From the NCBI GenBank assembly GCA_011523365.1, contig WTGY01000151.1, positions 1 through 64,000 of the forward strand: 64,000 nucleotides of DNA, given 5' to 3'. The notes beneath the pieces were generated by a model. That model saw only the letters and a list, made by a program, of their open reading frames with translations, did not search any database and was not told the origin of the DNA. How positions within the stretch are numbered: position 1 is the stretch's first letter; each line of letters opens with the position of its first letter. The stretch comes from Caldilineaceae bacterium (GTDB lineage: Bacteria; Chloroflexota; Anaerolineae; Caldilineales; Caldilineaceae). The position numbers were made by a program, and so were the translations under genes. Shown here piece by piece: positions 1-64,000 of this stretch.

Positions 1-111
1 CATGGCGGTGAACGTTGGGCATATATGGGAGTTGCCTCGCCTGTCTTGCCTGCGCTGGACACATTTTCGGAATCTGCCAGGAGGCGGGGGGTAGCGTGGG
101 CCGACACGGGG

Positions 112-260
112 CGGCAATTTCGTATTGCCCACCCACTGGCTACGACGCGAGGTTGTAGGAGAGGGGGCGTTGCGGGGGCGGAGCCCCCGCACAAGGGAGG
201 GCCGAATAGGCCCGACCGCCCAAAAGCGAGGAGAGAGAAACATCTTTCGCCACACTGAAT
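112..260 (+). repeat. truncated copy (copy 0) of the dispersed 455-bp element
   Basis: The core from about 150 matches the GC-rich heart of the other copies: a perfect GCGGGGGC/GCCCCCGC palindrome followed by a GGGCC-GAATA-GGCCC hairpin. It is then followed by a purine-rich GAGGAGAGA tract. Weaker similarity extends left to about 112. Neither terminal inverted repeat is recognisable, so this is a decayed copy. The rest of 1-438 holds no convincing gene; the short ORF here lies in the repeat and is not believed. No clear promoter for the gene at 439 was found. Confidence 0.75.
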
Positions 261-438
261 CATGAGCGCCTTTGGGCAAGGACTTAGCAGTCACGACGTT
301 TATATGAACTGAGATAGGCAAGGGCAAGACCTGTTTTTCCGCGGAGGGCCGCGGAGAACACCTTTTTGGGTCCACAGAGAACTGAGAGGGTCAGATCGGG
401 AAACGGCTTCTTGTGAAGAGGAAGAAGGGGATGCAGCC

Positions 439-1656
439 ATGAATTTCAGCCGCGATCAGTTTTTGGAAGACGGATATGTGATTCTGCGGGGCGTCATTCC
501 GCCGCAAGAGCTGGATGGGCTGCGGCGGGCCTATGAAGAGCTGGTCGAACGGCAGAAGGTGATCTGGGCGAGGGAGCGGGGGCCGGATGACCCGCCGGGC
601 GGTGTGTGGGAGACGCACGCCCAGCCCCGACTTAATTTGGGTATGCTGGCCGGCGAGATCGACGCGCAGACGGTCAGTGCGGTCGAGATCTGGCTGCACG
701 AGAACATGCAGGGGGTCAGCAGCCGCTTGCTGGGCGTGGACGACGCGGCTGTGACCGAGATGATGCTGATGTGCAACCCGGTCCGCGACCACGAGACGGG
801 CGGTCATCGGGGCTGGCACCGCGACTTTTATCCGCCGCATACGGCACCGCTGCAGGGATACGCGGACGACATCCTGGAGAACGGGCCGCGGTACGTGCAG
901 TGGAATCTGCCGCTGTACGACGACAACGTTCTCTGGGTCGTGCCCGGCAGCCACAACCGTCTCAACACGGACGAGGAGAACGCGGCGATGAACGCTGATG
1001 CACGTACGCCTGTGCCCGGCGCGGTCCAGACTCATCTGGCGGCGGGTGACGGCGCGGCCTATATTCTGCCGCTTCTGCACTGGGGCAGCCGTTATAATGC
1101 CAAGATGCGGCGCACGATCCACGGCGGTTTTTCGGAGTACACGACGCACAAGGAGCTACCCTACTTTGAACATCTGTCTCCAGAGTCGCAGGAATCATTC
1201 CAGCGCTGGAATGAGCGCAGCACGCGGGCGTTCGAACGGACCGAGGCGGCGCTGCGGGCGGTCGTTGACGGCGACGGCGCCGCGTACAAGGCCGCTCTGG
1301 ACCGGCTCCATCCGGGACGCGGCGACAAGGGCAGGTTGCTCTCCACTATTTTTCTGAGCAAGAGCGCCAAGCGAATCCATCAACTCAAGAGCCCGGATTT
1401 CGACAGCCTTCCCGAGCAGGAGCGGAATTGGGCGACGGGCGTACATCCCATGACTCTCCAGTGGGGCAGGCCGCTGGCCGATCGATTCAGCGATCAGGAG
1501 GCGGACGTCCTGTGGGCGCGCTTCAAGTTCGTCGACGATCTGCTGCAGGCGGAGGAAGACCAGTGGACGCCCGGTTTTCAGGGCGAGGAGACGCGTTACT
1601 ATTTCGATCGGGTGCCGGCTGATCTCAGTGTTGAGGCGTTTCTCGCCACTTTGTGA
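439..1656 (+). CDS. phytanoyl-CoA dioxygenase (PhyH) family protein
   Basis: Predicted cytoplasmic Fe(II)/2-oxoglutarate-dependent oxygenase of 405 aa. The iron-binding HxD pair is in WHRDFYP (H127, D129). A PGSH turn lies at 169-172, and the distal histidine is probably H214 in LLHWGS, followed by R224/R225 as a likely 2-oxoglutarate anchor. The protein is longer than typical PhyH members (about 250-300 aa); the extra C-terminal ~170 residues have no recognised domain. It starts with ATG behind a purine-rich GAAGAAGGGGATG stretch. The MocA-type oxidoreductase follows within about 55 nt, so the two are probably co-transcribed. The substrate cannot be told from sequence; family members hydroxylate lipids, amino acids and small metabolites. 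Confidence 0.85.
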   Translation: MNFSRDQFLEDGYVILRGVIPPQELDGLRRAYEELVERQKVIWARERGPDDPPGGVWETHAQPRLNLGMLAGEIDAQTVSAVEIWLHENMQGVSSRLLGVDDAAVTEMMLMCNPVRDHETGGHRGWHRDFYPPHTAPLQGYADDILENGPRYVQWNLPLYDDNVLWVVPGSHNRLNTDEENAAMNADARTPVPGAVQTHLAAGDGAAYILPLLHWGSRYNAKMRRTIHGGFSEYTTHKELPYFEHLSPESQESFQRWNERSTRAFERTEAALRAVVDGDGAAYKAALDRLHPGRGDKGRLLSTIFLSKSAKRIHQLKSPDFDSLPEQERNWATGVHPMTLQWGRPLADRFSDQEADVLWARFKFVDDLLQAEEDQWTPGFQGEETRYYFDRVPADLSVEAFLATL

Positions 1657-1709
1657 GACCGGCCAGATCGCCGGCATCGTTACACATTGCCATACAGGGG
1701 AGTTTAACT

Positions 1710-2783
1710 GTGGGAAGCAGTCCAGTACGAATCGGTTTGATCGGGACGGGGATGGTCGCCCAGGTTATGCATTTGCCGCATCTGTTCGAGTTGCCGGAGC
1801 TTTTTGAGGTTTCGGCCCTTTGCGACCTGTCACCGGGCACGGTGCAGGCAGTGGGCGCGAAGTACGGCATCCGGCACACATTTTCCGACTATCGTGAGAT
1901 GCTGGAACGCGCCGATCTGGATGCGGTGATGGTGCTGACGCAGGACCATGCCCAACCGGCGACGGACGCATTGCGAGCGGGAAAGCATGTCTTCATTGAG
2001 AAGCCGATGTGCCACAATCTGGATGAGGCCGATGAACTCCTGGACGTGCAGGCGCAGAGCGATTGTGTGGCCCAGCTCGGCCATCACAAAATATACGATC
2101 CCGGGTATGTGGCCGGCCGTGAGCGTATCCGGCAAATGCAAAGCCCCCATCTGATCCGCCTTTACGATATCAACGGCCCCAATGACCTGTTTCTGGAGCA
2201 CTATGACATCGTGCGCGTCGATGACGTTGATGCCGCCGAGAAGGAGAGGATGGGGCGGCTCCGCCAGGAGAGCATGCAACGCGCCATCGGCGTCCAACCC
2301 GAAGCGGTCATGCGCGCGTACGGCAAGATGCTGGGACTGTCGATTCACGACATCTACATTCTGGACGGCGCCTTCGGCCTGCCTGAGCGCGTTGTCTCGA
2401 CGGAGATCTGGAATGGCGGCGGGGCGTTTGTCTCGATCCTGGCTTATCCGAACAATCTGCGTTGTATACTGGACACAGCCGCGGTGCTGGACCTGCGCCT
2501 CTTCGACGAGAGGATGACCGTTTACGCGCCGGACGGCATTGTTTCGATCGTGTTTCCCAGTCCGTTCCTGAAGAACGCGGCCACGGTGGTCGAGGAGTGG
2601 AGGATGGATGGGAAACATTTCCGCGAATCGACGACCACCGCTTCTTACGAGGAGGCGTTCAAGCTGGAGTTGATACATTTTCACGACTGTATTGTGAATG
2701 GGAAGACGCCGCACACGCCGGCATCCGGAGGACGAGCGCAGATCGCGCTGTTGATCGATATGATAAAGGCCTACAAACCATAG
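1710..2783 (+). CDS. Gfo/Idh/MocA family oxidoreductase
   Basis: NAD(P)-dependent sugar or cyclitol dehydrogenase-like protein of 357 aa. The N-terminal Rossmann motif GLIGTGMVAQ is followed by the family hallmark EKPM (in VFIEKPMCHN) about 95 residues later, then a C-terminal alpha/beta domain. The GTG at 1710 is preferred because AGGGGAG at 1696-1702 sits about 8 nt upstream. A longer GTG start at 1653 would overlap the upstream stop codon but adds 19 residues that do not look like the family. It is probably co-transcribed with the PhyH gene. The oxidised substrate is not predictable. Confidence 0.85.
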   Translation: MGSSPVRIGLIGTGMVAQVMHLPHLFELPELFEVSALCDLSPGTVQAVGAKYGIRHTFSDYREMLERADLDAVMVLTQDHAQPATDALRAGKHVFIEKPMCHNLDEADELLDVQAQSDCVAQLGHHKIYDPGYVAGRERIRQMQSPHLIRLYDINGPNDLFLEHYDIVRVDDVDAAEKERMGRLRQESMQRAIGVQPEAVMRAYGKMLGLSIHDIYILDGAFGLPERVVSTEIWNGGGAFVSILAYPNNLRCILDTAAVLDLRLFDERMTVYAPDGIVSIVFPSPFLKNAATVVEEWRMDGKHFRESTTTASYEEAFKLELIHFHDCIVNGKTPHTPASGGRAQIALLIDMIKAYKP

Positions 2784-3055
2784 GGTTCGACGTGGCGCCG
2801 GCCGTCGATACAGTTTCTTCTGCCAGCTGATATCCATTCAATCCACCCTGTATCCATCCTGTGTTCACTCCAGGCGGTCCTCCTACACTTCCAAGCGCTC
2901 TTTACTCAGGCGGCTGCTTGTCCTCTCCCACAAGGTAGTATCGTCTCAAGACTACTCTAACTGAATCAGAGGGAACGGCTTGCTCGGCGGGACGCCAATG
3001 AGGACGTCAATTCACTTTGCGCGTCTTTGGTTCCGGGCTGAAAGCAGGCCGGCAA

Positions 3056-3512
3056 GGGTGCTTCGCAGTTTTGGGGTGGGAACAGCCTGGCGGGGAATCA
3101 GTGCCAGCGGTGGCTGGCGTTGTTTAGCGTCTTTGGGCGAGACGCAGTGCAGGCGTCCGGCCTGCCGTACGGTGGGGTCCGTCAGTTGGGGCGAGTGCGA
3201 GGGCAGGCACAAAGGCCGGCACCTACGGGGATCTGATGGGACTGGCGGGACGTGGTCTGGCTAAACACTCTCGGCTGGGCACCTTTTCGAATAGAGACAC
3301 CAGGTCGGCGAGGCATGTTGTAGGAGAGGGGGCGTTGCGGGGGCGGAGCCCCCGCACAAGGGAGGGCCGAATAGGCCCGACCGCCCGGAACTGCAGTGGT
3401 CAGTGATCAGTGGTCAGTGACTGGCCATTCTATTTGAGATTGCTGTGAGCACTGGGCATGGTCTATTCACTGCCTGAGTTTCACGTAAGTGTCCCCCCTT
3501 TGTAACGCACAG
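3056..3512 (+). repeat. dispersed inverted-repeat element, copy 1 (right end decayed)
   Basis: The left terminal repeat is GGGTGCTTCGC (3056-3066), a variant of the family GGGTGCATCCC. The next ~330 bp match copies 2-4 closely, including the GC-rich palindrome core at 3331-3386. The core is followed by GGAACTGCAG and a TGGTCAGTG-type short tandem repeat (3387-3421). The right end is degenerate (about 3502-3512, GTAACGCACAG where GAGATGCACCC is expected), but its position gives the family length of ~457 bp. There is no transposase gene inside. It separates the MocA gene from the importer operon. The preceding 2784-3055 shows nothing recognisable. Confidence 0.8.
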
Positions 3513-3528
3513 GGCTGGGAAAGGCAAC

Positions 3529-3558
3529 TTGACCTAGCGGCCCCAAATCAAATAGAAT
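3529..3558 (+). promoter_or_regulatory. sigma70-type promoter for the importer operon at 3630
   Basis: TTGACC (3529-3534), 18-nt spacer, TAGAAT (3553-3558). It begins 16 nt after the inferred right end of repeat copy 1 and leaves a leader of about 65 nt before the ATG at 3630. Confidence 0.6.
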
Positions 3559-3629
3559 TATATTGTTCGGGTCTTGCCAGCATCAACGTTTCCAACCCTC
3601 AAAACACATAGACAAGAGGAGGCCAAGAG

Positions 3630-5237
3630 ATGAGAAGGCGAAATATCTCCTTTGCAGCCACGATAATAGGACTAATCGTGATCCTTGCCATGCTTGCCGC
3701 CTGTGCTCCTGCTGCCCCGGCGGACAGCGGCGCCGATCAGGCCGCCAGCGCCGATGAGTCGGAAGCTGCCGCGGCGGCCGATGAAGGAGGGCCCAAGTAC
3801 GGGGGAATCCTAAAGTTTGGCCAAGCTCAGGCGTCAACCGTGATCAATCCCTGGGGTGGACGCTTGCACGGCGCGACCGAGTGGAACATCCTCCACCAGA
3901 TCTATGAAGGACTGCTGTATTGGGATTCGGGATACAACAACAACCCCTCACTGGCCGAGTCCTGGGAGGCGGTCAGCGAAACCGAATACATCTTCAATCT
4001 GCGCAAGGGAGTCCTGTTCCACAACGGCGAGGAGATGACCTCGGAGGACGTCGTTTACTCCTTTGAGCACGCGATGGATGAGTCGATTTCCGCCTACGCG
4101 GGCTGGTTGTCACCGGTCGCGAGCGTCGAAGCTACGGACGATTACACTGTAAAGGTGACGCTTAAGGAGCCTTACAGTCCATTTCTCGACGTGATTGGAA
4201 GGCCGGCGGTGCTGGTCATGCCTGCGGGCACCTTTGAGAAGGAACCGTTCGAGTACATTGGGACGGGGCCTTTCAAATTGAAGGAGTTCGAGCCGGGCGT
4301 CAAGACGGAGTTGGTCAGAAATGAGGACTACTGGGAGGAGGGCGTGCCCTACCTGGACGGCATCAGCATGTCCTATCTGCTCGACGACGCGGCCCGTGCG
4401 GCCAACCTTTCCTCTGACGCGGTCGATTTCATCATGATGGTGCCCGGCGCGTCCTGGGAATCTCTCACCCAGCAGGAGTACAAGCTGTTCACCGGCGACA
4501 CCGGAATCTTCTTCATGTTCACTTTCAACGTGGGGAGGGAGCCGTTCAACGACCCCAACGTTTTGAAGGCGCTGCAGCACCTGGTTGACAGGCAGGTCAT
4601 GTGCGACGTCTATACCGCCGGTCGCTGTAACCGCTTCTTCGCAGGCGACCCGCAGCCGCCGACCAGCCAGTACTATACCGGCATCGAGTACTTCAAAGAA
4701 CCGGACATTGAGAAGGCCAAGGAGTATCTGGCCAAATCCAACTATCCGGACGGCTTCGAAGTGGACCTGAACTTCTACGGGGCGGCATCGGATGAAGGCC
4801 AGATCGCCGAGATCCTTCAGATCAGTGCGGCCGAGCTGGGAATAAAGTTCAATCTTCTGGCCACCGACCATGCGGTCTGGGTGGAGAAGGTTTACAAGGG
4901 TGAGTTCACCGCCGCTTTGCAGGGCCTATACGCTTCGAGTCCGGACGACATCTTCTACGGGATCATGCATCCGGAGGGCGTGTCGCATGGCTTTGCTCCC
5001 AACTTTGACATTCCCGAGTACAACGTGCTGGTGGAAGAGGCGCGCAGGGTAACCGACCCCGATCAGCGCCGGGAACTCTATACGGAGGCGTTGACCATTG
5101 GGTATGAGGCGGGATGGCCGCTCATCTATCTCTTCACCTATGACGATCGCATGGGCATGCACCCGGATGTCATGGACTACCAGGTCGACGGTCTGGGCAC
5201 AGTGCGTTTTCTGAAGTACGTTTGGCTGGACAGGTAA
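3630..5237 (+). CDS. ABC importer substrate-binding lipoprotein, family 5 (peptide/nickel/oligosaccharide type)
   Basis: Exported solute receptor of 535 aa. The signal peptide has an RRR n-region, a hydrophobic stretch and the lipobox LAAC with the acylated cysteine at C25. It is followed by a low-complexity Ala/Asp/Glu linker (26-55) and the SBP_bac_5 fold, for example the YEGLLYWD and VYSFEHAMD segments. A strong Shine-Dalgarno (GAGGAGG at about 3613-3620) supports the ATG. Two permease genes follow after a 150-nt gap carrying a hairpin. No ATPase gene is in the operon. Family-5 proteins bind di/oligopeptides, oligosaccharides or metal chelates; the ligand here is not predictable. Confidence 0.92.
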   Translation: MRRRNISFAATIIGLIVILAMLAACAPAAPADSGADQAASADESEAAAAADEGGPKYGGILKFGQAQASTVINPWGGRLHGATEWNILHQIYEGLLYWDSGYNNNPSLAESWEAVSETEYIFNLRKGVLFHNGEEMTSEDVVYSFEHAMDESISAYAGWLSPVASVEATDDYTVKVTLKEPYSPFLDVIGRPAVLVMPAGTFEKEPFEYIGTGPFKLKEFEPGVKTELVRNEDYWEEGVPYLDGISMSYLLDDAARAANLSSDAVDFIMMVPGASWESLTQQEYKLFTGDTGIFFMFTFNVGREPFNDPNVLKALQHLVDRQVMCDVYTAGRCNRFFAGDPQPPTSQYYTGIEYFKEPDIEKAKEYLAKSNYPDGFEVDLNFYGAASDEGQIAEILQISAAELGIKFNLLATDHAVWVEKVYKGEFTAALQGLYASSPDDIFYGIMHPEGVSHGFAPNFDIPEYNVLVEEARRVTDPDQRRELYTEALTIGYEAGWPLIYLFTYDDRMGMHPDVMDYQVDGLGTVRFLKYVWLDR

Positions 5238-5258
5238 TGGGCTTCAGTCATGTACAGG

Positions 5259-5291
5259 AGGACGCGTTCCCCGAAATGGGGATCGCGTCCT
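5259..5291 (+). promoter_or_regulatory. intercistronic hairpin between binding protein and permease (importer 1)
   Basis: A 14-bp stem with one mismatch (5259-5272 with 5278-5291) closed by a GAAAT loop. Only a weak pyrimidine tail follows, so it looks more like an mRNA-stabilising or partial-attenuation hairpin than a full terminator. Confidence 0.65.
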
Positions 5292-5389
5292 TCCTTTGGC
5301 GGCGCGAGGTCGCGGCTGTGCCCTGACATGCCTGCCGATATCGCGCCTGACTTCGTAATTCCAATTTGTGAAAGAGGAGACGACGCTAC

Positions 5390-6337
5390 ATGTCGCGATT
5401 TTTGGGTCGCCGTCTGATTCGCGCTGTACTGACCGTGTGGGCAGTTGCGACCCTGGTCTTTCTACTGATGCACGCGCTACCTGGCGACGTTGTGCTCGTG
5501 CTGCTCGATACCGTCGGCGCAGGGTCGCCAGCGGCCGAAAAGATGCGCGAGTTCCTTGGGCTCGACCGGCCACTTTATGTGCAATATTTCGACTGGCTGG
5601 GAACCCTCCTCAGGGGAGACATGGGCAACTCCCTGTTGGGGGGCTACCCGGTATGGGACCTGGTCAAATCGCGCATTCCGGTGACGGTTGAGCTGGCGGC
5701 TCTGACGATCCTGTTGGGGCTCTCGATCGCGATTCCACTGGGGATTGTGGCGGCAGCCAGAAACGGATCCTGGGTTGACCTGCTGGCGATGCAGTTCGGC
5801 CAGCTGGGTATCTCGATCCCGAACTTCTGGATCGCCACGATACTGATTCTGGTGGTGGCGGCGCGGCTGCAGTGGCTGCCGCCATCCGGCTACAAGCCGA
5901 TCAGCGACGGCCTGGGGACGAATCTGCTGCACATGATCATGCCGTCCCTGAGCCTTGCGCTCCCCCTGGCGGCGGTGATGACGCGCGTCGTGCGCTCTGC
6001 GGTTCTTGAAGTACTCAACCGGGACTACATGCGAGTGGCGCACGCCAAGGGGCTCCATCCTCAGCAGGTTCTCTGGAGGCATGGATTGAGGAACGCCGCG
6101 ATCCCTATCGTAACCGTCATCGGACTCGAACTGGGCTACTTGTTGGGGGGAACGGTCCTGATAGAGGAGATGTTCTTCGTTCCGGGGCTTGGCCAGTTGA
6201 CCGTGCGTGCTTTGCTCAACCGGGACCTGCCGGTGCTGCAGGGGGTATTGTTGCTGTATTCGACAGCCTTTGTCCTGGTGAATCTTGTTGTGGACCTGCT
6301 CTATGGCCAAATCGATCCACGAATTCGCTACGAATAA
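5390..6337 (+). CDS. ABC importer permease, DppB/OppB type
   Basis: Inner-membrane subunit of 315 aa for importer 1. An N-terminal anchor helix (about 10-30) precedes a soluble loop and the BPD_transp_1 core with five further helices. The coupling loop has the DYMRVAHAKG segment that contacts the ATPase. The ATG is supported by AGAGGAGA about 8-10 nt upstream. The C-terminus (DPRIRYE) is typical of DppB. The next gene begins directly after this stop codon. Confidence 0.92.
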   Translation: MSRFLGRRLIRAVLTVWAVATLVFLLMHALPGDVVLVLLDTVGAGSPAAEKMREFLGLDRPLYVQYFDWLGTLLRGDMGNSLLGGYPVWDLVKSRIPVTVELAALTILLGLSIAIPLGIVAAARNGSWVDLLAMQFGQLGISIPNFWIATILILVVAARLQWLPPSGYKPISDGLGTNLLHMIMPSLSLALPLAAVMTRVVRSAVLEVLNRDYMRVAHAKGLHPQQVLWRHGLRNAAIPIVTVIGLELGYLLGGTVLIEEMFFVPGLGQLTVRALLNRDLPVLQGVLLLYSTAFVLVNLVVDLLYGQIDPRIRYE

Positions 6338-6344
6338 CGCCGGG

Positions 6345-7208
6345 ATGGAGGGTACGCTGGCGGCGAGAAACCCGCTGCGGAGCTTCGTGCGGCGGGCTCT
6401 TCGTCATCGCCTGTTCACGGCCGGCTTTATCATCACCCTGATTCTGATCATCACGTCGGTCTTCGCGCCCGTCTTCGCCACCAAGGATCCCTTTGAGGCG
6501 GATTTCAAACAGATGCTTGCCAGCCCAAGTCTTGACCATTTCCTGGGCACCGACTATCTGGGGCGGGATCTATACAGCCGGATCATCTACGGAGGACGGT
6601 TCAGCCTGCTTGTCGCGCTGCTGTCGATGGCGCTGTCCGGTCTGATCGGGCTCCTGCTCGGGATGGCGGCCGGTTACCTGCGCGGGCCCGTGGAAACAGG
6701 CATCATGGCCTTCATCGACCTGATGTTCGCCATTCCGGGTCTTCTGCTGGCCCTGACAATCTCGGTGCTGCTGGGGCCGTCCACGCAGAATCTGATCATC
6801 GCGCTTGCCATTATCTATGTTCCCATCCTTTGCCGCGTCACGCGCGGCGCGGTGATCGCAGTTTCGCAGCTGCCGTATATCGAGAGTGCACGGGCAATTG
6901 GCGGATCCAGTTGGCGGATTATGATGCTCCATCTGCTGCCGAACGCAGGGGCGCCGGTTATCGTTCAGATAACAATTGGGCTGGCGTGGACGATTCTGAG
7001 TGAGGCGGCGCTGACTTTTCTTGGATTCGGGGCGCAGCCTCCGGCCCCGTCGTGGGGCGCGATCCTTGCCGGCGGGCGCAAGTATCTGAATACGCACCCG
7101 GAGATGTCGGTGTTCCCCGGAATTGCTATCGCCATCTCTGTACTCGGTTTCAATCTTCTCGGGGACGGACTGCGAGATTTGCTTGATCCTACCCTGCGCG
7201 AACGCTGA
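6345..7208 (+). CDS. ABC importer permease, DppC/OppC type
   Basis: Second membrane subunit of importer 1, 287 aa. The N-terminal OppC-type helix (about 25-45) is followed by the motif LGTDYLGRDLYSRIIYG, typical of DppC proteins, and the BPD_transp_1 core. ATG 6345 lies 8 nt after the dppB-like stop and fits the family length. An in-frame ATG at 6303 would overlap the upstream gene and lengthen an already complete N-terminus. The C-terminus (GDGLRDLLDP) is standard. No ATPase gene follows; an SDR gene does. Confidence 0.88.
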   Translation: MEGTLAARNPLRSFVRRALRHRLFTAGFIITLILIITSVFAPVFATKDPFEADFKQMLASPSLDHFLGTDYLGRDLYSRIIYGGRFSLLVALLSMALSGLIGLLLGMAAGYLRGPVETGIMAFIDLMFAIPGLLLALTISVLLGPSTQNLIIALAIIYVPILCRVTRGAVIAVSQLPYIESARAIGGSSWRIMMLHLLPNAGAPVIVQITIGLAWTILSEAALTFLGFGAQPPAPSWGAILAGGRKYLNTHPEMSVFPGIAIAISVLGFNLLGDGLRDLLDPTLRER

Positions 7209-7270
7209 AGCCGCATTAGGAGAGAGATGCTCTCCCCACAACCCATTGTTTCGACACTGGAGCGAGAACG

Positions 7271-8266
7271 ATGAAGATCCTTGTAACCGGAGCTACCGGA
7301 CGCATCGGCAGCCGTCTTGTCGCCGAACTTCTGCGGCGGGACCATCAGGTGCGTGCTCTCGTGATGCCGGAGGATCCTCTGCGGGCCCGTGTCGAGGTCC
7401 CGGGCGTCGAGATTGTGGAGGGGCAGCTTACTGAGCGGGACAGCCTGCGGCCTGCAGTGGAGGGGGTTGACGCGGTCTACCATCTGGGAGCTCATCTGCC
7501 CCAAGGCCGGACCTCAGATGAACTGTTCGATACCAATGTAGTCGGTACGTACAATCTGCTAGAGACTCTCGTCCCTCACGCGAGCCGGATCAAGCGATTC
7601 GTCCTGGCCAGCACCGACAACGTCTATTGGAATCCCAATGGGGCGCTCTATCTGCCGGTGGACGAGGAGCATCCGCGCATCAATGACGACCCGTATGGGA
7701 TGAGCAAGATCCTGTGCGAGGACATGTGCTGGGTCTATATGCGGCGCTGCGGCCTGCCGGTGACAGTTCCCCGCTTTGGCGTAACGCTGGCGTGCGAAGA
7801 GCTGCTGGACCCCGCGTCGATCTGGGCCGACAAACTTTATCTGCCTGGATTCCTGAGACAACTGAAAGCCAAGCCCTGCCTGTCAAGCGAGGAGCAGGAG
7901 ACGGTCGAGAATCTGGAGGACCTTGATCCTAGCGATCCCATGTTGGTGATCGCGCGTGACCCGCAGGGGGTGGCGGGGACCGAAATGGTGAACGACCCGC
8001 GTAATCTGGCCGAGGGATTGGTTCTGCTGTTGGAGAATGAGATCGCGGTGGGCAAGGTTTTTCATCTGATGGCGGGCCAGCCTTTCGCCCACGATGAACT
8101 GCTGAAATACATTTCGAAGGTAACAGGCTGGCCGTACGTCGAGGTGACGGTCTCGAAGGTCGTTCAATGGGAGTTGAGCATCGCCAAGGCGCGGGCCATG
8201 CTGGGGTACAATCCGACCAGGGACGTGTTTCAGATGATTGATGAAGGCTGGGCGATGAAATCCTGA
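7271..8266 (+). CDS. NAD-dependent epimerase/dehydratase (extended SDR)
   Basis: Rossmann-fold oxidoreductase of 331 aa. The N-terminal TGATGRIGS nucleotide motif, an LAST-type serine (VLASTDNVY) and the YGMSK catalytic Tyr-Lys pair (YxxxK) mark the extended SDR family. This family acts on nucleotide sugars, free sugars or lactones; the exact reaction is open. It lies 62 nt after the importer permease on the same strand and is probably the last gene of that operon. It is only distantly related to the 263-aa SDR array at 17566-21183. Confidence 0.85.
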   Translation: MKILVTGATGRIGSRLVAELLRRDHQVRALVMPEDPLRARVEVPGVEIVEGQLTERDSLRPAVEGVDAVYHLGAHLPQGRTSDELFDTNVVGTYNLLETLVPHASRIKRFVLASTDNVYWNPNGALYLPVDEEHPRINDDPYGMSKILCEDMCWVYMRRCGLPVTVPRFGVTLACEELLDPASIWADKLYLPGFLRQLKAKPCLSSEEQETVENLEDLDPSDPMLVIARDPQGVAGTEMVNDPRNLAEGLVLLLENEIAVGKVFHLMAGQPFAHDELLKYISKVTGWPYVEVTVSKVVQWELSIAKARAMLGYNPTRDVFQMIDEGWAMKS

Positions 8267-8283
8267 AGTGGATACACCTAATG

Positions 8284-8306
8284 GAAGGGGAACCTCACGC
8301 CCCTTC
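8284..8306 (+). terminator. probable terminator between converging operons
   Basis: A 7-bp stem GAAGGGG/CCCCTTC (8284-8290, 8300-8306) with a 9-nt loop, followed by the pyrimidine run TCTTTC. It sits between the SDR stop (8266) and the converging ATPase gene (8378), where a terminator is expected. Confidence 0.5.
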
Positions 8307-8377
8307 TCTTTCGATGCTGTACTCCGCACCGACCAGAATTCCTAAGTGACAATTCGCAAAAGGGGTAACCGGACCGG

Positions 8378-9421
8378 CTAAGAGTGCGCTGTCTGTGGAA
8401 CGGGCGCGTCCAGGGTTCCGGCCAGGTCCAGTTCGAGGGCGCGGTGGCAGCTCACCGCGTGGCCGGGGGCGACCTCTTCCAGTTCGGGGGTGCGCTCGCG
8501 GCAGAGGTCGACGGCGTAGCGGCAGCGGGGGTGGAAGTAGCAGCCGGAAGGCGGGTTGGCGGGGTCGGCTACTTCGCCCTCGAGGATGATTCGCTGCGAG
8601 CGGAGGGTCGGGTCCGGCAGGGGCACTGCGGAGAGCAGGGCTTCGGTGTAGGGGTGTTTGGGAGATTCGAAGAGCTGCTGCGTTTCGGCGGTCTCGACGA
8701 CGCGGCCGACATACATGACGGCGACGCGGTCGCAGATGTGCTTGACGACGCTGAGGTCGTGGGCTACGAACAGGTAGGTGAGGCCGAGGCGCTCCTGCAA
8801 CTCCAGCAGGAGGTTGAGGATCTGTGCCTGCACCGATACGTCGAGCGCCGAAACGGGCTCGTCGGCGACGATAAGGCTCGGGTTGAGGGCGAGTGCGCGG
8901 GCGATGCCGATGCGCTGGCGCTGGCCGCCGCTGAAGGCGTGTGGGAAGCGTTGCAGGAACTCGGGTCGCAGGCCGACCAGGGCGAGCAGCTCTTCCACGC
9001 GTTCGACTCGCTGCCGACGGTCCGTCACGCCGTTCACGAGCAGGGGTTCGCCGATAATGTCGAACAGGGTCATGCGCGGGTTCAGCGAGGAGAAGGGGTC
9101 CTGGAAGATCATCTGCATGTGGCGGCGCAAGGGTTGCAGTTCGTCCCTGGACAGATTGGCGATGTCTGTCATTTCGCCGTCGTCGACGCGGAAGTGGATT
9201 TCTCCGGCCGAAGGTTGCAGCGCACGCACGATACAGCGGGAGGCGGTCGTCTTGCCGCAGCCGCTCTCTCCGACGATGCCGAAGGTCTCTCCCTTGTAGA
9301 TGTGGAAGTTAAGGCCGTCCACGGCGCGGACCTGGCCCACCGCGCGCTGCCAGAAGCCCTTCCGTATCGGGAAGAATTTCTGTAGACCTTTGACCTCCAG
9401 CAGAACCTGATCGTTATCCAT
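8378..9421 (-). CDS. ABC importer ATP-binding protein, DppF/OppF type
   Basis: Cytoplasmic ATPase of 347 aa for importer 2. It has Walker [10 protein letters not shown] (about 53-61), signature FSGGQRQR, Walker B LIVADEP and the switch histidine in VAHDLSVV. The C-terminal oligopeptide-family extension carries the Cys-rich GCYFHPRC segment (about residue 300) that may hold an Fe-S cluster. It is the last gene of a five-gene importer operon and lies 52 nt after its OppD-type partner; such ATPases work as heterodimers. Because three of the five importers in this window are of the same family or related and lack ATPases, this pair could in principle serve others. Confidence 0.95.
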
Positions 9422-9473
9422 AGTGTCAATCGTACAAGGACTGAATCTGTCGTCCAGTGGTCGGATTCGACCG

Positions 9474-10508
9474 CTACGAACCGGCTTCCGGTACCGGGTG
9501 ATAGAGGAAACAGCTCACCAGGTGCTCATCTCCAACTGTATGCAGCTCAGGCTCGTGCTTGTCGCAGACGCCCGGGATTACGTCCGGGCAACGGGGGTGA
9601 AACGGGCAACCGGCCGGGCGGTTGTAAGGGTGGGGGATGGTTCCGGTGATCGTGGGCAGCTGCACCTTGGGCGTCGAGTGGATGCTGGGTATCGAGCGCA
9701 GCAACGACTGCGTATAGGGATGCTTCGACTCCCCGAATACTGCATTCACCGGGCCCTCTTCCACCACCCGCCCCAGGTACATCACCACGACCTGGTCGGC
9801 CATCTCCGCGATGACGCCCATGTTGTGGGTGATCAGCATGATGGCCATGCCCTTCTGATCCTGCAGCGAGCGCAGGAGATCGAGGATCTGGGCCTGGGTG
9901 GTCACATCGAGGGCGGTCGTCGGTTCGTCGGCGATGAGGACTCTGGGATCGCAGGAGAGGGCGAGCGCGATGAGGGCGCGCTGGCGCATGCCGCCGCTGA
10001 GCTGCATTGGATATGAGTCCACGGCCGACTCGGCGCGGGGAATCCCTACAAGGCCAAGCAGCTCGATCACCATCTCGCGGGCCTCCTGCTTCGAGATCTG
10101 GCGGTGCAGGCGGGCGGCCCCGATTATCTGATTGCCGATGGTGTGGACAGGACTGAGGGAGGTCATCGGCTCCTGAAAGACGAGCGCGATCTCGGCGCCG
10201 CGAATCGAACGCATCTCTCTGCTATTTTCGCCCAGAGAAGTCAGCGCCACGTCCTGCGACTGCCCGTTTTCGGTCTCGCGGCGAAGCGTGATTTCTCCAT
10301 CGACGATGCGACCGGGCCGCGGCACGATGCGGAGGATGGACAGGGCGGTAACGCTCTTGCCGCAGCCGCTCTCGCCCACGATGCCAAGTGTCTGACCAAG
10401 GTGGACATCGAAGGTGGCGCCGTCGACGGCGCGCACGACTCCCTCATCGGTGAAAAAGTTTGTTTTGAGGTTGCGCACCGACAGGATCGGTTGAGAATCG
10501 TTTTGCAT
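9474..10508 (-). CDS. ABC importer ATP-binding protein, DppD/OppD type
   Basis: Partner ATPase of 344 aa. Walker A is GESGCGKSV, the signature LSGGMRQR, Walker [13 protein letters not shown] and the switch His is in LITHNMGVI. The oligo_HPY C-terminal region contains [11 protein letters not shown]. It follows the DppC-type permease gene by 57 nt. The Met start matches the family N-terminus ([11 protein letters not shown]), although the ribosome-binding site is weak. Confidence 0.95.
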
Positions 10509-10565
10509 CAGATCAATGGCTGATAGTCAGCGGCCGGGCTACGCTTGGCGGCACGGGTCAGGATT

Positions 10566-11708
10566 TCAAATGCCATACGGATCGGCCGCGTCGCGCAGTC
10601 CGTCGCCCATGAAGTTGAAGGCTAGGATCACGACAACGACGGGGATCGCCGGCAGCAGCAGCCAGGGCGACAGGGCGACGGTCTCCACGTTCTGTGCCTG
10701 CTGGAGCATCACGCCCCAACTGATTGCGGGCGGGCGCAGACCGAGGCCGAGGAAACTCAGTGCCGTTTCCGCTAAGATCATGGCCGGGAGCGACAGTGTT
10801 ACGGTGGCGATGATGTGGCTCTGGAAAGAGGGCACCATGTGGCGGAAGATGATGCGTTTGCGGCTGCAGCCGGCCAGTTCGGCGGCGGTAACGAAGTCCT
10901 CTTCGCGTAGTGATAGAAAGCGGCCGCGCACCTCGCGTGCGAGGCCGGTCCAGCCGCGCAGCGCGATGACGATCGTAATGGCAAAGTAGACCTGTTCAAC
11001 GCTCCATTCTCTGGGGACGGCAGCAGCCAGTCCCATCCACAGTGGAATCGTAGGAATGGAGCGGAGTATCTCGATGAGACGCTGGATAATGTTGTCTGCT
11101 ACGCCTCCATAGAAGCCTGAAATCCCGCCAAGTATTACGCCGAGCACGAGACTGAGTGCAACGGCGACCAGCCCAATCGTCAGGGAGGTGCGCGTGGCAA
11201 AGATGAGGCGGGACCAGACGTCACGGCCCAGAGAGTCTGTTCCCAGGAAGAACAGGGATTCGTCTACCCTGGCTCCCACAACGCCAAACAGATGGAGGTC
11301 GGATGGGATGAATCCCAGGAAATCGTATTTATAGCCGCGCGCGAAGAGGCGCAACCGTATCTTCTGGTCAGGATCTGCCTCGTAGACCCGTTTGAAAGTC
11401 CTCAAGTCACGTTTTCCCGAGACCGCGTAGACATGGGGGCTGAGTCTACCGTCGTCAAAGAAGCGGACAGGTTGAGGCGGCATCAGGGATCGGTAGGCTT
11501 CCGTGGATTCCGGGTCAGTATAGGCAAAGAAATCTGCGCCCAGCACGACGACGTAAAAGGCGGCGACGATTACGGTCGCGGCGACCGCGACGCGGTGTTT
11601 GCGAAACCGCCACCACATCAGCTGCATCTGGCCGGCAACGAAGATTCGCTCTTCGCTGTCGACAGTTATCTGTTCCTGACCTACTTCAACGCTTTGCTCG
11701 ATGGTCAT
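10566..11708 (-). CDS. ABC importer permease, DppC type with long external loop
   Basis: Membrane subunit of 380 aa, longer than the usual ~290. A ~35-residue cytoplasmic extension precedes the first helix (about 42-62). An insertion of roughly 90 residues (about 65-155) then precedes the LGTDSLGRDVWSR motif and BPD_transp_1 core. This long periplasmic insertion is known from a subset of family-5 importers whose binding proteins are also enlarged, and the cognate binding protein here is 691 aa. The gene lies 54 nt downstream of the DppB-type gene. Confidence 0.9.
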   Translation of the reverse strand: MTIEQSVEVGQEQITVDSEERIFVAGQMQLMWWRFRKHRVAVAATVIVAAFYVVVLGADFFAYTDPESTEAYRSLMPPQPVRFFDDGRLSPHVYAVSGKRDLRTFKRVYEADPDQKIRLRLFARGYKYDFLGFIPSDLHLFGVVGARVDESLFFLGTDSLGRDVWSRLIFATRTSLTIGLVAVALSLVLGVILGGISGFYGGVADNIIQRLIEILRSIPTIPLWMGLAAAVPREWSVEQVYFAITIVIALRGWTGLAREVRGRFLSLREEDFVTAAELAGCSRKRIIFRHMVPSFQSHIIATVTLSLPAMILAETALSFLGLGLRPPAISWGVMLQQAQNVETVALSPWLLLPAIPVVVVILAFNFMGDGLRDAADPYGI

Positions 11709-11762
11709 TGCCGGGAAAACAAGCAGTGAAACGGGCGTCGGATGGTTGCCACGACCGTCCCC

Positions 11763-12755
11763 TTACTGAATTATGCCTAGACGTATGCGCGGATCGACCC
11801 ACATCAGCAGCAGGTCGGACAGGAAAGTGCCGATGACGGTCATGGAGCCGAGCATCAGGACGATCGTACCGGCCAGGAACATGTCTTGAGCGATGAGCGA
11901 TCCCAATAGAATCGGGCCGAGTGTCGGCAGGCTTAAAACGACGGAGACAATGACGCTGCCTGACAGGATATAAGGCAACAGGTAGCCGATCGTGCTGACA
12001 AAGGGATTGAGAGCGACGCGCACGGGATACTTGAGGACCAGGCGGTGCTCGGCCAGCCCCATGGCGCGGGCCGTAATGACGTAAGGCTTGCGCAGCTCGT
12101 CCAGTAGATTTGCACGCAATACGCGGATAAGTTCCGCGGTACCGCTGAGGGCGACTACGAAGGCGGGTAAGGGGAGGTGGGCGAGGAGGTCTTTCACTTT
12201 GCCCCAACTCCAAGGTTCCAGCTGGTATTCCGGAGAGAACAGACCGCCGACATTGGCCCCGAAGAGGTAGAAGCCCAGGTACATCAGCACCAGGGCCAGG
12301 AGGAAGTTGGGTACGCCCAGACCGATGAACCCGAGAAAGGTGAAAGTATAATCTCCGATCGAATACTGACGCACCGCGGAATAGATACCGATCGGAACTG
12401 CAATCGCCCAGGTAAGAATGACAGCCCCCAGTGAGACGGCGATCGTCATCGCAAGCCGGTCTCCGATCACTTCGCGGACCGACTGCTTCCATAACATGGA
12501 GACGCCGAAGTGGCCCCGGACCATGTTGCCAACCCACCTCAGGTACTGTTCGTGGATGGGTTTGTCCAGAGCATACTGGCGGCGCATGGCCTCCATCTGC
12601 TGCTCCGAGACGTCGGTCTCCATGACGGCCAGCTGGGCCATGTAGGCGTCGACAAAGTCCCCGGGCGGGAGCTGGATGATGATGAAGGAGAGCACCGAGA
12701 CGGCCCACAACGTGAAGATGGCCAAAATGGCGCGACGAGCAAAGTATGCGAGCAT
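11763..12755 (-). CDS. ABC importer permease, DppB type
   Basis: Membrane subunit of 330 aa. It has an N-terminal helix (about 8-28), an ~80-residue loop, the LRGNF-like segment VRGHFGVSML and the BPD_transp_1 core with the KPYVITARAMG coupling helix. The start ATG has GGAGG about 7 nt upstream. It is separated from the upstream binding-protein gene by a 215-nt gap containing a large hairpin. Confidence 0.92.
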   Translation of the reverse strand: MLAYFARRAILAIFTLWAVSVLSFIIIQLPPGDFVDAYMAQLAVMETDVSEQQMEAMRRQYALDKPIHEQYLRWVGNMVRGHFGVSMLWKQSVREVIGDRLAMTIAVSLGAVILTWAIAVPIGIYSAVRQYSIGDYTFTFLGFIGLGVPNFLLALVLMYLGFYLFGANVGGLFSPEYQLEPWSWGKVKDLLAHLPLPAFVVALSGTAELIRVLRANLLDELRKPYVITARAMGLAEHRLVLKYPVRVALNPFVSTIGYLLPYILSGSVIVSVVLSLPTLGPILLGSLIAQDMFLAGTIVLMLGSMTVIGTFLSDLLLMWVDPRIRLGIIQ

Positions 12756-12863
12756 CCCGAAGCCTCCGCGATATGCAGCAATTCAACGCGACGCGTAGAG
12801 GTGAAGCGAAGGGGACTCCCGGGCTCACCCGATAAGTGCGCCCGGGAGAGTTCATGCAGGTCT

Positions 12864-12914
12864 GACGCCGCCAATTCAGCAGCTTGTTCCGGGCTGAATT
12901 GGCGGATCAGCGTC
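12864..12914 (-). promoter_or_regulatory. intercistronic hairpin between binding protein and permease (importer 2)
   Basis: A perfect 11-bp stem CGCCAATTCAG/CTGAATTGGCG (12869-12879, 12894-12904) with a 14-nt loop. It is extended outward by a second 5-bp GACGC/GCGTC stem (12864-12868, 12910-12914) across a 5-nt bulge. There is no T-run, so a stabilising or processing element is likelier than a terminator. Confidence 0.65.
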
Positions 12915-12970
12915 TAACCCAGGAATCGCGGCATCGCCCCCAGAATACTGAAGGCGATGCGACTCAGCTT

Positions 12971-15046
12971 CTACTGATCGGTGAAGTACCAGGTCGGCGG
13001 ATGGCCGCTGGCAGGCGTGCGGCAATGCTGAGCCGGGCAGCCGCGCCGCGGAACATTGCCCATGTTGTTCTTGGTGACTGCGACACCGGCGGACTGGCCG
13101 ACGGTACCCATACTCCACACCTGGTCAACCACGAGCATCCAGATCTCCTGGCCGATCTTGTTGCGCTCTTCGGCGCCCACGGTAGCGCCCTTCCGGAACA
13201 GTTCGAGCGCTCTTTCCATCTCGGGATAGGGAGGCGCCATGCCATCCTCACCGCCGCTGACGAACCAGCGGGCGATTTCCGGACCCATGTATGCCTCATT
13301 TGTGTTCACGGGAAGGACGTGGCGGGGGTAGAGCCAGAGCTGGGAAGCGCCGCCGTTGCCCCAGATGCCGATCTGGTGCTTATTGGCGCGAGCTTCGGTC
13401 TCGAACAGGCTGCGCTCCTGGGCCTTGAGGTCTGCCCAGATGCCGATATCCTTCCAGTGGTCTTTCACCATTTCGGCGATGGGCTCGTTGCCGCCCGCGA
13501 CCATGCCAATCTCGATGCGCAGCCGTTCACCCGAGCCGTCCGTCCGCAGGCGGAAGCCTTCGTCGTCCTTCTCGGTGAGTCCGATGGCGTCCAGCATTTC
13601 GTTGGCCTGATCGGGCTCGTGTGTGGCCCACTTCGTCACGTACTCCTCTCCTGCGGTCGAAGGCAGGTCGGGTGAACACATGACGGAACCGCCTACGCCC
13701 AAACCGAGGAAGTAGGCCTCATTGATCTGGTCGCGGTCGATCCCGAGTGACAGGGCTCGACGGAAGTCTACGTTTCGAATCCATTGCTGGATCTCGTCGT
13801 CACCGTCGTAGCTGTGGTTGAAGTGGAAACCGGCCGAATGGCAGAAGCCGCGACCGATATCGACCCGGTAGTCTCCTGTTCCCATGTTCTCGATGAGGAC
13901 GGGAAGTCTTGAGATGCTGATGTGGCGGCCCTGGAAGTCGATTTCGCCGGCGAGGGCGCGCAGGAGGAGGACTTCTCTATCCTCGGCCAGCGTTACGACG
14001 ATTTCGTCGATGTAGGGCAGCTGGTTGCCTTCGGTGTCAACGGCCCAGTAGTAGGGGTTGCGGACCTCGGACCAGACGGCCTCATTGACGGGCGTAACCG
14101 TCTTCCACGGCCCCATCGTCGGCACATCGGGGTTGTGTGGCAGATAGGCCATATAGCTGAACATTTCCAGCCAGCTTTGGAAGCCTTCGGCCTCGGCCTT
14201 GGCCGTCACCTCTGCCTCGGAGGAGTACGCGGGCAGGAACTGGCTCATGTAGTGCTTGGGCATGTAACCGCCGCCGTTCCATGCACCCACCGTGTCCGGG
14301 CCAACGCCGACAGCATTGTGACCGGCAAGGATGTCCAGGAACAGCGGAAAGGGCGCGGCGAATGTCCAGCGCACCGTGAAGTCGTCGACCGCTTCCAGAA
14401 GGCCGACTTCGCCGCCGATCATCATCTCATTGGGCGGGGTGGGCCAGATCTCCTCGTTCAGCGCGACGTCCTCGTACCAGAAGAGGATGTCTTCGGCGGT
14501 GAAGGGGTGGCCGTCAGACCACTTGGCGCCGCGGCGCAGATGGAGCGTGTACTGCGTGTGGTCCTCGTTGATCTCCCAGTCTTTGATCAGGCTGGGGATG
14601 ATCTTGGAGGCGTCGTAGTTCCAGGTGAGCAGACGGGACGAGGAGTTGATGCGCATCAGGTTCTCGCCGTCGGCGGGCCCTGTGAAGCCGCGTCGCCATG
14701 TGCCGCCGTACTTGCCGATCTCATGGAGCGGCTCGATGACGTAGATGTCTTCGGGATCGGGCAGCCGTTCTTCCACCGGCGGCAGCTCGCCGGCGGCCAC
14801 CATTTCGGCCAGCATCGGCGCTTCACTGAACTCGGTGGGGAACATGGCCGGGTCGAGGATCACTTCCGGCCCTTCTATCGGTACGATTTGGGGCAGTTCG
14901 GCCGGCCCCGCGGCCTCTTCCTCTGCGGCTGCCGGGGCGGCCTCCTCGGCCGGGGCAGCCTGTTCTGCCGGGGCACCGCAGGCCGAAAGCACAAGGGCTA
15001 CAACCATCACGATTCCCAACAGCCACGAATATTTCGTCCGGTTCAT
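12971..15046 (-). CDS. ABC importer substrate-binding lipoprotein, family 5, large form
   Basis: Exported receptor of 691 aa, larger than typical DppA/OppA (~540 aa). The signal peptide ends in LSAC with the lipid cysteine at C23, followed by an Ala/Glu/Pro linker to about residue 55 and the SBP_bac_5 domain. The chosen ATG has AAGGAGG at the right distance; 15 residues upstream in the same frame are disregarded. It is the first gene of the five-gene importer operon. The ~100-residue excess and the loop in its DppC partner suggest a bulky ligand, such as an oligosaccharide or long peptide. That is inference only. Confidence 0.93.
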   Translation of the reverse strand: MNRTKYSWLLGIVMVVALVLSACGAPAEQAAPAEEAAPAAAEEEAAGPAELPQIVPIEGPEVILDPAMFPTEFSEAPMLAEMVAAGELPPVEERLPDPEDIYVIEPLHEIGKYGGTWRRGFTGPADGENLMRINSSSRLLTWNYDASKIIPSLIKDWEINEDHTQYTLHLRRGAKWSDGHPFTAEDILFWYEDVALNEEIWPTPPNEMMIGGEVGLLEAVDDFTVRWTFAAPFPLFLDILAGHNAVGVGPDTVGAWNGGGYMPKHYMSQFLPAYSSEAEVTAKAEAEGFQSWLEMFSYMAYLPHNPDVPTMGPWKTVTPVNEAVWSEVRNPYYWAVDTEGNQLPYIDEIVVTLAEDREVLLLRALAGEIDFQGRHISISRLPVLIENMGTGDYRVDIGRGFCHSAGFHFNHSYDGDDEIQQWIRNVDFRRALSLGIDRDQINEAYFLGLGVGGSVMCSPDLPSTAGEEYVTKWATHEPDQANEMLDAIGLTEKDDEGFRLRTDGSGERLRIEIGMVAGGNEPIAEMVKDHWKDIGIWADLKAQERSLFETEARANKHQIGIWGNGGASQLWLYPRHVLPVNTNEAYMGPEIARWFVSGGEDGMAPPYPEMERALELFRKGATVGAEERNKIGQEIWMLVVDQVWSMGTVGQSAGVAVTKNNMGNVPRRGCPAQHCRTPASGHPPTWYFTDQ

Positions 15047-15182
15047 CTTTGTCCCTCCTTTTGGGATGATGAAAGTCCTTCTGTGGGTCAACTGGATGGA
15101 TTCACCTCTGGCAATTGGTCTAATTCAATGTGTTCGAGCTCCCCGCGAGGCGTCAGTGCCGGGCAAGGTGCCGAACAAATCG

Positions 15183-16505
15183 TCAAACAGCTTCCTCCTT
15201 TTTTTCTTGACGAGGTATCTGCTGATAAAAGGCATCCCACCACTCTGATCTGGGGAGTGCCTGGTCCTGGTCGAGGATAGCCTGGAAGCGCGTCAGAACC
15301 TCTTCGTAGCGTTGCTGCATGGCCTCCATCGAATCGAATTCCGGCAGCAGCCATCTGCGTCCAATCTGGGCATGCAGAACCTCGTCAGCCCAATCAAAAT
15401 CCTGAAACGTAGTCGACAACGGGTCGCCCGATTCGCGGGCGACCTTATACTCGAGTTGCTTCCCGTCCGGTTTCATCAGCCCCTGTTCGATCCCCCACAG
15501 CAGGCAATGCCGGTCGGCGGGTTCGAGCTGGGTATTGGGAAATTCGCCAAAGCTGATTTCGTGCGGAACTGTCGCCCAATTCAGACCATGCAACTCGAAG
15601 GCGACCTCGCCCATCATGGCGTGGCGCGCTTCATCCCAGAGCTGGCGGGCCATGTCGTGGTAAAACTCCCAGTGTTGGCCGTCCCAGTCGTAGATGATCA
15701 ATGCCATCAGTTCAGGGACGTGCATTTCGGTCAGCCGCATGTAGAGCTGAAACCAGTTGCGCTCGGTAGCGGAGATGTCGGCGCCGGCGGGGAGGCGCCC
15801 GCGTGAGTGCCACACCCTGGTAAAGCGTTCATCTCTTTGCGGTGTCCGAAGTGGGTTGAATGGCTCTGCGGCTCGGGCCGGCGGCAGCTCCTTCTCCGTT
15901 GCCCGCTCACCATCGGCGGCAATGCCGCCGGCGGCATCCAGGTAGGCCTGCAAGTGCGCCGCCCAACAATCCCCAGTTTCAGTGTCTTCTTTATCGATCA
16001 GGTTACGCAGCGTGGCATCGCCCCAGGCGAACTGTTCTTCTTCCTCAAGTAGAATGAACCTGAGCAGGCGCCGCGTAGGTTGATCGACCAGCGGGTTCGC
16101 TTCGGCAAGATGACGCTGCATGGCCGCGATGCTGGCCGGTTTGAGGACCCGGTATACGCCGGTCAGCAGCTCAAGCGTGGTGCGGGAGCGGATCAGTTCC
16201 TGGAAGAAGGCGTCCAGGGCCGGGTCAGGGATGCGGTCGAGGTGGAGAGGCGGCGTGCGCATCTCTTTGACGCGGTTACGCAGCCATGTGCAATGTTCTG
16301 CGTCCTGCCACAGGTGGAGCGCTAGACCGCACTTCACCTCCCACTCGGGCACAGCGTTCAGGTGGGCGGCCAGACAGCGCATCGTCTGGCTTTCGACAAA
16401 CAGATAGCGCCGCAGCAACTGTACAGTGCGTTCAACACTGTAGCCCGGCTGGCCGCCCTGCTCATAGGTGCAGAGGCCGGCAATCGGCGGTGCAGTCGCG
16501 TTCAT
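15183..16505 (-). CDS. ferritin-like diiron-type protein, family not recognised (paralog 1)
   Basis: 440-aa predicted cytoplasmic, mostly helical protein of unassigned function. The C-terminal half shows a complete ferritin-like ligand pattern: E260, then E292-x-x-H295 (DEARHAMMG), E340, then E375-x-x-H378 (ADEVLHAQ). Spacings of 32, 48 and 35 residues resemble bacterioferritin (33, 43, 33). The N-terminal half is also helical with E/H-rich helices (around DAEH 69-71 and LLEEEE 152-157) and may be a second, degenerate bundle. Its paralog at 29967 aligns across the whole length and keeps the same motifs. A TTG start 30 nt upstream is possible; ATG 16505 was chosen. It is downstream of the SDR-propeller array and upstream of importer 2. 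It could be a diiron oxygenase or oxidase; the reaction is unknown. Confidence 0.7.
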   Translation of the reverse strand: MNATAPPIAGLCTYEQGGQPGYSVERTVQLLRRYLFVESQTMRCLAAHLNAVPEWEVKCGLALHLWQDAEHCTWLRNRVKEMRTPPLHLDRIPDPALDAFFQELIRSRTTLELLTGVYRVLKPASIAAMQRHLAEANPLVDQPTRRLLRFILLEEEEQFAWGDATLRNLIDKEDTETGDCWAAHLQAYLDAAGGIAADGERATEKELPPARAAEPFNPLRTPQRDERFTRVWHSRGRLPAGADISATERNWFQLYMRLTEMHVPELMALIIYDWDGQHWEFYHDMARQLWDEARHAMMGEVAFELHGLNWATVPHEISFGEFPNTQLEPADRHCLLWGIEQGLMKPDGKQLEYKVARESGDPLSTTFQDFDWADEVLHAQIGRRWLLPEFDSMEAMQQRYEEVLTRFQAILDQDQALPRSEWWDAFYQQIPRQEKKEEAV

Positions 16506-16617
16506 CGGCTCGCTTTTCCTTGTCAGGCCGGGCAAACTCGTTCTCGAGAAAGAAGTCGGTCCGGTCTCACACGCTTTTTCAGGCTGAGGACCAGATGCAG
16601 TTCTAGATCGTTCCCCG

Positions 16618-17514
16618 TCAGATCTTGACCAACTTGCGTGCCTTGTTGCCTTCGGTGCCCAGCTCGGCTACGAAAATATTTCCCTTTGAGTCGCACCAGA
16701 TGCCGTGCGGCATCGACAGGCCGGTTTCTTCGCCGCGGAAGCGGCCGACCAGTTCGCCGGATTCGTGGAAGATCGAGACGCCGATCGGCGCGGGGCCTTT
16801 GCCCAGCGAGCCGCCCTGTTCGGCCACGTAAATCAGCTGGTCTGGGCTGCAGTAGACATCGCCGGGACCGTTGACGTCCTCCCACATGGTGATGAACTCG
16901 CCCTCGCGGTCGAAGAACTGAATGCGGCTGGACTCCCGATCGCAGATCAGGATCCGGTCCTGCGAGTCGATGCCGATCTGGTGCACGAGCGCGAACTGGC
17001 CCGGCTCGATGCCGGAGGTCCCCCAGGAGATTTCCAACTCGCCCTCGGCGGAGAAGCGGTGGACCTGGCGGTTGCCGTAGCCGTCGGCGGTGAAGATGCT
17101 GCCGTCGCTGGCGATGGCCACGCCGGCGGGCATGTTGAAGGGGGGATCCAGCGTGGTGCCGTAGGGCGTAACGGTCATCATGGCCCAGCCGCGGCGGCCC
17201 AGCTCGAGCAGCTTCTCGCCGTGCTGAGTGTGCTTGGTGACGACGTGCTCCTGGCGGTCGGTGACCCACACATGATCTTCGGCATCGATGAAGATGCCGT
17301 GCGGCTCGGTGAACTCTCCTTCGCCCCAGGAGGTGATGAAATCTCCGGTCTCGGCCTCGAAGGCGACGACGGGGTGTTTGTGGCGGCAGAAGACGAAGAC
17401 GCGGTCGCGGGAATCGACTGCCACATCGGGCACGGAACCGAGCGACCAGCCTTCGGGCACCTTCGGCCAGGAATCGTCCAGTTCGTAGCGAAAATCGCCA
17501 TATCCAACTGTCAT
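16618..17514 (-). CDS. NHL-repeat six-bladed beta-propeller protein (copy 1)
   Basis: 298-aa propeller with no signal peptide. Repeats of the NHL type (for example VAVDSRDRVFVF, PHGIFIDAEDHVWVTD, AGVAIASDGSIFTAD, IGIDSQDRILICD, PHGIWCDSKGNIFVAE) define about six blades. The arrangement with PHGI and HQIG histidines near blade centres resembles peptidyl-hydroxyglycine lyase-like and SMP-30/lactonase-like propellers. GGAGG about 9 nt before the ATG supports the start. It is paired 51 nt downstream of an SDR gene. A lactonase acting on the SDR product is an attractive inference but is not shown by sequence. Confidence 0.8.
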   Translation of the reverse strand: MTVGYGDFRYELDDSWPKVPEGWSLGSVPDVAVDSRDRVFVFCRHKHPVVAFEAETGDFITSWGEGEFTEPHGIFIDAEDHVWVTDRQEHVVTKHTQHGEKLLELGRRGWAMMTVTPYGTTLDPPFNMPAGVAIASDGSIFTADGYGNRQVHRFSAEGELEISWGTSGIEPGQFALVHQIGIDSQDRILICDRESSRIQFFDREGEFITMWEDVNGPGDVYCSPDQLIYVAEQGGSLGKGPAPIGVSIFHESGELVGRFRGEETGLSMPHGIWCDSKGNIFVAELGTEGNKARKLVKI

Positions 17515-17565
17515 AATCAGCAGTCCTCCGGTGTCGCGCGCGAGTGCGGCGCGCAGGGGTGAAGG

Positions 17566-18357
17566 TTACTCCTTGCGCCAGTGGTCGTCGGCGCTGTCGG
17601 CGGGCATGAAATCTAGCAGCTCCCAGGCGTAGGGCGTGTCGTAGATCTTCCAGGTGTTGTTGGACGCGCCGTAGATGATTTCGTATTTGATGTCGGGGCG
17701 CTCGACGCAGGCGCGGAAGAAGCCCTTGGCGTCGCGGTGGCTGAACCAGCTGACGAGCGAGCGGTAGTCCTTGCCGGGGGCATTCCAGGGCGGGAGGGTG
17801 CCGAGACGGACGCAGATGACTTCCATGGGTCGTTCGTCGGGGCGGTCGATGTTTGCGCCCTCGGTGTAGTAGCGGCCGAGGGACTCGCCGAAGACCTTGG
17901 TTGCGCCGTAGCGGCTGTCGGGCCTGGCGTCATCGTCGCCTTTGACGAGGGGGATGGAGGCCGGATCGAGGCCGTCGAGGCGGCCTGAAACGATGGAAGC
18001 GTAGGGCTCGTCGAACTCGTAGCAGCCCATGACGTGCATGGAGCTGGCGAAGATGACGCGGCGGACGCCGGCATCGTGGGCGGCGTCGTACATGCGCGCG
18101 GTGGCGATCAGGTTTGGATTGGTGAGAACGTCCCAGCCGATTTCGACCTCGTGGCGGGGGTCGGCGGCGAGGTGGATGACGACGTCCATACCCTCGAAGA
18201 CGGGCGGCAGCGCGTCAGGGTCGCAGAGGTCGACCTGGGAGGAGTTGGGCCAGTCGGACGGTTTGACGTCGATGCCGTAGACATCGTGGTCGCGGCTGAG
18301 GTCGGGCGCCAGGAAAGTTCCTATGGTACCGCTGATGCCGGTTATGAGGATTTTCAT
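17566..18357 (-). CDS. SDR dehydrogenase, uronate dehydrogenase-like (array copy 1)
   Basis: 263-aa Rossmann protein. The nucleotide motif TGISGTIG (6-13) and acidic D30 after beta-2 indicate NAD preference. The serine is in FASSMHV (S105/S106) and the catalytic YGATK gives Y150 and K154. Length and the segments WFSHRD and YGASNN resemble uronate dehydrogenase, which oxidises galacturonate/glucuronate to aldarolactones. Function is inferred from resemblance, not proven. A perfect-consensus promoter lies directly upstream and AAGGAG precedes the ATG. The propeller gene follows after 51 nt. Confidence 0.85.
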   Translation of the reverse strand: MKILITGISGTIGTFLAPDLSRDHDVYGIDVKPSDWPNSSQVDLCDPDALPPVFEGMDVVIHLAADPRHEVEIGWDVLTNPNLIATARMYDAAHDAGVRRVIFASSMHVMGCYEFDEPYASIVSGRLDGLDPASIPLVKGDDDARPDSRYGATKVFGESLGRYYTEGANIDRPDERPMEVICVRLGTLPPWNAPGKDYRSLVSWFSHRDAKGFFRACVERPDIKYEIIYGASNNTWKIYDTPYAWELLDFMPADSADDHWRKE

Positions 18358-18383
18358 TGAGGTCTCCTTGTGGGATAGCGCCC

Positions 18384-18412
18384 ATTATAAGCGGGGGGGC
18401 GCTTCTTGTCAA
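18384..18412 (-). promoter_or_regulatory. perfect-consensus sigma70 promoter inside the SDR array
   Basis: On the minus strand TTGACA (18407-18412), 17-nt spacer, TATAAT (18384-18389). All 12 bases match consensus. It lies about 27 nt before the ATG of SDR copy 1 and makes that gene, the propeller and probably the ferritin-like gene a separate unit. The remainder of the gap to 18539 is GC-rich with nothing recognised. Confidence 0.8.
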
Positions 18413-18539
18413 GCACCCGGAAAAGGGGGCAAGGCCGGAAGTGTGGTCGAATATCCCGCCATGGGCCGGGCGCGCCAGGCAGTGACCTGGCGCTGGCGGA
18501 GGCTGCCGCAACGGGCAGGGAGCATGGGCCAGGCCCTTG

Positions 18540-19331
18540 CTAGTCCTTGCGCCAGTGATCGGAAGCGTTGTCCCGGGGAACGAAGCCGAGCAGGTCCCAG
18601 GCGTAAGGCGTGTCGTAGATTTTCCAGGTGTTGTTGGAGGCGCCGTAGAGAATCTCGTAGGAGATGTTTGGGCGTTCGACGCAGGCGCGGAAGAAGCCGA
18701 TGGCGTCGCGATGGCTGAACCAGCTGACGAGGGAGCGGTAGTCCTGTTCGGGCCGGTCGAAGCCGGGCAGAGTGCCGAGCCGGGCGCAGATGACCTCCAT
18801 GGGTCGTTCGTCGGGGCGGTCGATGTTGGCGCCCTCGGTGTAGTAGCGGCCGAGCGATTCGCCGAAGATCTTGGTTGCGCCGTAGCGGCTGTCCGGCCTG
18901 CCGGGATCGTCGCCCTTGACGAGGGGGATGGCGGCGGGGTCAAGGCCGTCGAGGCGTCCGGAGACGATTGAGGCGTAGGGTTCATCGAACTCGTAGCAGC
19001 CCATGACGTGCATGGAGCTGGCGAAGATGACGCGACGCACGCCGGCGTCATGGGCGGCGTCAAACATGCGGGCGGTGGCGATGAGGTTGGGGTTGGTGAG
19101 CTCTTCCCAGCCGATTTCGAGCTCGTGGCGCGGTTCGGCGGCCAGGTGGATGACGACTTCCATTCCCTCGAAGACCGGCGGCAAAGCGGCGGGGTCGCAG
19201 AGGTCGGCCTGGGTTGCATTGGGCCATTTGGAGGGTCTCAGGTCGATGCCGTGCACTTCGTGGTCGCGTCCGAGGGCGGGCGCGAGGAAGGTGCCTATGG
19301 TACCGCTGATGCCGGTGATGAGGATCTTCAT
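18540..19331 (-). CDS. SDR dehydrogenase, uronate dehydrogenase-like (array copy 2, unpaired)
   Basis: 263 aa, close paralog of the SDRs on either side, with the same TGISGTIG, FASSMH and YGATK motifs. Differences cluster in the substrate-side segments (LPGFDRPEQD for LPPWNAPGKD, and a C-terminal VPRDNASDH), so altered specificity is possible. The start is the ATG 64 codons into a longer reading frame, matched exactly to the other copies and preceded by AGGAGACAGGA. Unlike the other two it is not followed by a propeller gene, only by 182 nt and then SDR copy 1. Confidence 0.85.
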   Translation of the reverse strand: MKILITGISGTIGTFLAPALGRDHEVHGIDLRPSKWPNATQADLCDPAALPPVFEGMEVVIHLAAEPRHELEIGWEELTNPNLIATARMFDAAHDAGVRRVIFASSMHVMGCYEFDEPYASIVSGRLDGLDPAAIPLVKGDDPGRPDSRYGATKIFGESLGRYYTEGANIDRPDERPMEVICARLGTLPGFDRPEQDYRSLVSWFSHRDAIGFFRACVERPNISYEILYGASNNTWKIYDTPYAWDLLGFVPRDNASDHWRKD

Positions 19332-19444
19332 TCCTGTCTCCTGGAGGGCGTTGAAAGTTTTTGGTTTGCCGATCCTTCCAGATCGTCCGGGCTCCTCTGA
19401 CGCCCTTGCGCCGGAATCAGGCCTCGGCTCTAAACGGTGAATTC

Positions 19445-20341
19445 TCAGATCTTGACAAACTTGCGGGCGCGGTTGCCTTCTTCGCCGAGCTCGGCCACGA
19501 AGATGTTGTCCTTCGAGTCGCACCAGATGCCGTGGGGCATGCGCAGGCCGGTTTCGGGGCCGCGGAAGCGGCAGACCAGCTCGCCTGATTCGTGGAAAAT
19601 GGAGACGCCGCAGGGGAGAGGCCCTTTGCCCATTGCGCTGCCCTGCTCGGCGACGTAGACGAACTGGTCGGGGCTGCAGTAGACGTCGCCCGGCCTGTGT
19701 ACGTCTTCAAACATGGTGATGTAGTTGCCGTCGCGGTCGAAGAGTTGAATGCGGTTGGCCTCGCGGTCGCAGATGAGGACGCGGCCCTGTGTGTCGATGC
19801 CGATGTTGTGGACCAGGGCGAACTGGCCCGGCTCGAGGCCGGAGGTGCCCCAGGAGACTTCCAGCTCGCCTTCGGGGGAGAAGCGGTGGACCTGGCGGTT
19901 GCCGTAGCCGTCGGCGGCGAAGATAGAACCGTCCTGGGCGGTGGCCACGCCGGCCGGCATGTTGAAGGGCGGGTCCAGGGAGGTACCGTAGGGCGTCACC
20001 GTCATCATGGCCCAGCCGCGTCGGCCCAGTTCGAGCAGCTTCTCGCCGTGCTGGGTGTGCTTGGTGACGACGTGCTCCTGGCGGTCGGTGACCCAGACGT
20101 AGTCGTCGGCGTCGATGAAGATGCCGTGCGGTTCGGTGAATTCGTTTTCACCCCAGGAGGTGACGAATTTCCCGGTGTCGGCCTCAAAGGCGACGACGGG
20201 GTGTTTGTGGCGGCAGAAGACAAAGACGCGATCGCGCGAATCGACGGCCAGATCGGGCACCGAGCCTAGCGACCAGCCTTCGGGCAGAGTCGGCCAGGTA
20301 TCGTCCAATTCGTAGCGGAAGTCGCCGTATCCGACTGTCAT
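19445..20341 (-). CDS. NHL-repeat six-bladed beta-propeller protein (copy 2)
   Basis: 298 aa, the same length as copy 1 and nearly identical along the chain, with the same blade motifs and no signal peptide. The ATG at 20341 matches copy 1 and has GGGAGGAAAA upstream; a longer in-frame extension into the preceding SDR gene is rejected. It lies 50 nt after SDR copy 3 and 113 nt before SDR copy 2. Confidence 0.82.
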   Translation of the reverse strand: MTVGYGDFRYELDDTWPTLPEGWSLGSVPDLAVDSRDRVFVFCRHKHPVVAFEADTGKFVTSWGENEFTEPHGIFIDADDYVWVTDRQEHVVTKHTQHGEKLLELGRRGWAMMTVTPYGTSLDPPFNMPAGVATAQDGSIFAADGYGNRQVHRFSPEGELEVSWGTSGLEPGQFALVHNIGIDTQGRVLICDREANRIQLFDRDGNYITMFEDVHRPGDVYCSPDQFVYVAEQGSAMGKGPLPCGVSIFHESGELVCRFRGPETGLRMPHGIWCDSKDNIFVAELGEEGNRARKFVKI

Positions 20342-20391
20342 GTTCGGTTTTCCTCCCATTTTGCGCCCCGGTTGAGGCGGAGAGTTGCAGG

Positions 20392-21183
20392 TTACTCTTT
20401 GCGCCAGTGGTCTTCGGCGCTGTCGACTGGCATGAAGTCGAGCAGTTCCCAGGCGTAGGGCGTGTCGTAGATCTTCCACTTATTGTTGGAGGCGCCGTAG
20501 ATGATCTCATAGCTGATGTTGGGGCGCTCAACGCAGGCCTGGAAGAAGCCGCCGGCATCTCGATAGCTGAACCAGCTCACCAGCGAGCGATAGTCGCGAC
20601 CGGGACGATCGTAGGCAGGGAGCGTGCCAAGACGGACGCAGATGACCTCCATCGGCCGCTGGTCGGGGCGGTCGATGTTGCCGCCCTCGGTGTAGTAGCG
20701 GCCCAACGACTCGCCGAAAATCTTGGTTGCGCCGTAACGGCTGTCCGGTCTGCCGGGATCATCGCCTTTGACGAGTGTTATTGAGTCCGGGTCCAGGCCG
20801 TCGTGGCGGCCGGAAAGGATGGAGAGGTACGGTTCATCCCACTCGTAGGCGCCCATGACGTGCATTGAACTGGCGAAGATGACGCGGCGTACACCGGCGT
20901 CGTGGGCGGCGTCGTACATTCTGGCGGTGGCGATCAGGTTGGGGTTGGTCAGTTCATCCCAGCCGATTTCGACTTCGTGGCGGGGGTCGGCAGCCAGATG
21001 GATGACCACGTCCATGCCTTCGAAGACGGGCGGCAGCGCGTCGGGGTCGCATAGGTCGGCCTGGGTGGAGTTGGGCCAGTCCGAGGGGAAAATGTCAATG
21101 CCATGGACCTCGTGGTCGCGGGCAAGTACCGGCGCCAGATAGCGACCGATTTTGCCGGTGATGCCGGTGATCAGAATCTTCAT
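20392..21183 (-). CDS. SDR dehydrogenase, uronate dehydrogenase-like (array copy 3)
   Basis: 263 aa. TGITGKIG nucleotide motif, FASSMHV serine and YGATK Tyr-Lys pair as in the other two copies. It is the first gene of the array in the direction of transcription, behind a promoter at 21214-21241, and is followed after 50 nt by its propeller partner. It is the most divergent of the three at the N-terminus (IGRYLAPVLA) and around GAYEWDEPYLS, consistent with an older duplication. Confidence 0.85.
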   Translation of the reverse strand: MKILITGITGKIGRYLAPVLARDHEVHGIDIFPSDWPNSTQADLCDPDALPPVFEGMDVVIHLAADPRHEVEIGWDELTNPNLIATARMYDAAHDAGVRRVIFASSMHVMGAYEWDEPYLSILSGRHDGLDPDSITLVKGDDPGRPDSRYGATKIFGESLGRYYTEGGNIDRPDQRPMEVICVRLGTLPAYDRPGRDYRSLVSWFSYRDAGGFFQACVERPNISYEIIYGASNNKWKIYDTPYAWELLDFMPVDSAEDHWRKE

Positions 21184-21213
21184 CTCTGTCTCCTGGTCGG
21201 GAGTTTGGTAATA

Positions 21214-21241
21214 TGTATATGCCAGTACAGTCGGATTTCAA
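21214..21241 (-). promoter_or_regulatory. sigma70-type promoter for SDR array copy 3
   Basis: Minus-strand TTGAAA (21236-21241), 16-nt spacer, TATACA (21214-21219), about 31 nt before the ATG at 21183. Confidence 0.5.
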
Positions 21242-21286
21242 TCGCGAGAATTTTTGGCGAGTTCGCTCGGAGCCGGCAAACTGCGG

Positions 21287-22156
21287 CTATCCAGCTGCCA
21301 CCGCGTCGGGCCAGCGCAGGCGCTCGTCGGGCGTCCGATTCTGCTGCATCGGCTCGACGGCGCCGCGGTAGTCGGGGATGAGCGGCTCGATCTTGGCGAG
21401 CGCATTCTGCGGCCAGTCGGCGTGCTGGTCGTGCATGCGGTAGTGGATCCAGCTCTGCGTCGGTTCCAGAAGGTCGGAGTAGAAGGGGTGAAACCAGATG
21501 GTGATCACGGTGCGTTTTACGTCCGAGAGGTTGGCGTGGGCCGAGTGGAACATGCGCGCGTCGCCGACCACGACATCACCGGCTTTGACCGGCACGTCGA
21601 CCTCGCCGGGGTAGTCGCGGAAGCGGGGGTCGTCCGGGTCGTCTATGCGGTTGATCTCCCTGGTGTGCGCCTCGCCCATGTCGTGGAGGAGATGGCGGTG
21701 GCGGTGGGTGCCGGGGAGCAGGCGCAGGCAGCCGTTGTAGCGCGTGGTGTCCTCCATGTAGTACATGAGGAAGATCATGGGCGGACTGTCGCTGTAGGCG
21801 CGCGGGTCCTGCCACATCAGGCAGTCCTGGTGCCAGTAGAGGCGGGGTCCGCCCGGCGGCTTGCTGATGATGACCGCTTTCCAAAACTTGATCTCCTTGA
21901 GACCCATGCGATCGAGTTCGGCGAGGGCGCGCGGGTTGCCGATCAGATCGGCCAGCTCCGGATAGTCGTTGGAGTCGATCAGGCTGCCGGGCGACTTTGT
22001 TTTTTCCAACCGTTCGGGTTCCACCTCGGCCAGCGCCTTGTCGACACAGGCCCGCGTCCGGTCCAGGAGCCACGCGTCGGCAACATCTTCTATGATGCAG
22101 AAGCCGTATTGCTTGAGTTCCTCCATACGCGCTTCGGGAGTCATATTGGCTGTCAT
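21287..22156 (-). CDS. phytanoyl-CoA dioxygenase (PhyH) family protein
   Basis: 289-aa Fe(II)/2-oxoglutarate oxygenase. The HxD pair is in LYWHQDCLMW (H109, D111). The distal histidine is most likely H204 in MFHSAHANLS, whose spacing to the Asn matches the HxxxxN pattern of the family, and R215 probably binds 2-oxoglutarate. AAGGAGC six nt before ATG 22156 decides the start over an internal ATG four codons later. It is only distantly related to the 405-aa member at 439. It is grouped with the glycosidase-like fusion and a hydroxyacid dehydrogenase on the same strand. Confidence 0.87.
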   Translation of the reverse strand: MTANMTPEARMEELKQYGFCIIEDVADAWLLDRTRACVDKALAEVEPERLEKTKSPGSLIDSNDYPELADLIGNPRALAELDRMGLKEIKFWKAVIISKPPGGPRLYWHQDCLMWQDPRAYSDSPPMIFLMYYMEDTTRYNGCLRLLPGTHRHRHLLHDMGEAHTREINRIDDPDDPRFRDYPGEVDVPVKAGDVVVGDARMFHSAHANLSDVKRTVITIWFHPFYSDLLEPTQSWIHYRMHDQHADWPQNALAKIEPLIPDYRGAVEPMQQNRTPDERLRWPDAVAAG

Positions 22157-22217
22157 CTGTGCTCCTTGCGAGAAATGGGAACTGCGAGAGCCGGCCTACT
22201 TCGGTACGTAGGGCTCG

Positions 22218-24380
22218 CTATTCGGTGGGGGCAACGTCCTTGACGCAGCGGAAGCCGACCGTGCCGCAGCGGTCCAAACCAGGATACATCAGCAGTATCT
22301 TTTCGTGGCAGTCGTTGGGCTGCGCGCCGCTGGCGTTGTACCAGATGCTGCCTTCGACCTTCAGGTAGCTGCCGCCGCGGATGATGGCGTAGCGTGTGTG
22401 GCCGTCGTCGCGTTCGCTTTCGGTCCACTCCCAGACGTTGCCGGCCATGTCGAGGCAGCCGACGTGGCTGGCGCTGCCGGGGAACAGGTCTACCGGCGTC
22501 GTGTCGTCGCTGCCGCTGTTGCAGAGCGTTGGGTCGAAGCCGTCGCCCCAGGGCCAGACGGCAAACCCTGCTGCCATATGCCATTCTTCCTCTAGGGGCA
22601 GTCTTTTCCCGGCCCATGTGGCGTAAGCGCGGGCATCGTCCAGGTCCACCCAGATGACCGGATGCCGCTCCTTGCCCGCCGGCGGCGACCACCGCCAGGG
22701 CTCCTGCTCGCTGCCGGCGGGCTTGTGACAGTGGCGCAGGAAGTTGGTTAGATCGCGCGGCAGGTAGCGGGACTGTTCGAGGAAGTCGAGGTAGGAGGCG
22801 TTGGTGACTTCAGTGCGATCGATCCAGTATTCGGGAAGGTCGATCAATCGCCTGGGATGATACTTGTCCCAGAGCTGGTCGATTTTGTCGTAGCATGCCC
22901 CTTCCATCACCGTCCGGTTGTTGTGGCGTACGCCGAAGTTGACCGGCCCCGCGGTTACGCGGCACATCTCCTCGGGTTCCTCCCCTGCGGCTACAAACGG
23001 TGACGGCTCGACCGGGCGCAGAGAAAGGTCGGCGAGGGTCAAACGCTTGCGGTCGATGCCAGCAGCGCCGTCGCGTGCGGGTTCCTCCTGGCCGGAGTCG
23101 AGGTCGACCTCAATGCCCTCGGGCGCCGAGACGATACATCCTGCCTCGCCGCTGGACATGGAAAGCGCAAGCAGGTGCGCGCCTCCCTGTTGCGACGGCT
23201 CTATTTCGGCGCCGTTCCAGAGGTCGTAGTGGCGCAGCGGGCGGCCGTTGGGCGCGGATGAGGGCGTGCGCAAGACCGGGCCGTCGACAGCGGCGCCCGA
23301 CTCGTTAATAAGTGTGTGCATGGTTGTTTCGCCGCTGTGCCAGCGGTGCGCGTAAACGCCGTCTACTTCCGTGGCCACGTAGGGCTGCCAGTCCCTGTCC
23401 TGGAAGGCGTCCGAGAATTGGCGCAACAACCGCACACAGCGTCGCAGGAGCACGCGATCCGATTCGGGCCAGGGGTTCCACCAGCCAAAGATATTCTCCC
23501 AAACGACCTGGCCGCAACCGTGGAAAAATGCCTTCTGGATGATATCGCTGTGTTCGTCAGCGTTGCGGTCGATGGCGCGAAAAGAAAAGCGCGGCTCCAC
23601 CCAACGAATGGTCATCAGTTCAGGGGGGACAACCGTATTGCGCTGCAGCCAGCTGCCCGCAATCGAGGAGAGGGCTTCTGTGGGGGGCAACGATTCCGGG
23701 TTGAACACAATGTTGGCGTTGGCCCGCTGCATCGGTTCCAGGAAGCCTGGGTCGTCGGAGGCCATCGTATCGAGGAAGACGCCGTCGGCGCCGATCTCCT
23801 TGATCACGGCACCCAAGGCTTCGGCATCGGCCACTGCGGGCGCGTTTGTGTCGGGAAATCTGCCGCGGTAACCCCTTTTGTCGGTATAGGGCGGCGCGCC
23901 CGGCTCGCGGCGCGTGCCGATGTCCCAGGGGTTGTAATTGACGAAGACGCGCACGCCGCGCGCATGGGCGCGGTCAATGACCGCGCGCAGCCCCTGCAAG
24001 CCGCCCGGCATGTCGCGGTAGTAGTCGATCTGGTTGCGGTCATCGATGCCAAGGCGGGGGTAGGACTGCCAGAGGAGGATGATGTCGTAGCCGCCGAACT
24101 CGCGCTCGCCGTCGTCGAGGATTTCGTCGATGCGGTAACGGCCGGCTTCGCGGTCGTAGAAGGCGGTATCGTACATGAAGAGGAAAGCCTCTGTGTAGGC
24201 GCTTCGGTACCATTCGATTCCCTGGCGGGAAAAGAGATCCAGATCGAGCGAGTCGCGCAGGGCATTCCGCATCCGGTCCAGCTCGGCGGCCTCTTCTTCG
24301 TCGCGCCCGATGTGTGCCGAGAAGTCGTTCTGAAAGTTGGCGGCAAATGATGCGAGGCGTTCTGAATCCATTGGTTTCAT
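22218..24380 (-). CDS. fusion: glycosidase-like barrel plus formylglycine-enzyme-like (SUMF1) domain
   Basis: 720-aa protein with no signal peptide. Residues ~1-440 look like a TIM-barrel glycoside-hydrolase-type domain: GLRAVIDRAHARGVRVFVNYNPW and DGVFLDTMASDD recall barrel strands with acidic ends, followed by a beta-rich tail. Residues ~475-715 match the FGE-sulfatase/SUMF1 fold: YWIDRTEVTNASY, KRLPLEEEWHMAA, GNVWEWTES, RGGSY, VGFRC. The stretch after RGGSY lacks the cysteines that formylglycine-generating enzymes use, so sulfatase activation is unlikely; a ligand-binding role is possible. Start is Met1 or Met4. No sulfatase gene was seen in the window. Confidence 0.75.
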   Translation of the reverse strand: MKPMDSERLASFAANFQNDFSAHIGRDEEEAAELDRMRNALRDSLDLDLFSRQGIEWYRSAYTEAFLFMYDTAFYDREAGRYRIDEILDDGEREFGGYDIILLWQSYPRLGIDDRNQIDYYRDMPGGLQGLRAVIDRAHARGVRVFVNYNPWDIGTRREPGAPPYTDKRGYRGRFPDTNAPAVADAEALGAVIKEIGADGVFLDTMASDDPGFLEPMQRANANIVFNPESLPPTEALSSIAGSWLQRNTVVPPELMTIRWVEPRFSFRAIDRNADEHSDIIQKAFFHGCGQVVWENIFGWWNPWPESDRVLLRRCVRLLRQFSDAFQDRDWQPYVATEVDGVYAHRWHSGETTMHTLINESGAAVDGPVLRTPSSAPNGRPLRHYDLWNGAEIEPSQQGGAHLLALSMSSGEAGCIVSAPEGIEVDLDSGQEEPARDGAAGIDRKRLTLADLSLRPVEPSPFVAAGEEPEEMCRVTAGPVNFGVRHNNRTVMEGACYDKIDQLWDKYHPRRLIDLPEYWIDRTEVTNASYLDFLEQSRYLPRDLTNFLRHCHKPAGSEQEPWRWSPPAGKERHPVIWVDLDDARAYATWAGKRLPLEEEWHMAAGFAVWPWGDGFDPTLCNSGSDDTTPVDLFPGSASHVGCLDMAGNVWEWTESERDDGHTRYAIIRGGSYLKVEGSIWYNASGAQPNDCHEKILLMYPGLDRCGTVGFRCVKDVAPTE

Positions 24381-24418
24381 CTCTCCTTCAGTCCGCGGCC
24401 TGAACCGACTGCAAACGC

Positions 24419-25423
24419 TTATGGGCGTGGTTTGAAGCGAGCGATCTGATCGTCCACCCAGGCCAGGTTGGCGTCCTTGGTGCGGCCGGCATTGTGCGGC
24501 GTGTGGACGACGTTGTGCCGCCCAAGCAAGGGGGAGTCCAAAGCCACGGGCTCGATGTCGAAGACATCGGCGGCCAGCGCCAGCTCATCGTTGAGGACGC
24601 GACGATAGAGCGCCTCGGTGTCGCAGATGAGGGCCCGCGTTACCTGTACGACCAGGCATCCGTTCGGCAAGGCGTCAATAAGATCCTTGCCGACCAACCC
24701 GTAGGTATCCTCTTTCAAAGGAAGCATCGGCGCGAAGATCTCGGCATCCTTTACAAGCTCGGGCAGATGAAAGCAACGCTTTGCGCCGGCCGCGGCAAAG
24801 GTTGCGTCGGGAGCAAATGGGTCCCAGACGGCAACGTCGGCGCCCATGGCCGTGCACCAGGAGGCGTAGCGGGCGCCGATATTGCCGGCGCCGACAACGC
24901 GCACGCGTTTGCCAGCGAGCGTGCCGTTGGCAAACCGTGAATCATCGCAATACTGAATGCCTTTCGCGCCCGGTTTGCCCACTTCCGGTCTGTGTTTCCA
25001 AGGTTCATGGCTCTCGATCATGGCTGTGTGGGACTGGGGGATGCGGCGCAGCCCGCAGAGGGTCAGGCAGAGTCCGTACTCGGCCACCGAATGTCCCCAG
25101 TAGATGTCGACGCGGTGGGGAATGATTTGAACGCCGCGGGACGCCGCTATGTCGAGGCCATCTCTAGGATGATCGCCGTGGGAACTGTGGAAGCACTCCT
25201 CAAGGGAGGTAAAGGGCGCGAGGTCTTCGCTGCCGGCAGGGAGGCCGAGGAGGACGAGCCGCTGCACCGCGGCGGGGTCGGGCACCAACTGCGGCGCACG
25301 CGCCTCCGGCTCCAGCGTACGGTAGAGTTCGCAACAGTCGCTCTGCCAGCGTTTCTGCCAATAGTCGGCAGCAAACGGCCAGACGGCGTCGAAACGTTCA
25401 TGGACGCAAATTACCGATCTCAT
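24419..25423 (-). CDS. D-isomer-specific 2-hydroxyacid dehydrogenase family protein
   Basis: 334 aa. The NAD-binding motif VGAGNIGARYAS (about residue 176) and the catalytic triad positions VTRAL (Arg), FDIEPV (Glu) and HTPHNAG (His) are all present. The N-terminal substrate domain is divergent. Family members reduce hydroxypyruvate, glyoxylate or phosphohydroxypyruvate analogues. It would be the first gene of this minus-strand set; the start codon has a weak ribosome-binding site. Confidence 0.85.
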   Translation of the reverse strand: MRSVICVHERFDAVWPFAADYWQKRWQSDCCELYRTLEPEARAPQLVPDPAAVQRLVLLGLPAGSEDLAPFTSLEECFHSSHGDHPRDGLDIAASRGVQIIPHRVDIYWGHSVAEYGLCLTLCGLRRIPQSHTAMIESHEPWKHRPEVGKPGAKGIQYCDDSRFANGTLAGKRVRVVGAGNIGARYASWCTAMGADVAVWDPFAPDATFAAAGAKRCFHLPELVKDAEIFAPMLPLKEDTYGLVGKDLIDALPNGCLVVQVTRALICDTEALYRRVLNDELALAADVFDIEPVALDSPLLGRHNVVHTPHNAGRTKDANLAWVDDQIARFKPRP

Positions 25424-25568
25424 ATGTGTGTCATTTCGGGTGTGCTCACAAGCTGCGGGGTTGGATGCGTTTCTTCGTTGGCATGATAAATGCTATTGGG
25501 TTCGCTGTCCAATCGCCCCTGAACTTTCTTGGTAGCAGCCGATACCGGGGTGAAGGCGGGACGCATTA

Positions 25569-25790
25569 GGTCGAAAAGGCACCTGCTGGAAGGACGGCAC
25601 GAACTGGCCAAGGCAGGTTGTTGAAGGGGGGCATTGCGGGGGGACTCCCCCCGCACAAGGGAGGGCCGAAGGCCCGACCGTCCAAATGCGAGGAGAGAGC
25701 GGAGAGGAGTGAGGAGAGAGAGGAAGACGCCTTGGCTCGCGCCAATATGGAGCGCGAGCTGGCCAAGGTTTGGTCGTTTGAGACCCAAAA
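25569..25790 (+). repeat. truncated copy of the dispersed element, abutting copy 2
   Basis: It lacks the left ~200 bp. Similarity begins around AGGTCGAAAAGGCACCTG and runs through the core palindrome (25620-25682), a GAGGAGAG tract and a decayed right end near 25780. The intact copy 2 starts at 25807, so the two lie in tandem. The 145 nt to the left (25424-25568) hold no recognised gene. Confidence 0.75.
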
Positions 25791-25806
25791 AGCAGACATT
25801 GGCAAC

Positions 25807-26260
25807 GGGTGTATCCCAGCTCTGGGGTGGGAACAGTCTGGCGGGGAATCAGTGCCAGCGGTGGCTGGCGCTGTTTACCGTCTTTGGGCGAGACGCAGTG
25901 CAGGCGCCAGGTCTGACCGTACGGTGGAGTCCGTCAGTTGGGGAGGGTGCGAGGGCAGGCTCAAGGCCGGCACCTACGGGGATCTGATGGGACTGGCGGG
26001 ACGTGGTCGGGCTGGACACCTTCGATTAGGCACCTGTTACGAATATCGACACCCGGTCGATGAGGCAGTAGGGGGGGCGTTGCGGGGGCGGAGCCCCCGC
26101 ACAAGGGAGGGCCGACTAGGCCCGACCGCCCATAGGTGAGGGGAGAGGAGAGAGTAGTGAGAAACACCACTTCTTTTGCAGGCATCTGGAATGGGAACTG
26201 GCCTTGGCTTGGTTGCCTCCGGAGGTATGCGACTGTCCACCCCCGTTTTGAGATGCACCC
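25807..26260 (+). repeat. dispersed inverted-repeat element, copy 2 (intact)
   Basis: 454 bp. Terminal inverted repeats GGGTGTATCCC (25807-25817) and GAGATGCACCC (26250-26260). Internal core palindrome at about 26080-26131, then a GGGGAGAGGAGAGAG tract. Reading frames inside differ between copies and are not conserved, so no encoded protein is proposed. Confidence 0.88.
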
Positions 26261-26275
26261 ACGGCAACTAACGGA

Positions 26276-26304
26276 TTGACAATCTGAACACTGCTAAATA
26301 TACT
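26276..26304 (+). promoter_or_regulatory. sigma70 promoter for importer 3
   Basis: TTGACA (26276-26281), 17-nt spacer, TATACT (26299-26304). It starts 15 nt beyond the right terminal repeat of element copy 2 and leaves a leader of about 125 nt before the GTG at 26436. Confidence 0.78.
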
Positions 26305-26435
26305 ATCTCCCCAACACCTTACATCTCCTATATCCAGGCTGTGTCCCCCGGAAAGTCACAGGGTCGACTTTTTTCACATTTTCGTACCAGTGTGCTGCTG
26401 CGTCAGCGCCCCACCATGACCAGAGGAGGTCGAAC

Positions 26436-27767
26436 GTGAACGAAACAAGATTGAGTCGTCGGAATTTCCTGCAGATGGCCGGCCTGTCCGCAGCAGGGGT
26501 TGCCCTCGCTGCGTGCGCGGCACCGGTCGCGCCCCAAGAGGCCGCCGGTGATGCAGAAGGCGGGGCTGAACCTCAGACCGTGCAGTTCTACACGCTGGTG
26601 TGGCAACCGGGCGCGGTCGAGGCCACACAAGCGGCGATCGACAACTGGAATGCCGAGCATGGCAGCCGCATTACTGCCGAATACATCCAGGGCGGATGGG
26701 GCCAGGCGCGTGACTACCTGACCACGTCGATTGCCGGCGGGGTAACGCCCGAAATCGTCCACGGCATTACGGCGTGGGCGAACGAGTACGGAACGCAGGG
26801 CGGTTACCTGGACCTGACCGAGTTGATCAATAACTCAGGGTTGGTGGAAACGACCCATCCCAAGGCGCTCGATGCGGCCGTCTCCCCCCTGGACGGCAAG
26901 ATTTTCAGTGTACCCTGGTGCTGGGAAGTCGGGACGATGTATGTTAATGCGGACCGATTCCACGAGGCAGGATTTGAGCTTCCCCTCGATGGCTGGACCT
27001 GGGACGACTTCATACCTGCTGCCAAGGAGCTCACCAGCCCGCCGGAATATTACGGACTGGCCGCCAACCTCACGGCGACACAGACGACCGAGGACATCAT
27101 CGCCTGGATGTGGCAGACCGGCGCCGAGGTGATGGGTGGATCGGGACAGAACTGGGAGATCGACGTGCAGCCGGCGCGCGAAGCCCTGCAGTTGTGGCAT
27201 GACATGCTCTGGGTGGATGACATCCTGTCTCAGGAAAGTTTCGGCGGCTCCAACACCTTGGAAGCGTTCGGACTGGGCATCTATACGATGCGCCAGACCG
27301 GCTGCTGGGCCAGACGTATCGTGATGGAGGCCGAGCCGGAGTTCGAGTGGCACATGGTCCCGCTACCTCATTACAAGCGCCACGCAAACAGCAGCGAACC
27401 GCAGACTTGGTCTGTCGCCACGGACGCGACTGCCAGAGGTACGGTCGATGCCGCATGGGAAGTCACTCTGTGGCTGTCCAACGACGAAAATTCTTCGGCC
27501 ATCGCCTACGGTGACTGGCTCTTCCCGACGAGCATCAAGGCGATGGAGGATCCCCGGTTTACGACGACGGAGCACGCCTGGGACGTGGCCCTGCGCGAGG
27601 TGGAGCACGGCGTCGGTTACCCCAAGCATCCGGCCTGGGCCGAGTTCGATGACCGTCTGTTGGGACCGAACATCCAGAAGTATCTGCAGAATGAAATGAC
27701 GCTCGACGAACTGATCGATCTTCTGGAGGTCGAAGGAACCAAGATTCTGCAGGAGTATCAGGCCTAG
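26436..27767 (+). CDS. sugar ABC importer substrate-binding protein, family 1 (CUT1 type)
   Basis: 443-aa exported receptor. The leader carries a twin-arginine motif (SRRNFLQ, residues 7-13) and a lipobox AAC with C27, so it is predicted to be Tat-exported and lipid-anchored. The mature part has the SBP_bac_1 fold (VEATQAAIDNWNAEH, then AGGVTPEIVHG). The GTG start is supported by AGAGGAGG. MalF- and MalG-type permease genes follow after a 355-nt gap with two hairpins, then a ferritin-like gene and a PfkB kinase. Probable ligand class: mono- or oligosaccharide or polyol. Confidence 0.92.
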   Translation: MNETRLSRRNFLQMAGLSAAGVALAACAAPVAPQEAAGDAEGGAEPQTVQFYTLVWQPGAVEATQAAIDNWNAEHGSRITAEYIQGGWGQARDYLTTSIAGGVTPEIVHGITAWANEYGTQGGYLDLTELINNSGLVETTHPKALDAAVSPLDGKIFSVPWCWEVGTMYVNADRFHEAGFELPLDGWTWDDFIPAAKELTSPPEYYGLAANLTATQTTEDIIAWMWQTGAEVMGGSGQNWEIDVQPAREALQLWHDMLWVDDILSQESFGGSNTLEAFGLGIYTMRQTGCWARRIVMEAEPEFEWHMVPLPHYKRHANSSEPQTWSVATDATARGTVDAAWEVTLWLSNDENSSAIAYGDWLFPTSIKAMEDPRFTTTEHAWDVALREVEHGVGYPKHPAWAEFDDRLLGPNIQKYLQNEMTLDELIDLLEVEGTKILQEYQA

Positions 27768-27901
27768 CGCGACGTCGGTGAGGGGCAGTGTAGGACCTCA
27801 TCCGCCGGGTCAGCGAGCCGGTGTTCTCTCTGTCCAGTCACCGGAGCGTTATCTCCCTTTTCCTGCGCAGATCAGTCAGGATACGCTTCGAATCGTCCGC
27901 A

Positions 27902-27927
27902 GCCCTGCCCTTGTCAGAGGGCAGGGC
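27902..27927 (+). promoter_or_regulatory. first hairpin in the binding protein-permease gap (importer 3)
   Basis: Perfect 9-bp stem GCCCTGCCC/GGGCAGGGC (27902-27910, 27919-27927) with an 8-nt loop. Ten nt later comes the stronger hairpin with a T-run. The rest of the 27768-28122 gap shows nothing else recognisable. Confidence 0.6.
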
Positions 27928-27937
27928 GCTCGATGCA

Positions 27938-27966
27938 CAGTAGACAGGGGCAACCCCTGTCTACTG
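27938..27966 (+). terminator. terminator-like hairpin between binding protein and permease (importer 3)
   Basis: Perfect 13-bp stem CAGTAGACAGGGG/CCCCTGTCTACTG with a 3-nt CAA loop, immediately followed by TTTT. It has the form of an intrinsic terminator. Partial read-through would give more receptor than permease, as is usual for such operons. Confidence 0.7.
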
Positions 27967-28122
27967 TTTTGAACTGAAGTCGAAGGCGTTCGCAGTCTTG
28001 TGGTGCAGGCACCTGTTCAGGCCTGCGCCGGTTCTGCTCTGCCCCGTTCCCGGGTCGCCCTCTTTGACAGTGACCGCTCTCGCAGCTTGATCGTGGCTCA
28101 CTGAAATTGGTTGGAGGCAAAC

Positions 28123-29055
28123 GTGTCTACGAAAACGTTGTCGATTCCCTTGCCCGAAGGTCTGGAACGCCTTTCGCGCCGCCTGAGCAATCGCCACATT
28201 ACTCCCTACTATTACCTGCTGCCAACCGTCATTCCCCTATTGCTGTTGACTGTGTATCCGCTCTTGCGCGGGATCTATCTCGCCTTCACCCAGTACAATC
28301 TCTACAATAAAGATACAACCCTGGTTGGCGCATTTAATTTCATCGAATTGACGACGAACGACACGCTTTTCTGGGGGGCGCTGGCCAACAATATCCTCTG
28401 GACTGTCGGCATTGTAGCTATTACCTACGTTTTGGGCCTGTTTACGTCGATCGCGCTCAACGAGAACATCCCCCTGCGAGGACTATTCAGAGGGCTTGCC
28501 CTGATCCCCTGGGTGTGCCCGGCCGTGGTCGCCGCACTGACCTGGCGTTGGATCTTCGACCCGCATTTCGGGATGTTGAACTATGCCTTGATGGAAATCG
28601 GCCTCATCGATCGCCAGATCGGCTGGCTGGGCGACAAAAACACGGCCCTGGCCGCAACGATGGTCGTGGCAATCTGGAAACTGCTTCCCTTCTCAGTGGT
28701 GATGCTGCTTGCCGGTCTGCAGACGGTGCCGGAGGAGCTCTACGAGGCGGGCGCGATCGACGGCGCCGGCGTCCTGGGGCGCTTTCGGTACATAACCGTT
28801 CCTCTCCTCAATCGCGTTGGCAAGATCGCCATTCTGTTGACCACAATTTGGGCCTTTAACCATTTCGATAGCGTCTATGTCCTCACTGGGGGCGGCCCGG
28901 GCGATACGACGATGTTACTCTCAATCATGTCCTACCTGAACGCCTTCCGCTTCTTCAAGATAGGCTATGCTTCGGCCGTTGGCGTGGTCATGCTGATATT
29001 GCTTCTGCTGCCAATCACACTCTACACGCGGCAAGTGCTGGAAGACGTCGAATAG
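28123..29055 (+). CDS. sugar ABC importer permease, MalF/UgpA type
   Basis: 310-aa membrane subunit with six predicted helices. The first is in YYYLLPTVIPLLLLTVYPLL, and the EAA loop reads LYEAGAIDGAGVLGRF. The GTG at 28123 is chosen because GGAGG lies about 6 nt upstream; a TTG four codons earlier overlaps that site. It is followed after 11 nt by the MalG-type partner. Confidence 0.92.
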   Translation: MSTKTLSIPLPEGLERLSRRLSNRHITPYYYLLPTVIPLLLLTVYPLLRGIYLAFTQYNLYNKDTTLVGAFNFIELTTNDTLFWGALANNILWTVGIVAITYVLGLFTSIALNENIPLRGLFRGLALIPWVCPAVVAALTWRWIFDPHFGMLNYALMEIGLIDRQIGWLGDKNTALAATMVVAIWKLLPFSVVMLLAGLQTVPEELYEAGAIDGAGVLGRFRYITVPLLNRVGKIAILLTTIWAFNHFDSVYVLTGGGPGDTTMLLSIMSYLNAFRFFKIGYASAVGVVMLILLLLPITLYTRQVLEDVE

Positions 29056-29066
29056 GAGAGGTTTTC

Positions 29067-29912
29067 ATGGAACAGTTCGTCCGCCGCCGGCTTGTCCGCT
29101 ACGTGTTAGCGTATGGCTGGTTGCTTATCATCAGCACTTTTACAGCGTTTCCCTTTTTCTGGATGCTGACCAGTTCATTCAAGGCGCGTCCCGAGATCTT
29201 TACGCGGATTCCTGTACTTTTCCCCAAGGAACCGACCCTGGCCAACTATAACTATGTACTCACCGAGACTCCGGCCGGGCGCTACTTTCTCAACAGCCTC
29301 TATATCGCCACCGTCACCACTCTGCTGGCACTGGTGCTGACCACACTGGGCGCGTACGCGCTTTCCCGGTTCCAGTTCCGTATGCGCCGTTCGCTTGGTG
29401 TCTGGCTGATCGCCGGCCAGATGTTTCCGGGCGTGCTGATGCTGATCCCGCTCTTCGTCACGTTGACCCGGCTCAATCTGGTCAACACGTATGCGGGTCT
29501 GATCATCGTCTATACAATGGGGGCGCTGCCGTTTTCAACATGGATGCTCAAGGGCTATTTTGACACGGTTCCGCGCGAGCTGGAAGACTCGGCGATGATC
29601 GACGGGTGTAGTCGCGTGGGCGCGATTCGCCGCGTCTTTCTGCCGGTGGCGGCGCCCGGCATCGCGGCGGTGGCGCTCTTCGCATTTACGATCGCGTGGC
29701 AGGAGTTCATGTTTGCGCTGACGATGATGAAGGACCAGGAGAAGTACCCGCTCTCGGTCGGCATCAACTTCTTTGTTGGTATCGCCGGGTCGGTGGTATG
29801 GGGCAACATCATGGCGATGGCGGTGCTAATCATCGTGCCGGGCCTCATCTTCTTCCTGTTCCTGCAGCGCTACATGATCAGCGGTCTGACGGCGGGCGCT
29901 GTCAAGGGATAG
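29067..29912 (+). CDS. sugar ABC importer permease, MalG/UgpE type
   Basis: 281-aa membrane subunit. It has an N-terminal helix around 15-35, the WMLTSSFK segment typical of MalG proteins and the EAA loop ELEDSAMIDGCSRVGAIRR. AGGAGAGG precedes the ATG. No MalK-type ATPase is encoded nearby. A small A/T-rich inverted repeat, TTTTTTGC-CCT-GCAAAAAA (29927-29945), lies just past the stop codon. Confidence 0.92.
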   Translation: MEQFVRRRLVRYVLAYGWLLIISTFTAFPFFWMLTSSFKARPEIFTRIPVLFPKEPTLANYNYVLTETPAGRYFLNSLYIATVTTLLALVLTTLGAYALSRFQFRMRRSLGVWLIAGQMFPGVLMLIPLFVTLTRLNLVNTYAGLIIVYTMGALPFSTWMLKGYFDTVPRELEDSAMIDGCSRVGAIRRVFLPVAAPGIAAVALFAFTIAWQEFMFALTMMKDQEKYPLSVGINFFVGIAGSVVWGNIMAMAVLIIVPGLIFFLFLQRYMISGLTAGAVKG

Positions 29913-29966
29913 GGGCAGAGTCAGGCTTTTTTGCCCTGCAAAAAAATTACAATTGAGAGTGGAACC

Positions 29967-31298
29967 ATGACCGTCAATAACAATCGCTATCTGCCTGGGG
30001 AGCATACACGCGCACGTTTTCTGCGTCTGGACGCGGCGACGATTCTCAAACGCTTCTACCGGTGCGAGCGGTCGTTGATCGTCAGCCAGTCTGCCTGGCT
30101 GGCGGGCATTGCCGCGCTGGAGGCGAAGATGACGCTGCCGCGCTTCACGTGGCAGGATACGCTGACGGCGCACGCGCTGCGCGAGCGGGTCTTCGAGTTG
30201 CGATACCCCAGGCGGATGTTGGAAATCGGCGAAGACGCGCCTCTTGTCGAGGTCTTCGATGAATCGATCAACGCGCCCAGCGCGCAGGCGTTTCTCCTGG
30301 CTCTGCGGCGGGTCTTTAAGCCCGCTCTCCTGTCCGCCTACCGGAGTTACGTCGACTGTGCAGACGACCTCAGCGACGGTCCGATTCTGCGTGCACTCAA
30401 TCTGGCGATCGAGGAGAAAGAGGCGCAGATCGGGTGGTTGGAAAGCCAGATGGAAGCGATGGCCGGGTCTGAACCCGGACAGCGGCAGGAAGCAGAACGC
30501 TGGGCCTCGGCATTGGCGGAACGGTTGGAACAGGTGGGAGGACTGACGCTGGAAGCACCTCATCCGGCGGCAACGCCGACCGACCTGCCCGGACGCCGCC
30601 CATTCAAGCTGGCCGAAGTACCGGCGCGGGATCCCCGCTTCCATCTCTGTCACTACTACTGGCCCGATATCATCGATCCCAACTTTGCCTACGGTGAAGG
30701 GATCAACCTGCAGCTACGGAGCGGCGTCAGTCATCTGAATGAAGTGTGGGCGGTGGAGACGGGCGGCGCTATACTGCACGCCTTCGCCGACGATCTTGAC
30801 TGGGAATACATCTACGACGCCGCACGCTGGACCTACGACGAGAGCCGCCACGTGCTGATGGGCTATGAGCGGCTGCGCGCCTGGGGCTTCGCACTGCACG
30901 AGATGCCTCTGGGCAGCTATATCTATGACAGCGCGGCCGGGCAGGAGCCGATCGTTCGGCTGGGTATGCTTCACTACTTCGAGACCAAGAATATCGGCAA
31001 CAAGGTCAAACGTGCGGAAGCCTTCGCGCAATACCAGGACAGGATGAGCCAGCACGACATGGAGTTCGACTGGGCTGACGAGACGATACACGCGGCCTAC
31101 GGCAAGCGCTGGCACACCACCCTGCACGAGAAGTTCCCCGACCGCATCCCCGACATGGACGGCCTGCACCGGCGCTGCGACGAGCTGGTCGCCATTGAAA
31201 TCGCCGCAGCAACCGACGCCGAGCGGGCTGAAATTCGTCAGGTTGCGGACGCCATGATCGCTAAAGCGGGTGAAATCGGCCTGAAAGAGCCGGCCTAG
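29967..31298 (+). CDS. ferritin-like diiron-type protein, family not recognised (paralog 2)
   Basis: 443-aa paralog of the protein at 15183-16505. The C-terminal half keeps the full ligand set: E259, E292-x-x-H295 (DESRHVLMG), E339 (HYFETKN), E372-x-x-H375 (DETIHAAYG). The ExxH pair at 292-295 falls at the same residue numbers in both paralogs. The N-terminal half is helical and more divergent. Met at 29967 is preferred over an in-frame start 36 nt upstream that overlaps the A/T inverted repeat. It lies between the MalG-type permease and a PfkB kinase gene, which suggests a role in use of the imported compound. Its chemistry is unknown. Confidence 0.7.
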   Translation: MTVNNNRYLPGEHTRARFLRLDAATILKRFYRCERSLIVSQSAWLAGIAALEAKMTLPRFTWQDTLTAHALRERVFELRYPRRMLEIGEDAPLVEVFDESINAPSAQAFLLALRRVFKPALLSAYRSYVDCADDLSDGPILRALNLAIEEKEAQIGWLESQMEAMAGSEPGQRQEAERWASALAERLEQVGGLTLEAPHPAATPTDLPGRRPFKLAEVPARDPRFHLCHYYWPDIIDPNFAYGEGINLQLRSGVSHLNEVWAVETGGAILHAFADDLDWEYIYDAARWTYDESRHVLMGYERLRAWGFALHEMPLGSYIYDSAAGQEPIVRLGMLHYFETKNIGNKVKRAEAFAQYQDRMSQHDMEFDWADETIHAAYGKRWHTTLHEKFPDRIPDMDGLHRRCDELVAIEIAAATDAERAEIRQVADAMIAKAGEIGLKEPA

Positions 31299-31369
31299 GC
31301 ATCCCAGCCCAGCTGAGCCGCATAGACTCCTCTACAGACAACTCCTGACAGCGAAAGAGAGACCCACCG

Positions 31370-32272
31370 ATGACCAAGCCCGTAATCACCGTTGTCGGCA
31401 GCTTCGCCGTGGGCATGACCCTGCGGACACAGCGCATGCCTGTCTTTGGCGAAACGCTGGTCGGCTCAGACTTTGACATGGGGCCGGGCGGCAAGGGCTC
31501 GAACCAGGCGGTCGGGGTGGCCCGGTTGGGCGCGCAGGCGCACTTCGCCGGTATCATCGGCGACGACAGGCTGGGGGAGATCGCCGTCGACCTTTACGCC
31601 GAGGAAGGCGTCGACACGACCTACCTGCAGCGGACGGAGGAGATGGCCACGGGCGTCGGTTTTATCATTCTGAATGTCGAGGGCGAGAACGGTATCATTC
31701 TCGACATGGGCGCGAACGAGCTGATGGACGGCGTGTTTGTCGACCAGGTGGAAGAGCAGATTGCGCGCAGCGACGTGGTAATGTCGGTGCTGGAGATTCC
31801 GGTGGCGGCGGCGGCGCGGGCGATGGCGCTGGGCAAGAAGCATGGTGTGCGCACGATCCTCAATCCGGCGCCTGCCACTGCGCTTGACGAGAGCGTCCTG
31901 CAGAATGTCGACTACCTGTCACCGAACGAGACCGAGTTGCGCATTCTGCTCGGCCTGGCGCCGGATGATCCTGCAGACACCGTCGACCTGGCCGGGCAAC
32001 TGCGCGCCCGCGGGGTTGGCAACTTGATAGTGACGATGGGAGAGAAGGGCGCTCTGATTCTGACCGAAGACGGGCAGAATATGGTGGCGGGCGTTCCGGT
32101 TGAGGTTGTCGATACGACCGGAGCGGGGGATGCCTTCAATGCCGGCCTAGCGGTGGCGCTGGCTGAGGGGAAGGGTCTTGCGGAGGCGGTCGCGTTTGCC
32201 AACCGCTGCGGGGCGCTCGCCTGCCAGGCGCTTGGCGTGATTCCTGGCCTGGCGACGCGGGCTATGGTTTGA
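31370..32272 (+). CDS. PfkB-family sugar kinase, ribokinase-like
   Basis: 300-aa cytoplasmic kinase. The N-terminal PfkB signature GPGGKGSNQAVG (about 38-49) and the ATP-site motif DTTGAGDAFNAG with catalytic Asp (about 250) are intact, and its length is typical of ribokinase. Last gene of the importer-3 operon, 71 nt after the ferritin-like gene. It probably phosphorylates the imported or released monosaccharide; ribose is not certain. Confidence 0.9.
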   Translation: MTKPVITVVGSFAVGMTLRTQRMPVFGETLVGSDFDMGPGGKGSNQAVGVARLGAQAHFAGIIGDDRLGEIAVDLYAEEGVDTTYLQRTEEMATGVGFIILNVEGENGIILDMGANELMDGVFVDQVEEQIARSDVVMSVLEIPVAAAARAMALGKKHGVRTILNPAPATALDESVLQNVDYLSPNETELRILLGLAPDDPADTVDLAGQLRARGVGNLIVTMGEKGALILTEDGQNMVAGVPVEVVDTTGAGDAFNAGLAVALAEGKGLAEAVAFANRCGALACQALGVIPGLATRAMV

Positions 32273-32291
32273 CGGCAGTTCTCGTAGAGGG

Positions 32292-32313
32292 TTACGCGAA
32301 TGCAATCGCGTAA
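32292..32313. terminator. possible bidirectional terminator/inverted repeat
   Basis: Perfect 8-bp inverted repeat TTACGCGA/TCGCGTAA with a 6-nt loop between converging genes (stops at 32272 and 32327). It lacks a T-run on either side, so the terminator role is tentative. Confidence 0.4.
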
Positions 32314-32326
32314 TGAATGCGGCTGA

Positions 32327-32986
32327 TCAGATGCGTCCGGCAAAGAGCGCCGCGCAGCCGACAATCTCGACCGAGACATCGTGAAAGCGCTGACTGAGCG
32401 CCTGCTTCAACCCGTCCACATCGTCGTGTTGGTTCGAGAAGATGCCCTTCTTGTTGTAGAAAGCCATCAGGCGCCTGGCTAACCAACTGCGAGAGACGCC
32501 GCCCTGAAGCAAGGTCGAACCGAAGAGAACGGCATTGGGATTCATCAGCGCTTTCAGATGATCCAATATGACGGACTTAGCCGCGATGGTTCCAGGGAGA
32601 CAGTGTAGAAGGTAGTTAATCCCTACGGAATCAAATTTCGCGGCATCGATGGAAACCGGTTCCAGGACATTTCGGAGATATGTTTCGGGAGAATGTCGCG
32701 CTATACGCTGGGCGGCGAAGTCCAATGAGTTGCGGTTGATATCCGACAGGGCGACGCGCGGGGTGTGTGAAGGGAAGCGGCATTGATCCAGGAAGTAGCC
32801 GGTCCCGACGCCGACATCGAGATGGTTTGCCGTGATGTGAATGTTGTACTGCTGGACCAGACGTTTCGTCGGGCAGTTCCAAATCAGATGGTTTGTCAGG
32901 CCAAGCACGATGAAGTCATATAGGCGCAAGTTTCCTTTGGTGTAGGCGGCCTGTCCAGCTCTGACCTGTTCTTCAGAAACATTCAT
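32327..32986 (-). CDS. class I SAM-dependent methyltransferase
   Basis: 219 aa. The SAM-binding motif I is HLDVGVGTGYFLDQC, followed by an acidic motif (ALSDIN) and INYLLHCLP in the motif IV region. The Met with GGAG six nt upstream is taken as the start; two upstream Met/alternative starts are less well supported. Codon use looks less GC-biased than its neighbours and it has no metabolic link to the importers, so it may be an acquired gene. The substrate is unknown. Confidence 0.8.
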   Translation of the reverse strand: MNVSEEQVRAGQAAYTKGNLRLYDFIVLGLTNHLIWNCPTKRLVQQYNIHITANHLDVGVGTGYFLDQCRFPSHTPRVALSDINRNSLDFAAQRIARHSPETYLRNVLEPVSIDAAKFDSVGINYLLHCLPGTIAAKSVILDHLKALMNPNAVLFGSTLLQGGVSRSWLARRLMAFYNKKGIFSNQHDDVDGLKQALSQRFHDVSVEIVGCAALFAGRI

Positions 32987-33102
32987 GTATTTCTCCATGC
33001 TTATCGCCGCAATGAAGACCGAAATCCACACAGTCCAGGGCTTTTGCGTTGCTTTTGTTCAGGGTGACGTGACTACTGGGGAACATTTGCAGGGAACAGC
33101 GG

Positions 33103-34257
33103 TCAGGTAGCTGTAACCGTGCGCACCATGATGCTCTTGCGTTTCTGCCCCTGGGCGTCGGGATAGTTGAAATCAGAGTAGGCCAGTAGCGCCGTTCTTT
33201 CGTCCAGGGCCAGCAGGGCGGAATAGGAGCAGGTGTCCTGGCGCCTCTCGGCTGGCTCGACCACCACAACCCTCTGCTCCCATTCGAGTCCGGCCGGATC
33301 CGCGGTAGCGCGAACGAACAGCCCGGGCCGGCCGTATGACGCCAGCGTTATCCCGTTTCCCAGGGTCAACATACGCGGCCACACGCCGCGGTCGTCAAAT
33401 ACACGCGGCACGCTCCACGACTGGCCGCCGTCCAGCGAGCGGGACCAGTACGAAGGACCGACCCCCAGCAGGTCATGCGTGCGCAGAAGGCACAGCACTG
33501 ACCCGTCCGGCATGAAGTTGAACTCCGGTTCGGTGAAGCCGTCCCGCTGGTCCGCGTGCGGGTCGGCCTCCCTGTCCGGCTGGTAGAGGATTTCGCTCAG
33601 AACATCCCAGGAATATCCCGCGTCGACCGACCGCAGATAGACAATATTGTTCGCCGGCTGTACCACGCCGTCGACGATCCGCTTCGTATGGATCGCTTCC
33701 CAAATGGAGCCATCGGGTGCCAGCTGCGAGCGGCCGTGGTGAAACGAGGGCCAGAAGGCATACATTTCCTCGCGGACGATGCGGATTTCGCCGGGCATGC
33801 GCACCGACGCCGTCTCTTCGACCCAGTCCTTTTCTCCACTGCGCTGGCGCAAGAAGCGCCAGCCCGAAAGCTCGGCGGGAAAGTCGGCAGCACGGTATAT
33901 GTGGGTTATACGGTTGGGCGCATCCTCCTGGACCAGCACCGGTTCGGGCAACGTCACCTCGTCACGGGGGCGGGACTGCAGCTGGACTGGCACCAGTCGG
34001 TCACCGTTCGGCAGCAGCAGGCCGCCGCGGGCGTCATGGCTCTCGACTGCCTCCCACGTTTCACCGTCGTCGGCAGAAAGCGCGTGCCGGGTGGGCAGCC
34101 CGTAGGCGGTGACGGAATCGGCTTCGACGTGGAATTCGAGGTGGATGCGGCCGTCGGCCAGGCGTTCAAGGTGGGGGAACTGCCAGGGTCCCCACTCTCT
34201 TAACCCGACCGGGGCTTGGTCAATCAGGACCGGTTCGCCGAGCGTGATCTGAGGCAA
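33103..34257 (-). CDS. sialidase-like BNR/Asp-box protein A
   Basis: 384 aa, six-bladed sialidase-type propeller with no signal peptide. Asp boxes (SxDxGxxW) are seen as SADDGETW (61-68), SVDAGYSW (~210) and SLDGGQSW (~271). The proposed start is TTG 34257 because AGGAGGGAG lies directly upstream; a GTG at 34317 would overlap the preceding gene's stop. It is the third gene of a minus-strand run after importer 4 and the putative glycosidase. True sialidase activity is uncertain because the catalytic Tyr/Glu/Arg set cannot be verified by eye. Confidence 0.75.
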   Translation of the reverse strand: MPQITLGEPVLIDQAPVGLREWGPWQFPHLERLADGRIHLEFHVEADSVTAYGLPTRHALSADDGETWEAVESHDARGGLLLPNGDRLVPVQLQSRPRDEVTLPEPVLVQEDAPNRITHIYRAADFPAELSGWRFLRQRSGEKDWVEETASVRMPGEIRIVREEMYAFWPSFHHGRSQLAPDGSIWEAIHTKRIVDGVVQPANNIVYLRSVDAGYSWDVLSEILYQPDREADPHADQRDGFTEPEFNFMPDGSVLCLLRTHDLLGVGPSYWSRSLDGGQSWSVPRVFDDRGVWPRMLTLGNGITLASYGRPGLFVRATADPAGLEWEQRVVVVEPAERRQDTCSYSALLALDERTALLAYSDFNYPDAQGQKRKSIMVRTVTAT

Positions 34258-34313
34258 AATCTCCCTCCTGTTCTCCTTCCAGTGGCCGGATCCAGTGCCT
34301 GTCGCGGCCAGCC

Positions 34314-36062
34314 TCACAGCAAGCCAAGTTCCTCGGCACGTGCGCGCACCGCTTCGGTAAGACCTGGCAGGAAATGCAGGCGGCCGTCGGCCCCCGTCTT
34401 GTTCCTGTCGTAGAGAGCCGCGGTCTCATATATGGTATAACCGTCGAGCCGTCCGGAGCGCCAGGTATACTCGATCTGATCGGCCAGCCGGCCGCCGTCG
34501 GTCCCCGAAACTTTTACAGGCAGGCTCAGGTGCGCGGGCACGCTTGTCGCTGCCACTTCATCCAGGACATCTTGCACGAAGTCGTCGCTGAAGAGGCGTT
34601 CGGGCGTCCAGGCGCGGCCAAAGAGCGTTGTCTCGTCGGCCAGGCCTGTGCGCAGCCAGCGGCGCCAGTGAAAAGTGATGTTGCCGGGGCGGGAACGTGT
34701 GCGCGACGGCGAGGCATCTGGCCGGAAGGACTCGATTTCGATATGGTGATGCATCGGCAGCCCTGCGGCGGCGAGGCGCGCCTTGGCTGCGTGCAGGAAC
34801 CGGTCGTACAGATCGCCGCGCACGTCGCCCAGAAGCGCCGGATCATAGGGCTCTGTATCGGGGTTGACGCCGTAGCGCCGTTCGTACTCGGCCGCGACCG
34901 GCGCGTTGAAGCCGTAGATCTCGGGTGAGTCGGTCCACGAACTATGACAGGAGATGCGAATGTCCAGGCCGTCGACACCGGCGGCGATGCAGTCGCTGAC
35001 CCACTCCATCCAGTCCGCTTGCACCTCGGGGTAGCCTTCGCATAGCGAACCGGAGACGTAGGTGTTACGCCCCTTGGCGAATGCGATCACGCCGTCAGGG
35101 GCGTTGGCGGTGTGGGTGAGGACATTGTGAAAAGCTGATGCGGAGTTGGATACGTCCAGGCGGACCATGGCCCCGCCCAGGCCGGTGTCGAATTCGAGGT
35201 CTCCTGTGCGCAGGTCGCGGTCCGGCCGCCATATCGCCTTGTGGCTGGCGACGACGATCGGCAGGGGTTGATCGTCAGGGCCAAAGGCGCGCACCATCTC
35301 TACCGCCGTATTTGCGAATGTGCCATCGTTGTCTTCGAAATTCGTCGTGACGGCAATGAAGGGGTCCAGAAGATTGAGACCGGTGATATTGAGGACGCGC
35401 ACGTCGTCGCCCTGGCTGCTGACCGGATTGCCGTCGATATCGACGACATCGCAGGGGCAGGTCTCTACGTCCTCGGACAGGTCGAACTCCAGGTCGCGCT
35501 TGCTGTAGCCGTTGTTATCGTCGCTGGTCCAGATTTCCAGGTTTTCCGGTCGGATGCGAAGCGGCGTTGTGTCCTTCTGCCGCAGTTGGACGCGCGTGAC
35601 CGGTGTACTCTCCAGCCCGCGCGGCAAGTCGGCTTGGCGGGCTTTCACCCGCAGCTCCGGCCGCGCTAGCACCCAGGGGTCGACGTGGTAGTAGCCGCCG
35701 ATACCGGGCAACCCGATGATGCCGTCTTGCTCCAGAACGGCCTTGGGATGCGCGTGGCTGACGCCGTTTTCATAGGGTTTGATGACGGCAAAAAATTCCA
35801 TGCCCCTCTCGTGGGCCAGGCGCCGTCCCACCCGCATCGGATCGCCCAGGTTTTCGATCGTTTTGGCGACGCCGCCGAGCGGTCGGTATGCAAAGAACCA
35901 CTCCCAGTGACCGGCGTGATAGTAATTCCAGTAGACGCGACGCACACCCATCCAGTGCAGACGGTCGATCAGCTGTGCGACCAGATCTTCGGTCCATTCG
36001 ATGCGCTGGCAGTCGTCGGGGAAGTCCACCAGGGTCGAGAGGAGAAAGGGGCGGTCTTTCAT
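34314..36062 (-). CDS. putative glycosidase-like protein, family not recognised
   Basis: 582 aa, no signal peptide. The N-terminal part resembles a TIM barrel (VYWNYYHAGHWEW, then GMEFFAVIKPYENG). Later segments IAAGVDGLDIRISCHSSW and LPMHHHIEIES carry acidic and His residues at strand ends, as in glycoside hydrolases. The start is the second of two close ATGs, since GGAGAGA is too near the first. Downstream (57 nt) is sialidase-like gene A and upstream is importer 4, so it probably works on the imported glycan. No known family was recognised with confidence. Confidence 0.6.
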   Translation of the reverse strand: MKDRPFLLSTLVDFPDDCQRIEWTEDLVAQLIDRLHWMGVRRVYWNYYHAGHWEWFFAYRPLGGVAKTIENLGDPMRVGRRLAHERGMEFFAVIKPYENGVSHAHPKAVLEQDGIIGLPGIGGYYHVDPWVLARPELRVKARQADLPRGLESTPVTRVQLRQKDTTPLRIRPENLEIWTSDDNNGYSKRDLEFDLSEDVETCPCDVVDIDGNPVSSQGDDVRVLNITGLNLLDPFIAVTTNFEDNDGTFANTAVEMVRAFGPDDQPLPIVVASHKAIWRPDRDLRTGDLEFDTGLGGAMVRLDVSNSASAFHNVLTHTANAPDGVIAFAKGRNTYVSGSLCEGYPEVQADWMEWVSDCIAAGVDGLDIRISCHSSWTDSPEIYGFNAPVAAEYERRYGVNPDTEPYDPALLGDVRGDLYDRFLHAAKARLAAAGLPMHHHIEIESFRPDASPSRTRSRPGNITFHWRRWLRTGLADETTLFGRAWTPERLFSDDFVQDVLDEVAATSVPAHLSLPVKVSGTDGGRLADQIEYTWRSGRLDGYTIYETAALYDRNKTGADGRLHFLPGLTEAVRARAEELGLL

Positions 36063-36137
36063 TGTCATTCTCTCCAGGTGGTATGCGGCCAGAGGCAGGC
36101 TGTGTTGAAGTCCGGGCGTTGGGTTGGGGAATGGCGG

Positions 36138-37052
36138 TCAATCGAGACTCATGCGGGGGTCGAAGGCGTCGCGCAGGCCGTCGCCCACGAAGTTGATCGC
36201 CAGCACGGTGAGCAGAATCGCCATTCCGGGGGGTACCCAGATCCACCAGTGGCGTTCGAGGATGAAGATGGATTGTGCGCCGTTGAGCATATTGCCCCAG
36301 GAGGCAGTCGGGGGCAGGACGCCCAATCCCAAAAAGGATAGACCGGCCTCGCTCAGGATGGCAGAGGCGACGCCGAATGTTGCTGCCACCAGCAAAGGCG
36401 CAAGTACGTGCGGCAGGATGTGCTTGAACATGATGCTGCGGTCCATTACGCCCAGGCAGCGCGCCGCCATCACGAAGTCCCACTCACGCACTGTCAGGAT
36501 CTGGCCGCGCACCAGGCGCGCAGAGCTTGGCCATCCAAAAAGACCGATTACCGCCATGACGTTGAAGATGTTGGGGCCTAGAATGGAAACCACTGTCATA
36601 ATCATGATCAGGACGGGGAAGAGCATCACAATGTCGGTGATACGCATGATGATCATGTCGACCGAACCGCCATAGTAGCCCGCCAGCGTCCCCAGGAGAA
36701 CTGCGATCAGGATCGAGATTGAGACCGCTACAAGCCCTACCGAGAGAGAAACGCGTCCGCCGTAGACGACACGGGACCACACATCACGGCCTGCTATGTC
36801 GCCCCCGAGAATGTGTTCGGCGCTGGGTGCGGCCCGGCTCAGGCCGGATTGGATATCGTTCGGAGGGTGCTGGGTTACCCAGGGCGCGGCGATCGCGAGC
36901 AAGACAATAATGACCAGAAAGACCAGGCTTGCCATCGCCATTCTGTGGCGTCGAAAACGGCTCCAGAAGCGGGCGCGGAGCCTGGCCGAGGAGGAACTCC
37001 GCGTCTCACTAAAGATTTCGTCGGACGCTGTTGCCGTTTGCTTCTCGGTCAT
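36138..37052 (-). CDS. ABC importer permease, DppC type (importer 4)
   Basis: 304 aa. An Arg-rich cytoplasmic N-terminus precedes the first helix (~45-62), then LGGDIAGRDVWSRVVYG and the BPD_transp_1 core. The C-terminus GDGLRDAFDPRMS is typical. ATG 37052 lies 5 nt after the dppB-like stop, with GAGG upstream. No ATPases follow. Confidence 0.92.
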   Translation of the reverse strand: MTEKQTATASDEIFSETRSSSSARLRARFWSRFRRHRMAMASLVFLVIIVLLAIAAPWVTQHPPNDIQSGLSRAAPSAEHILGGDIAGRDVWSRVVYGGRVSLSVGLVAVSISILIAVLLGTLAGYYGGSVDMIIMRITDIVMLFPVLIMIMTVVSILGPNIFNVMAVIGLFGWPSSARLVRGQILTVREWDFVMAARCLGVMDRSIMFKHILPHVLAPLLVAATFGVASAILSEAGLSFLGLGVLPPTASWGNMLNGAQSIFILERHWWIWVPPGMAILLTVLAINFVGDGLRDAFDPRMSLD

Positions 37053-37057
37053 CGACC

Positions 37058-38026
37058 TCAACCTTCTTCATAGCGGATGCGCGGGTCGGCCACGGTGTAG
37101 AGCAGGTCCGCCAGCAGGTTGCTCAACAGGACCAGGATCGCCAATATAAGGACGCCGCCCATCATCAGCGGATAATCTCGCATGTTGGTGGCATGCACCA
37201 GGGTCAGGCCGACACCGGGAAAGTTGAACACGGTTTCGATAAGCACTGCCCCACCAAATAGGCTGGGGAGGCGCAGACCGAGAATGGTTATGATCGGCAG
37301 CAGAGCGTTGCGCAGTCCATGCCGTAGGATTACGACGCGTTCGACAAGGCCCTTGGCCCGCGCCGTCGTCATGTAGTCCAGGCTGAGAACCTCCAGCAGG
37401 CTCGACCTTGTATAGCGTAACAGGCTGCCGGTCGTCTCATAGGCCAGTGCAAAGCCGGGTAGGATGATATGCGAAAAGCGGTTCCCAAAAGAGGGGTCGG
37501 CGCCCGGTGTGGTGACGCCGCCGGTCGGCAGGATGTCCATTTTGATTGCCACCGCATAGATCAGGAGCAAGGCGAAGAAAAACCCAGGCACGGCCACACC
37601 CGCAAAGGCGAAAGTGGTCAGTACGCTGTCGATCAAAGAGTATGGCTTTAGGGCGGAGATGATGCCCAAGGTGATCCCCGCGATGGTAGACACCAGGAGA
37701 GCGAAGATCATCACCGGCATACTGTTGCCCAGAGCGCGCAACATTACCTCGAATACTGGCGTGTTGAACCAGATCGAGTAGCCCAGATTGCCCCGAATCG
37801 CCTGCCCAAGCCAGAGCAGATAGCGTACGTAGATCGGTTTGTTCAGTCCCAGGGCCTCCTGCGCTTCCTGCAGGTCTTCCGCCGTCATGTTGCTCAACTC
37901 AAATGGGTCGATCATGGCGGAAACCGGGTCCCCCGGGGACAAAGCGAATATCGTGTAGTTGATAATTGTAGCGCCGAGCAGGAGAGGGAAGACAAGGAGA
38001 ATACGGCGCAAAACGTAAGTTGACAT
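37058..38026 (-). CDS. ABC importer permease, DppB type (importer 4)
   Basis: 322 aa. N-terminal helix (8-28), loop, IRGNLGYSI segment and BPD_transp_1 core with the LDYMTTARAKG coupling helix. It ends in DPRIRYEEG as usual for DppB. It is separated from the binding-protein gene by 139 nt that contain a strong hairpin. Confidence 0.93.
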   Translation of the reverse strand: MSTYVLRRILLVFPLLLGATIINYTIFALSPGDPVSAMIDPFELSNMTAEDLQEAQEALGLNKPIYVRYLLWLGQAIRGNLGYSIWFNTPVFEVMLRALGNSMPVMIFALLVSTIAGITLGIISALKPYSLIDSVLTTFAFAGVAVPGFFFALLLIYAVAIKMDILPTGGVTTPGADPSFGNRFSHIILPGFALAYETTGSLLRYTRSSLLEVLSLDYMTTARAKGLVERVVILRHGLRNALLPIITILGLRLPSLFGGAVLIETVFNFPGVGLTLVHATNMRDYPLMMGGVLILAILVLLSNLLADLLYTVADPRIRYEEG

Positions 38027-38047
38027 GTCAGTTGTGTGAGGTTCGGC

Positions 38048-38074
38048 CCTCCGAGGTCGCTACGACCCCGGAGG
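38048..38074 (-). promoter_or_regulatory. intercistronic hairpin between binding protein and permease (importer 4)
   Basis: A 12-bp stem with one mismatch (38048-38059 with 38063-38074) and a 3-nt loop, extendable by two outer G-C pairs. Beside it (38092-38160) is a TGGTCA/ATCAGTGG short-repeat tract like that inside the dispersed element. Confidence 0.65.
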
Positions 38075-38165
38075 ACCAGCGATTGTAAGAACCCTAGTGG
38101 TCACAGATCAGTGGCCATCCAATTTCGGGACCACATAAGTGACCATCGACCACGATTCACTGCCC

Positions 38166-39869
38166 CTAGGCAGACACATGGACGTTGACCCAGTCGATCC
38201 AGTCGGTGCGCGGACCGTAGACCGGTACGACGCCGCCGTTCTGCACGCGTTTGCTTACCACGTGAATACCTGGAACCTGGGCGATTACACAGTGGCGCTG
38301 GAGGTCGGCGGCATACTCCTGCAGCCGCAGCGCGCCTTCGCGCAGCTCATCCGGGTCTTCAACCAGAATCAGTTCATCGACCATTGACACGCCCTGCTCA
38401 TCGACATCACCCCAGCGCGGGTCAGTGAAGTTGTGGATGAAGCCGCCAGGCGTCAGGCCCCAACCGTAACCGCTGAAGAGCGTATCGAAGTCGTGCGGAG
38501 GGTTGTTGAGAATGTTGGTGTACTCGGCGGCCATGACGTGGAACTCGGTTTTGACGCCGACGGCATCCCACATTTCCCGCAACATCGCATAGAGCGGCTC
38601 GTAGGTCGGCGAAAGCGAAGACATGCCCAGGCGGAAGGTGTAGTCGAAGTCCCAACCGCCTTCCTCCAGGAGTTGGCGGGCCTTTTCCGGGTTGTACTCG
38701 TACCACTTCGCCGAATCAGGGCTGATGCCGTAGTCGCCGTACCAGAGGGGGGCCTTGGCGCCCTCGACCGTGCCGTAGAAAAAGTCCTGGGCGATCTGGT
38801 CGCGATTCAGGGCAAGACTGAGACCCTGGCGGACACGCTTGTCGTTGAGGACGTACCGCAGGTTGTGATACCAGGCAAATGCGCTCGGGCCGTGATTGAG
38901 CACGATGTCGACGTGCTCCATCGCCTGGAAGCGTTCGTACTCCGACTGCGGCGTACGGATGGCGATGTGGCACTCGCCTTTCTCCACCGCGGCGGCCATC
39001 GCCAACTGGTCGGTGTAGGGGACAAAGGCCAGCTTGTCCAGCTGCGGCTTCCCACCCCAGTAGTCGTCGAACGGTTCGTACTCGACGATCTGATCGGGGA
39101 TGTAGTTGCTGACTTTGAAGGGGCCGGTGCCGATGCCCTGCTCCTTGGCGTAGGGTGTGTTCTTCAACCCCTGCTGCCCCTGCTCGTCGATGCCCCATGT
39201 GTCCTCCGGATACTGGCTAATGAGGTGTTTGGGCATGATGGGGAAGTTGAGAAGCTTTTCCAGGAATGCGGCGCGGTACGGGTTGGTCATGTGGAAGACG
39301 ATCGTATGGTCGTCAGGCGCCGATATCCCCGTCACAGCGTCAGCCTCACCTGCGGAGAACTCGGTCATGCCTTCGATGATGCCCTTGAAGTGACGCACGC
39401 CGTTCCACTGGTTGACATTCGGGTGGCCGACCAGGCGTCCGATCGTGAACTCCACGTCGGCCGACGTGAACGGCTCGCCGTCGTGCCACTTGACGCCCGC
39501 GCGCAGATTGAAGGTCGCATCATTGCCGTCGAACTCCCAGCTTTCGGCCAGTTCGGGCAGCCAGGTGGTATAGTCGGCGCTGATGTTGACCAGGCAGTTG
39601 TGCGTCAGACCGACCAGGTAGTATCTTCTGTTGCCGGCGTTGTGCTCCATCGCCAGCAGGTCCTGGTAGCTGGTCTTCTGGGGATAGCCGAAGACGAGCG
39701 TGCCGCCCAGGCGGTCCGATGCCATGGCGGCATCGTCGTCTGCGGCGGGCGCTTCTCCTGCAGGCGCAGCCGCCGGCGCGCAGGCCGCCAGGAGGCCGCC
39801 GGCTGCGGCGATGACCGACCCCTTGAGGAAGTTGCGGCGTGAGAAATCACTGGATTCGAAGCGTTGCAT
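38166..39869 (-). CDS. ABC importer substrate-binding protein, family 5 (importer 4)
   Basis: 567-aa exported receptor with a twin-arginine leader (SRRNFLKG, residues 10-17) and lipobox AAC with C30, hence Tat-exported and lipid-anchored. SBP_bac_5 fold (ESWEFDGNDATFNLR, DQIAQDFFYG). AGGAGGAAA precedes the ATG. The permeases follow on the same strand; ATPases are missing. Neighbouring sialidase-like and glycosidase-like genes suggest a glycan-derived ligand, by inference. Confidence 0.93.
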   Translation of the reverse strand: MQRFESSDFSRRNFLKGSVIAAAGGLLAACAPAAAPAGEAPAADDDAAMASDRLGGTLVFGYPQKTSYQDLLAMEHNAGNRRYYLVGLTHNCLVNISADYTTWLPELAESWEFDGNDATFNLRAGVKWHDGEPFTSADVEFTIGRLVGHPNVNQWNGVRHFKGIIEGMTEFSAGEADAVTGISAPDDHTIVFHMTNPYRAAFLEKLLNFPIMPKHLISQYPEDTWGIDEQGQQGLKNTPYAKEQGIGTGPFKVSNYIPDQIVEYEPFDDYWGGKPQLDKLAFVPYTDQLAMAAAVEKGECHIAIRTPQSEYERFQAMEHVDIVLNHGPSAFAWYHNLRYVLNDKRVRQGLSLALNRDQIAQDFFYGTVEGAKAPLWYGDYGISPDSAKWYEYNPEKARQLLEEGGWDFDYTFRLGMSSLSPTYEPLYAMLREMWDAVGVKTEFHVMAAEYTNILNNPPHDFDTLFSGYGWGLTPGGFIHNFTDPRWGDVDEQGVSMVDELILVEDPDELREGALRLQEYAADLQRHCVIAQVPGIHVVSKRVQNGGVVPVYGPRTDWIDWVNVHVSA

Positions 39870-39889
39870 GTTGTTTCCTCCTGAATTCT

Positions 39890-39906
39890 ACTGCGACTGT
39901 CGCAGT
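39890..39906. promoter_or_regulatory. palindrome upstream of importer 4, candidate operator
   Basis: ACTGCGAC-T-GTCGCAGT, perfect 8-bp arms around one base, ending about 20 nt before the binding-protein ATG (39869). It could be a repressor site or a leader hairpin. No convincing promoter was found in 39870-40051. Confidence 0.45.
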
Positions 39907-40051
39907 TGCCATGAACCGTGCAATTGATCATTTGCATCACATGAATCAGGTGAACAAACTTCCACTATGTGCATTGGCTCCTCCTGACTGGGGTCAACAT
40001 CCGTCAACCTCCAAACTTGACTGGCATTTCAACTCTGTACGGTCAAAGCCG

Positions 40052-41293
40052 TCAAAAATCCAGCTCCAGCAAGTAGATGCGTTCGCGTTCGTCCGGTGTC
40101 ATGCTGTCCGGCGCCAGATTGGAGACGGCATAGCGCGCCAGGATGCGGCTGCGCACCTCCGCGTCGGTCGGAACCGGCATCCACCCATAGGGCATGCGGT
40201 CGTAAACAATCAGTAGCCGACCCGGCTCAACCTCCAGCATTGACGTGTAGGACGTGGTCTGGTCCGGCAGGTCGAAATTGTGATGGACGGTGTAGTACTG
40301 CTCGCGGGTGACCGGCTCCAGCCCGTACTTGCCGGGGCTGATCTGATGGGCCTCGCCCATCTCCTCGTTGTGGTGGGCCATGAGGTCGAAGGGCTCCCAG
40401 TGCTCGCCGCGCGGGTCGGTCGAGAACCAGATGAAGAGGCCCGGGCGGCCGCATGAAATCACCAGCGCGCCATTACTCAGCCGATTCACTTGGGGCAGCA
40501 CGCCCCAGGCCGGCAGGCGGTCGATAGGGGACCAACTCTTGCCTTCATCGCTGGAGTAGGAACGCGCCAGCAGCTGATCGCGGCCGCCGCCCATGCGTCC
40601 CACGCACATCAGGTCGCCGTCCGCAAGGCGTACCAGTGAGGACTCACAGAAGCCCTCCCAGGAGTCGGCGCCGTCTGCGGCGGTGGCCACGGTGGAGAGG
40701 TAGTGCCAGGTGCGGCCCTCATCCTCTGAGGTCATGACCACGGTGGAGTAGCGGTCGTCCCCTTCGAAGGTCAAATATGTCGTGGAAAGATAGCGTCCCG
40801 GCTCCAGTTCAATAATGTGGGAAAAAGGGGAGATCTCCGCCCAGCGGGTGGGACTCTGCACGGTGCGGGCCTTCACGTCACGCGGCAGGCCTTCGATGCG
40901 CGCGCCCCACAAATCGACCGAGTACTGCTGGCCGCCCTTGCCGATGCGCCCGTAGTTGCCCACGAAGGTGCGCCACTGGCCGAGAGGATCCGGCTTATAG
41001 GGCTGGTTGGGACCGGCCAGTGAACCGTCGGACAGGCTGATGTTCAAGCGCCCGCTGAGGCCGGAAACATCGGCATGTTGCGACCATGTGGCGCCTTCGT
41101 CCTTCGAGAGCGAAATGCCGTTGACATTTGTCAGGTTTTCGGCCGAATCGGGGTTCTTGCTGTAGGAGACGAGCAACTCGCCGGTGGGGAACCGGCGAAT
41201 GCTGGGATACCAGCAGAATCCGAGGCCTTCGGCTACGATGCGGGGCGTCCCTGCAGTGAATCGCAGCCCTCCCAGTTCTACTTCCTGTGCCAT
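40052..41293 (-). CDS. sialidase-like BNR/Asp-box protein B
   Basis: 413 aa, no signal peptide. Asp boxes include SKDEGATW (about 60), SEDEGRTW (about 190) and SSDEGKSW (about 240). The segment YPSIRRFPTGELLVSYS near residue 30 resembles the first strand region where sialidases carry an RIP-type motif. GGGGGA about 8 nt before ATG 41293 supports the start; ten residues upstream in frame are disregarded. It lies 73 nt downstream of sialidase-like gene C and upstream of importer 4, all on the minus strand. Confidence 0.78.
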   Translation of the reverse strand: MAQEVELGGLRFTAGTPRIVAEGLGFCWYPSIRRFPTGELLVSYSKNPDSAENLTNVNGISLSKDEGATWSQHADVSGLSGRLNISLSDGSLAGPNQPYKPDPLGQWRTFVGNYGRIGKGGQQYSVDLWGARIEGLPRDVKARTVQSPTRWAEISPFSHIIELEPGRYLSTTYLTFEGDDRYSTVVMTSEDEGRTWHYLSTVATAADGADSWEGFCESSLVRLADGDLMCVGRMGGGRDQLLARSYSSDEGKSWSPIDRLPAWGVLPQVNRLSNGALVISCGRPGLFIWFSTDPRGEHWEPFDLMAHHNEEMGEAHQISPGKYGLEPVTREQYYTVHHNFDLPDQTTSYTSMLEVEPGRLLIVYDRMPYGWMPVPTDAEVRSRILARYAVSNLAPDSMTPDERERIYLLELDF

Positions 41294-41365
41294 GTCGAGT
41301 TTCCCCCTTGGACTTGTTGGCAAGCCAACTACCGGTGAAGCGGCGGGCAGTTTACCGCTTGAGCT

Positions 41366-42655
41366 TTACAACTCCCCCCTTACGTGCCCTTCAATCCGAG
41401 ACAGAGTCGGATTCTCGCTCGTGGGGTCCTCGCCACCGTAGAACCAGGACGAAGGAAGAACCTTCAGATGATGGCCGCGGTGCCGGTGGCCCGCCATGTC
41501 AAACGGAAAGTGGTTGTACTGGATCAGGACCCGGTCTTCAGCGACATGCACGGCCGGGTAGGACCACATGCCGTATCCCTCCGGCAACGGCTTTACGGAG
41601 TCGACGTCACATTCGACGCCGCCCCCCGGGGCACCGTAGGCCCCCTCGGGTCGGACCGTGTAGAGAGGGCCTGGTTCGACATGGGTCTCTTCGTGAAGCG
41701 ATTCCAAGTTCTGAAAGTGTTCCCAGATACGACCCTGGTTGCGGCTGATGGCTGTCGACAGGCGTGTGCGGATCAGGCCCTGCTTGATCTCCTGCTCGCT
41801 TTGCTGCGTCCAGACGACGAGCAGGTGCCCCGTGCCGGGGAACTGGCGGATCTGGGCCGGGGCCTGCGTGCCGGCCAGCTGCGTCGGTTCGGGGCGGGTC
41901 CAGGTGTCGCCGTCGTCCTCCGACCAGGCCTGGTACATGCGTCCCAGCCGCGTGCGCAGGATCATCAGCAGCTTGCCGGGCGCGTACTCCACGAGGGTCG
42001 GTTCGTTTGTCAGCTCCCAGCGCCCGCCGTACTCCATGATGATGAGCAGTTCGCCGTCGCTGTTCTTCTGCCAGGTCTCGCCTTCGTCGTCGCTGTAGAT
42101 GACATAGCTGGCGGTAAAGTGGGGATCGTAGAAGTGCGCGCTTGTCGAGACGAAGACGCCATCAACGTATCCGCCCGGGAACGGCGCCCCCTCCTGGTGG
42201 AATCCGCCCTGGCCGATGCCGAAATAGACCGGCAGTAGGATACGGCCGGACTGCGTACGGACCATAGTGTCGTTGAGAGCATGCGCGGCCAGCATCCAAC
42301 GGTTCATGAGGGTGAGGGCCGACCATGTCCTGCCTTCATCCTCGGAGCGCCTGAAGACCATCTGCGACTCGTACAGGCGGGTGGTGCCCGGTCGAGTGCG
42401 CTTGGTCGCCATGCCGATGGCGCCGCCGGAGAGGTTTACCATCGAACAGTTTCTGAGCGTGAGCGGATCGCCGTTTTCGTCGAGCCCCGGGTAGGGCTCG
42501 CTCCAGGTGACGCCGCCGTCGGCGCTGACGGAGAAGTGGGTGCCGTTGCTGAAGAGGACGCGACCGCCCTCAAGGCCCACAAAGGCGTTCCCCGGGAACT
42601 TGCCGTCGTGGAAGGCCAGCATCTCTTCGGGCCTTGTCATCGGTACATTGCTCAT
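41366..42655 (-). CDS. sialidase-like BNR/Asp-box protein C
   Basis: 429 aa, no signal peptide. At least four clear Asp boxes: SADGGVTW, SEDEGRTW, SDDEGETW and SEDDGDTW, plus a weak SRNQGRIW. It is the first gene of the minus-strand run, behind a good promoter at 42989-43017. Sequence beyond the boxes differs from copies A and B, so these are not recent duplicates. Substrate unknown. Confidence 0.78.
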   Translation of the reverse strand: MSNVPMTRPEEMLAFHDGKFPGNAFVGLEGGRVLFSNGTHFSVSADGGVTWSEPYPGLDENGDPLTLRNCSMVNLSGGAIGMATKRTRPGTTRLYESQMVFRRSEDEGRTWSALTLMNRWMLAAHALNDTMVRTQSGRILLPVYFGIGQGGFHQEGAPFPGGYVDGVFVSTSAHFYDPHFTASYVIYSDDEGETWQKNSDGELLIIMEYGGRWELTNEPTLVEYAPGKLLMILRTRLGRMYQAWSEDDGDTWTRPEPTQLAGTQAPAQIRQFPGTGHLLVVWTQQSEQEIKQGLIRTRLSTAISRNQGRIWEHFQNLESLHEETHVEPGPLYTVRPEGAYGAPGGGVECDVDSVKPLPEGYGMWSYPAVHVAEDRVLIQYNHFPFDMAGHRHRGHHLKVLPSSWFYGGEDPTSENPTLSRIEGHVRGEL

Positions 42656-42988
42656 GGCTGCCGCCCTCGTTGGTCCTGGATTGTTGAATGACTCTGACGA
42701 CTTCCGGCTTCAAACTGGGAACGCCACCTTGCCCTCTATCCCAAGCGTACCCGTTGGTCTCAGATACGCCGCGCGGAATCGGTATGCCTGAATGCCGATT
42801 TTCTCGTGCTGAAGGCGACCGGGGTGGCAGAGTCTGGCTCGGTTGTCCTGCGGTGTCGACCAGAAATGGGGCGAGGTCTGGAGTCAGCAAGTTGTTGCTT
42901 TCAAGAATGCTGCTCGGCGGTTCGTCATACAACTTACCCCGATTATAGGTCGCACCCTGTTACCAACACTGCCTGCTTCTGACCGACT

Positions 42989-43017
42989 TTTATAGCATAT
43001 TGATGAATCAAGGTCAA
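42989..43017 (-). promoter_or_regulatory. sigma70 promoter for the sialidase-like/importer 4 run
   Basis: Minus-strand TTGACC (43012-43017), 17-nt spacer, TATAAA (42989-42994). The -35 box lies 16 nt from the left end of element copy 3 and reads away from it. The transcript would have a leader of over 300 nt (42656-42980) in which no gene or riboswitch is recognised. Confidence 0.65.
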
Positions 43018-43033
43018 AGAGCAAAAATCTTAC

Positions 43034-43500
43034 GGGTGCATCCCAATATTGGGGCGAACTTTCGTATACCTCTGCAGGCACCCAAACCATGGTCAGTTCC
43101 CATTCCAGTTTTCGCCAGAAAAAGCGCCGCCTCTGACTGCTAACTACTGACTACTAACTGCTGCAGTTCTGGGCGGTCGGGTCTATTCGGCCCTCCCTTG
43201 TGCGGGGGCTCCGCCCCCGCAACGCCCCCTCCAACAACATGCCTCGCCAACCTGGTGTCGATATTCGTAACAGGTGCCTAATCGAAGGTGTCCAGCCAGA
43301 CCACGTCCCGCCAGTCCCATCAGATCCCCGCAGGTGCCGGCCTTGTGCCTGCCCTTGCACCCTCCCCAACCGACGCACTCCACCGTACGGCCAGGCCTGG
43401 CGCCGGCACTGCGTCTCGCCCAAAGACGGCAAACAACGCCAGCCCCCGCTGGCACTGATTCCCCGCCAGACTGTTCCCACCCCAAATCTGCGATGCACCC
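43034..43500 (-). repeat. dispersed inverted-repeat element, copy 3 (intact, reverse orientation)
   Basis: 467 bp. Terminal repeats GGGTGCATCCC (43034-43044) and GCGATGCACCC (43490-43500). The core palindrome is at 43171-43230. A GTCAGTAGTTAG-type short tandem repeat lies beside CTGCAG (43130-43166). Promoters lead away from both ends. No transposase gene. Confidence 0.88.
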
Positions 43501-43542
43501 AAATCTCGCCCCTACGCACGCCGGTCGTCCCGTGAAGCTCGG

Positions 43543-43571
43543 TTGACGAGGGTCGACTCACCTCCTATACT
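43543..43571 (+). promoter_or_regulatory. sigma70 promoter for the hydroxyacid dehydrogenase operon
   Basis: TTGACG (43543-43548), 17-nt spacer, TATACT (43566-43571). It lies 42 nt beyond the right end of element copy 3 and about 140 nt before the ATG at 43712. Confidence 0.68.
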
Positions 43572-43711
43572 GGGAGTCCGTCACCTCACCCGTTGAACAT
43601 CAGTGGTACGGGTGCCTATAGAGTAGGTCCATACAACGATTGGAGACGAGGCTTTTTCTCCTTGCAGCCCCTGCCCCTTTCACTCCTTTCAACACCCAGG
43701 AATCACGAGCG

Positions 43712-44677
43712 ATGAAAATTCTTTACCTGCGCGCGCCGACCGGACTCGATGGAGCTTACCCCTATTTCGTCAAGGCAAACGAAGGCCGCTTCCCCTTCGA
43801 GGTATATGATCCCGACAGGTCGACAGCTGAACAGTTTGAGGGCGTGGCCGTTGTCATTGACCCGGGTGGCGCCGTGGGCACGCGTGCTTTGATCGACGCG
43901 GCCCTGGCCGCGGGTGTGAAGCTGTGGCATGTCACTACCAACGGCACCGATCATGTAGACATAGCCTATTTTCTGGAAAAGCGGTTGCCGCTGGCCAATT
44001 CGCCCGGGCGGCTGAGCGCTGTGCCGTTGGCCGAACACGTCATCATGCTGATCCTCTGCTTTGCCAAAGACCTCAAGCACAATCGGGCTGACGGCTGGCA
44101 GCGGGCAATGGGGGAAGAGCTGGCCGGCAAAAAGCTGGGGCTGATCGGCTTTGGCGCCAGCGCGCGCGAGGTGGCGCGGCGGGCGTGGCCGCTGGGCTTG
44201 CGTATCATGGCCATCGACGTGGTGGCGTTCCCGCAGGCCGAGCTGGACGAGTTTCACGTCGAGTTTCTGGGCGGGCCGAAGCAGATGAACCACGTTCTGG
44301 GGCAGGCTGACTATCTTTCTCTGCATGTCCATCTCAACGCAACGACGCGTCACATGATCGACCGCCGCGCCCTGGAACTGATGAAGCCGACCGCTGTCCT
44401 GCTCAACATCGCCCGCGGCGGGCTGGTTGATGAGGCGGCCCTGGTAGAGGTTCTTCAGCAGGGAGGAATCAGGGGAGCCGGGCTGGACGTGTTCGAGGAA
44501 GAGCCGCTGCCGGCAGACCATCCGCTGCTGCAGCTGGACAACGTCATCCTCACGCCGCATTCATCGGGTTACACGCCGGATACGCCCCGTAGGCGTATGG
44601 AGGCCGCGGTTGAAAATGTGGAACGCATCGCCAACGGGCTGAGGCCGGGCGATTTGGTTACGGCGTTGGTGCGGTGA
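43712..44677 (+). CDS. D-isomer-specific 2-hydroxyacid dehydrogenase family protein
   Basis: 321 aa. NAD motif GLIGFGASAREVARR (about 141) and catalytic positions IARGG (Arg), FEEEPLP (Glu) and TPHSSG (His) are intact. The ATG at 43712 gives a typical N-terminus; 24 residues upstream in frame lack family similarity. First gene of a run with a second dehydrogenase and an aldolase. Likely substrates are hydroxypyruvate, glyoxylate or sugar-derived 2-keto acids. Confidence 0.87.
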   Translation: MKILYLRAPTGLDGAYPYFVKANEGRFPFEVYDPDRSTAEQFEGVAVVIDPGGAVGTRALIDAALAAGVKLWHVTTNGTDHVDIAYFLEKRLPLANSPGRLSAVPLAEHVIMLILCFAKDLKHNRADGWQRAMGEELAGKKLGLIGFGASAREVARRAWPLGLRIMAIDVVAFPQAELDEFHVEFLGGPKQMNHVLGQADYLSLHVHLNATTRHMIDRRALELMKPTAVLLNIARGGLVDEAALVEVLQQGGIRGAGLDVFEEEPLPADHPLLQLDNVILTPHSSGYTPDTPRRRMEAAVENVERIANGLRPGDLVTALVR

Positions 44678-44773
44678 CTCTGGAGAACGGTAAGAGCTGG
44701 AGTAGTGCCCTGTTTCGTCTACCGCCTTGAGTGGCAAGGCGTAACAAGGGTTCACATTTCAAAAGGGGGGAAG

Positions 44774-45775
44774 ATGACGAAATTCAAAGTGGCCATGGTG
44801 CATATGGACCCGGAGGAGCTGCCCGAATGGGTTCCAGAAACGATGGCGAACCATGGCATAGAGTTCGTTTTCCAGGAATGCGAGACGCACGCGCAGCTGG
44901 CGGCCTGCGCCGGGGACGCCGATGTCGTGTGGATCTTCGGCGGCAGTCACATCGTAACCGCCGAAAACGTGGCCGATCTGCAACGCTGCGGCGCGTTGAT
45001 CCGTACCGGCAGCGGCACGGATAACATACCGATCGAGGCCGCGACCGCGCACGGAATAATCGTCGCCAATACGCCCGAAGCCTTCAACGACGGCGTGTCG
45101 GACCACACGATCGGGCTGCTGCTGGCTGTCGTTCGCCAGATCGCGCTTCAGGACCAGAAGGTGCGCGCCGGCGTCTGGGACCGCTACGCAGGCTTCCCGG
45201 GCTGGCATCTGCAGGGGCAGACGCTGGGGCTGATCGGTTTCGGGCATATCGCCCGCCTGGTGACGCGCAAGCTGAGCGGGTTCGAAATGACGGTACTGGC
45301 GCACGACCCGTTCGTGAGCGCCGAGTTAATGGCCGACCACGGTGTGCAAGCGGCATCAATGGAGGAGGTGCTGTCCGGTTCCGACTTTGTTTCGCTCCAC
45401 TGCCCGCTGCTGGACACGACCCACAAACTGATTGGAGAACGCGAACTGCGTCTGATGAAGCCCCGGGGGATCCTGATCAATACCTCCCGCGGTCCGGTGG
45501 TGGACGAAACGGCGCTGTTCCGGGCGCTGACCGAGGGCTGGATCGCGGCCGCCGGCCTCGACGTGCTGGAGCAGGAGCCGCCGGACGCGGACAACCCCCT
45601 GTTCAGCCTGGAAAACGTCGTTCTCACGCCGCACATTGCAGGCTATTCTGATGAATCGCTGGATAACAGTTGGCGGCTGTCGGTCGAGACCGTCCTGGAT
45701 CTGGCGCAAGGGCGCTGGCCCCGTTCTTACGTCAACCCCGGTGTGAAGCCGCGCTGGCAGCTGCAAAGGAGATGA
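44774..45775 (+). CDS. D-isomer-specific 2-hydroxyacid dehydrogenase family protein (phosphoglycerate dehydrogenase-like)
   Basis: 333 aa. NAD motif GLIGFGHIARLVTRK (about 148), TSRGPVVDE (Arg), LEQEPPD (Glu) and TPHIAGY (His). The start behind AAAGGGGGG is preferred to a longer in-frame alternative. It is clearly different from the preceding gene, so two distinct reductases serve this operon. The aldolase gene follows after 4 nt, implying translational coupling. Confidence 0.88.
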   Translation: MTKFKVAMVHMDPEELPEWVPETMANHGIEFVFQECETHAQLAACAGDADVVWIFGGSHIVTAENVADLQRCGALIRTGSGTDNIPIEAATAHGIIVANTPEAFNDGVSDHTIGLLLAVVRQIALQDQKVRAGVWDRYAGFPGWHLQGQTLGLIGFGHIARLVTRKLSGFEMTVLAHDPFVSAELMADHGVQAASMEEVLSGSDFVSLHCPLLDTTHKLIGERELRLMKPRGILINTSRGPVVDETALFRALTEGWIAAAGLDVLEQEPPDADNPLFSLENVVLTPHIAGYSDESLDNSWRLSVETVLDLAQGRWPRSYVNPGVKPRWQLQRR

Positions 45776-45779
45776 GAGC

Positions 45780-46556
45780 ATGAAAAGACAGGATCTGAAG
45801 AAGCGTCTGCACGGAGGCGAGCACGTCTTCGGGACATGGTCGGCGTCGACCGACCCGCTGGTGGCGGCGACGGTGGCGCAAGCCGGCTTCGACTGGATGA
45901 GCATCGACATGGAGCATTCGCCGCGCAATGTGGAATCGTTGCGCTACATCCTGTGGATGGTCCGGGCGACGCCGACCGTGGCGATGGTCAGAGTGAAGGA
46001 CAACCGGCCCGATGAGATCAAACAGGCGCTCGACAATGGCGCTGACGGCGTCGTCGTGCCGCTGATCGAGTCGGTAGAGGACGCCCGCCGGGCGGTGGCG
46101 GGCTGCAAATATCCGCCGGACGGCGTGCGCGGCTACGGGCCCTTTATGCCATCGTTCGGCGGCGATGACCGAGCCTACCAGAGTACTGCCAATGATGAAA
46201 CCCTGGTGTTCATCCAGGTCGAGCATTACCGCGCCGTTGACGTAATTGAAGAGATCGCGGCACTCGAAGGTGTTGACGGCTTCATCATCGGGCCGAACGA
46301 CCTGACGCTTTCGATGGACATCTTCGGCGCCTGGGAGAGCGAGGCGTTCATCAGCACGATTCAGCGGATTGTCAGGGCCGGTGACGCCAACGGTATTCCG
46401 GCCGGTTTCCCGGTGGACGTGCTGGGCGGGGCCGAGGCCGGTATCGCCTGGGTAAAGGAGTATGCGCCGACACTGCGGCTATTGACGATTGGCGGGGATC
46501 TGGGCTTCGTCTCCGCAGGCGCCGAGGCCGCGTTGCAGCAGATCAGGGACAGGTGA
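45780..46556 (+). CDS. HpcH/HpaI-family class II aldolase
   Basis: 258 aa, the usual length. The catalytic base H46 is in DMEHSPRN, R71 in MVRVKD, and the metal ligands are E148 (QVEH) and D174 (GPNDL); RGYGP at about 117-121 is also conserved. The family cleaves 2-keto-3-deoxy acids to pyruvate plus an aldehyde, as in 5-keto-4-deoxyglucarate aldolase. AAGGAG precedes the ATG. Paired with two 2-hydroxyacid dehydrogenases, it could release an aldehyde acid that they reduce. Confidence 0.88.
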   Translation: MKRQDLKKRLHGGEHVFGTWSASTDPLVAATVAQAGFDWMSIDMEHSPRNVESLRYILWMVRATPTVAMVRVKDNRPDEIKQALDNGADGVVVPLIESVEDARRAVAGCKYPPDGVRGYGPFMPSFGGDDRAYQSTANDETLVFIQVEHYRAVDVIEEIAALEGVDGFIIGPNDLTLSMDIFGAWESEAFISTIQRIVRAGDANGIPAGFPVDVLGGAEAGIAWVKEYAPTLRLLTIGGDLGFVSAGAEAALQQIRDR

Positions 46557-46581
46557 CAATGGGGGGGCACTGACCCGGCTG

Positions 46582-47736
46582 CTACCCGCTGATTCCAAAC
46601 ATCCGCGCCGCGTTGCCGCCCAGTATCAGATTCTTCTCTGCTGTCGTAAGGAAGTCGCAGTGCAGGCGGATGTAGTCCACCGACTGCTTGTACGTGCACC
46701 AGAAGCCGCCGCTGTAGGGCATGTCCGAGCCCCACATCAGCTTCTCTACGTCGACCTGGTCGCACAGCCGTTTGAGCATCTCCTGCCCTTCGTCGTAGGG
46801 GTACTCGGGCCACTTCGCCTGCATCAGGACTTCGGCGTTCATGTGGGGCCGCTTCAGCAACGCGACCACCTCTTCGGGGATGCCGATTTCGTGAATGATG
46901 GCAGCTGGCACCAGCCCGTGCGTGATTACCGACGGGATGTCATCGTGGGCGTCGGCCCAGCGGCTCAGCTCGCCGACGCGCTCCATGAAGCCCGCCACCC
47001 GGTCCTGTTTGCGGGCGTCGATGTACCAGAAGATGGGAATCCCCAGGCGGCGCACCAGTTGCCACAGCGGCTCGAACTTGGCGTCGTCGATCCTGTCCAC
47101 GTATCCTCGCAAAGCAAATAGCTCGACACTGAAGTAAAGCCCCGTGCATCCCAGCTCCGTGACGGCGCGTTCAAGTCGCGCCAGCTCCTCCCCCTGATAC
47201 GCCTCAGCCTCCCGAATCTGCGCCAGTGCGATGAATCGGTCCGGGTAGCGGCGCATCGCCTCTGCGTAGTACTCGTTTATGTTGGCGCCGTAGACATGGT
47301 CGCTCTGGAGTATCCCCCTGTCCACCCCGGCGACCTCCATCTCGGCGATCATCCTTTCTGGGGTCGCCTCCAGGTTCTCTAGGGCGGGGGGATAGAACTG
47401 CATGACGTAGTCGACGCCGTCCAGCGTGAGCTCGGCCTGGCCGTATCTGCCAAAACGGAAGTCGAGGTCGGGCATGGCGTTGATGTCGTCGGAGGGGAAA
47501 TCGAGCAGTGGTTCTTTGACGCGAGCGCCGTCCTCTTTGCGCCAGAAGTCGGTGAAGTCACGCAGATGGTACTGCCACAGTTTGAGCGTCAGCGCCGCGC
47601 TGGCCGCGCCCGAGCCGGTGGCAAAGCGGCGGAAGATGTGGGAGTGGGCGTCGATGACAAGGGATTTCTCCTCATCCTCCGAGTCGACTTGCCGCCAGCC
47701 TCCGCCGAAGAACTCCATCTTTCTCTCTGTGGTCAT
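46582..47736 (-). CDS. amidohydrolase family 2 protein
   Basis: 384-aa metal-dependent TIM-barrel hydrolase or decarboxylase. The N-terminal metal motif is VIDAHSHIF (DxHxH-like), a central histidine is in LVPAAIIHE/ITHGL, and the late Asp lies in MWGSDMPYSGG, as in COG2159 amidohydrolases. GGAGGAAAG before ATG 47736 decides the start. It overlaps the upstream SDR gene by 4 nt (ATGA), so the two are translationally coupled. The substrate could be a lactone, a carboxylated aromatic or a sugar acid; sequence cannot decide. Confidence 0.85.
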   Translation of the reverse strand: MTTERKMEFFGGGWRQVDSEDEEKSLVIDAHSHIFRRFATGSGAASAALTLKLWQYHLRDFTDFWRKEDGARVKEPLLDFPSDDINAMPDLDFRFGRYGQAELTLDGVDYVMQFYPPALENLEATPERMIAEMEVAGVDRGILQSDHVYGANINEYYAEAMRRYPDRFIALAQIREAEAYQGEELARLERAVTELGCTGLYFSVELFALRGYVDRIDDAKFEPLWQLVRRLGIPIFWYIDARKQDRVAGFMERVGELSRWADAHDDIPSVITHGLVPAAIIHEIGIPEEVVALLKRPHMNAEVLMQAKWPEYPYDEGQEMLKRLCDQVDVEKLMWGSDMPYSGGFWCTYKQSVDYIRLHCDFLTTAEKNLILGGNAARMFGISG

Positions 47737-48722
47737 CTTTCCTCCATCCACGATTGAAAGTCGCTTTGCCGCCAGGTGTAATTGGGACGATAGCCCAGCA
47801 AGCGGGTGGCCCTTTCGTGCGACCAAAGGGAGGTAAAGCCTTCCAAGGGCTTCTTGAGGGGTATATCCGGGCCGGCTGTGTCTGCTTCTCCTTCGCCAAA
47901 CGAACTCCGTAAACGGTCGATAAGCAGAGACGTCAGCTCTCTGGAGCAGGTGTCGGCGCCATTGATGAGAAACACTTCGTGCCTGATCGAGTCATTTTCG
48001 ACTGCTAGGCGGAATGCCTGCGCGGCGTCGCGGGCGTCGGTGAAGGCCCACAGTATCTTGCGCGGCGCCGGCGGACCCGGTGACGGCCAGTCGCCCTCGG
48101 CGTTCTCAATTGTTTTGCGATAGCGGTTTTTCCACAGTTCGTCGACCGTGAACTGCTGCGCCCAGCCGGAGCGCACGGCCACCTCGACGGTTGCGCGTTC
48201 GAGATACCAGTTGTTGTTGATGCGCAGGCAGATGGTCCGGATGCCGAAGGCGTCGGTGTAACGCTTGCAGGTCAACTCGCCCAGCAGCTTGCTCAACCCG
48301 TATTCGTCCTGCGGCTCACAGAGATGCTCTTCGTCGATCGGGAGGTATTGCGGAACGATATCCTGTCTCTGGAAGGAGAAACCGGTTGCCGCGCCGGAAG
48401 AGGCAAACACGAACTTGTCGATGCCGGCATGGACTGCCGCTTCAAGGACATTGACGGTGCCGATTACGTTGACGTTTAGCAGTTGCGCCGGCGTCGCCCG
48501 GCCCGGGCCCGGTATGGCCGCGAGATGGATGACGGCATCGTGATCCGGACAGGCTTCGGCGAGTTGGTCGGGCTGCATAATGTCGCCCTGGACGAAACCT
48601 GCCCCTTCCACACGCGGCGCTGTGCGACTGAAGCTAGTGGCGGAATGGCCCGCCTGGAGTAGCTCTCTCAGGACATATCCGCCGATGGTGCCGCTACCGC
48701 CTGTTACGAGGACCTTCAACAT
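47733..48722 (-). CDS. NAD-dependent epimerase/dehydratase (extended SDR)
   Basis: 329 aa. TGGSGTIGG nucleotide motif (7-15), FASSGAATG serine segment and YGLSK Tyr-Lys pair. It is related in fold to the SDR at 7271 rather than to the 263-aa array. GGGAGA lies about 6 nt before the ATG. Coupled by a 4-nt overlap to the amidohydrolase and preceded by the isomerase gene. Confidence 0.87.
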   Translation of the reverse strand: MLKVLVTGGSGTIGGYVLRELLQAGHSATSFSRTAPRVEGAGFVQGDIMQPDQLAEACPDHDAVIHLAAIPGPGRATPAQLLNVNVIGTVNVLEAAVHAGIDKFVFASSGAATGFSFQRQDIVPQYLPIDEEHLCEPQDEYGLSKLLGELTCKRYTDAFGIRTICLRINNNWYLERATVEVAVRSGWAQQFTVDELWKNRYRKTIENAEGDWPSPGPPAPRKILWAFTDARDAAQAFRLAVENDSIRHEVFLINGADTCSRELTSLLIDRLRSSFGEGEADTAGPDIPLKKPLEGFTSLWSHERATRLLGYRPNYTWRQSDFQSWMEER

Positions 48723-48824
48723 CTAATGTCTCCCAAGCAATCCAAGGATCTTAGCGTATCGGCAGCCTGCGTTCGGCACTGATCAGAACGCGAGGCCGTC
48801 AAGCTGGTTCACCATTCACTCTCC

Positions 48825-49826
48825 CTAGTCCTTCGTCTCTTCCCAAAGCTCATGCACTGCGGCCACCTCCCACCAGGCCGGCCCCACCGGCTTTTCCAGC
48901 AGCATCGGCCTGATGAATGCAGCCGCCTTTTCCAGGCCTTCCTGGATTTCTATGTATTCGCTTTCCATTTCCAGGGTCAGGATGCCGGTGTAGCCGATAA
49001 ACCGCAGGGTCGAAATGACCTCGCGCCAGGTGCGTTCGTCGTGTCCCCAGCCCGGTATGGTGAACGTCCACGACCGATTCTGGTACTGCTTGAGGTCGGT
49101 CGAGTCGAAGTAGCCGCGCAGGCGCAGATTCGGTTCGTGGATCAGCGTATCCTTGAGATGAACTGCCTGGATGAGATCGCTCAACTCATGGATGGCGGCC
49201 AGCGGGTCTATCCCCTGCACCCACATGTGCGAAATGTCATAGTTGCAGGCGACCACCGGGCCCAGTTCGTCGCGCAGGCGGCGCAGTTTGACCGGGCTGT
49301 GAATCATGTCGTTGATCTGCATTTCGAAGCACAGAGTTACCCCGTGGTCGGCCGCGATCCGGCTGTGCTCCTTCCAGTAGGGGAGCAGGCGACGCTCCCA
49401 CTGCCACTCGAGGGCGTCGCGCAGAAAGGGCAGGTCGGTGTTGATAATCCAAGCCGGCAAGCTGTCGCCCTCGGCGCCTTCGGGCAGGCCGGCCACAAGG
49501 GCCAACCGGGTGCAACCTACCCTCTCCATAAGCGCGCACGTATTGCGAAATTGGCGTGAGTACTCCTCTGCAATGCGGCGGTCGGGTACCAGGGGCGTCC
49601 CGTGTCCGGCGAAAGAGTAGATCTCGAGGCCGTAGGCGGCGTAGATGTCCAGCCAGCGCTCCAGCTCACCCGGGTCTGCGAGCAGTCTGTCGACATCACA
49701 GTACTTGACGGCCCCGGGACCGCCCGCTGCCACCTCGACTGCCTGTACGCCCTGCTCCTGGCAAAACTGCAGGCCCTCTTCGAAATCAAACATATTGATA
49801 AAGAAGGTATTCATGCCGAGTTTCAT
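48825..49826 (-). CDS. sugar phosphate isomerase/epimerase-like TIM barrel
   Basis: 333 aa, xylose isomerase-like/AP endonuclease 2 fold. Metal-ligand positions are seen in CFEMQIND (Glu), CNYDISHM (Asp/His), VHLKDT (His) and LEMESE (Glu). MKLGMNTFF is the family N-terminus, so the internal Met at 49826 is the start; the longer frame is rejected. First gene of a three-gene minus-strand unit behind a clear promoter. Members isomerise or epimerise sugars, inositols or keto sugars. Confidence 0.86.
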   Translation of the reverse strand: MKLGMNTFFINMFDFEEGLQFCQEQGVQAVEVAAGGPGAVKYCDVDRLLADPGELERWLDIYAAYGLEIYSFAGHGTPLVPDRRIAEEYSRQFRNTCALMERVGCTRLALVAGLPEGAEGDSLPAWIINTDLPFLRDALEWQWERRLLPYWKEHSRIAADHGVTLCFEMQINDMIHSPVKLRRLRDELGPVVACNYDISHMWVQGIDPLAAIHELSDLIQAVHLKDTLIHEPNLRLRGYFDSTDLKQYQNRSWTFTIPGWGHDERTWREVISTLRFIGYTGILTLEMESEYIEIQEGLEKAAAFIRPMLLEKPVGPAWWEVAAVHELWEETKD

Positions 49827-49881
49827 GTCAACTGCCTTTCGCGTGGAGATCGGATGCGACCCGGGAACTGTAAGCACGGCT

Positions 49882-49897
49882 CGCCAGTTCGCTGGCG
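49882..49897. other. tight hairpin in the divergent intergenic region
   Basis: Perfect 6-bp stem CGCCAG/CTGGCG around TTCG. It lies in the predicted leader of the isomerase gene (minus strand). It may stabilise the leader; there is no other evidence. Confidence 0.4.
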
Positions 49898-49930
49898 CCT
49901 CTGCGGCAAATATCTCACCTTATCACGGCC

Positions 49931-49959
49931 ATCATAGTAAGGTCCGCGCTGTTCGTCAA
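49931..49959 (-). promoter_or_regulatory. sigma70 promoter for the isomerase-SDR-amidohydrolase unit
   Basis: Minus-strand TTGACG (49954-49959), 17-nt spacer, TATGAT (49931-49936), about 105 nt before the ATG at 49826. It is divergent from the promoter at 49987-50015. Confidence 0.65.
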
Positions 49960-49986
49960 TCACCGGAATCCGTCGGCCGGCAGCGG

Positions 49987-50015
49987 TTAGCGCAAAACTG
50001 CAGGTCGTGTATACT
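49987..50015 (+). promoter_or_regulatory. sigma70-type promoter for the SDR-M24 unit
   Basis: TTAGCG (49987-49992), 17-nt spacer, TATACT (50010-50015), 65 nt before the ATG at 50081. The -10 is good and the -35 weaker. Confidence 0.5.
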
Positions 50016-50080
50016 ATGCCCAATCCACTCGCCACAGTCCAATGGAATTACCCGCCTGCCACGCATCAGGAGCACAAGAG

Positions 50081-50911
50081 ATGACCCAAACGCGGAAAAT
50101 GGAAGGCAAGCGCGTACTCGTTACCGGCTCTGGCACCGGAATCGGCCGCGGTGTTGCCCTGGAGTTCGCCCGCGAGGGCGCGGATGTCGTGCTGCACTAC
50201 GCCCATAGCGCGGCCGGGGCCGCCAGCGCAGTTGACGAGATTCGAGGCGCCGGCGGAAAAGCCGAGGTTTTCCAGGCGGATTTAGCCGATATCGACGAGG
50301 TGAAGGGGCTGGCGGATAAAGCGATCGACTTCCTCGGCGGGCTCGACGTGCTCGTAAACAACGCCGGCATCACCATGAACAAGCCGTTTCTCGACGTAAC
50401 GCCCGAGCAGTTCGACACACTCTACAATGTGAACATCCGCGGCATGTACTTTCTGACGCAGGCCGCGGTCCCCACCATGATCGAGCAGGGGGGCGGCGCT
50501 GTGATCAACCTGACCTCAGTCCATGCCTTTGCCGGGATGACCGAGCACACAATTTACGCCGGCACGAAGGCAGCCATCGTCGGTTTCACGCGTGTTCTCG
50601 CACTCGAACTGGCGACGAGAGGAGTACGCGTCAACGCCATTGCGCCCGGCTGGATTCTGGTTGAGAATCATCTAAAGGTGCTGGGCGAATTCGACCAGCA
50701 GGCGGCCGGCGCCACCATTCCTGCGGGTGTGATCGGCGCACCGCACGACATCGGCAAGCTGGCCCTTTTTCTCGCGTCCGACGAGAGCCGCTACATCGTC
50801 GGCCAGACCCTCGTCATCGACGGCGGCATGCTGGCGATCATGCCCCTTTCCGGCGACTTTCGCGACCCTCGCCAGGAACAGTGGGGGCAGGGTTATGTGC
50901 CCGGTCTCTGA
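50081..50911 (+). CDS. classical SDR oxidoreductase (FabG/glucose dehydrogenase-like)
   Basis: 276 aa. TGSGTGIG cofactor motif (15-22), NNAG (93-96), catalytic S146, Y159 and K163 (YAGTK). AGGAGC about 7 nt before the ATG supports this start. The C-terminus VIDGGM is typical. Classical SDRs of this type oxidise sugars, polyols or hydroxy acids. It precedes the M24 peptidase by 37 nt and is probably co-transcribed with it. Confidence 0.87.
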   Translation: MTQTRKMEGKRVLVTGSGTGIGRGVALEFAREGADVVLHYAHSAAGAASAVDEIRGAGGKAEVFQADLADIDEVKGLADKAIDFLGGLDVLVNNAGITMNKPFLDVTPEQFDTLYNVNIRGMYFLTQAAVPTMIEQGGGAVINLTSVHAFAGMTEHTIYAGTKAAIVGFTRVLALELATRGVRVNAIAPGWILVENHLKVLGEFDQQAAGATIPAGVIGAPHDIGKLALFLASDESRYIVGQTLVIDGGMLAIMPLSGDFRDPRQEQWGQGYVPGL

Positions 50912-50948
50912 TTGACATACCTCGCGCAACACCGAAGGAGAGCGGATC

Positions 50949-52196
50949 ATGCTTTTCAATCGCGCCCGCGCTGTCGACTATATGCAGGAATACGGGCTGG
51001 ATGTACTGGTTGCGACATCACCGGTCAACATCACCTATTTCACCGACTACTACTGCTGGATCGACCCGCTGTTCAAAGAGTTCATGATGGTGCCGGGGGC
51101 GTCTTCCAACCTGGCACAGGCCTATGCCGTCTTCCCGCTGGAGGGCGAGCCCGCCCTGGTTGTCAATCCGCTGTTCGCCGCAAACGCCGAGGAGCTGTGG
51201 GTTAAGGATCTGTACATTTTCGGCAGCGCCGGCCTCGACGACTCGCTGCCGGCCGGCGAGCTGCCCCGGTCCCTGCTCCGTTTCCAGCAGCTTCTCCGTG
51301 CCCAGCACGACAACGCCACGCCGACCGACGCGCTTCTGAGCATTCTGAATCAGCGCGGGCTGACGAGCGCGCGCATCGGCCTGGAGACGGAAGGACTGCC
51401 CCCGGAAACGAAGGAAGTCATAGAGCGTGCGCTGCCTGGCGCGTCCCTCAAGAACTGTTCCGATCTGATCCGCATGGTTAGGATGGTGAAAAGCGCAGAA
51501 GAGATTCAGCGACTGACCCGTTCGGCAGAGATCAACGAACAGGCGGCGATGGAGTCCCTGGCCATGGCCCGTCCCGGGTTGGCCGTGTCAGAGATGGCGG
51601 GGCACTACCGGGCGCTGGCGGCGCAGATGGGCGCCGATTTCGATCATTTTGCATTCGGCGTGCGCGGCCTGGGCATGACGACAGAAACCGGCTACCAGCT
51701 TGCGGAAGATGACGTACTCTACGTCGATTACGGCTGCATCTACCGGTACTGCTTCTCCGACAGCGGTACGACGCTGGCGATGAGAGAACTGCCGCCCGAA
51801 TTGAGCAGGCGCTTTGCAGCCTTGCGCGCCTGCATGGACGCCGGTGAAGAGGCGATGCGGCCGGGCGCCAAGGCGTCGACTGTCGCAGACGCAATGGTCG
51901 ATGCCCTGCACGATCGCAGTATCACCGCCTCCTTCCCGCACGGGCACGGCGTGGGCCTGGAAGTGCGCGACTACCCCGTCCTCGTACCCGACAACGGGCT
52001 GCGTATCAAGGATGACTGCGTGGATCTGCCGTCCGACCTGACGCTGGAAGCGGACATGGTCCTCAACCTGGAGGCCCCGCTCTTCATGCCCGGTGTAGGT
52101 TCTCTGCACATAGAGCAGTCATACGTCGTGACGCCGCAGGGGAGCCGGCCCCTCGTTGACCAGGAAAGGCGGCGGCCCGTGGTCATTGGTCAGTGA
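50949..52196 (+). CDS. M24-family metallopeptidase (Xaa-Pro peptidase/creatinase fold)
   Basis: 415 aa. An N-terminal creatinase-type domain precedes the pita-bread domain with dimetal ligands D260 (YVDYG), D271 (FSDSG), H333 (HGHGVG), a Glu in NLEAP and a Glu in HIEQS. All five ligands are present, which favours a peptidase such as Xaa-Pro aminopeptidase or dipeptidase over creatinase. GGAG lies upstream of the ATG. It may process imported peptides. Confidence 0.88.
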   Translation: MLFNRARAVDYMQEYGLDVLVATSPVNITYFTDYYCWIDPLFKEFMMVPGASSNLAQAYAVFPLEGEPALVVNPLFAANAEELWVKDLYIFGSAGLDDSLPAGELPRSLLRFQQLLRAQHDNATPTDALLSILNQRGLTSARIGLETEGLPPETKEVIERALPGASLKNCSDLIRMVRMVKSAEEIQRLTRSAEINEQAAMESLAMARPGLAVSEMAGHYRALAAQMGADFDHFAFGVRGLGMTTETGYQLAEDDVLYVDYGCIYRYCFSDSGTTLAMRELPPELSRRFAALRACMDAGEEAMRPGAKASTVADAMVDALHDRSITASFPHGHGVGLEVRDYPVLVPDNGLRIKDDCVDLPSDLTLEADMVLNLEAPLFMPGVGSLHIEQSYVVTPQGSRPLVDQERRRPVVIGQ

Positions 52197-52248
52197 AGCG
52201 AGGCCGTCAACCACACTCGCCGCGACTGCTCGCAACCGGTGACTTGCA

Positions 52249-55029
52249 ATGATGGAACTTGCGCTGCGGCGCAATCTGAGCAAATGGCAGCCAATGTCTT
52301 TTGTGGTTGTCGGCCTGGTTGTGACCGTAGCGCTGATCGCGGCCATACCTCTCTTCACCAACGCCGCACTGGACAGGTTCCTGCGCAGCGAACTCGCCGC
52401 GCAGGATGCTGAACTCCCTCTATCCAGCCTTCTCCTCGTTCATCGCGTGCCCCTTTTGAGCTCGACTCCGCTCGAACAGTACAGGCGCGCCGATGACTTT
52501 ATGCGTCAACGCGCAACGGAGCTTCCGGGCCTGCCGCTCACCCGCTTGACCCGCTACGGCTCGACGCGAGTCCTCAAGTTTCTGGCCTCCGCCGACAAAG
52601 AGCTACCCGAAGACCTGCGCCGGTACCAGTCGGCCGGGCTGGCCTTCCTGACCGGCATCGAACAACATGTGGAGATCGTGTTGGGCGAACCCTTGGGACA
52701 AGCGGAGCCGGGCGCAGCCGGAGACGTCATCCCGGCCTGGGTCAGCGAACGGTTCTATTACGACCACGAGATCCAGGTCGGCGACCGCGTTCTCTTCGGC
52801 CTCGACGATTCAGACATTGTTGCTCCCGTCGAGGTACTGGTCAGGGGCGTGTGGCGCCCAGCTGACGCAGATCGCGGCTTCTGGTTCGACGAGCCGGAGG
52901 CGTTCGCCTTCTACTTCATCGTTTCCGAGGCCGACTTCATGGGCCGTGTAGCGCCCACCATGGGGGAACAGGTTCGCAAGTACGCCTGGTTTCTTCTCTT
53001 CGACGGAGAGGAGATCAAGGTCGACAAGGTGGCGCCCATGCTGGCGGCCATCACCCGCATACAGGCCAGAACTTCCGGCATCCTGTCCCACGTCGACCTC
53101 ACCGCGCCCGCATACGAGCTTCTACAAAAGTACGCGGACCGTGCCGCCGCGTTGCGGACCTTTCTACTGCTACTGAGCCTTCCTGTGCTGCTCGCACTCC
53201 TGCTCTACACCTTTATCTCCTCCGACATCATGGTGGCGTCGGAGGAGAGCGAAATCGTTACGCTCAAGAGCCGGGGCGCGTCCAGTCTGCAGATCGTGGG
53301 GCTCTATCTGCTGGAAATGCTTGCGATCGGCGCGCTGTGTCTGACCGCAGGGTTGCTGGCGTCCGGCGGCGTAACGCAGGGGATGGGGCAGGTCTACCGT
53401 TTTCTTACCTTCGCGGCCAGGCCGCTGCTGGACCTCTCTTTTTCTGCGCAGGTCGCGCTGTTCGCCGGCTTAGCGACGGTTCTGGGCATCGGCGCGACAC
53501 TGCTTTCGGCCGCCGGTGCGGCCAGGCGCACGGTCGTTACGCACCAGCGCATGACGGCGCGCGAGGAGTTCCTCAACCGCGCCCGGCGCAGCGCATGGCT
53601 CCCCTTTGAACTCCTGTTTCTTGCCGGCGTCATCTACGCCTACTGGCGCCTGCGGCAGCAGGAACAGGCCCTTCAGGTCACGCGGGACACGTTCGTGGAT
53701 CCGCTGCTCCTGCTGGCGCCGACCGTATTTGTCGCAGCCGTGGCACTGGTCTCCTTGCGGGGGCTTCCGGCCGTCACCGGCCTGCTGGGGCGGGCGGCGA
53801 GCCGCTTCATCAGTGTGCCCTTGTGGCTGGCCATTACACAGATCTCGCGGCGCTCCGGCAGCAATCGCGCGCTTCTTTTTCTCCTGATCTTTACAATTGC
53901 TCTGGGCCTCTTCAGTGCGACCTTCGCCGGCACGCTTGATACCCACTATACCGACGTCGTCCTCTACTCCGTCGGCTCCGACCTGGCCATACAGGTGCAA
54001 TGGGAGCAGGTGGGCGGAAGATCCGAGCAGCGCTGGCGCTATCCTCCTTTCGCTGTCGTCGAGTCGATCCCCGGCGTGGAGGCCGCAACGCGGGTGCTGC
54101 GGCAGCCGGTTTTCGTCAATGGACTTGAAGGGAATGTCAATGCTACCGTGCTGGGAATCGACCGGGCGGAGTTCAGCCGGGCAGGCTGGTGGCGGGATGA
54201 CTTTTCCCAGGAATCTCTGGGCGCGTTGACCAACAGACTGGCGCTCAACTCCATGGGTGTCCTCGTCAGCCGCAGCTTCATCGAGGCGACCGGACTTCAT
54301 GTGGGAGATAACCTGTCCGTATTCGTCGAGGGCATCAGTCGACCCATAAATTTCACAATTGCCGGCGTCCTCAGCTATTTCCCTACTCTGTACCCGGAGG
54401 ACGGGCATTTCTTTGTCGGCAATCTGGAACACATCTATCGCACCATCGGCAACCGGCCGTACGATATCTGGATGAGGCTGGATAGCAGTGCCGACCCGGC
54501 TGCCATCCTCGAAACGCTGCGCGCCCGCGGGTTCATTATCACCGATGCGACCGACAGCCGCTGGGAGACCGCGGTCTGGCGTACCGATCCGCAGCGCACA
54601 GCACTGTTCGGCATCCTTTCCCTGGGTTTCGTCGTGGCGACGGTCATCTCCGGGCTTGCCTTCCTGCTGCACTCACTGTTTGCGCTGCGGCAGCGCATTC
54701 TGCAGTTCGGCCTCTTGCGGGCCATCGGGCTGTCGACGGCTCAGATTACGGCTGTCGTCGTCTTTGAGAAACTGTTCCTCGTGCTCCTGGCTGCTGTGGG
54801 CGGTTCATTGATCGGCGCGTTGACCTCGGCGCTGTTCGTTCCACTACTCCAGATTGGAACCTCTGTGCATGGCTCTACGCCGCCCTTTGTCGTGTCGCCG
54901 GCCTGGGGGCAGGCAGCGAAGATCTATCTTGCTTTTGCCGCAATGGTGATTGTGACATTGGCAATCGTCGTTGGTCAGTTGCGTCAGTTGCGCATCTATG
55001 AAGCAATCAAGTTGGGCGGTCTGGAATAG
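52249..55029 (+). CDS. FtsX-like ABC permease (MacB-type fold), no ATPase nearby
   Basis: 926-aa membrane protein. One N-terminal helix (~18-38), a ~270-residue extracytoplasmic domain, three or four helices (~300-440), two further helices around 460-510 and ~540-570, a second large soluble domain (~580-760) and three C-terminal helices (~780-910). This is the duplicated FtsX arrangement of ABC exporters or mechanotransmitters. The start ATG has no obvious ribosome-binding site. It follows the M24 gene by 52 nt, but no ATPase gene is adjacent, which is unusual since these permeases normally sit beside one. Confidence 0.8.
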   Translation: MMELALRRNLSKWQPMSFVVVGLVVTVALIAAIPLFTNAALDRFLRSELAAQDAELPLSSLLLVHRVPLLSSTPLEQYRRADDFMRQRATELPGLPLTRLTRYGSTRVLKFLASADKELPEDLRRYQSAGLAFLTGIEQHVEIVLGEPLGQAEPGAAGDVIPAWVSERFYYDHEIQVGDRVLFGLDDSDIVAPVEVLVRGVWRPADADRGFWFDEPEAFAFYFIVSEADFMGRVAPTMGEQVRKYAWFLLFDGEEIKVDKVAPMLAAITRIQARTSGILSHVDLTAPAYELLQKYADRAAALRTFLLLLSLPVLLALLLYTFISSDIMVASEESEIVTLKSRGASSLQIVGLYLLEMLAIGALCLTAGLLASGGVTQGMGQVYRFLTFAARPLLDLSFSAQVALFAGLATVLGIGATLLSAAGAARRTVVTHQRMTAREEFLNRARRSAWLPFELLFLAGVIYAYWRLRQQEQALQVTRDTFVDPLLLLAPTVFVAAVALVSLRGLPAVTGLLGRAASRFISVPLWLAITQISRRSGSNRALLFLLIFTIALGLFSATFAGTLDTHYTDVVLYSVGSDLAIQVQWEQVGGRSEQRWRYPPFAVVESIPGVEAATRVLRQPVFVNGLEGNVNATVLGIDRAEFSRAGWWRDDFSQESLGALTNRLALNSMGVLVSRSFIEATGLHVGDNLSVFVEGISRPINFTIAGVLSYFPTLYPEDGHFFVGNLEHIYRTIGNRPYDIWMRLDSSADPAAILETLRARGFIITDATDSRWETAVWRTDPQRTALFGILSLGFVVATVISGLAFLLHSLFALRQRILQFGLLRAIGLSTAQITAVVVFEKLFLVLLAAVGGSLIGALTSALFVPLLQIGTSVHGSTPPFVVSPAWGQAAKIYLAFAAMVIVTLAIVVGQLRQLRIYEAIKLGGLE

Positions 55030-55087
55030 AGCTGAATACGCGCTCTAAGTGGTTAGATGCACCTACTTCCGGGCCGGCGCGCCTCGT

Positions 55088-55543
55088 GGGTGCATCCCGG
55101 AACGGAGGTGAACTTTCTTATTCCTCAAGAAGCAACAGGGCCGATTCCAGTCCGCGATCAACTCTACTGCAAGGATAGCGCCTCCCCTGACCACTGTCCA
55201 CTGACCACTGCAGTTCTGGGCGGTCGGGCCTATTCGGCCCTCCCTTGTGCGGGGGCTCCGCCCCCGCAACGCCCCCCCTTAATGCCTACCCGACCAGGTG
55301 TCGATATTGGTGACAGGTGCCTGTTCGAAGGTGTCCAGCCAGACCGCGTCCCTCCAGTCCCATCAGATCCGCGCAAGTGCCGGCCTTGTGCCAGCCCTTG
55401 CACCTTCCCTAACTGACGGACTCCACCGCACAGTCAGGCCTGGCGCCTGCACTGCGTCTCGCCAGGAAACGGTAAGCAATTTCAGCCATCGCTGGCAATG
55501 ATTCCCTGCCAGACTGGTCCCACCCCAAATCAGGGATGCACCC
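55088..55543 (-). repeat. dispersed inverted-repeat element, copy 4 (intact, reverse orientation)
   Basis: 456 bp. Terminal repeats GGGTGCATCCC (55088-55098) and GGGATGCACCC (55533-55543) are perfect inverse complements. The core palindrome is at 55218-55275, flanked by CTGCAG and a TGACCACTG short tandem repeat (55188-55212). Confidence 0.9.
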
Positions 55544-55558
55544 CTCGTCTCACTTCTT

Positions 55559-55587
55559 TTGACATAGGCAAGAAGATAGAGCATACT
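55559..55587 (+). promoter_or_regulatory. sigma70 promoter for importer 5
   Basis: TTGACA (55559-55564), 17-nt spacer, CATACT (55582-55587). It begins 15 nt past the end of element copy 4. The ~300-nt leader to 55892 shows no gene or recognised riboswitch. Confidence 0.68.
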
Positions 55588-55891
55588 GCGTGCAGTGGAC
55601 TGGAAACGGCCCGCATCTCCCAATGGCATATTCTGGGTCTATAAAACAGCGGGAAGTACCTTTTTCTCCATTCCGAATTCCATGCGCATTGAGCGCTCCA
55701 CAAGTGACACCGATGTCCTGAATAAGGGGGTGGTGGCCCGCGCAATGAATTGAACAGTGGCGCCTGTTAACAAGGTGCATGTCAATCTGCTTCGTCTTCG
55801 TAACCACGTTGATTCGGTTGGCGGCGGGGCAGCCCGATGAAACCATAACCCTTCCCTTACTTTCCCTAATCACAAGGAGACTCAGTTCACC

Positions 55892-57292
55892 ATGATGTCG
55901 AAAAAGTATTCGCGACGCGATATGCTCAAGTTGACCGGCGCTGCCGCCGGCGCAACGCTAATGGCGGCCTGTGTGGCACCTCCGGCCGCTGCGCCTGCCG
56001 GCGGCGACGCCGAACCGGCCATGGGCGCCATGCGCAAGACGGTGCGCTGGTGGGATAACTACAACGCCGAACATCCAATTGGCTCCACTCTGATTGAGCA
56101 GGTCTTCCCCGTTTTTGAGCAAGAGAATCCCGGTTGGGACGTCGAGTTTACATTTGTCACCAACACCGAGTTGGTGCCCAAGATGATCACCTCCCGGATG
56201 GCCGGCGAGCCCGCCGACCTTTTCGCCAACTTTGCCGGCCGCGGCAGCCTGGCACATGCCGGTTACACGACTCCGCTCCAGGACTATGTGAAGGAGTGGG
56301 GCCAGTGGGACGACATGATCGACGGCTTCCGCAACCTCAGCACCGTCGGCGGCGACCTGATCGGCTACCCGGCCCTCTGCGGTACCAAGATGTACATCTA
56401 CCGCAAGGACTTCTTCGACGAAGCCGGTCTCGATGCGGACACCTTCCCGGACAACTGGGATGACCTGCTGGACGCCCAGCTCAAGCTGACGCAGCGCGAC
56501 GGCGACGGCAATATCACGCGCGCCGGCATGCGCATGGGCAAGACGTGGGACTGGGAGCAGATGACGGTCAACGCCTACCAGAACGGCGGCGGCGAGTTCG
56601 ACCAGAGTGATCCGCTGACCGGCAAGTGCACGGTCAACGCACCCGAGTTCGCCGAGGCCTTTACCTGGAATCTTGACCTTAAGCGCGTCCACGGGATCAA
56701 CCCGCTGGAAGGCCTGACCCTGCCGCCCGGCACATGGGCGACGGTGGAGGGCTTCACCGCGATGGAGATTCAGGGACCGTGGTGGGTGCCCAACATGCGG
56801 TTGCGTAAACCCGAGAATGCCGACCTGATGGGGATCGGCGCGCCGATCGCCCGCAATGCCGGCGGTGAGCGCATCGGGCTGGCCAATGCCAACCACATCA
56901 TCAGCGTCTACTCCGAGAGCGAAGTGCAGGAAGCGGCCCTGGCACTGCTGGAAGTCTACTCCCGGCCCACCAGCCAGGAAGCCTTGCACAACGCCATTGA
57001 CGCCGAAGGCAGATTCCCGCAGTTCTTCCTCACGGCCTTCAGGTCGATGAACGAGAACCTGGCCTGGCTTCAGGATGAGCCGCTGATCCGCGACACGGCA
57101 TTCCTCGAATACGCCGGCTCGGGTCGTGACGTCGGCTACGACCATGTCGGCTATCGCGAAATGGCCATCAACATCTGGAGCCCCTTCACCGAAATGGCGC
57201 TGTTCGGCCTGCGTGAGGACCAGGATGCTCTGGACAGCATGGCGAGCAAGGCGGACGGGATCACGAACCGGATCCTGAGTACTGGCGCATAA
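55892..57292 (+). CDS. sugar ABC importer substrate-binding protein, family 1 (importer 5)
   Basis: 466-aa exported receptor. Twin-arginine leader (SRRDMLKL, 7-14) and lipobox AAC with C27, so Tat-exported and lipid-anchored. SBP_bac_1 fold with an unusual aromatic-rich start (VRWWDNYN). AAGGAGA lies upstream of two adjacent ATG codons. Two permease genes, a sialidase-like gene and a MocA oxidoreductase follow. The likely ligand is a sugar or sugar derivative. Confidence 0.92.
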   Translation: MMSKKYSRRDMLKLTGAAAGATLMAACVAPPAAAPAGGDAEPAMGAMRKTVRWWDNYNAEHPIGSTLIEQVFPVFEQENPGWDVEFTFVTNTELVPKMITSRMAGEPADLFANFAGRGSLAHAGYTTPLQDYVKEWGQWDDMIDGFRNLSTVGGDLIGYPALCGTKMYIYRKDFFDEAGLDADTFPDNWDDLLDAQLKLTQRDGDGNITRAGMRMGKTWDWEQMTVNAYQNGGGEFDQSDPLTGKCTVNAPEFAEAFTWNLDLKRVHGINPLEGLTLPPGTWATVEGFTAMEIQGPWWVPNMRLRKPENADLMGIGAPIARNAGGERIGLANANHIISVYSESEVQEAALALLEVYSRPTSQEALHNAIDAEGRFPQFFLTAFRSMNENLAWLQDEPLIRDTAFLEYAGSGRDVGYDHVGYREMAINIWSPFTEMALFGLREDQDALDSMASKADGITNRILSTGA

Positions 57293-57323
57293 GTTGAAGG
57301 TTTAGACCAAATAGGAATCTGGC

Positions 57324-57365
57324 GAGTGAATAGTGGGTGGTGCAGTTACCGTCCACTATTCACTC
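57324..57365 (+). promoter_or_regulatory. intercistronic hairpin between binding protein and permease (importer 5)
   Basis: Perfect 13-bp stem GAGTGAATAGTGG/CCACTATTCACTC (57324-57336, 57353-57365) with a 16-nt loop and no T-run. Confidence 0.7.
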
Positions 57366-57396
57366 ACCACTATCCACCGGGGTTAGGAGGTCGCCC

Positions 57397-58311
57397 GTGG
57401 CTGTTGGCACGGTAAGTCGATTTCAGGAGTTTCGCGCTGAGTTACGACGCAGCGAGGTCAAGTGGGCCTATACACTGATCCTGCCCGCGGTCCTTCCTCT
57501 GCTGATCTTTACGGTGCTCCCGGTCCTGGGGGCGATCGGCCTCAGTTTCACTCAATTCGACGCGTTCAGCGCCACGATGCGCTGGATCGGAACGGACAAC
57601 TACGGGGTGGCGTTCGGCAACGACCTGTTCAGGACCACGATCAGGAATACACTGCAGTTTACAGTTGGATTCGTACCGCTTTCGATGGCGGTTGGCTTCT
57701 GCGCTGCCATGCTGTTGAACCGCAGAATTCGCGGCATCTCCTTCCTGCGCGGCGCCTACTATCTGCCGGTCCTGACCTCCACCATCGCCATGGGCATCGC
57801 CTGGATGTGGCTCTTTCAGCCGCAGGTAGGGTTGGTCAGTCTGGCGCTGAAGCTCTTTGGCGTTACACCAAAAGACTGGCTCAACAGCCCGTTTACCGCC
57901 ATGCCGGCCGTGATCGGCGTGGCCGTCTGGAAGGCGTTTGGCGGAACGATGCTCATCTACCTGGCCGGGTTGCAGGGCATACCGGAGACATTCTACGACG
58001 CGGCCAAGGTGGATGGCGCCGGGCGTTGGCAGCTTCTCCGCTTTATCACCTGGCCGCTGTTGCGGCCCGTCACCTTCTACCTCTTCATCATCGGCATGAT
58101 CGATTCGCTGCAGGTGTTCGACCTGGTTATGATCATGACCGAGGGCGGGCCGGCCTTCCGCACGACAACCATCGTTCACCAGATCTATCTGAACGCCTTC
58201 AAGTTCAATCAGATGGGTTACGCTTCGGCCATGGCGGTCTTGCTGTTCATCGCCATCGCCGTTCTTACCTTCTTCAACTGGAAGTTCTTTTCTTCATCGC
58301 TCGAATACTGA
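57397..58311 (+). CDS. sugar ABC importer permease, MalF/UgpA type (importer 5)
   Basis: 304-aa membrane subunit with six helices, the first in LILPAVLPLLIFTVLPVLGA. The EAA loop is FYDAAKVDGAGRWQLLR. The GTG at 57397 is chosen because TTAGGAGG lies about 7 nt upstream; 20 upstream in-frame residues overlap the hairpin region and are rejected. Confidence 0.92.
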   Translation: MAVGTVSRFQEFRAELRRSEVKWAYTLILPAVLPLLIFTVLPVLGAIGLSFTQFDAFSATMRWIGTDNYGVAFGNDLFRTTIRNTLQFTVGFVPLSMAVGFCAAMLLNRRIRGISFLRGAYYLPVLTSTIAMGIAWMWLFQPQVGLVSLALKLFGVTPKDWLNSPFTAMPAVIGVAVWKAFGGTMLIYLAGLQGIPETFYDAAKVDGAGRWQLLRFITWPLLRPVTFYLFIIGMIDSLQVFDLVMIMTEGGPAFRTTTIVHQIYLNAFKFNQMGYASAMAVLLFIAIAVLTFFNWKFFSSSLEY

Positions 58312-58364
58312 TCACCGGAACCCGGTCACTCGCCTGATCGGTGGCCGCGAGGGCTGCATTTCAG

Positions 58365-59288
58365 ATGGCACAGACTCGGAGACTGCGTCTTCCGCCGCGA
58401 GAAGAGTTGCTCTATCGGACTCTTCTTATCCTCGGCATCATCGTGGGACTTATCGTCGCGGCGCTGCCCTTTCTGTGGATGGCGGTCAGCTCTTTGGGCA
58501 CGGCTGGTATGGTCATACGGATTGGCTTCACCTGGGACATGTTCAACCCCTTGAACTGGAGCCTTGAGCCCTACGTCGTCGCCTGGAAGATGGCCAGCAT
58601 CAGCAAATACATCCGCACTACAACGATCTATGCGGTCGCGGTTACTGTGCTGGCGACGACCACTTCCTCGCTGGCGGGGTACGTCTTTGGCCGCCTGCGT
58701 TTCCCGGCGCGCGATTTCCTGTTCGGGCTTGTTCTGGCCACGATGATGATTCCCGGCTCTGTCACCTTTCTGCCGCTCTTTATCCTCATGCTGCGGCTGC
58801 CGCTGCTGGGCGGCAACGACATTTTCGGTGCGGGCGGGCACGGACTCTACAACAGCTACGCCGGCCTGATTCTGCCCAATGTGGTAAGCGCCAGTTCCAT
58901 CTTTCTCTTCCGCCAGTTTTTCCGCACGCTGCCGAAAGATTTGGAGGATGCAGCACGCATCGACGGTTGCAGCGAGCCGATGATCTGGCTGCGGGTGATC
59001 ATGCCGCTGTCCGGTCCCGTCGTGACCGTCGTGGCCCTCTTCCAGTTCCAGGGCAGTTGGAACGCCTTCGTCTGGCCGCTGGTGATGTCCAGCTCCGAAC
59101 GGCTTTACACGATCTCGGTCGGCATGTATTCGCTCGCCTACGGCTCCGGTTCACTGACCTCGATGGCGGAACTGTTCCAGTCTGTCCTCCTGGCCGGATC
59201 GGTGATGGCCGTGCTTCCCATTCTCATCCTCTTCATCGCATTTCAGCGCCAGTTCGTGCAGGGCATAGCTCTCACCGGATTGAAGTAG
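58365..59288 (+). CDS. sugar ABC importer permease, MalG/UgpE type (importer 5)
   Basis: 307-aa membrane subunit. The N-terminal helix is around 28-50 and the EAA loop DLEDAARIDGCSEPMIWLR. An insertion near 155-170 (GGNDIFGAGGHGLYNSY) is seen in some CUT1 MalG proteins. Start is ATG 58365; a GTG 24 nt earlier is possible since neither site has a strong Shine-Dalgarno. No ATPase gene follows. Confidence 0.88.
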   Translation: MAQTRRLRLPPREELLYRTLLILGIIVGLIVAALPFLWMAVSSLGTAGMVIRIGFTWDMFNPLNWSLEPYVVAWKMASISKYIRTTTIYAVAVTVLATTTSSLAGYVFGRLRFPARDFLFGLVLATMMIPGSVTFLPLFILMLRLPLLGGNDIFGAGGHGLYNSYAGLILPNVVSASSIFLFRQFFRTLPKDLEDAARIDGCSEPMIWLRVIMPLSGPVVTVVALFQFQGSWNAFVWPLVMSSSERLYTISVGMYSLAYGSGSLTSMAELFQSVLLAGSVMAVLPILILFIAFQRQFVQGIALTGLK

Positions 59289-59330
59289 GTCAGGCAGGTC
59301 TTCGCTCTGCGCTGTCGCGTGGCAAAACTC

Positions 59331-60521
59331 ATGACATCACAAAACATACCGGCACCCGCACTGGCTGAAGTCAAACATACGCTGGTCGACTATGCGCGCG
59401 ACCGCTATGCCGGCCACCCCCGCCAGGGCGGCATCTTCAACTTCGGCGGCGGTGAAATCGCTATCATCTACAACCGCGCGCCGTGCGCCTACCGCTACCG
59501 GAGGGATGTCCAGCACGGTCCGGCCGGGTACCACGGCCGCGCGCAGTTCGTCCTGGCTCGCAGCTATGACAACGGCGCAACCTGGGACCGCGCTAATGAC
59601 GTTGTCATCTTCGATGAGAGTGCACCGGTGGAGGCGCGGCGCGCCTTTCTGCAACAGGTGGAAACTGACCCCGCGGCCGCACGTCAATGGATCGATCTGA
59701 CCGCTCCCGATACAGCCATCCTGTTCGGCCGAACCCATGCCGGCGAGGGCCAGCTGCCCGCCCTGCTCTGTTTCGCCGTGCGCTCGCCGGATCGAGGCCG
59801 GACGTGGGAGTCTGTCCCGACGCCTGTCCAGCCGCCTCTCGGACACGACATGGTGCACAAGGACGGGCACCCGCTCGTACAGATGCCGGACGGGACGCAG
59901 CTCGCCGCGATGACGGCCGGCCTGCCCACCGGCGGAGTGGTTCTGTATGGCACGGACGACAACGGCCTCAGCTGGGAACCGCTTGCCCGTATCTGCGAAG
60001 ATTCGACCGGGGACGGCCGTCCCACGTACGCCGGCCTTTTGCTTCTTCCCTCGGGCCGCCTGCAATGTTACACGCTCAACATCGACGGGCTGCGCGACGC
60101 CATCCAGATAAACTACTCCGACGATGGCGGCTACTCCTGGTCCCAGCCGAAGCCGATCGTGCGCTGGGGGCGTTCTCCGTGGGCGATGCGGTCTCGGGAG
60201 CGGCGAAGCACTCTGTCAGGCATCGGCAAACACTATCGCTCGCCGTGGCCGATGCAGCTGGCGGATGGACGCATTCTCGTGTTATTCGGCCGTCGCAAGG
60301 TCCCGCGTGGGATCGGCATGATCGTCAGCGAAGACGAAGGCGAGACCTGGAGCGACGAGCAGATTCTGCGCGACGATTGCCCTACCACAGATTTGGGGTA
60401 TCCGGTGGCGACTGAGGTGGAGCCGGGCCGCATATTTACCGCCTACTACTTTACGATGGACGACGGCAATGGCATGGGCGGCTCCCGCTACATTGCCGGT
60501 TCGACTTTTCTTCTCAAGTAA
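59331..60521 (+). CDS. sialidase-like BNR/Asp-box protein D
   Basis: 396 aa, no signal peptide. Five Asp boxes: SYDNGATW, SPDRGRTW, TDDNGLSW, SDDGGYSW and SEDEGETW. An early RAPCAYRYR segment (about residue 50) and late RKVPRGIG are Arg-rich as in sialidase active sites, but the catalytic set is unverified. ATG 59331 or GTG 59319 is the start. It follows the importer-5 permease by about 40 nt, so the substrate is probably what importer 5 brings in. Confidence 0.77.
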   Translation: MTSQNIPAPALAEVKHTLVDYARDRYAGHPRQGGIFNFGGGEIAIIYNRAPCAYRYRRDVQHGPAGYHGRAQFVLARSYDNGATWDRANDVVIFDESAPVEARRAFLQQVETDPAAARQWIDLTAPDTAILFGRTHAGEGQLPALLCFAVRSPDRGRTWESVPTPVQPPLGHDMVHKDGHPLVQMPDGTQLAAMTAGLPTGGVVLYGTDDNGLSWEPLARICEDSTGDGRPTYAGLLLLPSGRLQCYTLNIDGLRDAIQINYSDDGGYSWSQPKPIVRWGRSPWAMRSRERRSTLSGIGKHYRSPWPMQLADGRILVLFGRRKVPRGIGMIVSEDEGETWSDEQILRDDCPTTDLGYPVATEVEPGRIFTAYYFTMDDGNGMGGSRYIAGSTFLLK

Positions 60522-60607
60522 GACTGTCGCGCAGACGGAGGGGCGTCAGGCAAAGCCCGCAGGATTGGGGGCGTTCTCGCCGTCCACGAAGTTTGGAGGA
60601 AAGCACT

Positions 60608-61600
60608 ATGTCTGATTCGATCAACATGGCGCTGATTGGCTGCGGAGGAATGGGGCGCAGTCATCTGCGACGTGCTCGCGACGTGCCGGAGTTGAACTTT
60701 GAGGCCTATGTCGATGCCCTCGAAGAGGCTGCCGCCGGCGCCTTTCAGGAGTTTGGCGGCCGCTACCACACCACCGACGTCGAAACCGTATGGGACGACG
60801 ACAAAATAGACGCCGTGCTTATCGCCACCCATCATGATTCGCATACGCCCTTCGCCACCCAGGCGGCCGCAGCCGGCAAGCATATCTTTCTCGAGAAACC
60901 GATGGCGCTCACGATCGAGGAGTGCCTGGAGATCGAAGAGGCGGTGGCCAGGGCGGGCGTCAAACTGATGATGGGCTTCAAGTTTCGCTTCGCCCCCCTG
61001 GTCGCCAAGGTGAAGGAGGTCATCCCGAAGCCCCTGGTAACGGTGGGCCAGAGCCTGCACCCCAACATGAAGGGTTGGGCGATTACGCCGGAGCGCGGCG
61101 GCGGTCCCGTACTTTCAAACGGCTGCCACGCCTTCGACCTGGTCTACTGGCTCAATGAATCCGAGCCGGTGCGCATCAGCGCCGCCGGCGGGGCGCTGAC
61201 CCATCCCGAGATCGGGCTGGTGGACAACGCCGCGGTCTCGGTGCAGTTCGAGAACGGCAGCATCGCGTCCATCATCGCCGGCGACAGCGGAGATGCCCGC
61301 TACACGTCCAAGTTCTTCTTCGAGGTGCTCGACGGCCAGCGCACGGCCACGCTTCACGACCGCTGCCACAAGGTCACATTTGGGGGTTGCGAAATCGATT
61401 CGCTATCGGTGGAAGATCTGCCGCCCCCGGCCCCCTCCGATCCGGAGGGTACGCGAGGCGAACTGGAAGCCTGGGCCAGGTGTCTGCTGGACGATACCGA
61501 GCCGCCAATCGGTCCCCGTGACGGCACGCGGGCGACGGCGATGGTGCTGAAGGCGTTTGAAGCTATTCGCAGTGGCAAGACGCAGGAGTTGGGGTTGTGA
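60608..61600 (+). CDS. Gfo/Idh/MocA family oxidoreductase
   Basis: 330 aa. Rossmann motif ALIGCGGMGRSH, EKPM in IFLEKPMALT, then GGGPVLSNGCHAFDLVYWL, where the Asp/His of the second domain matches the catalytic HxxD-type region. GGAGG is 8 nt before the ATG. It is the last gene of the importer-5 operon and probably oxidises or epimerises the sugar released there. Confidence 0.88.
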   Translation: MSDSINMALIGCGGMGRSHLRRARDVPELNFEAYVDALEEAAAGAFQEFGGRYHTTDVETVWDDDKIDAVLIATHHDSHTPFATQAAAAGKHIFLEKPMALTIEECLEIEEAVARAGVKLMMGFKFRFAPLVAKVKEVIPKPLVTVGQSLHPNMKGWAITPERGGGPVLSNGCHAFDLVYWLNESEPVRISAAGGALTHPEIGLVDNAAVSVQFENGSIASIIAGDSGDARYTSKFFFEVLDGQRTATLHDRCHKVTFGGCEIDSLSVEDLPPPAPSDPEGTRGELEAWARCLLDDTEPPIGPRDGTRATAMVLKAFEAIRSGKTQELGL

Positions 61601-61707
61601 GGCTCATTTCCGTTTAACAGATCGCCAATTTAGGGGTCATCGCTAGTGGGGTGGCCATAGGCCCCAACACCTCTATGACTCGGCCCGCGCAGTTCGGCCG
61701 TATGGTG

Positions 61708-61713
61708 TATAAT
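61708..61713 (+). promoter_or_regulatory. candidate -10 box for the toxin-antitoxin pair
   Basis: TATAAT preceded directly by TG, with no good -35, about 70 nt before the ATG at 61782. Confidence 0.35.
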
Positions 61714-61781
61714 GGGTGCGCAGTCTGAAAACTTTGGCGACAGATTTTCGGTATTTCTGTCTAATAGGGGGTGTTGGAAAG

Positions 61782-62078
61782 ATGACCCAGCTTCTTCAAC
61801 AGGCTTACGAGAGAGCCGTGGCACTGCCACAAGAGGATCAGGATAGACTCGGGCGAGTTCTATTAGCGGAATTGGAAAACTACAAGGGGCGATCCAAGCT
61901 TTCTGATCGATCTGAGTCGGAGGGCCAAAGGAAGCAGCTGGACGTTGAGCTTTCGACTCCCACTCCCTCAAAAACGCTTGCTGATCTGTATGGTGTTTTT
62001 GCCGATGGCAAGCCCGCCCGTTCTAAATCAGAGGAGAGAGAAATATCGCGCAGAGCAAGGTCTGATAGATATAGATGA
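61782..62078 (+). CDS. putative antitoxin of a VapBC-like pair
   Basis: 98-aa small protein, first gene of an overlapping pair. The N-terminal TQLLQQAYERAVALPQEDQDRLG helix is typical of short antitoxin-like proteins that accompany PIN toxins. The C-terminal half is charged and low-complexity (SKSEEREISRRARSDR), suitable for wrapping a toxin. The start is the ATG at 61782, with GGAAAG upstream; the longer frame is rejected. The A+T content is higher than in most of the window. The DNA-binding family is not certain. Confidence 0.65.
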   Translation: MTQLLQQAYERAVALPQEDQDRLGRVLLAELENYKGRSKLSDRSESEGQRKQLDVELSTPTPSKTLADLYGVFADGKPARSKSEEREISRRARSDRYR

Positions 62079-62485
62079 CGAATTATCTCCTTGATACGAA
62101 TGTTCTCATCAGATTCTTGCGCGATGACCATGATGAGCACTCTCCGGTTGCCCAAGGGCTGTTTTTGGAAGCACTTTCAGGAGAATGTTTACTGATTTTG
62201 ACGGACGTTGCAGTTGCCGAAGCCGTGTGGGTTCTCCTTTCCGTTTACAAGATCGATCGCAGGCAGATTGCGGAAGAGTTACAGTTTATTGCAAAAAGCC
62301 CAGGCGTTCGTTGTGTGAATCGAAATGAATTGTTAGATGCATTGGATCGCTTTGCCATAACAAGATTCGATTTCTTGGATTGTTATCTGGCCGCCATGGC
62401 CGCTGCTTCTGGCGACCACGTTGCGACGTTTGACAATGACTTCGTCAGATTTACGGACGTCCTGCGTTGGGACCATGGCGTTTGA
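62075..62485 (+). CDS. PIN-domain toxin, VapC-like
   Basis: 136-aa predicted Mg-dependent ribonuclease. Acidic active-site positions D7 (LLDTNVLIRF), E49 (VAEAVW), D99/D102 (FDFLDCYLA) and D120/D122 (TFDNDF) are conserved. It overlaps the antitoxin gene by 4 nt (ATGA), the usual arrangement. The pair is more A+T-rich than its surroundings and is probably horizontally acquired. Confidence 0.85.
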   Translation: MTNYLLDTNVLIRFLRDDHDEHSPVAQGLFLEALSGECLLILTDVAVAEAVWVLLSVYKIDRRQIAEELQFIAKSPGVRCVNRNELLDALDRFAITRFDFLDCYLAAMAAASGDHVATFDNDFVRFTDVLRWDHGV

Positions 62486-62577
62486 ATGGACATGCTGAGT
62501 AAAGTCTATAGACGCGAGAAATCCGCCGCACTCCTGTGTGGGCCGTTGCGTACTTTCACTCTATCTCTTTACCCACT

Positions 62578-62892
62578 CTAACTGAACAGAATCGTCACCA
62601 ACACCGCGCACTCTTCCTCCGCCTCCAGCGCGTGCATCGTCCCGCCCTCCAAGAAGAGCCAGGAACCCGGAGCCAGCGCCCGCGGCTCGTCCTCAACGAA
62701 GAATGTGCAGTTACCGCTGAGGCAATGAACTGTGATCGGGCCGTCAACTTTGTGCGGTGGGATCTTCTTGCCCGGGCCGAGGTAGACGCGAATCGCTTCG
62801 AACTCTTTCTCCTTGACGACGGCGGTCGAAGCCGTGCCGCCAAAGGTGTTGAGGTCAATTACCTTCCCGTGTTCTGCATGCTCGATAGCCAC
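62578..62892 (-). CDS. small cupin-domain protein
   Basis: 104-aa single cupin. Metal-type positions fall in KKIPPHKVDGPITVHCLSG (His) and GTMHALEAEE (His); the first motif is shorter than the classical one, so metal binding is uncertain. GTG start with AAAGGAGG 7 nt upstream. It follows gcvT by 20 nt on the same strand and is probably co-transcribed. Confidence 0.8.
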   Translation of the reverse strand: MAIEHAEHGKVIDLNTFGGTASTAVVKEKEFEAIRVYLGPGKKIPPHKVDGPITVHCLSGNCTFFVEDEPRALAPGSWLFLEGGTMHALEAEEECAVLVTILFS

Positions 62893-62912
62893 TTCAGAAC
62901 CTCCTTTCTAAC

Positions 62913-64000
62913 TCACCGTCTCGCCCTATAAAACGGTCGCTTGCAAATACGTGCCCGGCGCGGCCTGCCGCGGATAAGTATGTGGATTTCCGAGCCGATG
63001 CGCGTCATTCCGCGCGGCAAATAGCCCAGGCCGACAAACTTGTCCAGCGTCGGGCTCTTCATGCCGGTGGTTACATGGCCGACCACCTGCCCCTCCAAAC
63101 CAATGATCCCGTGGTCCTCCCTGGGAACGGCCTTCTCTATCATTTCGAAGCCCACCAGGAAACGCTCCGTTCCCTCCAATTTCACTTTCAGCAGCGCGTT
63201 GCGCCCCAGAAAGTCCTGTTTCTGCAGGGCGACGACCCAGCCGAGCCGCGCTTCGTAGGGGTTGGTCTTGGCGTCGATTTCGTGGCCGTAAAGTGACATG
63301 CAGGCTTCGAAGCGCAGACTGTCGCGGGCCGCAAGGCCGCACGGCAGCAGACCGTCGCGAGCCCCCTCCGCCAGCAGCGAATCCCAGAAAGATACCGCCT
63401 TGTCGGGAGGCAGGTAGAGTTCGAACCCGTCCTCGCCCGTGTAGCCGGTGCGGCCGAGGAGCATGTCGACGCCACCCACTTCAGCCTGCAGAGCCGAGCG
63501 CGGCGGCGCGGCTGAAAGATTGGCGGCGCTCATCCTGTCCAGGATCGCGGCGGCCTTGGGGCCCTGCACGGCCAGCATATAGGTTTCGTCCGAAATGTCG
63601 GTCAGCTCAACGCGATAGCCGTGGGTAAAGCTCTGCAACCAGGTGAAATCCTTTTCCCGGTTGGCCGCGTTGACGACGATCAGCCATGTATCGGGCAGGC
63701 GGTAGATGAATATGTCATCTACGATCGTGCCGTCATCGTAGCAGAGCAGGCTGTAGCGGGCTTCCCATTCCTCCAGCGAAGCGACGTCGGCGACCTGCAC
63801 ATACTGAAGATAGGCCAATGCGTCCTCACCGCTGAGCGCAAACTGGCCCATGTGGTCGATATCGAATACGCCGGCAGCTGTACGCACGCTCCGGTGTTCT
63901 GCATTGGGGCCGGCCGTGTACTGTACAGGCAGCTCGTAGTCGGCAAAGGGAACCATGCGTCCGCCCAGTTCCACGTGTCGGTCGTAAAGTCGGGTCTGTT
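62913..64000 (-). CDS. aminomethyltransferase, glycine cleavage T protein (5' end beyond window)
   Basis: Open to the window edge. The frame continues upstream of the GTG at 63974 as TRLYDRHVELGGRMVPF, the usual T-protein N-terminus, so that GTG is internal and only a few residues are missing. The folate-binding fold is visible with FDIDHMGQF, DDIFIYRL, VQGPKA, GRTGYTGEDGFE and LAARDSLRFEACM; the C-terminus CKRPFYR is typical. It would transfer the aminomethyl carbon to tetrahydrofolate. The rest of the gcv genes, if present, lie outside. Confidence 0.92.
   Translation of the reverse strand, partial: QTRLYDRHVELGGRMVPFADYELPVQYTAGPNAEHRSVRTAAGVFDIDHMGQFALSGEDALAYLQYVQVADVASLEEWEARYSLLCYDDGTIVDDIFIYRLPDTWLIVVNAANREKDFTWLQSFTHGYRVELTDISDETYMLAVQGPKAAAILDRMSAANLSAAPPRSALQAEVGGVDMLLGRTGYTGEDGFELYLPPDKAVSFWDSLLAEGARDGLLPCGLAARDSLRFEACMSLYGHEIDAKTNPYEARLGWVVALQKQDFLGRNALLKVKLEGTERFLVGFEMIEKAVPREDHGIIGLEGQVVGHVTTGMKSPTLDKFVGLGYLPRGMTRIGSEIHILIRGRPRRARICKRPFYRARR

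Follow-up and report, generated by a model that had tools for sequence, protein, structure and literature searches.

Two genes in the 64,000-nucleotide stretch of Caldilineaceae DNA that was analysed (the window) encode two-domain ferritin-like proteins, which are best explained as single-chain, PaaAC-like diiron oxidases or oxygenases that probably act in the catabolism of imported, most likely sugar-derived compounds. P0002 (440 aa) is encoded on the minus strand at 15183..16505 and P0001 (443 aa) on the plus strand at 29967..31298; the initial annotation had given no strand for the first of these. Both open reading frames, which it had put at ~440 aa, are real and intact. Comparison of P0001 and P0002 with their orthologues gave dN values of 0.02-0.17 and dS values of 0.24-1.45, the resulting dN/dS ratios of ~0.07-0.17 indicating that both are under purifying selection. 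The two proteins align with each other across ~residues 30-385 with 28% identity (E 4e-32), in agreement with the likeness along their length that had been reported.

The C-terminal halves (~residues 224-410 of P0002, 15276..15836, minus strand; 30627..31217, plus strand, in P0001) are presumed diiron domains, each matched by the A3 profile, and by profile comparison are DUF455 or close to it. P0001 scored 41.6 bits (E 1.5e-10) against Pfam PF04305 (DUF455), above the curated gathering score of 34.3, whereas P0002 scored 26.5 bits (E 5.6e-6), below this cut-off, and is therefore termed DUF455-related rather than a member. No other model was reported when P0001 and P0002 were scanned against Pfam (up to E 10), the N-terminal half being left with none, and an NCBIfam scan of the window proteins gave no match. 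DUF455 was matched by 13 of 15 divergent homologues, and two of the 15 matched Pfam Ferritin and Phenol_Hydrox (best E ~8e-4). On Geobacillus plasmid pGS18, a protein that carries the DUF455 annotation shares the six ligands and scored 112 bits with the C-half profile. A literature search found no function for DUF455, which is scarcely mentioned there. The description of an unrecognised family consequently needs amending for the C-terminal half, which reaches (P0001) or approaches (P0002) a named family, but holds insofar as that family has no function that could be found and the N-terminal half has no model.

A profile built from 15 C-half sequences was used for a PDB-wide search, in which bacterioferritin was the top match (E 1.3e-4), further matches being aldehyde decarbonylase, a VlmB homologue, R2-like oxidase (E 0.019) and ribonucleotide reductase R2; nearly all matches were ferritin-like diiron proteins, and those at E < 0.1 without exception. 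The E-values are modest (1e-4 for the best). Searching the PDB with the single proteins using phmmer yielded nothing useful. In the profile alignments both ExxH motifs and the helix-C glutamate lie in register with those of diiron proteins, which supports the ferritin-like diiron half proposed in the initial annotation.

The presumed iron ligands of P0002, all encoded on the minus strand, are E260 (15726..15728; 62/62 homologues), E292 and H295 of the first ExxH motif (15621..15632; 61/62 and 62/62), E340 (15486..15488; 61/62) and E375 and H378 of the second ExxH motif (15372..15383; each 62/62). Those of P0001 (E259, E292, H295, E339, E372 and H375) fall in the same alignment columns, and the six columns are kept in 14-15 of 15 representatives sharing <60% identity. 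The six residues proposed for each protein from the initial reading were thus found at their positions and mutually aligned. R294 and D374 (P0002 numbering) are likewise present in 62/62 homologues. The sole exception at E292 and E340 is one copy (L076, genome G315) with a lysine at the former and a gap at the latter, which is perhaps decayed. For helix A, the aligner paired E260 with an earlier glutamate, placing E265 opposite the position at which bacterioferritin usually has its ligand; E260 was chosen for its invariance and its fitting spacing, and we infer that it is the helix-A iron ligand. The C-terminal half is accordingly presumed, from these conserved columns, to be a ferritin-like diiron domain with four glutamates and two histidines, a ligand set that cannot separate an oxygenase from a ferroxidase, since bacterioferritin has the same one.

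The N-terminal halves (~residues 24-195 of P0002, 15921..16436, minus strand; ~residues 20-193 of P0001, 30024..30545, plus strand) were compared with the C-terminal halves profile to profile using hhalign, giving E 8e-7 and a probability of 84 with the motifs in register. E38 is conserved in 61/62 homologues, D68 in 56/62 and H71 in 49/62; the helix-D position is occupied by histidine in 8/62 and by glutamine in 42/62, and helix C has no invariant carboxylate among the 62. As the ligand positions vary and the full set is absent, this half is read as a homologous domain, a degenerate ferritin-like bundle, whose metal site has been eroded. AlphaFold2 models of full-length P0002 (pLDDT 44.4) and of the P0001 C-terminal half (pLDDT 45.3), each from an 11-sequence alignment, are of low confidence, and Foldseek found no significant match with either. 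When models were compared using VIA-align, the N-terminal half alone resembled ferritin-like and TenA-like bundles at scores below the caution level for helical bundles (Z ~13); for the low-confidence model of this half of P0002 the nearest structure was toluene 4-monooxygenase hydroxylase chain B, whose Z of 8.5, below that level, is a hint only of a similar fold. The earlier suggestion that the N-terminal half is a second bundle is upheld by the homology of the halves, with weak support from the fold comparison.

The nearest architecture known to us is that of phenylacetyl-CoA epoxidase, in which PaaA and PaaC share a common fold at 17% identity, PaaA being catalytic with diiron ligands E42, E72, H75, D126, E155 and H158, PaaC being thought structural, and the reductase PaaE having an Fe-S domain (PMC4498308). 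P0001 and P0002 would likewise combine a catalytic unit with a homologous unit devoid of the full ligand set, but in a single chain and with a glutamate on helix C in place of the aspartate of PaaA. PF05138 and PF02332 were not matched by the window proteins at up to E 10 in Pfam, and the relation to PaaAC and to the monooxygenases is therefore taken to mean that the proteins may work like these systems, not that they belong to them. Bacterial multicomponent monooxygenases (PF02332) pair paralogous alpha (diiron) and beta (metal-free) subunits. This is a similar coupling of a catalytic and a degenerate unit, to which the Z of 8.5 for the low-confidence model of the N-terminal half of P0002 also relates.

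Evidence on the supply of electrons comes from Chloroflexota relatives in which the two halves are separate genes. In families f91 (genomes G313, G327 and G338-G341) and f96 (G347), a gene for a ferredoxin of 105-111 aa with two 4Fe-4S motifs lies between them, and the order C-half, ferredoxin, N-half is found in every locus complete enough for judgement, some loci being cut by contig ends; in G339 the ferredoxin is present in the intergenic gap and absent from the open reading frame calls. The split sets (for example L125:7837-10911 and L193:8500-11721) are followed by a luciferase-like monooxygenase gene in f91, wherever the locus is long enough, and in f96 by a P450-like gene, judged as such by sequence alone. 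Elsewhere in the scanned neighbour sets this 4Fe-4S motif was seen at one locus only (L120), in a gene adjoining likely respiratory complex I genes, and next to the fused proteins no ferredoxin gene was seen, whether in the window or in the relatives scanned. Because the halves are separate genes of one operon in some genomes and fused in others, they are taken to work together; the ferredoxin gene between them indicates a redox reaction and argues for reductive activation of O2. The preference for an oxidase or oxygenase over storage, expressed in the initial annotation, is supported by this arrangement. Ferritin-like proteins of 203-218 aa were also noted at L086, L088 and L092, the last matching Ferritin and PaaA_PaaC weakly.

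The host genome carries four such paralogues, so that the two first described are both real but are not the whole set, and each of the four keeps a separate conserved neighbourhood across relatives. The surroundings of the two window genes are as first described, and the survey of relatives showed their transport and catabolic context to be conserved. Downstream of P0002 lies an oligopeptide-type ABC importer of two ATPases, two permeases and a binding protein (8378..15091, minus strand; open reading frames identified by reading their sequences), an order retained in most relatives. Upstream, Pfam matches identify NHL/SMP-30-like propellers, epimerase-type SDRs, a PhyH protein, an FGE-sulfatase-domain protein and a 2-hydroxyacid dehydrogenase (16618..25423, minus strand), again in an order largely kept. 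P0001 is preceded by a sugar-type ABC importer consisting of a binding protein (SBP_bac_1) and two permeases (26436..29912, plus strand), conserved with it in 10 loci, and is directly followed by a PfkB sugar kinase gene (31370..32272, plus strand; E 1e-65), also conserved with it. The third paralogue, on contig C16, has as neighbours an HpcH/HpaI aldolase, an aminotransferase, an amidohydrolase, aldo/keto reductases and a zinc dehydrogenase, and the fourth, on C131, a PfkB kinase, an HpcH/HpaI aldolase, a rhamnose mutarotase and a sulfatase. In G076, which holds the closest distant relative of P0001 (47% identity), PfkB is encoded on the same strand as the homologue at a distance of two genes, a GntR regulator gene lying between them, and a nucleoside hydrolase gene is found on the opposite side. 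Other family members are found near glycoside hydrolases or FAD oxidoreductases.

Further features of these neighbourhoods were observed. At 16618-21183 genes for NHL propellers and epimerase-type SDRs alternate in tandem, the SDR copies being 84-86% identical and the NHL copies 85%, with copy number and order differing among relatives (L005-L013). At 22218-24380, a protein of 717-720 aa has a C-terminal FGE-sulfatase domain and a long N-terminal part with no Pfam match, and at 34314-36068 a 584-aa protein with no Pfam match is conserved beside a BNR-repeat protein in relatives.

The genome has 10 PfkB matches, two of them beside paralogues, and 14 HpcH/HpaI matches, with two paralogues near them. 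Two of four paralogues standing beside PfkB is unlikely by chance, by a rough, post hoc estimate (<0.001), both linkages having been spotted after the fact. Transport and sugar genes are abundant in these genomes, so that gene context is weak evidence, and the link of the family to sugar catabolism which it provides is suggestive. The same diiron enzyme could instead act on non-sugar substrates (lipids, aromatics or amines). The PhyH, luciferase-like and P450-like neighbours act on varied substrates, and an oligopeptide-type importer adjoins P0002; against this, the PfkB, rhamnose mutarotase, sulfatase, glycoside hydrolase and HpcH neighbours indicate sugars for several members, and we regard a non-sugar substrate as rather unlikely, although it is the strongest of the alternatives.

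Readings in which the proteins are not catabolic oxygenases are weaker still. Detoxification of peroxide or oxygen in the manner of a rubrerythrin or manganese catalase, guarding oxygen-sensitive neighbours, would agree with the fact that rubrerythrins too combine ferritin-like diiron sites with Fe-S donors. However, cluster-specific paralogues beside kinases, aldolases and importers are more readily explained by a step in a pathway than by general protection, and no Rubrerythrin or Mn-catalase Pfam match was obtained with the window proteins or 15 members, making this role improbable. Equally poor odds are given to a diiron or Mn/Fe ligand-binding oxidase, or a non-catalytic sensor regulating a transporter or kinase: R2-like ligand-binding oxidase is among the profile matches, but weakly (E 0.019), and neither a DNA-binding nor a signalling domain was seen. 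Least probable of all is a role as an iron-storing ferroxidase, the proteins then being lengthened relatives of bacterioferritin, for although bacterioferritin is the best PDB profile match and shares the six-ligand type at comparable spacing, ferritin and bacterioferritin storage subunits are single domains of ~160-180 aa that form 24-subunit cages, unlike P0002 (440 aa) and P0001 (443 aa), each of which adds a homologous but degenerate half. Iron storage was rejected as the lead idea on the strength of this two-domain chain, the placing of each of the four paralogues in a catabolic cluster of its own, the ferredoxin gene that separates the halves in the split form and the failure of P0001 and P0002 to match Pfam Ferritin.

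The distribution of the family was examined in public genomes. The closest relatives of the host genome are Caldilineaceae MAGs, which, from bin names and general knowledge, we take to be sponge-associated. Some match was found in 36 of 400 sampled Chloroflexota genomes. Searching the genus gave group-3 copies in 17/17 genomes (one cut by a contig end included) and full-length group-1 copies in 10 of the 17, with fragments in three more (one at a contig end). Two close relatives contain fragments of the P0002 orthologue (G004:C1:3685789-3686069 and G010:C34:96643-97035), which suggest that this copy was lost there. In a tree of the C-terminal halves, which has several long branches and whose deep joins are unsure, the four host groups fall on separate branches, that of P0001 joining G076 (100/99). 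Scans of viral contigs revealed no relatives, and a plasmid search with P0001 gave no match.

In the preferred reading, a PaaAC-like diiron oxidase or oxygenase, one chain would fold into a pair of homologous ferritin-like four-helix bundles. Of these, the C-terminal one, which belongs to DUF455 or lies near it, would carry the diiron site of four glutamates and two histidines, and the N-terminal bundle, having lost the full ligand set, would probably serve as a structural partner comparable to PaaC or to a monooxygenase beta subunit. A ferredoxin would probably reduce the diiron site, the reduced site would activate O2, and a small molecule would be oxidised or hydroxylated as imported compounds, probably derived from sugars, are broken down; the substrates would differ among the four paralogues of the host. 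Metal binding, O2 activation, the electron donor in the host and the class of substrate are elements of this scheme that we infer. More tentatively, and with less than even confidence, the proteins may represent an uncharacterised class of ferredoxin-driven diiron oxygenases, with domains fused or split around a ferredoxin, that catalyse an O2-dependent step in the catabolism of sugars or sugar acids. What is new here is evidence on how the domains pair, and on how electrons may be supplied, in a known, uncharacterised family. With a presumed diiron site, a degenerate partner and, in split relatives, a ferredoxin, DUF455 becomes a candidate oxygenase open to direct testing; should the link to sugars hold true, carbohydrate breakdown in sponge-associated Chloroflexota would gain an O2-dependent step of the ferritin-like type.

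Follow-up and report, generated by a model that had tools for sequence, protein, structure and literature searches.

A gene-less, high-copy repeat mostly lies at a fixed distance upstream of predicted sigma-A promoters in a Caldilineaceae genome

The window analysed here is a stretch of 64,000 nt from a Caldilineaceae bacterium (contig WTGY01000151.1, positions 1 to 64,000), in which four ends of a repeated element each face an outward-reading promoter. Promoters and start sites throughout are predictions from sequence. The copy at 25807-26260 (forward strand, ~454 nt, terminal repeats located by position weight matrix) is complete, has 43 matches in the host genome and is bordered by a near-match 8-bp duplication (6/8 identical), with TTGGCAAC at 25799-25806 on the left and ACGGCAAC at 26261-26268 on the promoter side. 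Its right end at 26260 faces a sigma70-type promoter, TTGACA-17-TATACT (26276-26304, forward strand), in a region where 0.3 promoter-like sites are expected. This promoter points out of the element to an SBP_bac_1 gene at 26436-27767; 15 nt lie between the end and TTGACA at 26276, and TATACT occupies 26299-26304. A complete copy on the minus strand (43034-43500) has its right end, 43034, 16 nt from the minus-strand promoter TTGACC-17-TATAAA (42989-43017, with TTGACC reading from 43017), which is directed toward a gene for a BNR-repeat protein (41366-42655). A further complete copy, in the opposite orientation (55088-55543, minus strand), presents its left end to the forward-strand promoter TTGACA-17-CATACT (55559-55587), with 15 nt between 55543 and TTGACA at 55559 and an SBP_bac_1 gene beyond (55892-57292). 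The last copy is decayed (3056-3512, forward strand). Its right terminus was placed at 3512 by alignment with the consensus, in which window positions 3510 to 3455 pair with right-end consensus positions 3-55, and the promoter TTGACC-18-TAGAAT (3529-3558, forward strand) follows at 16 nt, toward an SBP_bac_5 gene (3630-5237).

An earlier note on this DNA had given these four spacings as 15, 15, 16 and 16 nt, and re-measuring in the window returned the same values. Near 25529 the minus strand offers a possible fifth case (TGGACA-17-TATCAT, 25511-25483); it was set aside, as the presumed end is too decayed and its alignment is at noise level. The window also holds two more GC-rich copies of the element core, at 148-237 and 25610-25699, that have no recognisable terminal repeats and are probably decayed elements.

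The repeat is ~455 nt long, with complete copies mostly between 440 and 476 nt, and is bounded by near-symmetric 26-bp terminal repeats of the form GGG...CCC. With the terminal repeat read as GGGTGCATCCC..., several copies are flanked by perfect 8-bp target duplications (GAGTTGAA, CAATTGCC, ATTCAGTC, AACTCACC and GGTGACGT). A protein-coding role was rejected, since open reading frames (ORFs) within the element have no Pfam match. The core (window 26066-26140) is predicted to form two GC-rich hairpins (-41.9 kcal/mol) that are more stable than those of shuffled sequences (z -3.3). A known structured RNA and a terminator were both considered for it, and neither an Rfam match nor a terminator-like site was found. 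By an exact 18-base pattern, the family occurs in most genomes of the genus, and a search of 44 further genomes gave no match. From 83 ends in 1.197 Mb we extrapolate to ~390 ends, or ~200 elements, per genome. Many contigs end inside the element (C22, C26, C38, C54, C110, C126, C153 and others), which makes the repeat a main cause of assembly fragmentation; the true copy number may be above 200.

The spacing was then mapped across the host genome, a fragmented assembly of 5.67 Mb in 214 contigs, of which contig C183 contains the window. The sample comprised 16 whole or nearly whole contigs (1.2 Mb), chosen blind to promoters, together with stretches around other copies. A 26-position matrix of the terminal repeat found 120 ends, and a Markov control yielded none at an equal threshold; the host genome has 104 occurrences of the exact motif GGGATGCACCC and 0 of its reversed control. 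An outward TTGAC follows at spacers of 14, 15, 16 and 17 nt at 2, 14, 8 and 1 of the 120 ends and is sparse elsewhere, and the wrong-strand control GTCAA is flat over the same ends. Among 161 non-redundant ends, 26 have TTGAC at a spacer of 15 or 16 nt, against 0.34 expected from the outer parts of the same flanks (Poisson p ~1e-39). The -10-like pattern TANNNT lies at 38, 39 and 40 nt from 28, 30 and 13 ends (71 of 161 in total), against ~1.4 per position. The 41 ends added later have TTGAC at 15 or 16 nt in 4 cases, at 13-17 nt in 6 and at 18-100 nt in none, and many without TTGAC still have a -10 box at 36-41 nt. Many targets have an imperfect -35 box, so TTGACN alone undercounts the association. 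The genome-wide distance plot proposed in the earlier note is peaked at 15-16 nt over the 161 ends, and not flat.

Scoring both promoter boxes together gave a similar picture. At a two-box score of at least 8.5, a promoter was called at 63 ends, and in 54 cases its -35 box lay at 14-17 nt; only 4 were called when the flank was read backwards. Twenty-nine of 40 complete elements have a sigma70-type promoter (score at least 7.5) at the set distance from one end, and none of the 40 does when the same window is shifted 50 nt outward. The shifted, wrong-strand and Markov controls rule out a chance spacing. Usually just one of an element's two ends faces a promoter. This is the right end in 15 complete elements and the left in 12; over all ends, 38 left and 32 right ends face promoters, in agreement with the earlier claim that the spacing is independent of element orientation. 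At 11 of the 40 complete elements neither end has a promoter above the strict threshold. A looser threshold reduces these to 6 of 40, but the control itself then reaches 7 of 40. The hrcA promoter call has independent support because a CIRCE-like inverted repeat, TTAGCACTC...GAGTGCTAA on the coding strand, directly follows the predicted -10 box (L305; C31:24400-24509).

Natural variation in promoter spacers allows the two boxes to be told apart. Promoters with a 17-nt spacer (n=48) have mean -35 and -10 offsets of 15.38 and 38.38, and those with an 18-nt spacer (n=17) have offsets of 15.47 and 39.47. The -10 box thus shifts (P = 0.0004) and the -35 box stays (P = 0.88), with the qualification that both offsets come from one scoring scheme. 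This is evidence that the distance is measured from the -35 box. The constant spacing to a -35 box described in the earlier note stands, but the constant feature is the whole promoter, -35 and -10 together. The 16 bases between element and -35 box, which include the duplicated 8 bp, have no clear base preference (maximum 0.14 bit). With the -35 box placed at -35, the element ends near -51 and the duplication covers roughly -50 to -43. In sigma70 promoters, positions -50 to -43 lie beside sigma region 4, on the proximal site of the alpha C-terminal domain.

Comparison with congeners bears on the order of events. When the flanks of the hrcA copy are joined, 15 of 16 congeners carry the resulting sequence without a break, at 80-97% identity; this empty site shows that the promoter was there before the element arrived. 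Four species have an element at the tRNA-Arg(TCG) promoter, at positions that agree to within 1 nt (L320, L321, L322, L058:1980-2054). It faces the promoter with its right end in G005 and with its left end in G014, G011 and the host genome. The same site is empty in G001, G003 and others. Elements also stack: at six ends a further element begins exactly 7-9 nt farther out, and beyond this zone an element start occurs once in ~120 positions. Such stacks are present in the host at L059 (C54) 242-473 and L019 (C55) 1265-1375, and autonomous copies in congeners stack as well (L209, L238, L239, L252). Newer copies insert between an older copy and its promoter, where a distance counted from the promoter would put them.

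Autonomous relatives of the element are present in congeners. G013 has a 1457-bp element bounded by two exact terminal motifs, and its two overlapping ORFs match NF033572, the NCBIfam model of the ISKra4 family transposase (218 bits, cut-off 205). The transposases of G013, G012, G001 and G010 all score above the 205-bit cut-off, and the ISLre2 profile scores 83 bits, below its threshold of 200. G012 carries six identical copies of the transposase stretch, and more are present in other congeners. In the closed congener genome G015, other pairs of long terminal inverted repeats were considered as autonomous copies and rejected, since no ISKra4 transposase lies at those loci. These autonomous Caldilineaceae elements are 1454-1458 bp long, have the ends GGGTGCATCCCAGATTT in common with the short element, and are flanked by perfect 8-bp duplications (CATCGGGC, TTCTACCC, ACCCAAGC). 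TTGAC lies ~15 nt from the end beside the transposase C-terminus, as in GGGTAGAACAGGGTC-TTGACA, and near-identical, recent autonomous copies obey the spacing rule too. More distant relatives with 9-bp duplications, in Chloroflexota and a cyanobacterium, have TTGAC at ~16 nt (L267, L269, L276, L278). In the fragmented host assembly, no intact transposase was found; a single 34-position remnant remains (C31:51822-51923), next to a terminal repeat that has TTGACA 15 nt away. The short repeat thus has the features of a MITE: it is short, has no transposase gene, and has ends and a duplication like those of the autonomous elements. It also agrees with ISKra4-type elements in its 26-bp ends (range 18-39 bp, terminal C), its 8-bp duplication (8 or 9 bp in that group), its insertion 15-17 bp upstream of the -35 box and its use of either orientation. 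On the sequences of its relatives, the MITE is placed with the ISKra4-type elements (p-MULT 4), a placement that implies no subgroup.

In three autonomous elements (L224:1118-2571, L223:854-2310 and L209:1436-2893) the transposase is split into two ORFs that overlap by ~85 nt, and ORF2 is offset by +1 (or -2) from ORF1 at a conserved GGG ATT TTT CCC CCT. The offset at this motif suggests programmed frameshifting that would differ from the -1 frameshift of ISMich2.

Taken together, we consider it very likely that the repeat is a MITE, a non-autonomous derivative of an ISKra4-type element (prokaryotic Mutator-like, p-MULT 4), inserted at sigma-A promoters by a transposase supplied in trans. Its anatomy, its duplications, the pre-existing promoters, the fixed distance, and the ends and target rule common to autonomous ISKra4-type elements are all observed. 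The ISKra4-type transposase of these relatives would be what moves the MITEs. A transposase from an autonomous relative would bind the near-symmetric 26-bp ends in trans and insert the element either way round, with the 8-bp duplication formed roughly at positions -50 to -43 of a sigma-A promoter already present; one end would then lie 15-16 nt upstream of the -35 box. The landing platform would most likely be promoter-bound RNA polymerase near the -35 box, at sigma region 4 or the alpha C-terminal domains.

A constant distance could also arise if the -35 and -10 sequences were part of the element, which would then bring its own promoter. This reading can be dismissed with near certainty: spacers vary among copies, as the earlier note had observed, and so do the promoters; the target duplication sits between element and promoter; and the empty sites refute it outright, with congeners that lack the element keeping the same promoter. 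In another reading, insertion into intergenic DNA is random, and copies at the set distance are kept by selection for an upstream control function of their ends. Ends that are alike at all sites, and the frequent binding of activators at -50, would suit such a role. Retention by selection nevertheless appears very improbable to us. Less and more diverged copies are associated with promoters equally (13/18 and 13/18), stacking is exact, opposite orientations occur at one promoter, and the spacing also holds for recent, near-identical copies of the autonomous relative. The targets are also diverse, with many housekeeping genes among them: downstream genes include serS, pheS, hrcA, uvrB, tRNA-Arg, a purL-like FGAM synthase and a proB-like kinase, as well as aminotransferases, P450s, PhyH and solute-binding proteins. 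Only ~5-6 of 40 annotated downstream genes are transport-related, and this diversity argues against the control element for import operons that the earlier note had offered as one explanation.

Its other explanation, insertion guided by promoter-bound polymerase near -50, fares better. Promoter targeting is borne out by the duplications, empty sites, recurrence, stacking and divergence data; that RNA polymerase is the guide is what we infer from them, as the most economical reading. The transposase might instead read the -35 and -10 DNA directly, without RNA polymerase. The target rule is apparent from DNA alone and both boxes are conserved, as direct reading would predict, yet sigma-bound polymerase typically tolerates both 17- and 18-nt spacers and poor -35 matches, as seen here, and the distance from the nearer strand-transfer point to the boxes is 7 to ~36 nt, with no base preference any closer. 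We consider direct reading possible, though unlikely. Returning to polymerase guidance, we give about an even chance to a more specific form of it, in which the transposase would attach to promoter-bound polymerase close to the -35 box (sigma region 4 or alpha C-terminal domains). The ~200 copies and their stacks would then be a fossil record of occupied promoters, and the element a low-cost, high-copy parasite that uses the transcription machinery as its platform.

In bacteria, transposition aimed at promoters is an established phenomenon that has received little study. A family of ~200 copies, with congeners at graded distances that retain empty sites, provides far more statistical power than single insertion sequences. 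It lets the -35 and -10 boxes be told apart, and its stacking and recurrence favour targeting over selection. The copies also flag likely promoters in an uncultured phylum with hardly any mapped start sites, and a promoter-directed insertion tool might be developed from the autonomous relatives. What appears to be new here is the MITE form, the ~200 copies, the -35 box as measuring point, the stacking, the recurrence in both orientations and the occurrence in a Chloroflexota genus.

Among known systems, the bacterial MITEs, such as Correia elements and RUP, are moved in trans and are likewise short, without a transposase gene, bounded by terminal repeats, flanked by duplications and present in high copy. 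To our knowledge, no bacterial MITE has been described with a fixed distance to promoters, and a literature search covering few subscription journals found no paper on a MITE with a promoter-distance rule. The gene-less, high-copy MITE form appears to be new. The promoter-aiming rule itself is already published, for TnGBS in 2009 and for ISLre2 and the ISKra4 group in 2014 (PMC3942029). Dictyostelium TRE5 is a eukaryotic retrotransposon found at RNA polymerase III genes, as is Ty3 (named in PMC3942029); contact is established for Ty3, whereas for the MITE we infer it. TnGBS and ISLre2 elements (p-MULT 3) insert 15-17 bases upstream of the -35 box of sigma-A promoters (PMC3942029, citing Brochet et al. 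2009) and so have this spacing in common with the MITE, but they have a transposase of another family, insert in an oriented manner and are autonomous. The same work reports duplications of 8 or 9 bp and the proposal that the transposase makes contact with the polymerase initiation complex (PMC3942029). Members of the ISKra4 group follow the same promoter rule, and those with almost the same inverted repeat at either end do so on both sides (Guerillot et al. 2014, PMC3942029). With this group (p-MULT 4) the MITE has in common the transposase family, the type of end, the 8-9 bp duplications, the ~15-17 bp spacing and the use of both orientations. The ISMich2 subgroup has two ORFs joined by a -1 frameshift, whereas the autonomous relatives here use two ORFs with an offset of +1 (or -2) and depart from that subgroup and from the group at large in this respect. 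ISKra4 group elements are autonomous and carry a modest promoter signal, whereas the element described here is gene-less, ~455 nt long and present in ~200 copies, with a promoter at most complete copies.

Follow-up and report, generated by a model that had tools for sequence, protein, structure and literature searches.

The principal finding of this work is that the dispersed repeat present in the window, the 64,000-nucleotide stretch analysed here (G000:C183:1-64000, from a draft genome that totals 5.67 Mb in 214 contigs), is a real MITE, which is very probably mobilised in trans by an insertion sequence (IS) of the ISKra4 family and whose structured core is probably held uniform by selection and ectopic exchange acting jointly. 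The window is 96.1% identical across 8 kb to the Caldilineaceae MAG COS1_bin_2 (L238), one of a group of bins that we take to be sponge-derived. The positions reported in an earlier note for three intact copies were confirmed. The full copy of 467 bp at 43034-43500 (+ strand), recognised by its ends, flanks and genome-wide matches, has a left terminal inverted repeat at 43034-43055 (+), where the consensus end agrees at 21/22 bp with the right end of an ISKra4 IS at locus L165, and a right one at 43479-43500 (-), where it agrees at 22/22 bp with the left end of the same IS. The structured core of 60 nt, with an outer stem, two hairpins and conserved linkers, occupies 43170-43229 (+), and the flanks AAATCTTAC (43025-43033) and AAATCTCGC (43501-43509), alike at 7/9 positions, probably are the target duplication. 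The second full copy (25807-26260, -; core 26073-26132, -) lies between TTGGCAAC and ACGGCAAC, alike at 6/8 positions, and the third (55088-55543, +; core 55217-55276, +) showed no 8-bp duplication, just CTCGT on either side.

The conserved arm described for these copies is present, and so is their double-hairpin core. The 11-bp ends that they were said to share do recur genome-wide, but among the intact window copies both 11-mers are exact only in that at 55088-55543, since the 25807 copy ends in GGGTGTATCCC/GAGATGCACCC and the 43034 copy in GGGTGCATCCC/GCGATGCACCC; moreover, the inverted repeat is really about 22 bp long when the family consensus is set against the ends of the partner IS (22/22 and 21/22 bp). 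The copy at 3056-3512 (-; core 3328-3387, -) is decayed, as had been described: 3056-3417 can be aligned, the match is poor from there to about 3512, and the left end is lost. Two stretches previously regarded as truncated copies turned out to be something else. The one at 112-260 is part of an IS66-type MITE that is truncated at the start of the contig (1-294, -; terminal inverted repeat CTTAGCAGTCAC at 283-294; core 163-222, -), which has only the core in common with the 455-bp family, and the one at 25569-25790 (-) is a relative with no recognisable ends that carries a different core version (25627-25684), of a kind common in genome G012. The cores in the window number six.

The MITE form suggested by the earlier note is supported by common ends, 8-bp duplications, a non-coding interior and a transposase-bearing relative, all of which were found. 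Genome-wide copies with common ends, whose search had been proposed, are evident from 104 exact occurrences of GGGTGCATCCC across the 5.67 Mb of the genome, where the reversed control occurs 0 times, and from at least 43 match rows of the 467-bp query in its own genome, a copy number that is a lower bound because 40 of 449 first-look candidates were scored. Both ends were present in 28 of the 30 loci examined for them, and these full copies measure 448-482 bp (the 28-copy alignment leaves out L010, L012 and L022). The target-site duplications, also suggested as a check, are apparent in the 28 copies as an 8-bp flank match of 4.89/8, compared with 2.20 ± 0.27 when partners were shuffled; the signal was absent at 4-7 and 10-12 bp and weaker at 9 bp than at 8 bp. 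Exact 8-bp duplications remain in 3/28 copies, and the copies are not all young, since the duplications have decayed as well. The statement that neither a transposase nor a conserved reading frame lies inside held too: the longest stop-free run has a median of 113.5 in the copies and of 107 in shuffles, the length of 258 of the 315 gap runs is not a multiple of 3, so that indels ignore the reading frame, and a Pfam search with five frames of the window copies gave no match. With crude ORF calling, the copies that have ORF neighbours (n = 65) stand between divergent (27), convergent (9) or co-directional (29) frames; when the two flanks are joined, a long ORF spans 15 of the 66 insertion points.

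The full-length relative with a transposase and the same ends, the third check proposed, is an ISKra4-family IS (Mutator superfamily) of the genus, whose ends are those of the MITE, end for end. The closest is that of L165: its left end is identical to the MITE right end over 22/22 bp, beyond which a similarity of about 75% extends as far as 61 bp, and the right end of this IS corresponds to the MITE left end over 21/22 bp. An intact ISKra4 IS with MITE-type ends is flanked by the exact 8-bp duplication TTCTACCC at L149, and at L162 an ISKra4 transposase with the same ends is accompanied by the duplication ATTCTTCG. Used as a DNA query, the L165 IS found nearly full-length matches in G002, G422 and G420, and three left and three right ends in the own genome at 91% identity. 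Some of these ends lie at contig edges (C25:61639-61692 at the contig end; C153, C143 and C38 at base 1; those on C194 and C106 are not counted as such), as would be expected where an assembly is broken by a repeat that exceeds the read length. In the own assembly, no intact gene for an ISKra4 transposase was found; it holds one 34-residue remnant besides the contig-edge ends. The ISKra4 partner fits the traits given for the IS of the Mutator superfamily in the available part of the published description, in which the inverted repeats span 18-39 bp and the duplications 8 or 9 bp (PMC3942029). The same part states that some members of the ISKra4 group insert 13-17 bp upstream of sigma-A promoters (PMC3942029). 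IS1595, which has an 8-bp duplication and ends starting with GGG, was considered as a partner and rejected, as none of the PF12762 loci of the genus has MITE ends. A second ISKra4-type MITE of 102 bp, lacking the core, was also observed (L025:1265-1366, L060, L160, L204, L225 and L399), with exact 8-bp duplications in 2/6 copies (L025 and L160), as was a 105-bp element seen in a single copy (G000:C31:49199-49303; L046:1501-1605), with perfect ISKra4-type ends and an unrelated interior.

Between these ends the interior is not IS sequence; it consists of a variable arm, a simple-repeat tract, the 60-nt core and the right arm. Across the 28 copies, off-consensus cells amount to 21/1680 (1.25%) in the core, most of them at position 1 or at a single site in a loop, compared with 555/6692 (8.3%) in the right arm and 554/2464 (22%) in the left arm. 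The same is observed at orthologous sites: in the three pairs counted (L011/L257, L011/L272 and L038/L271) the core differs at 3/180 positions, the flanks at 139/1797 and the right arms at 110/803. At L038/L271 the flanks are about 5% apart and the left arm belongs to another subtype (53/135 positions differ), with the core unchanged, and from the sequences the interior appears to have been exchanged and the core left unaltered. The pair of the window and L238 (differences: core 0/60, right arm 19/271, flank 2/321) stands outside the orthologue count because L238 was chosen by an exact core pattern; for the same reason the scan of contigs with that pattern, which selects exact cores, is outside the conservation figures, and the pairs L025/L277, L027/L198, L059/L300 and L115/L214 are outside the counts owing to interiors of other lengths. 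L008/L210 was rejected as a clean empty site: it is empty by distance, yet L210 retains a left-end fragment.

The core of about 60 nt is predicted to adopt a three-way junction fold. On the + strand, the window core is modelled as an outer stem with two hairpins (fold z -3.27), and across 39 core variants 94.6% of the cells pair, compared with 42-61% when the structure is slid (in the core alignment, A1, matches below 15 bits were removed and 3 of 42 variants dropped; pair 14-20 of hairpin 1 was left outside the structure, since the alignment shifts it between loop types). Four pairs changed on both sides, all of them within the hairpins. No compensatory change was found in the outer stem among the 39 variants, RNAalifold by itself omits that stem and the covariation term is small; in shuffle controls, the number of further pair types was reached in 130/500 and that of pairs changed on both sides in 12/500, so these counts are not decisive. 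When cores were taken from a sample chosen independently of the element sequence search, the variable cells made up 1.4-3.2% of the linkers, 5-8% of the stems including the outer stem and 23-37% of the apical loops; linkers as the least and apical loops as the most variable parts are as expected for a structured nucleic acid. Most stem changes retain the pair or a wobble on one strand. Of the non-Watson-Crick cells, 48 are A-C when read on the + strand, which makes them G-U on the opposite strand, and 6 are G-U on the + strand itself, a strand bias that is a lead only, because the 48 cells come mostly from about two species-level fixations. The whole element is also predicted to fold strongly on both strands (z -3.57 and -4.35). 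Inspection of the sequence argues against the core as an intrinsic terminator, a T run following neither hairpin, and Rfam covariance models at gathering score had no match to the element or the core. Regarding the RNA or regulatory role that the earlier note saw hinted at by the core, the structure and its conservation support it to that extent, as a putative role. At L029:1531-1590 and L119:132-191 the apical loop of hairpin 2 has GGA, the reverse complement of TCC, as a flipped hairpin would show.

The full element is present in 16/17 genomes of the genus (Caldilineaceae-type Chloroflexota), and so is the core, with up to 150 candidates scored per genome; no core was found in the complete genome G004, at least 150 were found in each of seven genomes and 3-8 in G002, G006 and G419. 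A search of 400 genomes of the phylum with the core model gave two matches, the own genome and G176, which belongs to another family and whose locus L247 has the right arm too. This only out-of-family copy (L247:1340-1460) contains G and N runs, and contamination or poor assembly is possible. Plasmids and phages showed no match to the element. A covariance-model search of an unselected sample, which comprised 300-kb stretches from five genomes of the genus together with 240 kb from the own genome, returned 67 cores, 11 of them from the own 240 kb, in addition to the six of the window. Most species in these stretches have their own core version, common to MITEs with dissimilar arms: the majority cores are distinct in G000, G012, G422 and G011, and that of G005 is the same as in G000. 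The mean core distance is 0.071 for copies in the same genome and 0.156 for copies in different genomes, with 0/2000 label permutations giving as large a gap, although the permutation is not over independent species because the genomes are related and copies were permuted. Within genomes the core identity is 0.89-0.97, compared with 0.57-0.73 for the adjoining 120 bp and a shuffled baseline of 0.52-0.55. In most genomes sampled, the core copies of one genome resemble each other more closely than the sequences around them do, and the core changes from species to species. Its uniformity is weak in two genomes. Two types of hairpin 1 occur in G422, where the median within distance of 0.136 exceeds the distance of 0.10 to G000; in G005 the within distance of 0.140 is noisy and several homopolymer errors are apparent, and G010 had one core only in the sampled stretch.

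Many more cores lie in elements with the ends GTRACTRCTAAG, which are those of IS66-family elements of the genus, one of them in the own genome. In 27 of these IS66-type MITEs, the 8-bp flank match is 6.07/8 against 2.21 ± 0.28, and exact in 12. Among 172 non-redundant core contexts, 85 have family-A (ISKra4-type) arms on both sides, 19 have family-B (IS66-type) arms on both sides and seven are A/B chimeras, the remainder having other, weakly similar or cut arms. Of 44 elements bounded by terminal inverted repeats, 33 contain the core and 11 do not; the latter are seven short elements with ISKra4-type ends (102 bp in six cases and 105 bp in the seventh), three that are an IS or the remnant of one, and a single family-A element from which a ragged deletion removed the core (L081). 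No precise empty core site was found among the 44. The position of the core is constant, and the same kinds of tract lie beside it. Tandem cores about 200 bp apart, with the intervening stretch in common, occur at L266:1341-1598 and L382:19369-19644 and may reflect unequal exchange.

The joint explanation given at the outset builds on what was observed directly, namely the anatomy of the element, its duplications, the partner ends, the sharing of the core and the pattern of conservation. We hypothesize that the ISKra4 transposase, a Mutator-superfamily DDE enzyme, would act in trans on the MITE ends, that copies would swap interiors by ectopic recombination with the core as shared homology, and that selection would act on the structure and linkers of the core, in the form of either RNA or single-stranded DNA. 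We regard the core as a structured module that is conserved and, we infer, functional. An alternative account accepts the MITE as set out above but gives the core no function, and attributes its uniformity within a species to ectopic gene conversion alone among hundreds of copies. It would be at home with the species-specific core versions, the A/B chimeras and the arm exchange at L038/L271, where flanks about 5% apart enclose a swapped left arm (53/135) and an unchanged core; however, the between-species differences are uneven (linkers 1.4-3.2%, apical loops 23-37%), most stem changes retain a pair or a one-strand wobble, and the conversion tracts would need to be confined to about 60 bp, so that we regard this account as rather unlikely. 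A bolder proposal, which we put forward tentatively as possible, is that the core is a genus-specific RNA or single-stranded DNA signal read by a co-evolving factor that differs between species, a passenger of unrelated MITEs whose copies are kept uniform by recognition and not by chance conversion.

The presence of the core beside other arms and in MITEs that belong to two or more IS families, together with the tandem cores about 200 bp apart (L266 and L382), might instead point to a separately mobile hairpin unit, similar to REP or to IS200/IS605 derivatives, that enters MITEs of any family. A unit of that kind is improbable given that no precise core-less element was found among the 44 TIR-bounded ones (33 with the core), and that the core keeps a constant position with the same kinds of tract alongside. 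The reading of the repeat as an RNA gene or regulatory repeat not derived from a transposon, whose terminal repeats would be part of a transcript fold, draws on the strong predicted fold of both strands (z -3.57 and -4.35), but it is contradicted by the target duplications and by a partner IS with both of the same ends, as well as by the chimeras and the contig-edge IS ends, and we give it hardly any credence. The combination of trans mobilisation with selection and exchange on the core is the explanation that we prefer.

The usual view of MITEs is that they arise passively from a single IS by deletion. In the present case, one structured core occurs in two MITE families whose ends belong to unrelated transposases, and it is the core rather than the arms that is uniform in each genome. 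The system makes two questions testable, whether a functional module can pass from one transposon family to another on non-coding mobile DNA, and whether dispersed repeats in bacteria evolve in concert, and it provides the ISKra4-family IS with a MITE on end-for-end evidence. As such, the ISKra4 MITE is an added member of a familiar class; for a structured core that MITEs of two IS families have in common and that shows concerted evolution, our searches of the open-access PubMed Central literature found no description. Judged by titles and abstract openings, no paper among those listed describes an ISKra4 MITE, with or without IS66, and among the literature matches listed for the end sequence, mostly primers by title, none was on the subject.

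REP/BIME and palindrome-associated elements are likewise GC-rich hairpins with many intergenic copies. Unlike REP/BIME, the core studied here lies within TIR-bounded elements with target duplications. As described in the available part of the report on Cardinium, the IS982-derived MITE of that bacterium (PMC9769881) is similarly short and non-coding, with IS ends, many copies and a partner IS in the same genomes; the element studied here differs from that account in an interior that is not IS-derived and in a structured, species-specific core that also occurs in MITEs of another IS family. The BrickBuilt MITE of Porphyromonas gingivalis, to the extent covered by the accessible text (PMC4596501), resembles it in having an internal repeat tract, an intergenic location and a species-limited distribution, but the BrickBuilt interior is a minisatellite, whereas here a conserved, junction-like core is common to families. 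Another close known system is the ISKra4 family, or p-MULT 4 (ISAzba1, ISMich2 and ISKra4 groups; Guerillot et al., 2014, PMC3942029), for which the available sections indicate the same transposase family (NF033572), inverted repeats with C outermost, 8-bp duplications and occurrence in Chloroflexi. In contrast to the IS of that family, the element itself has no transposase, and the word MITE is absent from PMC3942029. The partner IS of the genus resembles the ISMich2 group, as far as that source describes it, in a transposase spread over two overlapping frames, although the offset reported for ISMich2 is -1 (PMC3942029). In the ISKra4 transposases at L162:1200-2547, L149:1462-2809 and L165:1668-2844 the two frames overlap with the same +1 (or -2) offset, derived by hand in these three IS elements, and the overlap adjoins runs of T and C.
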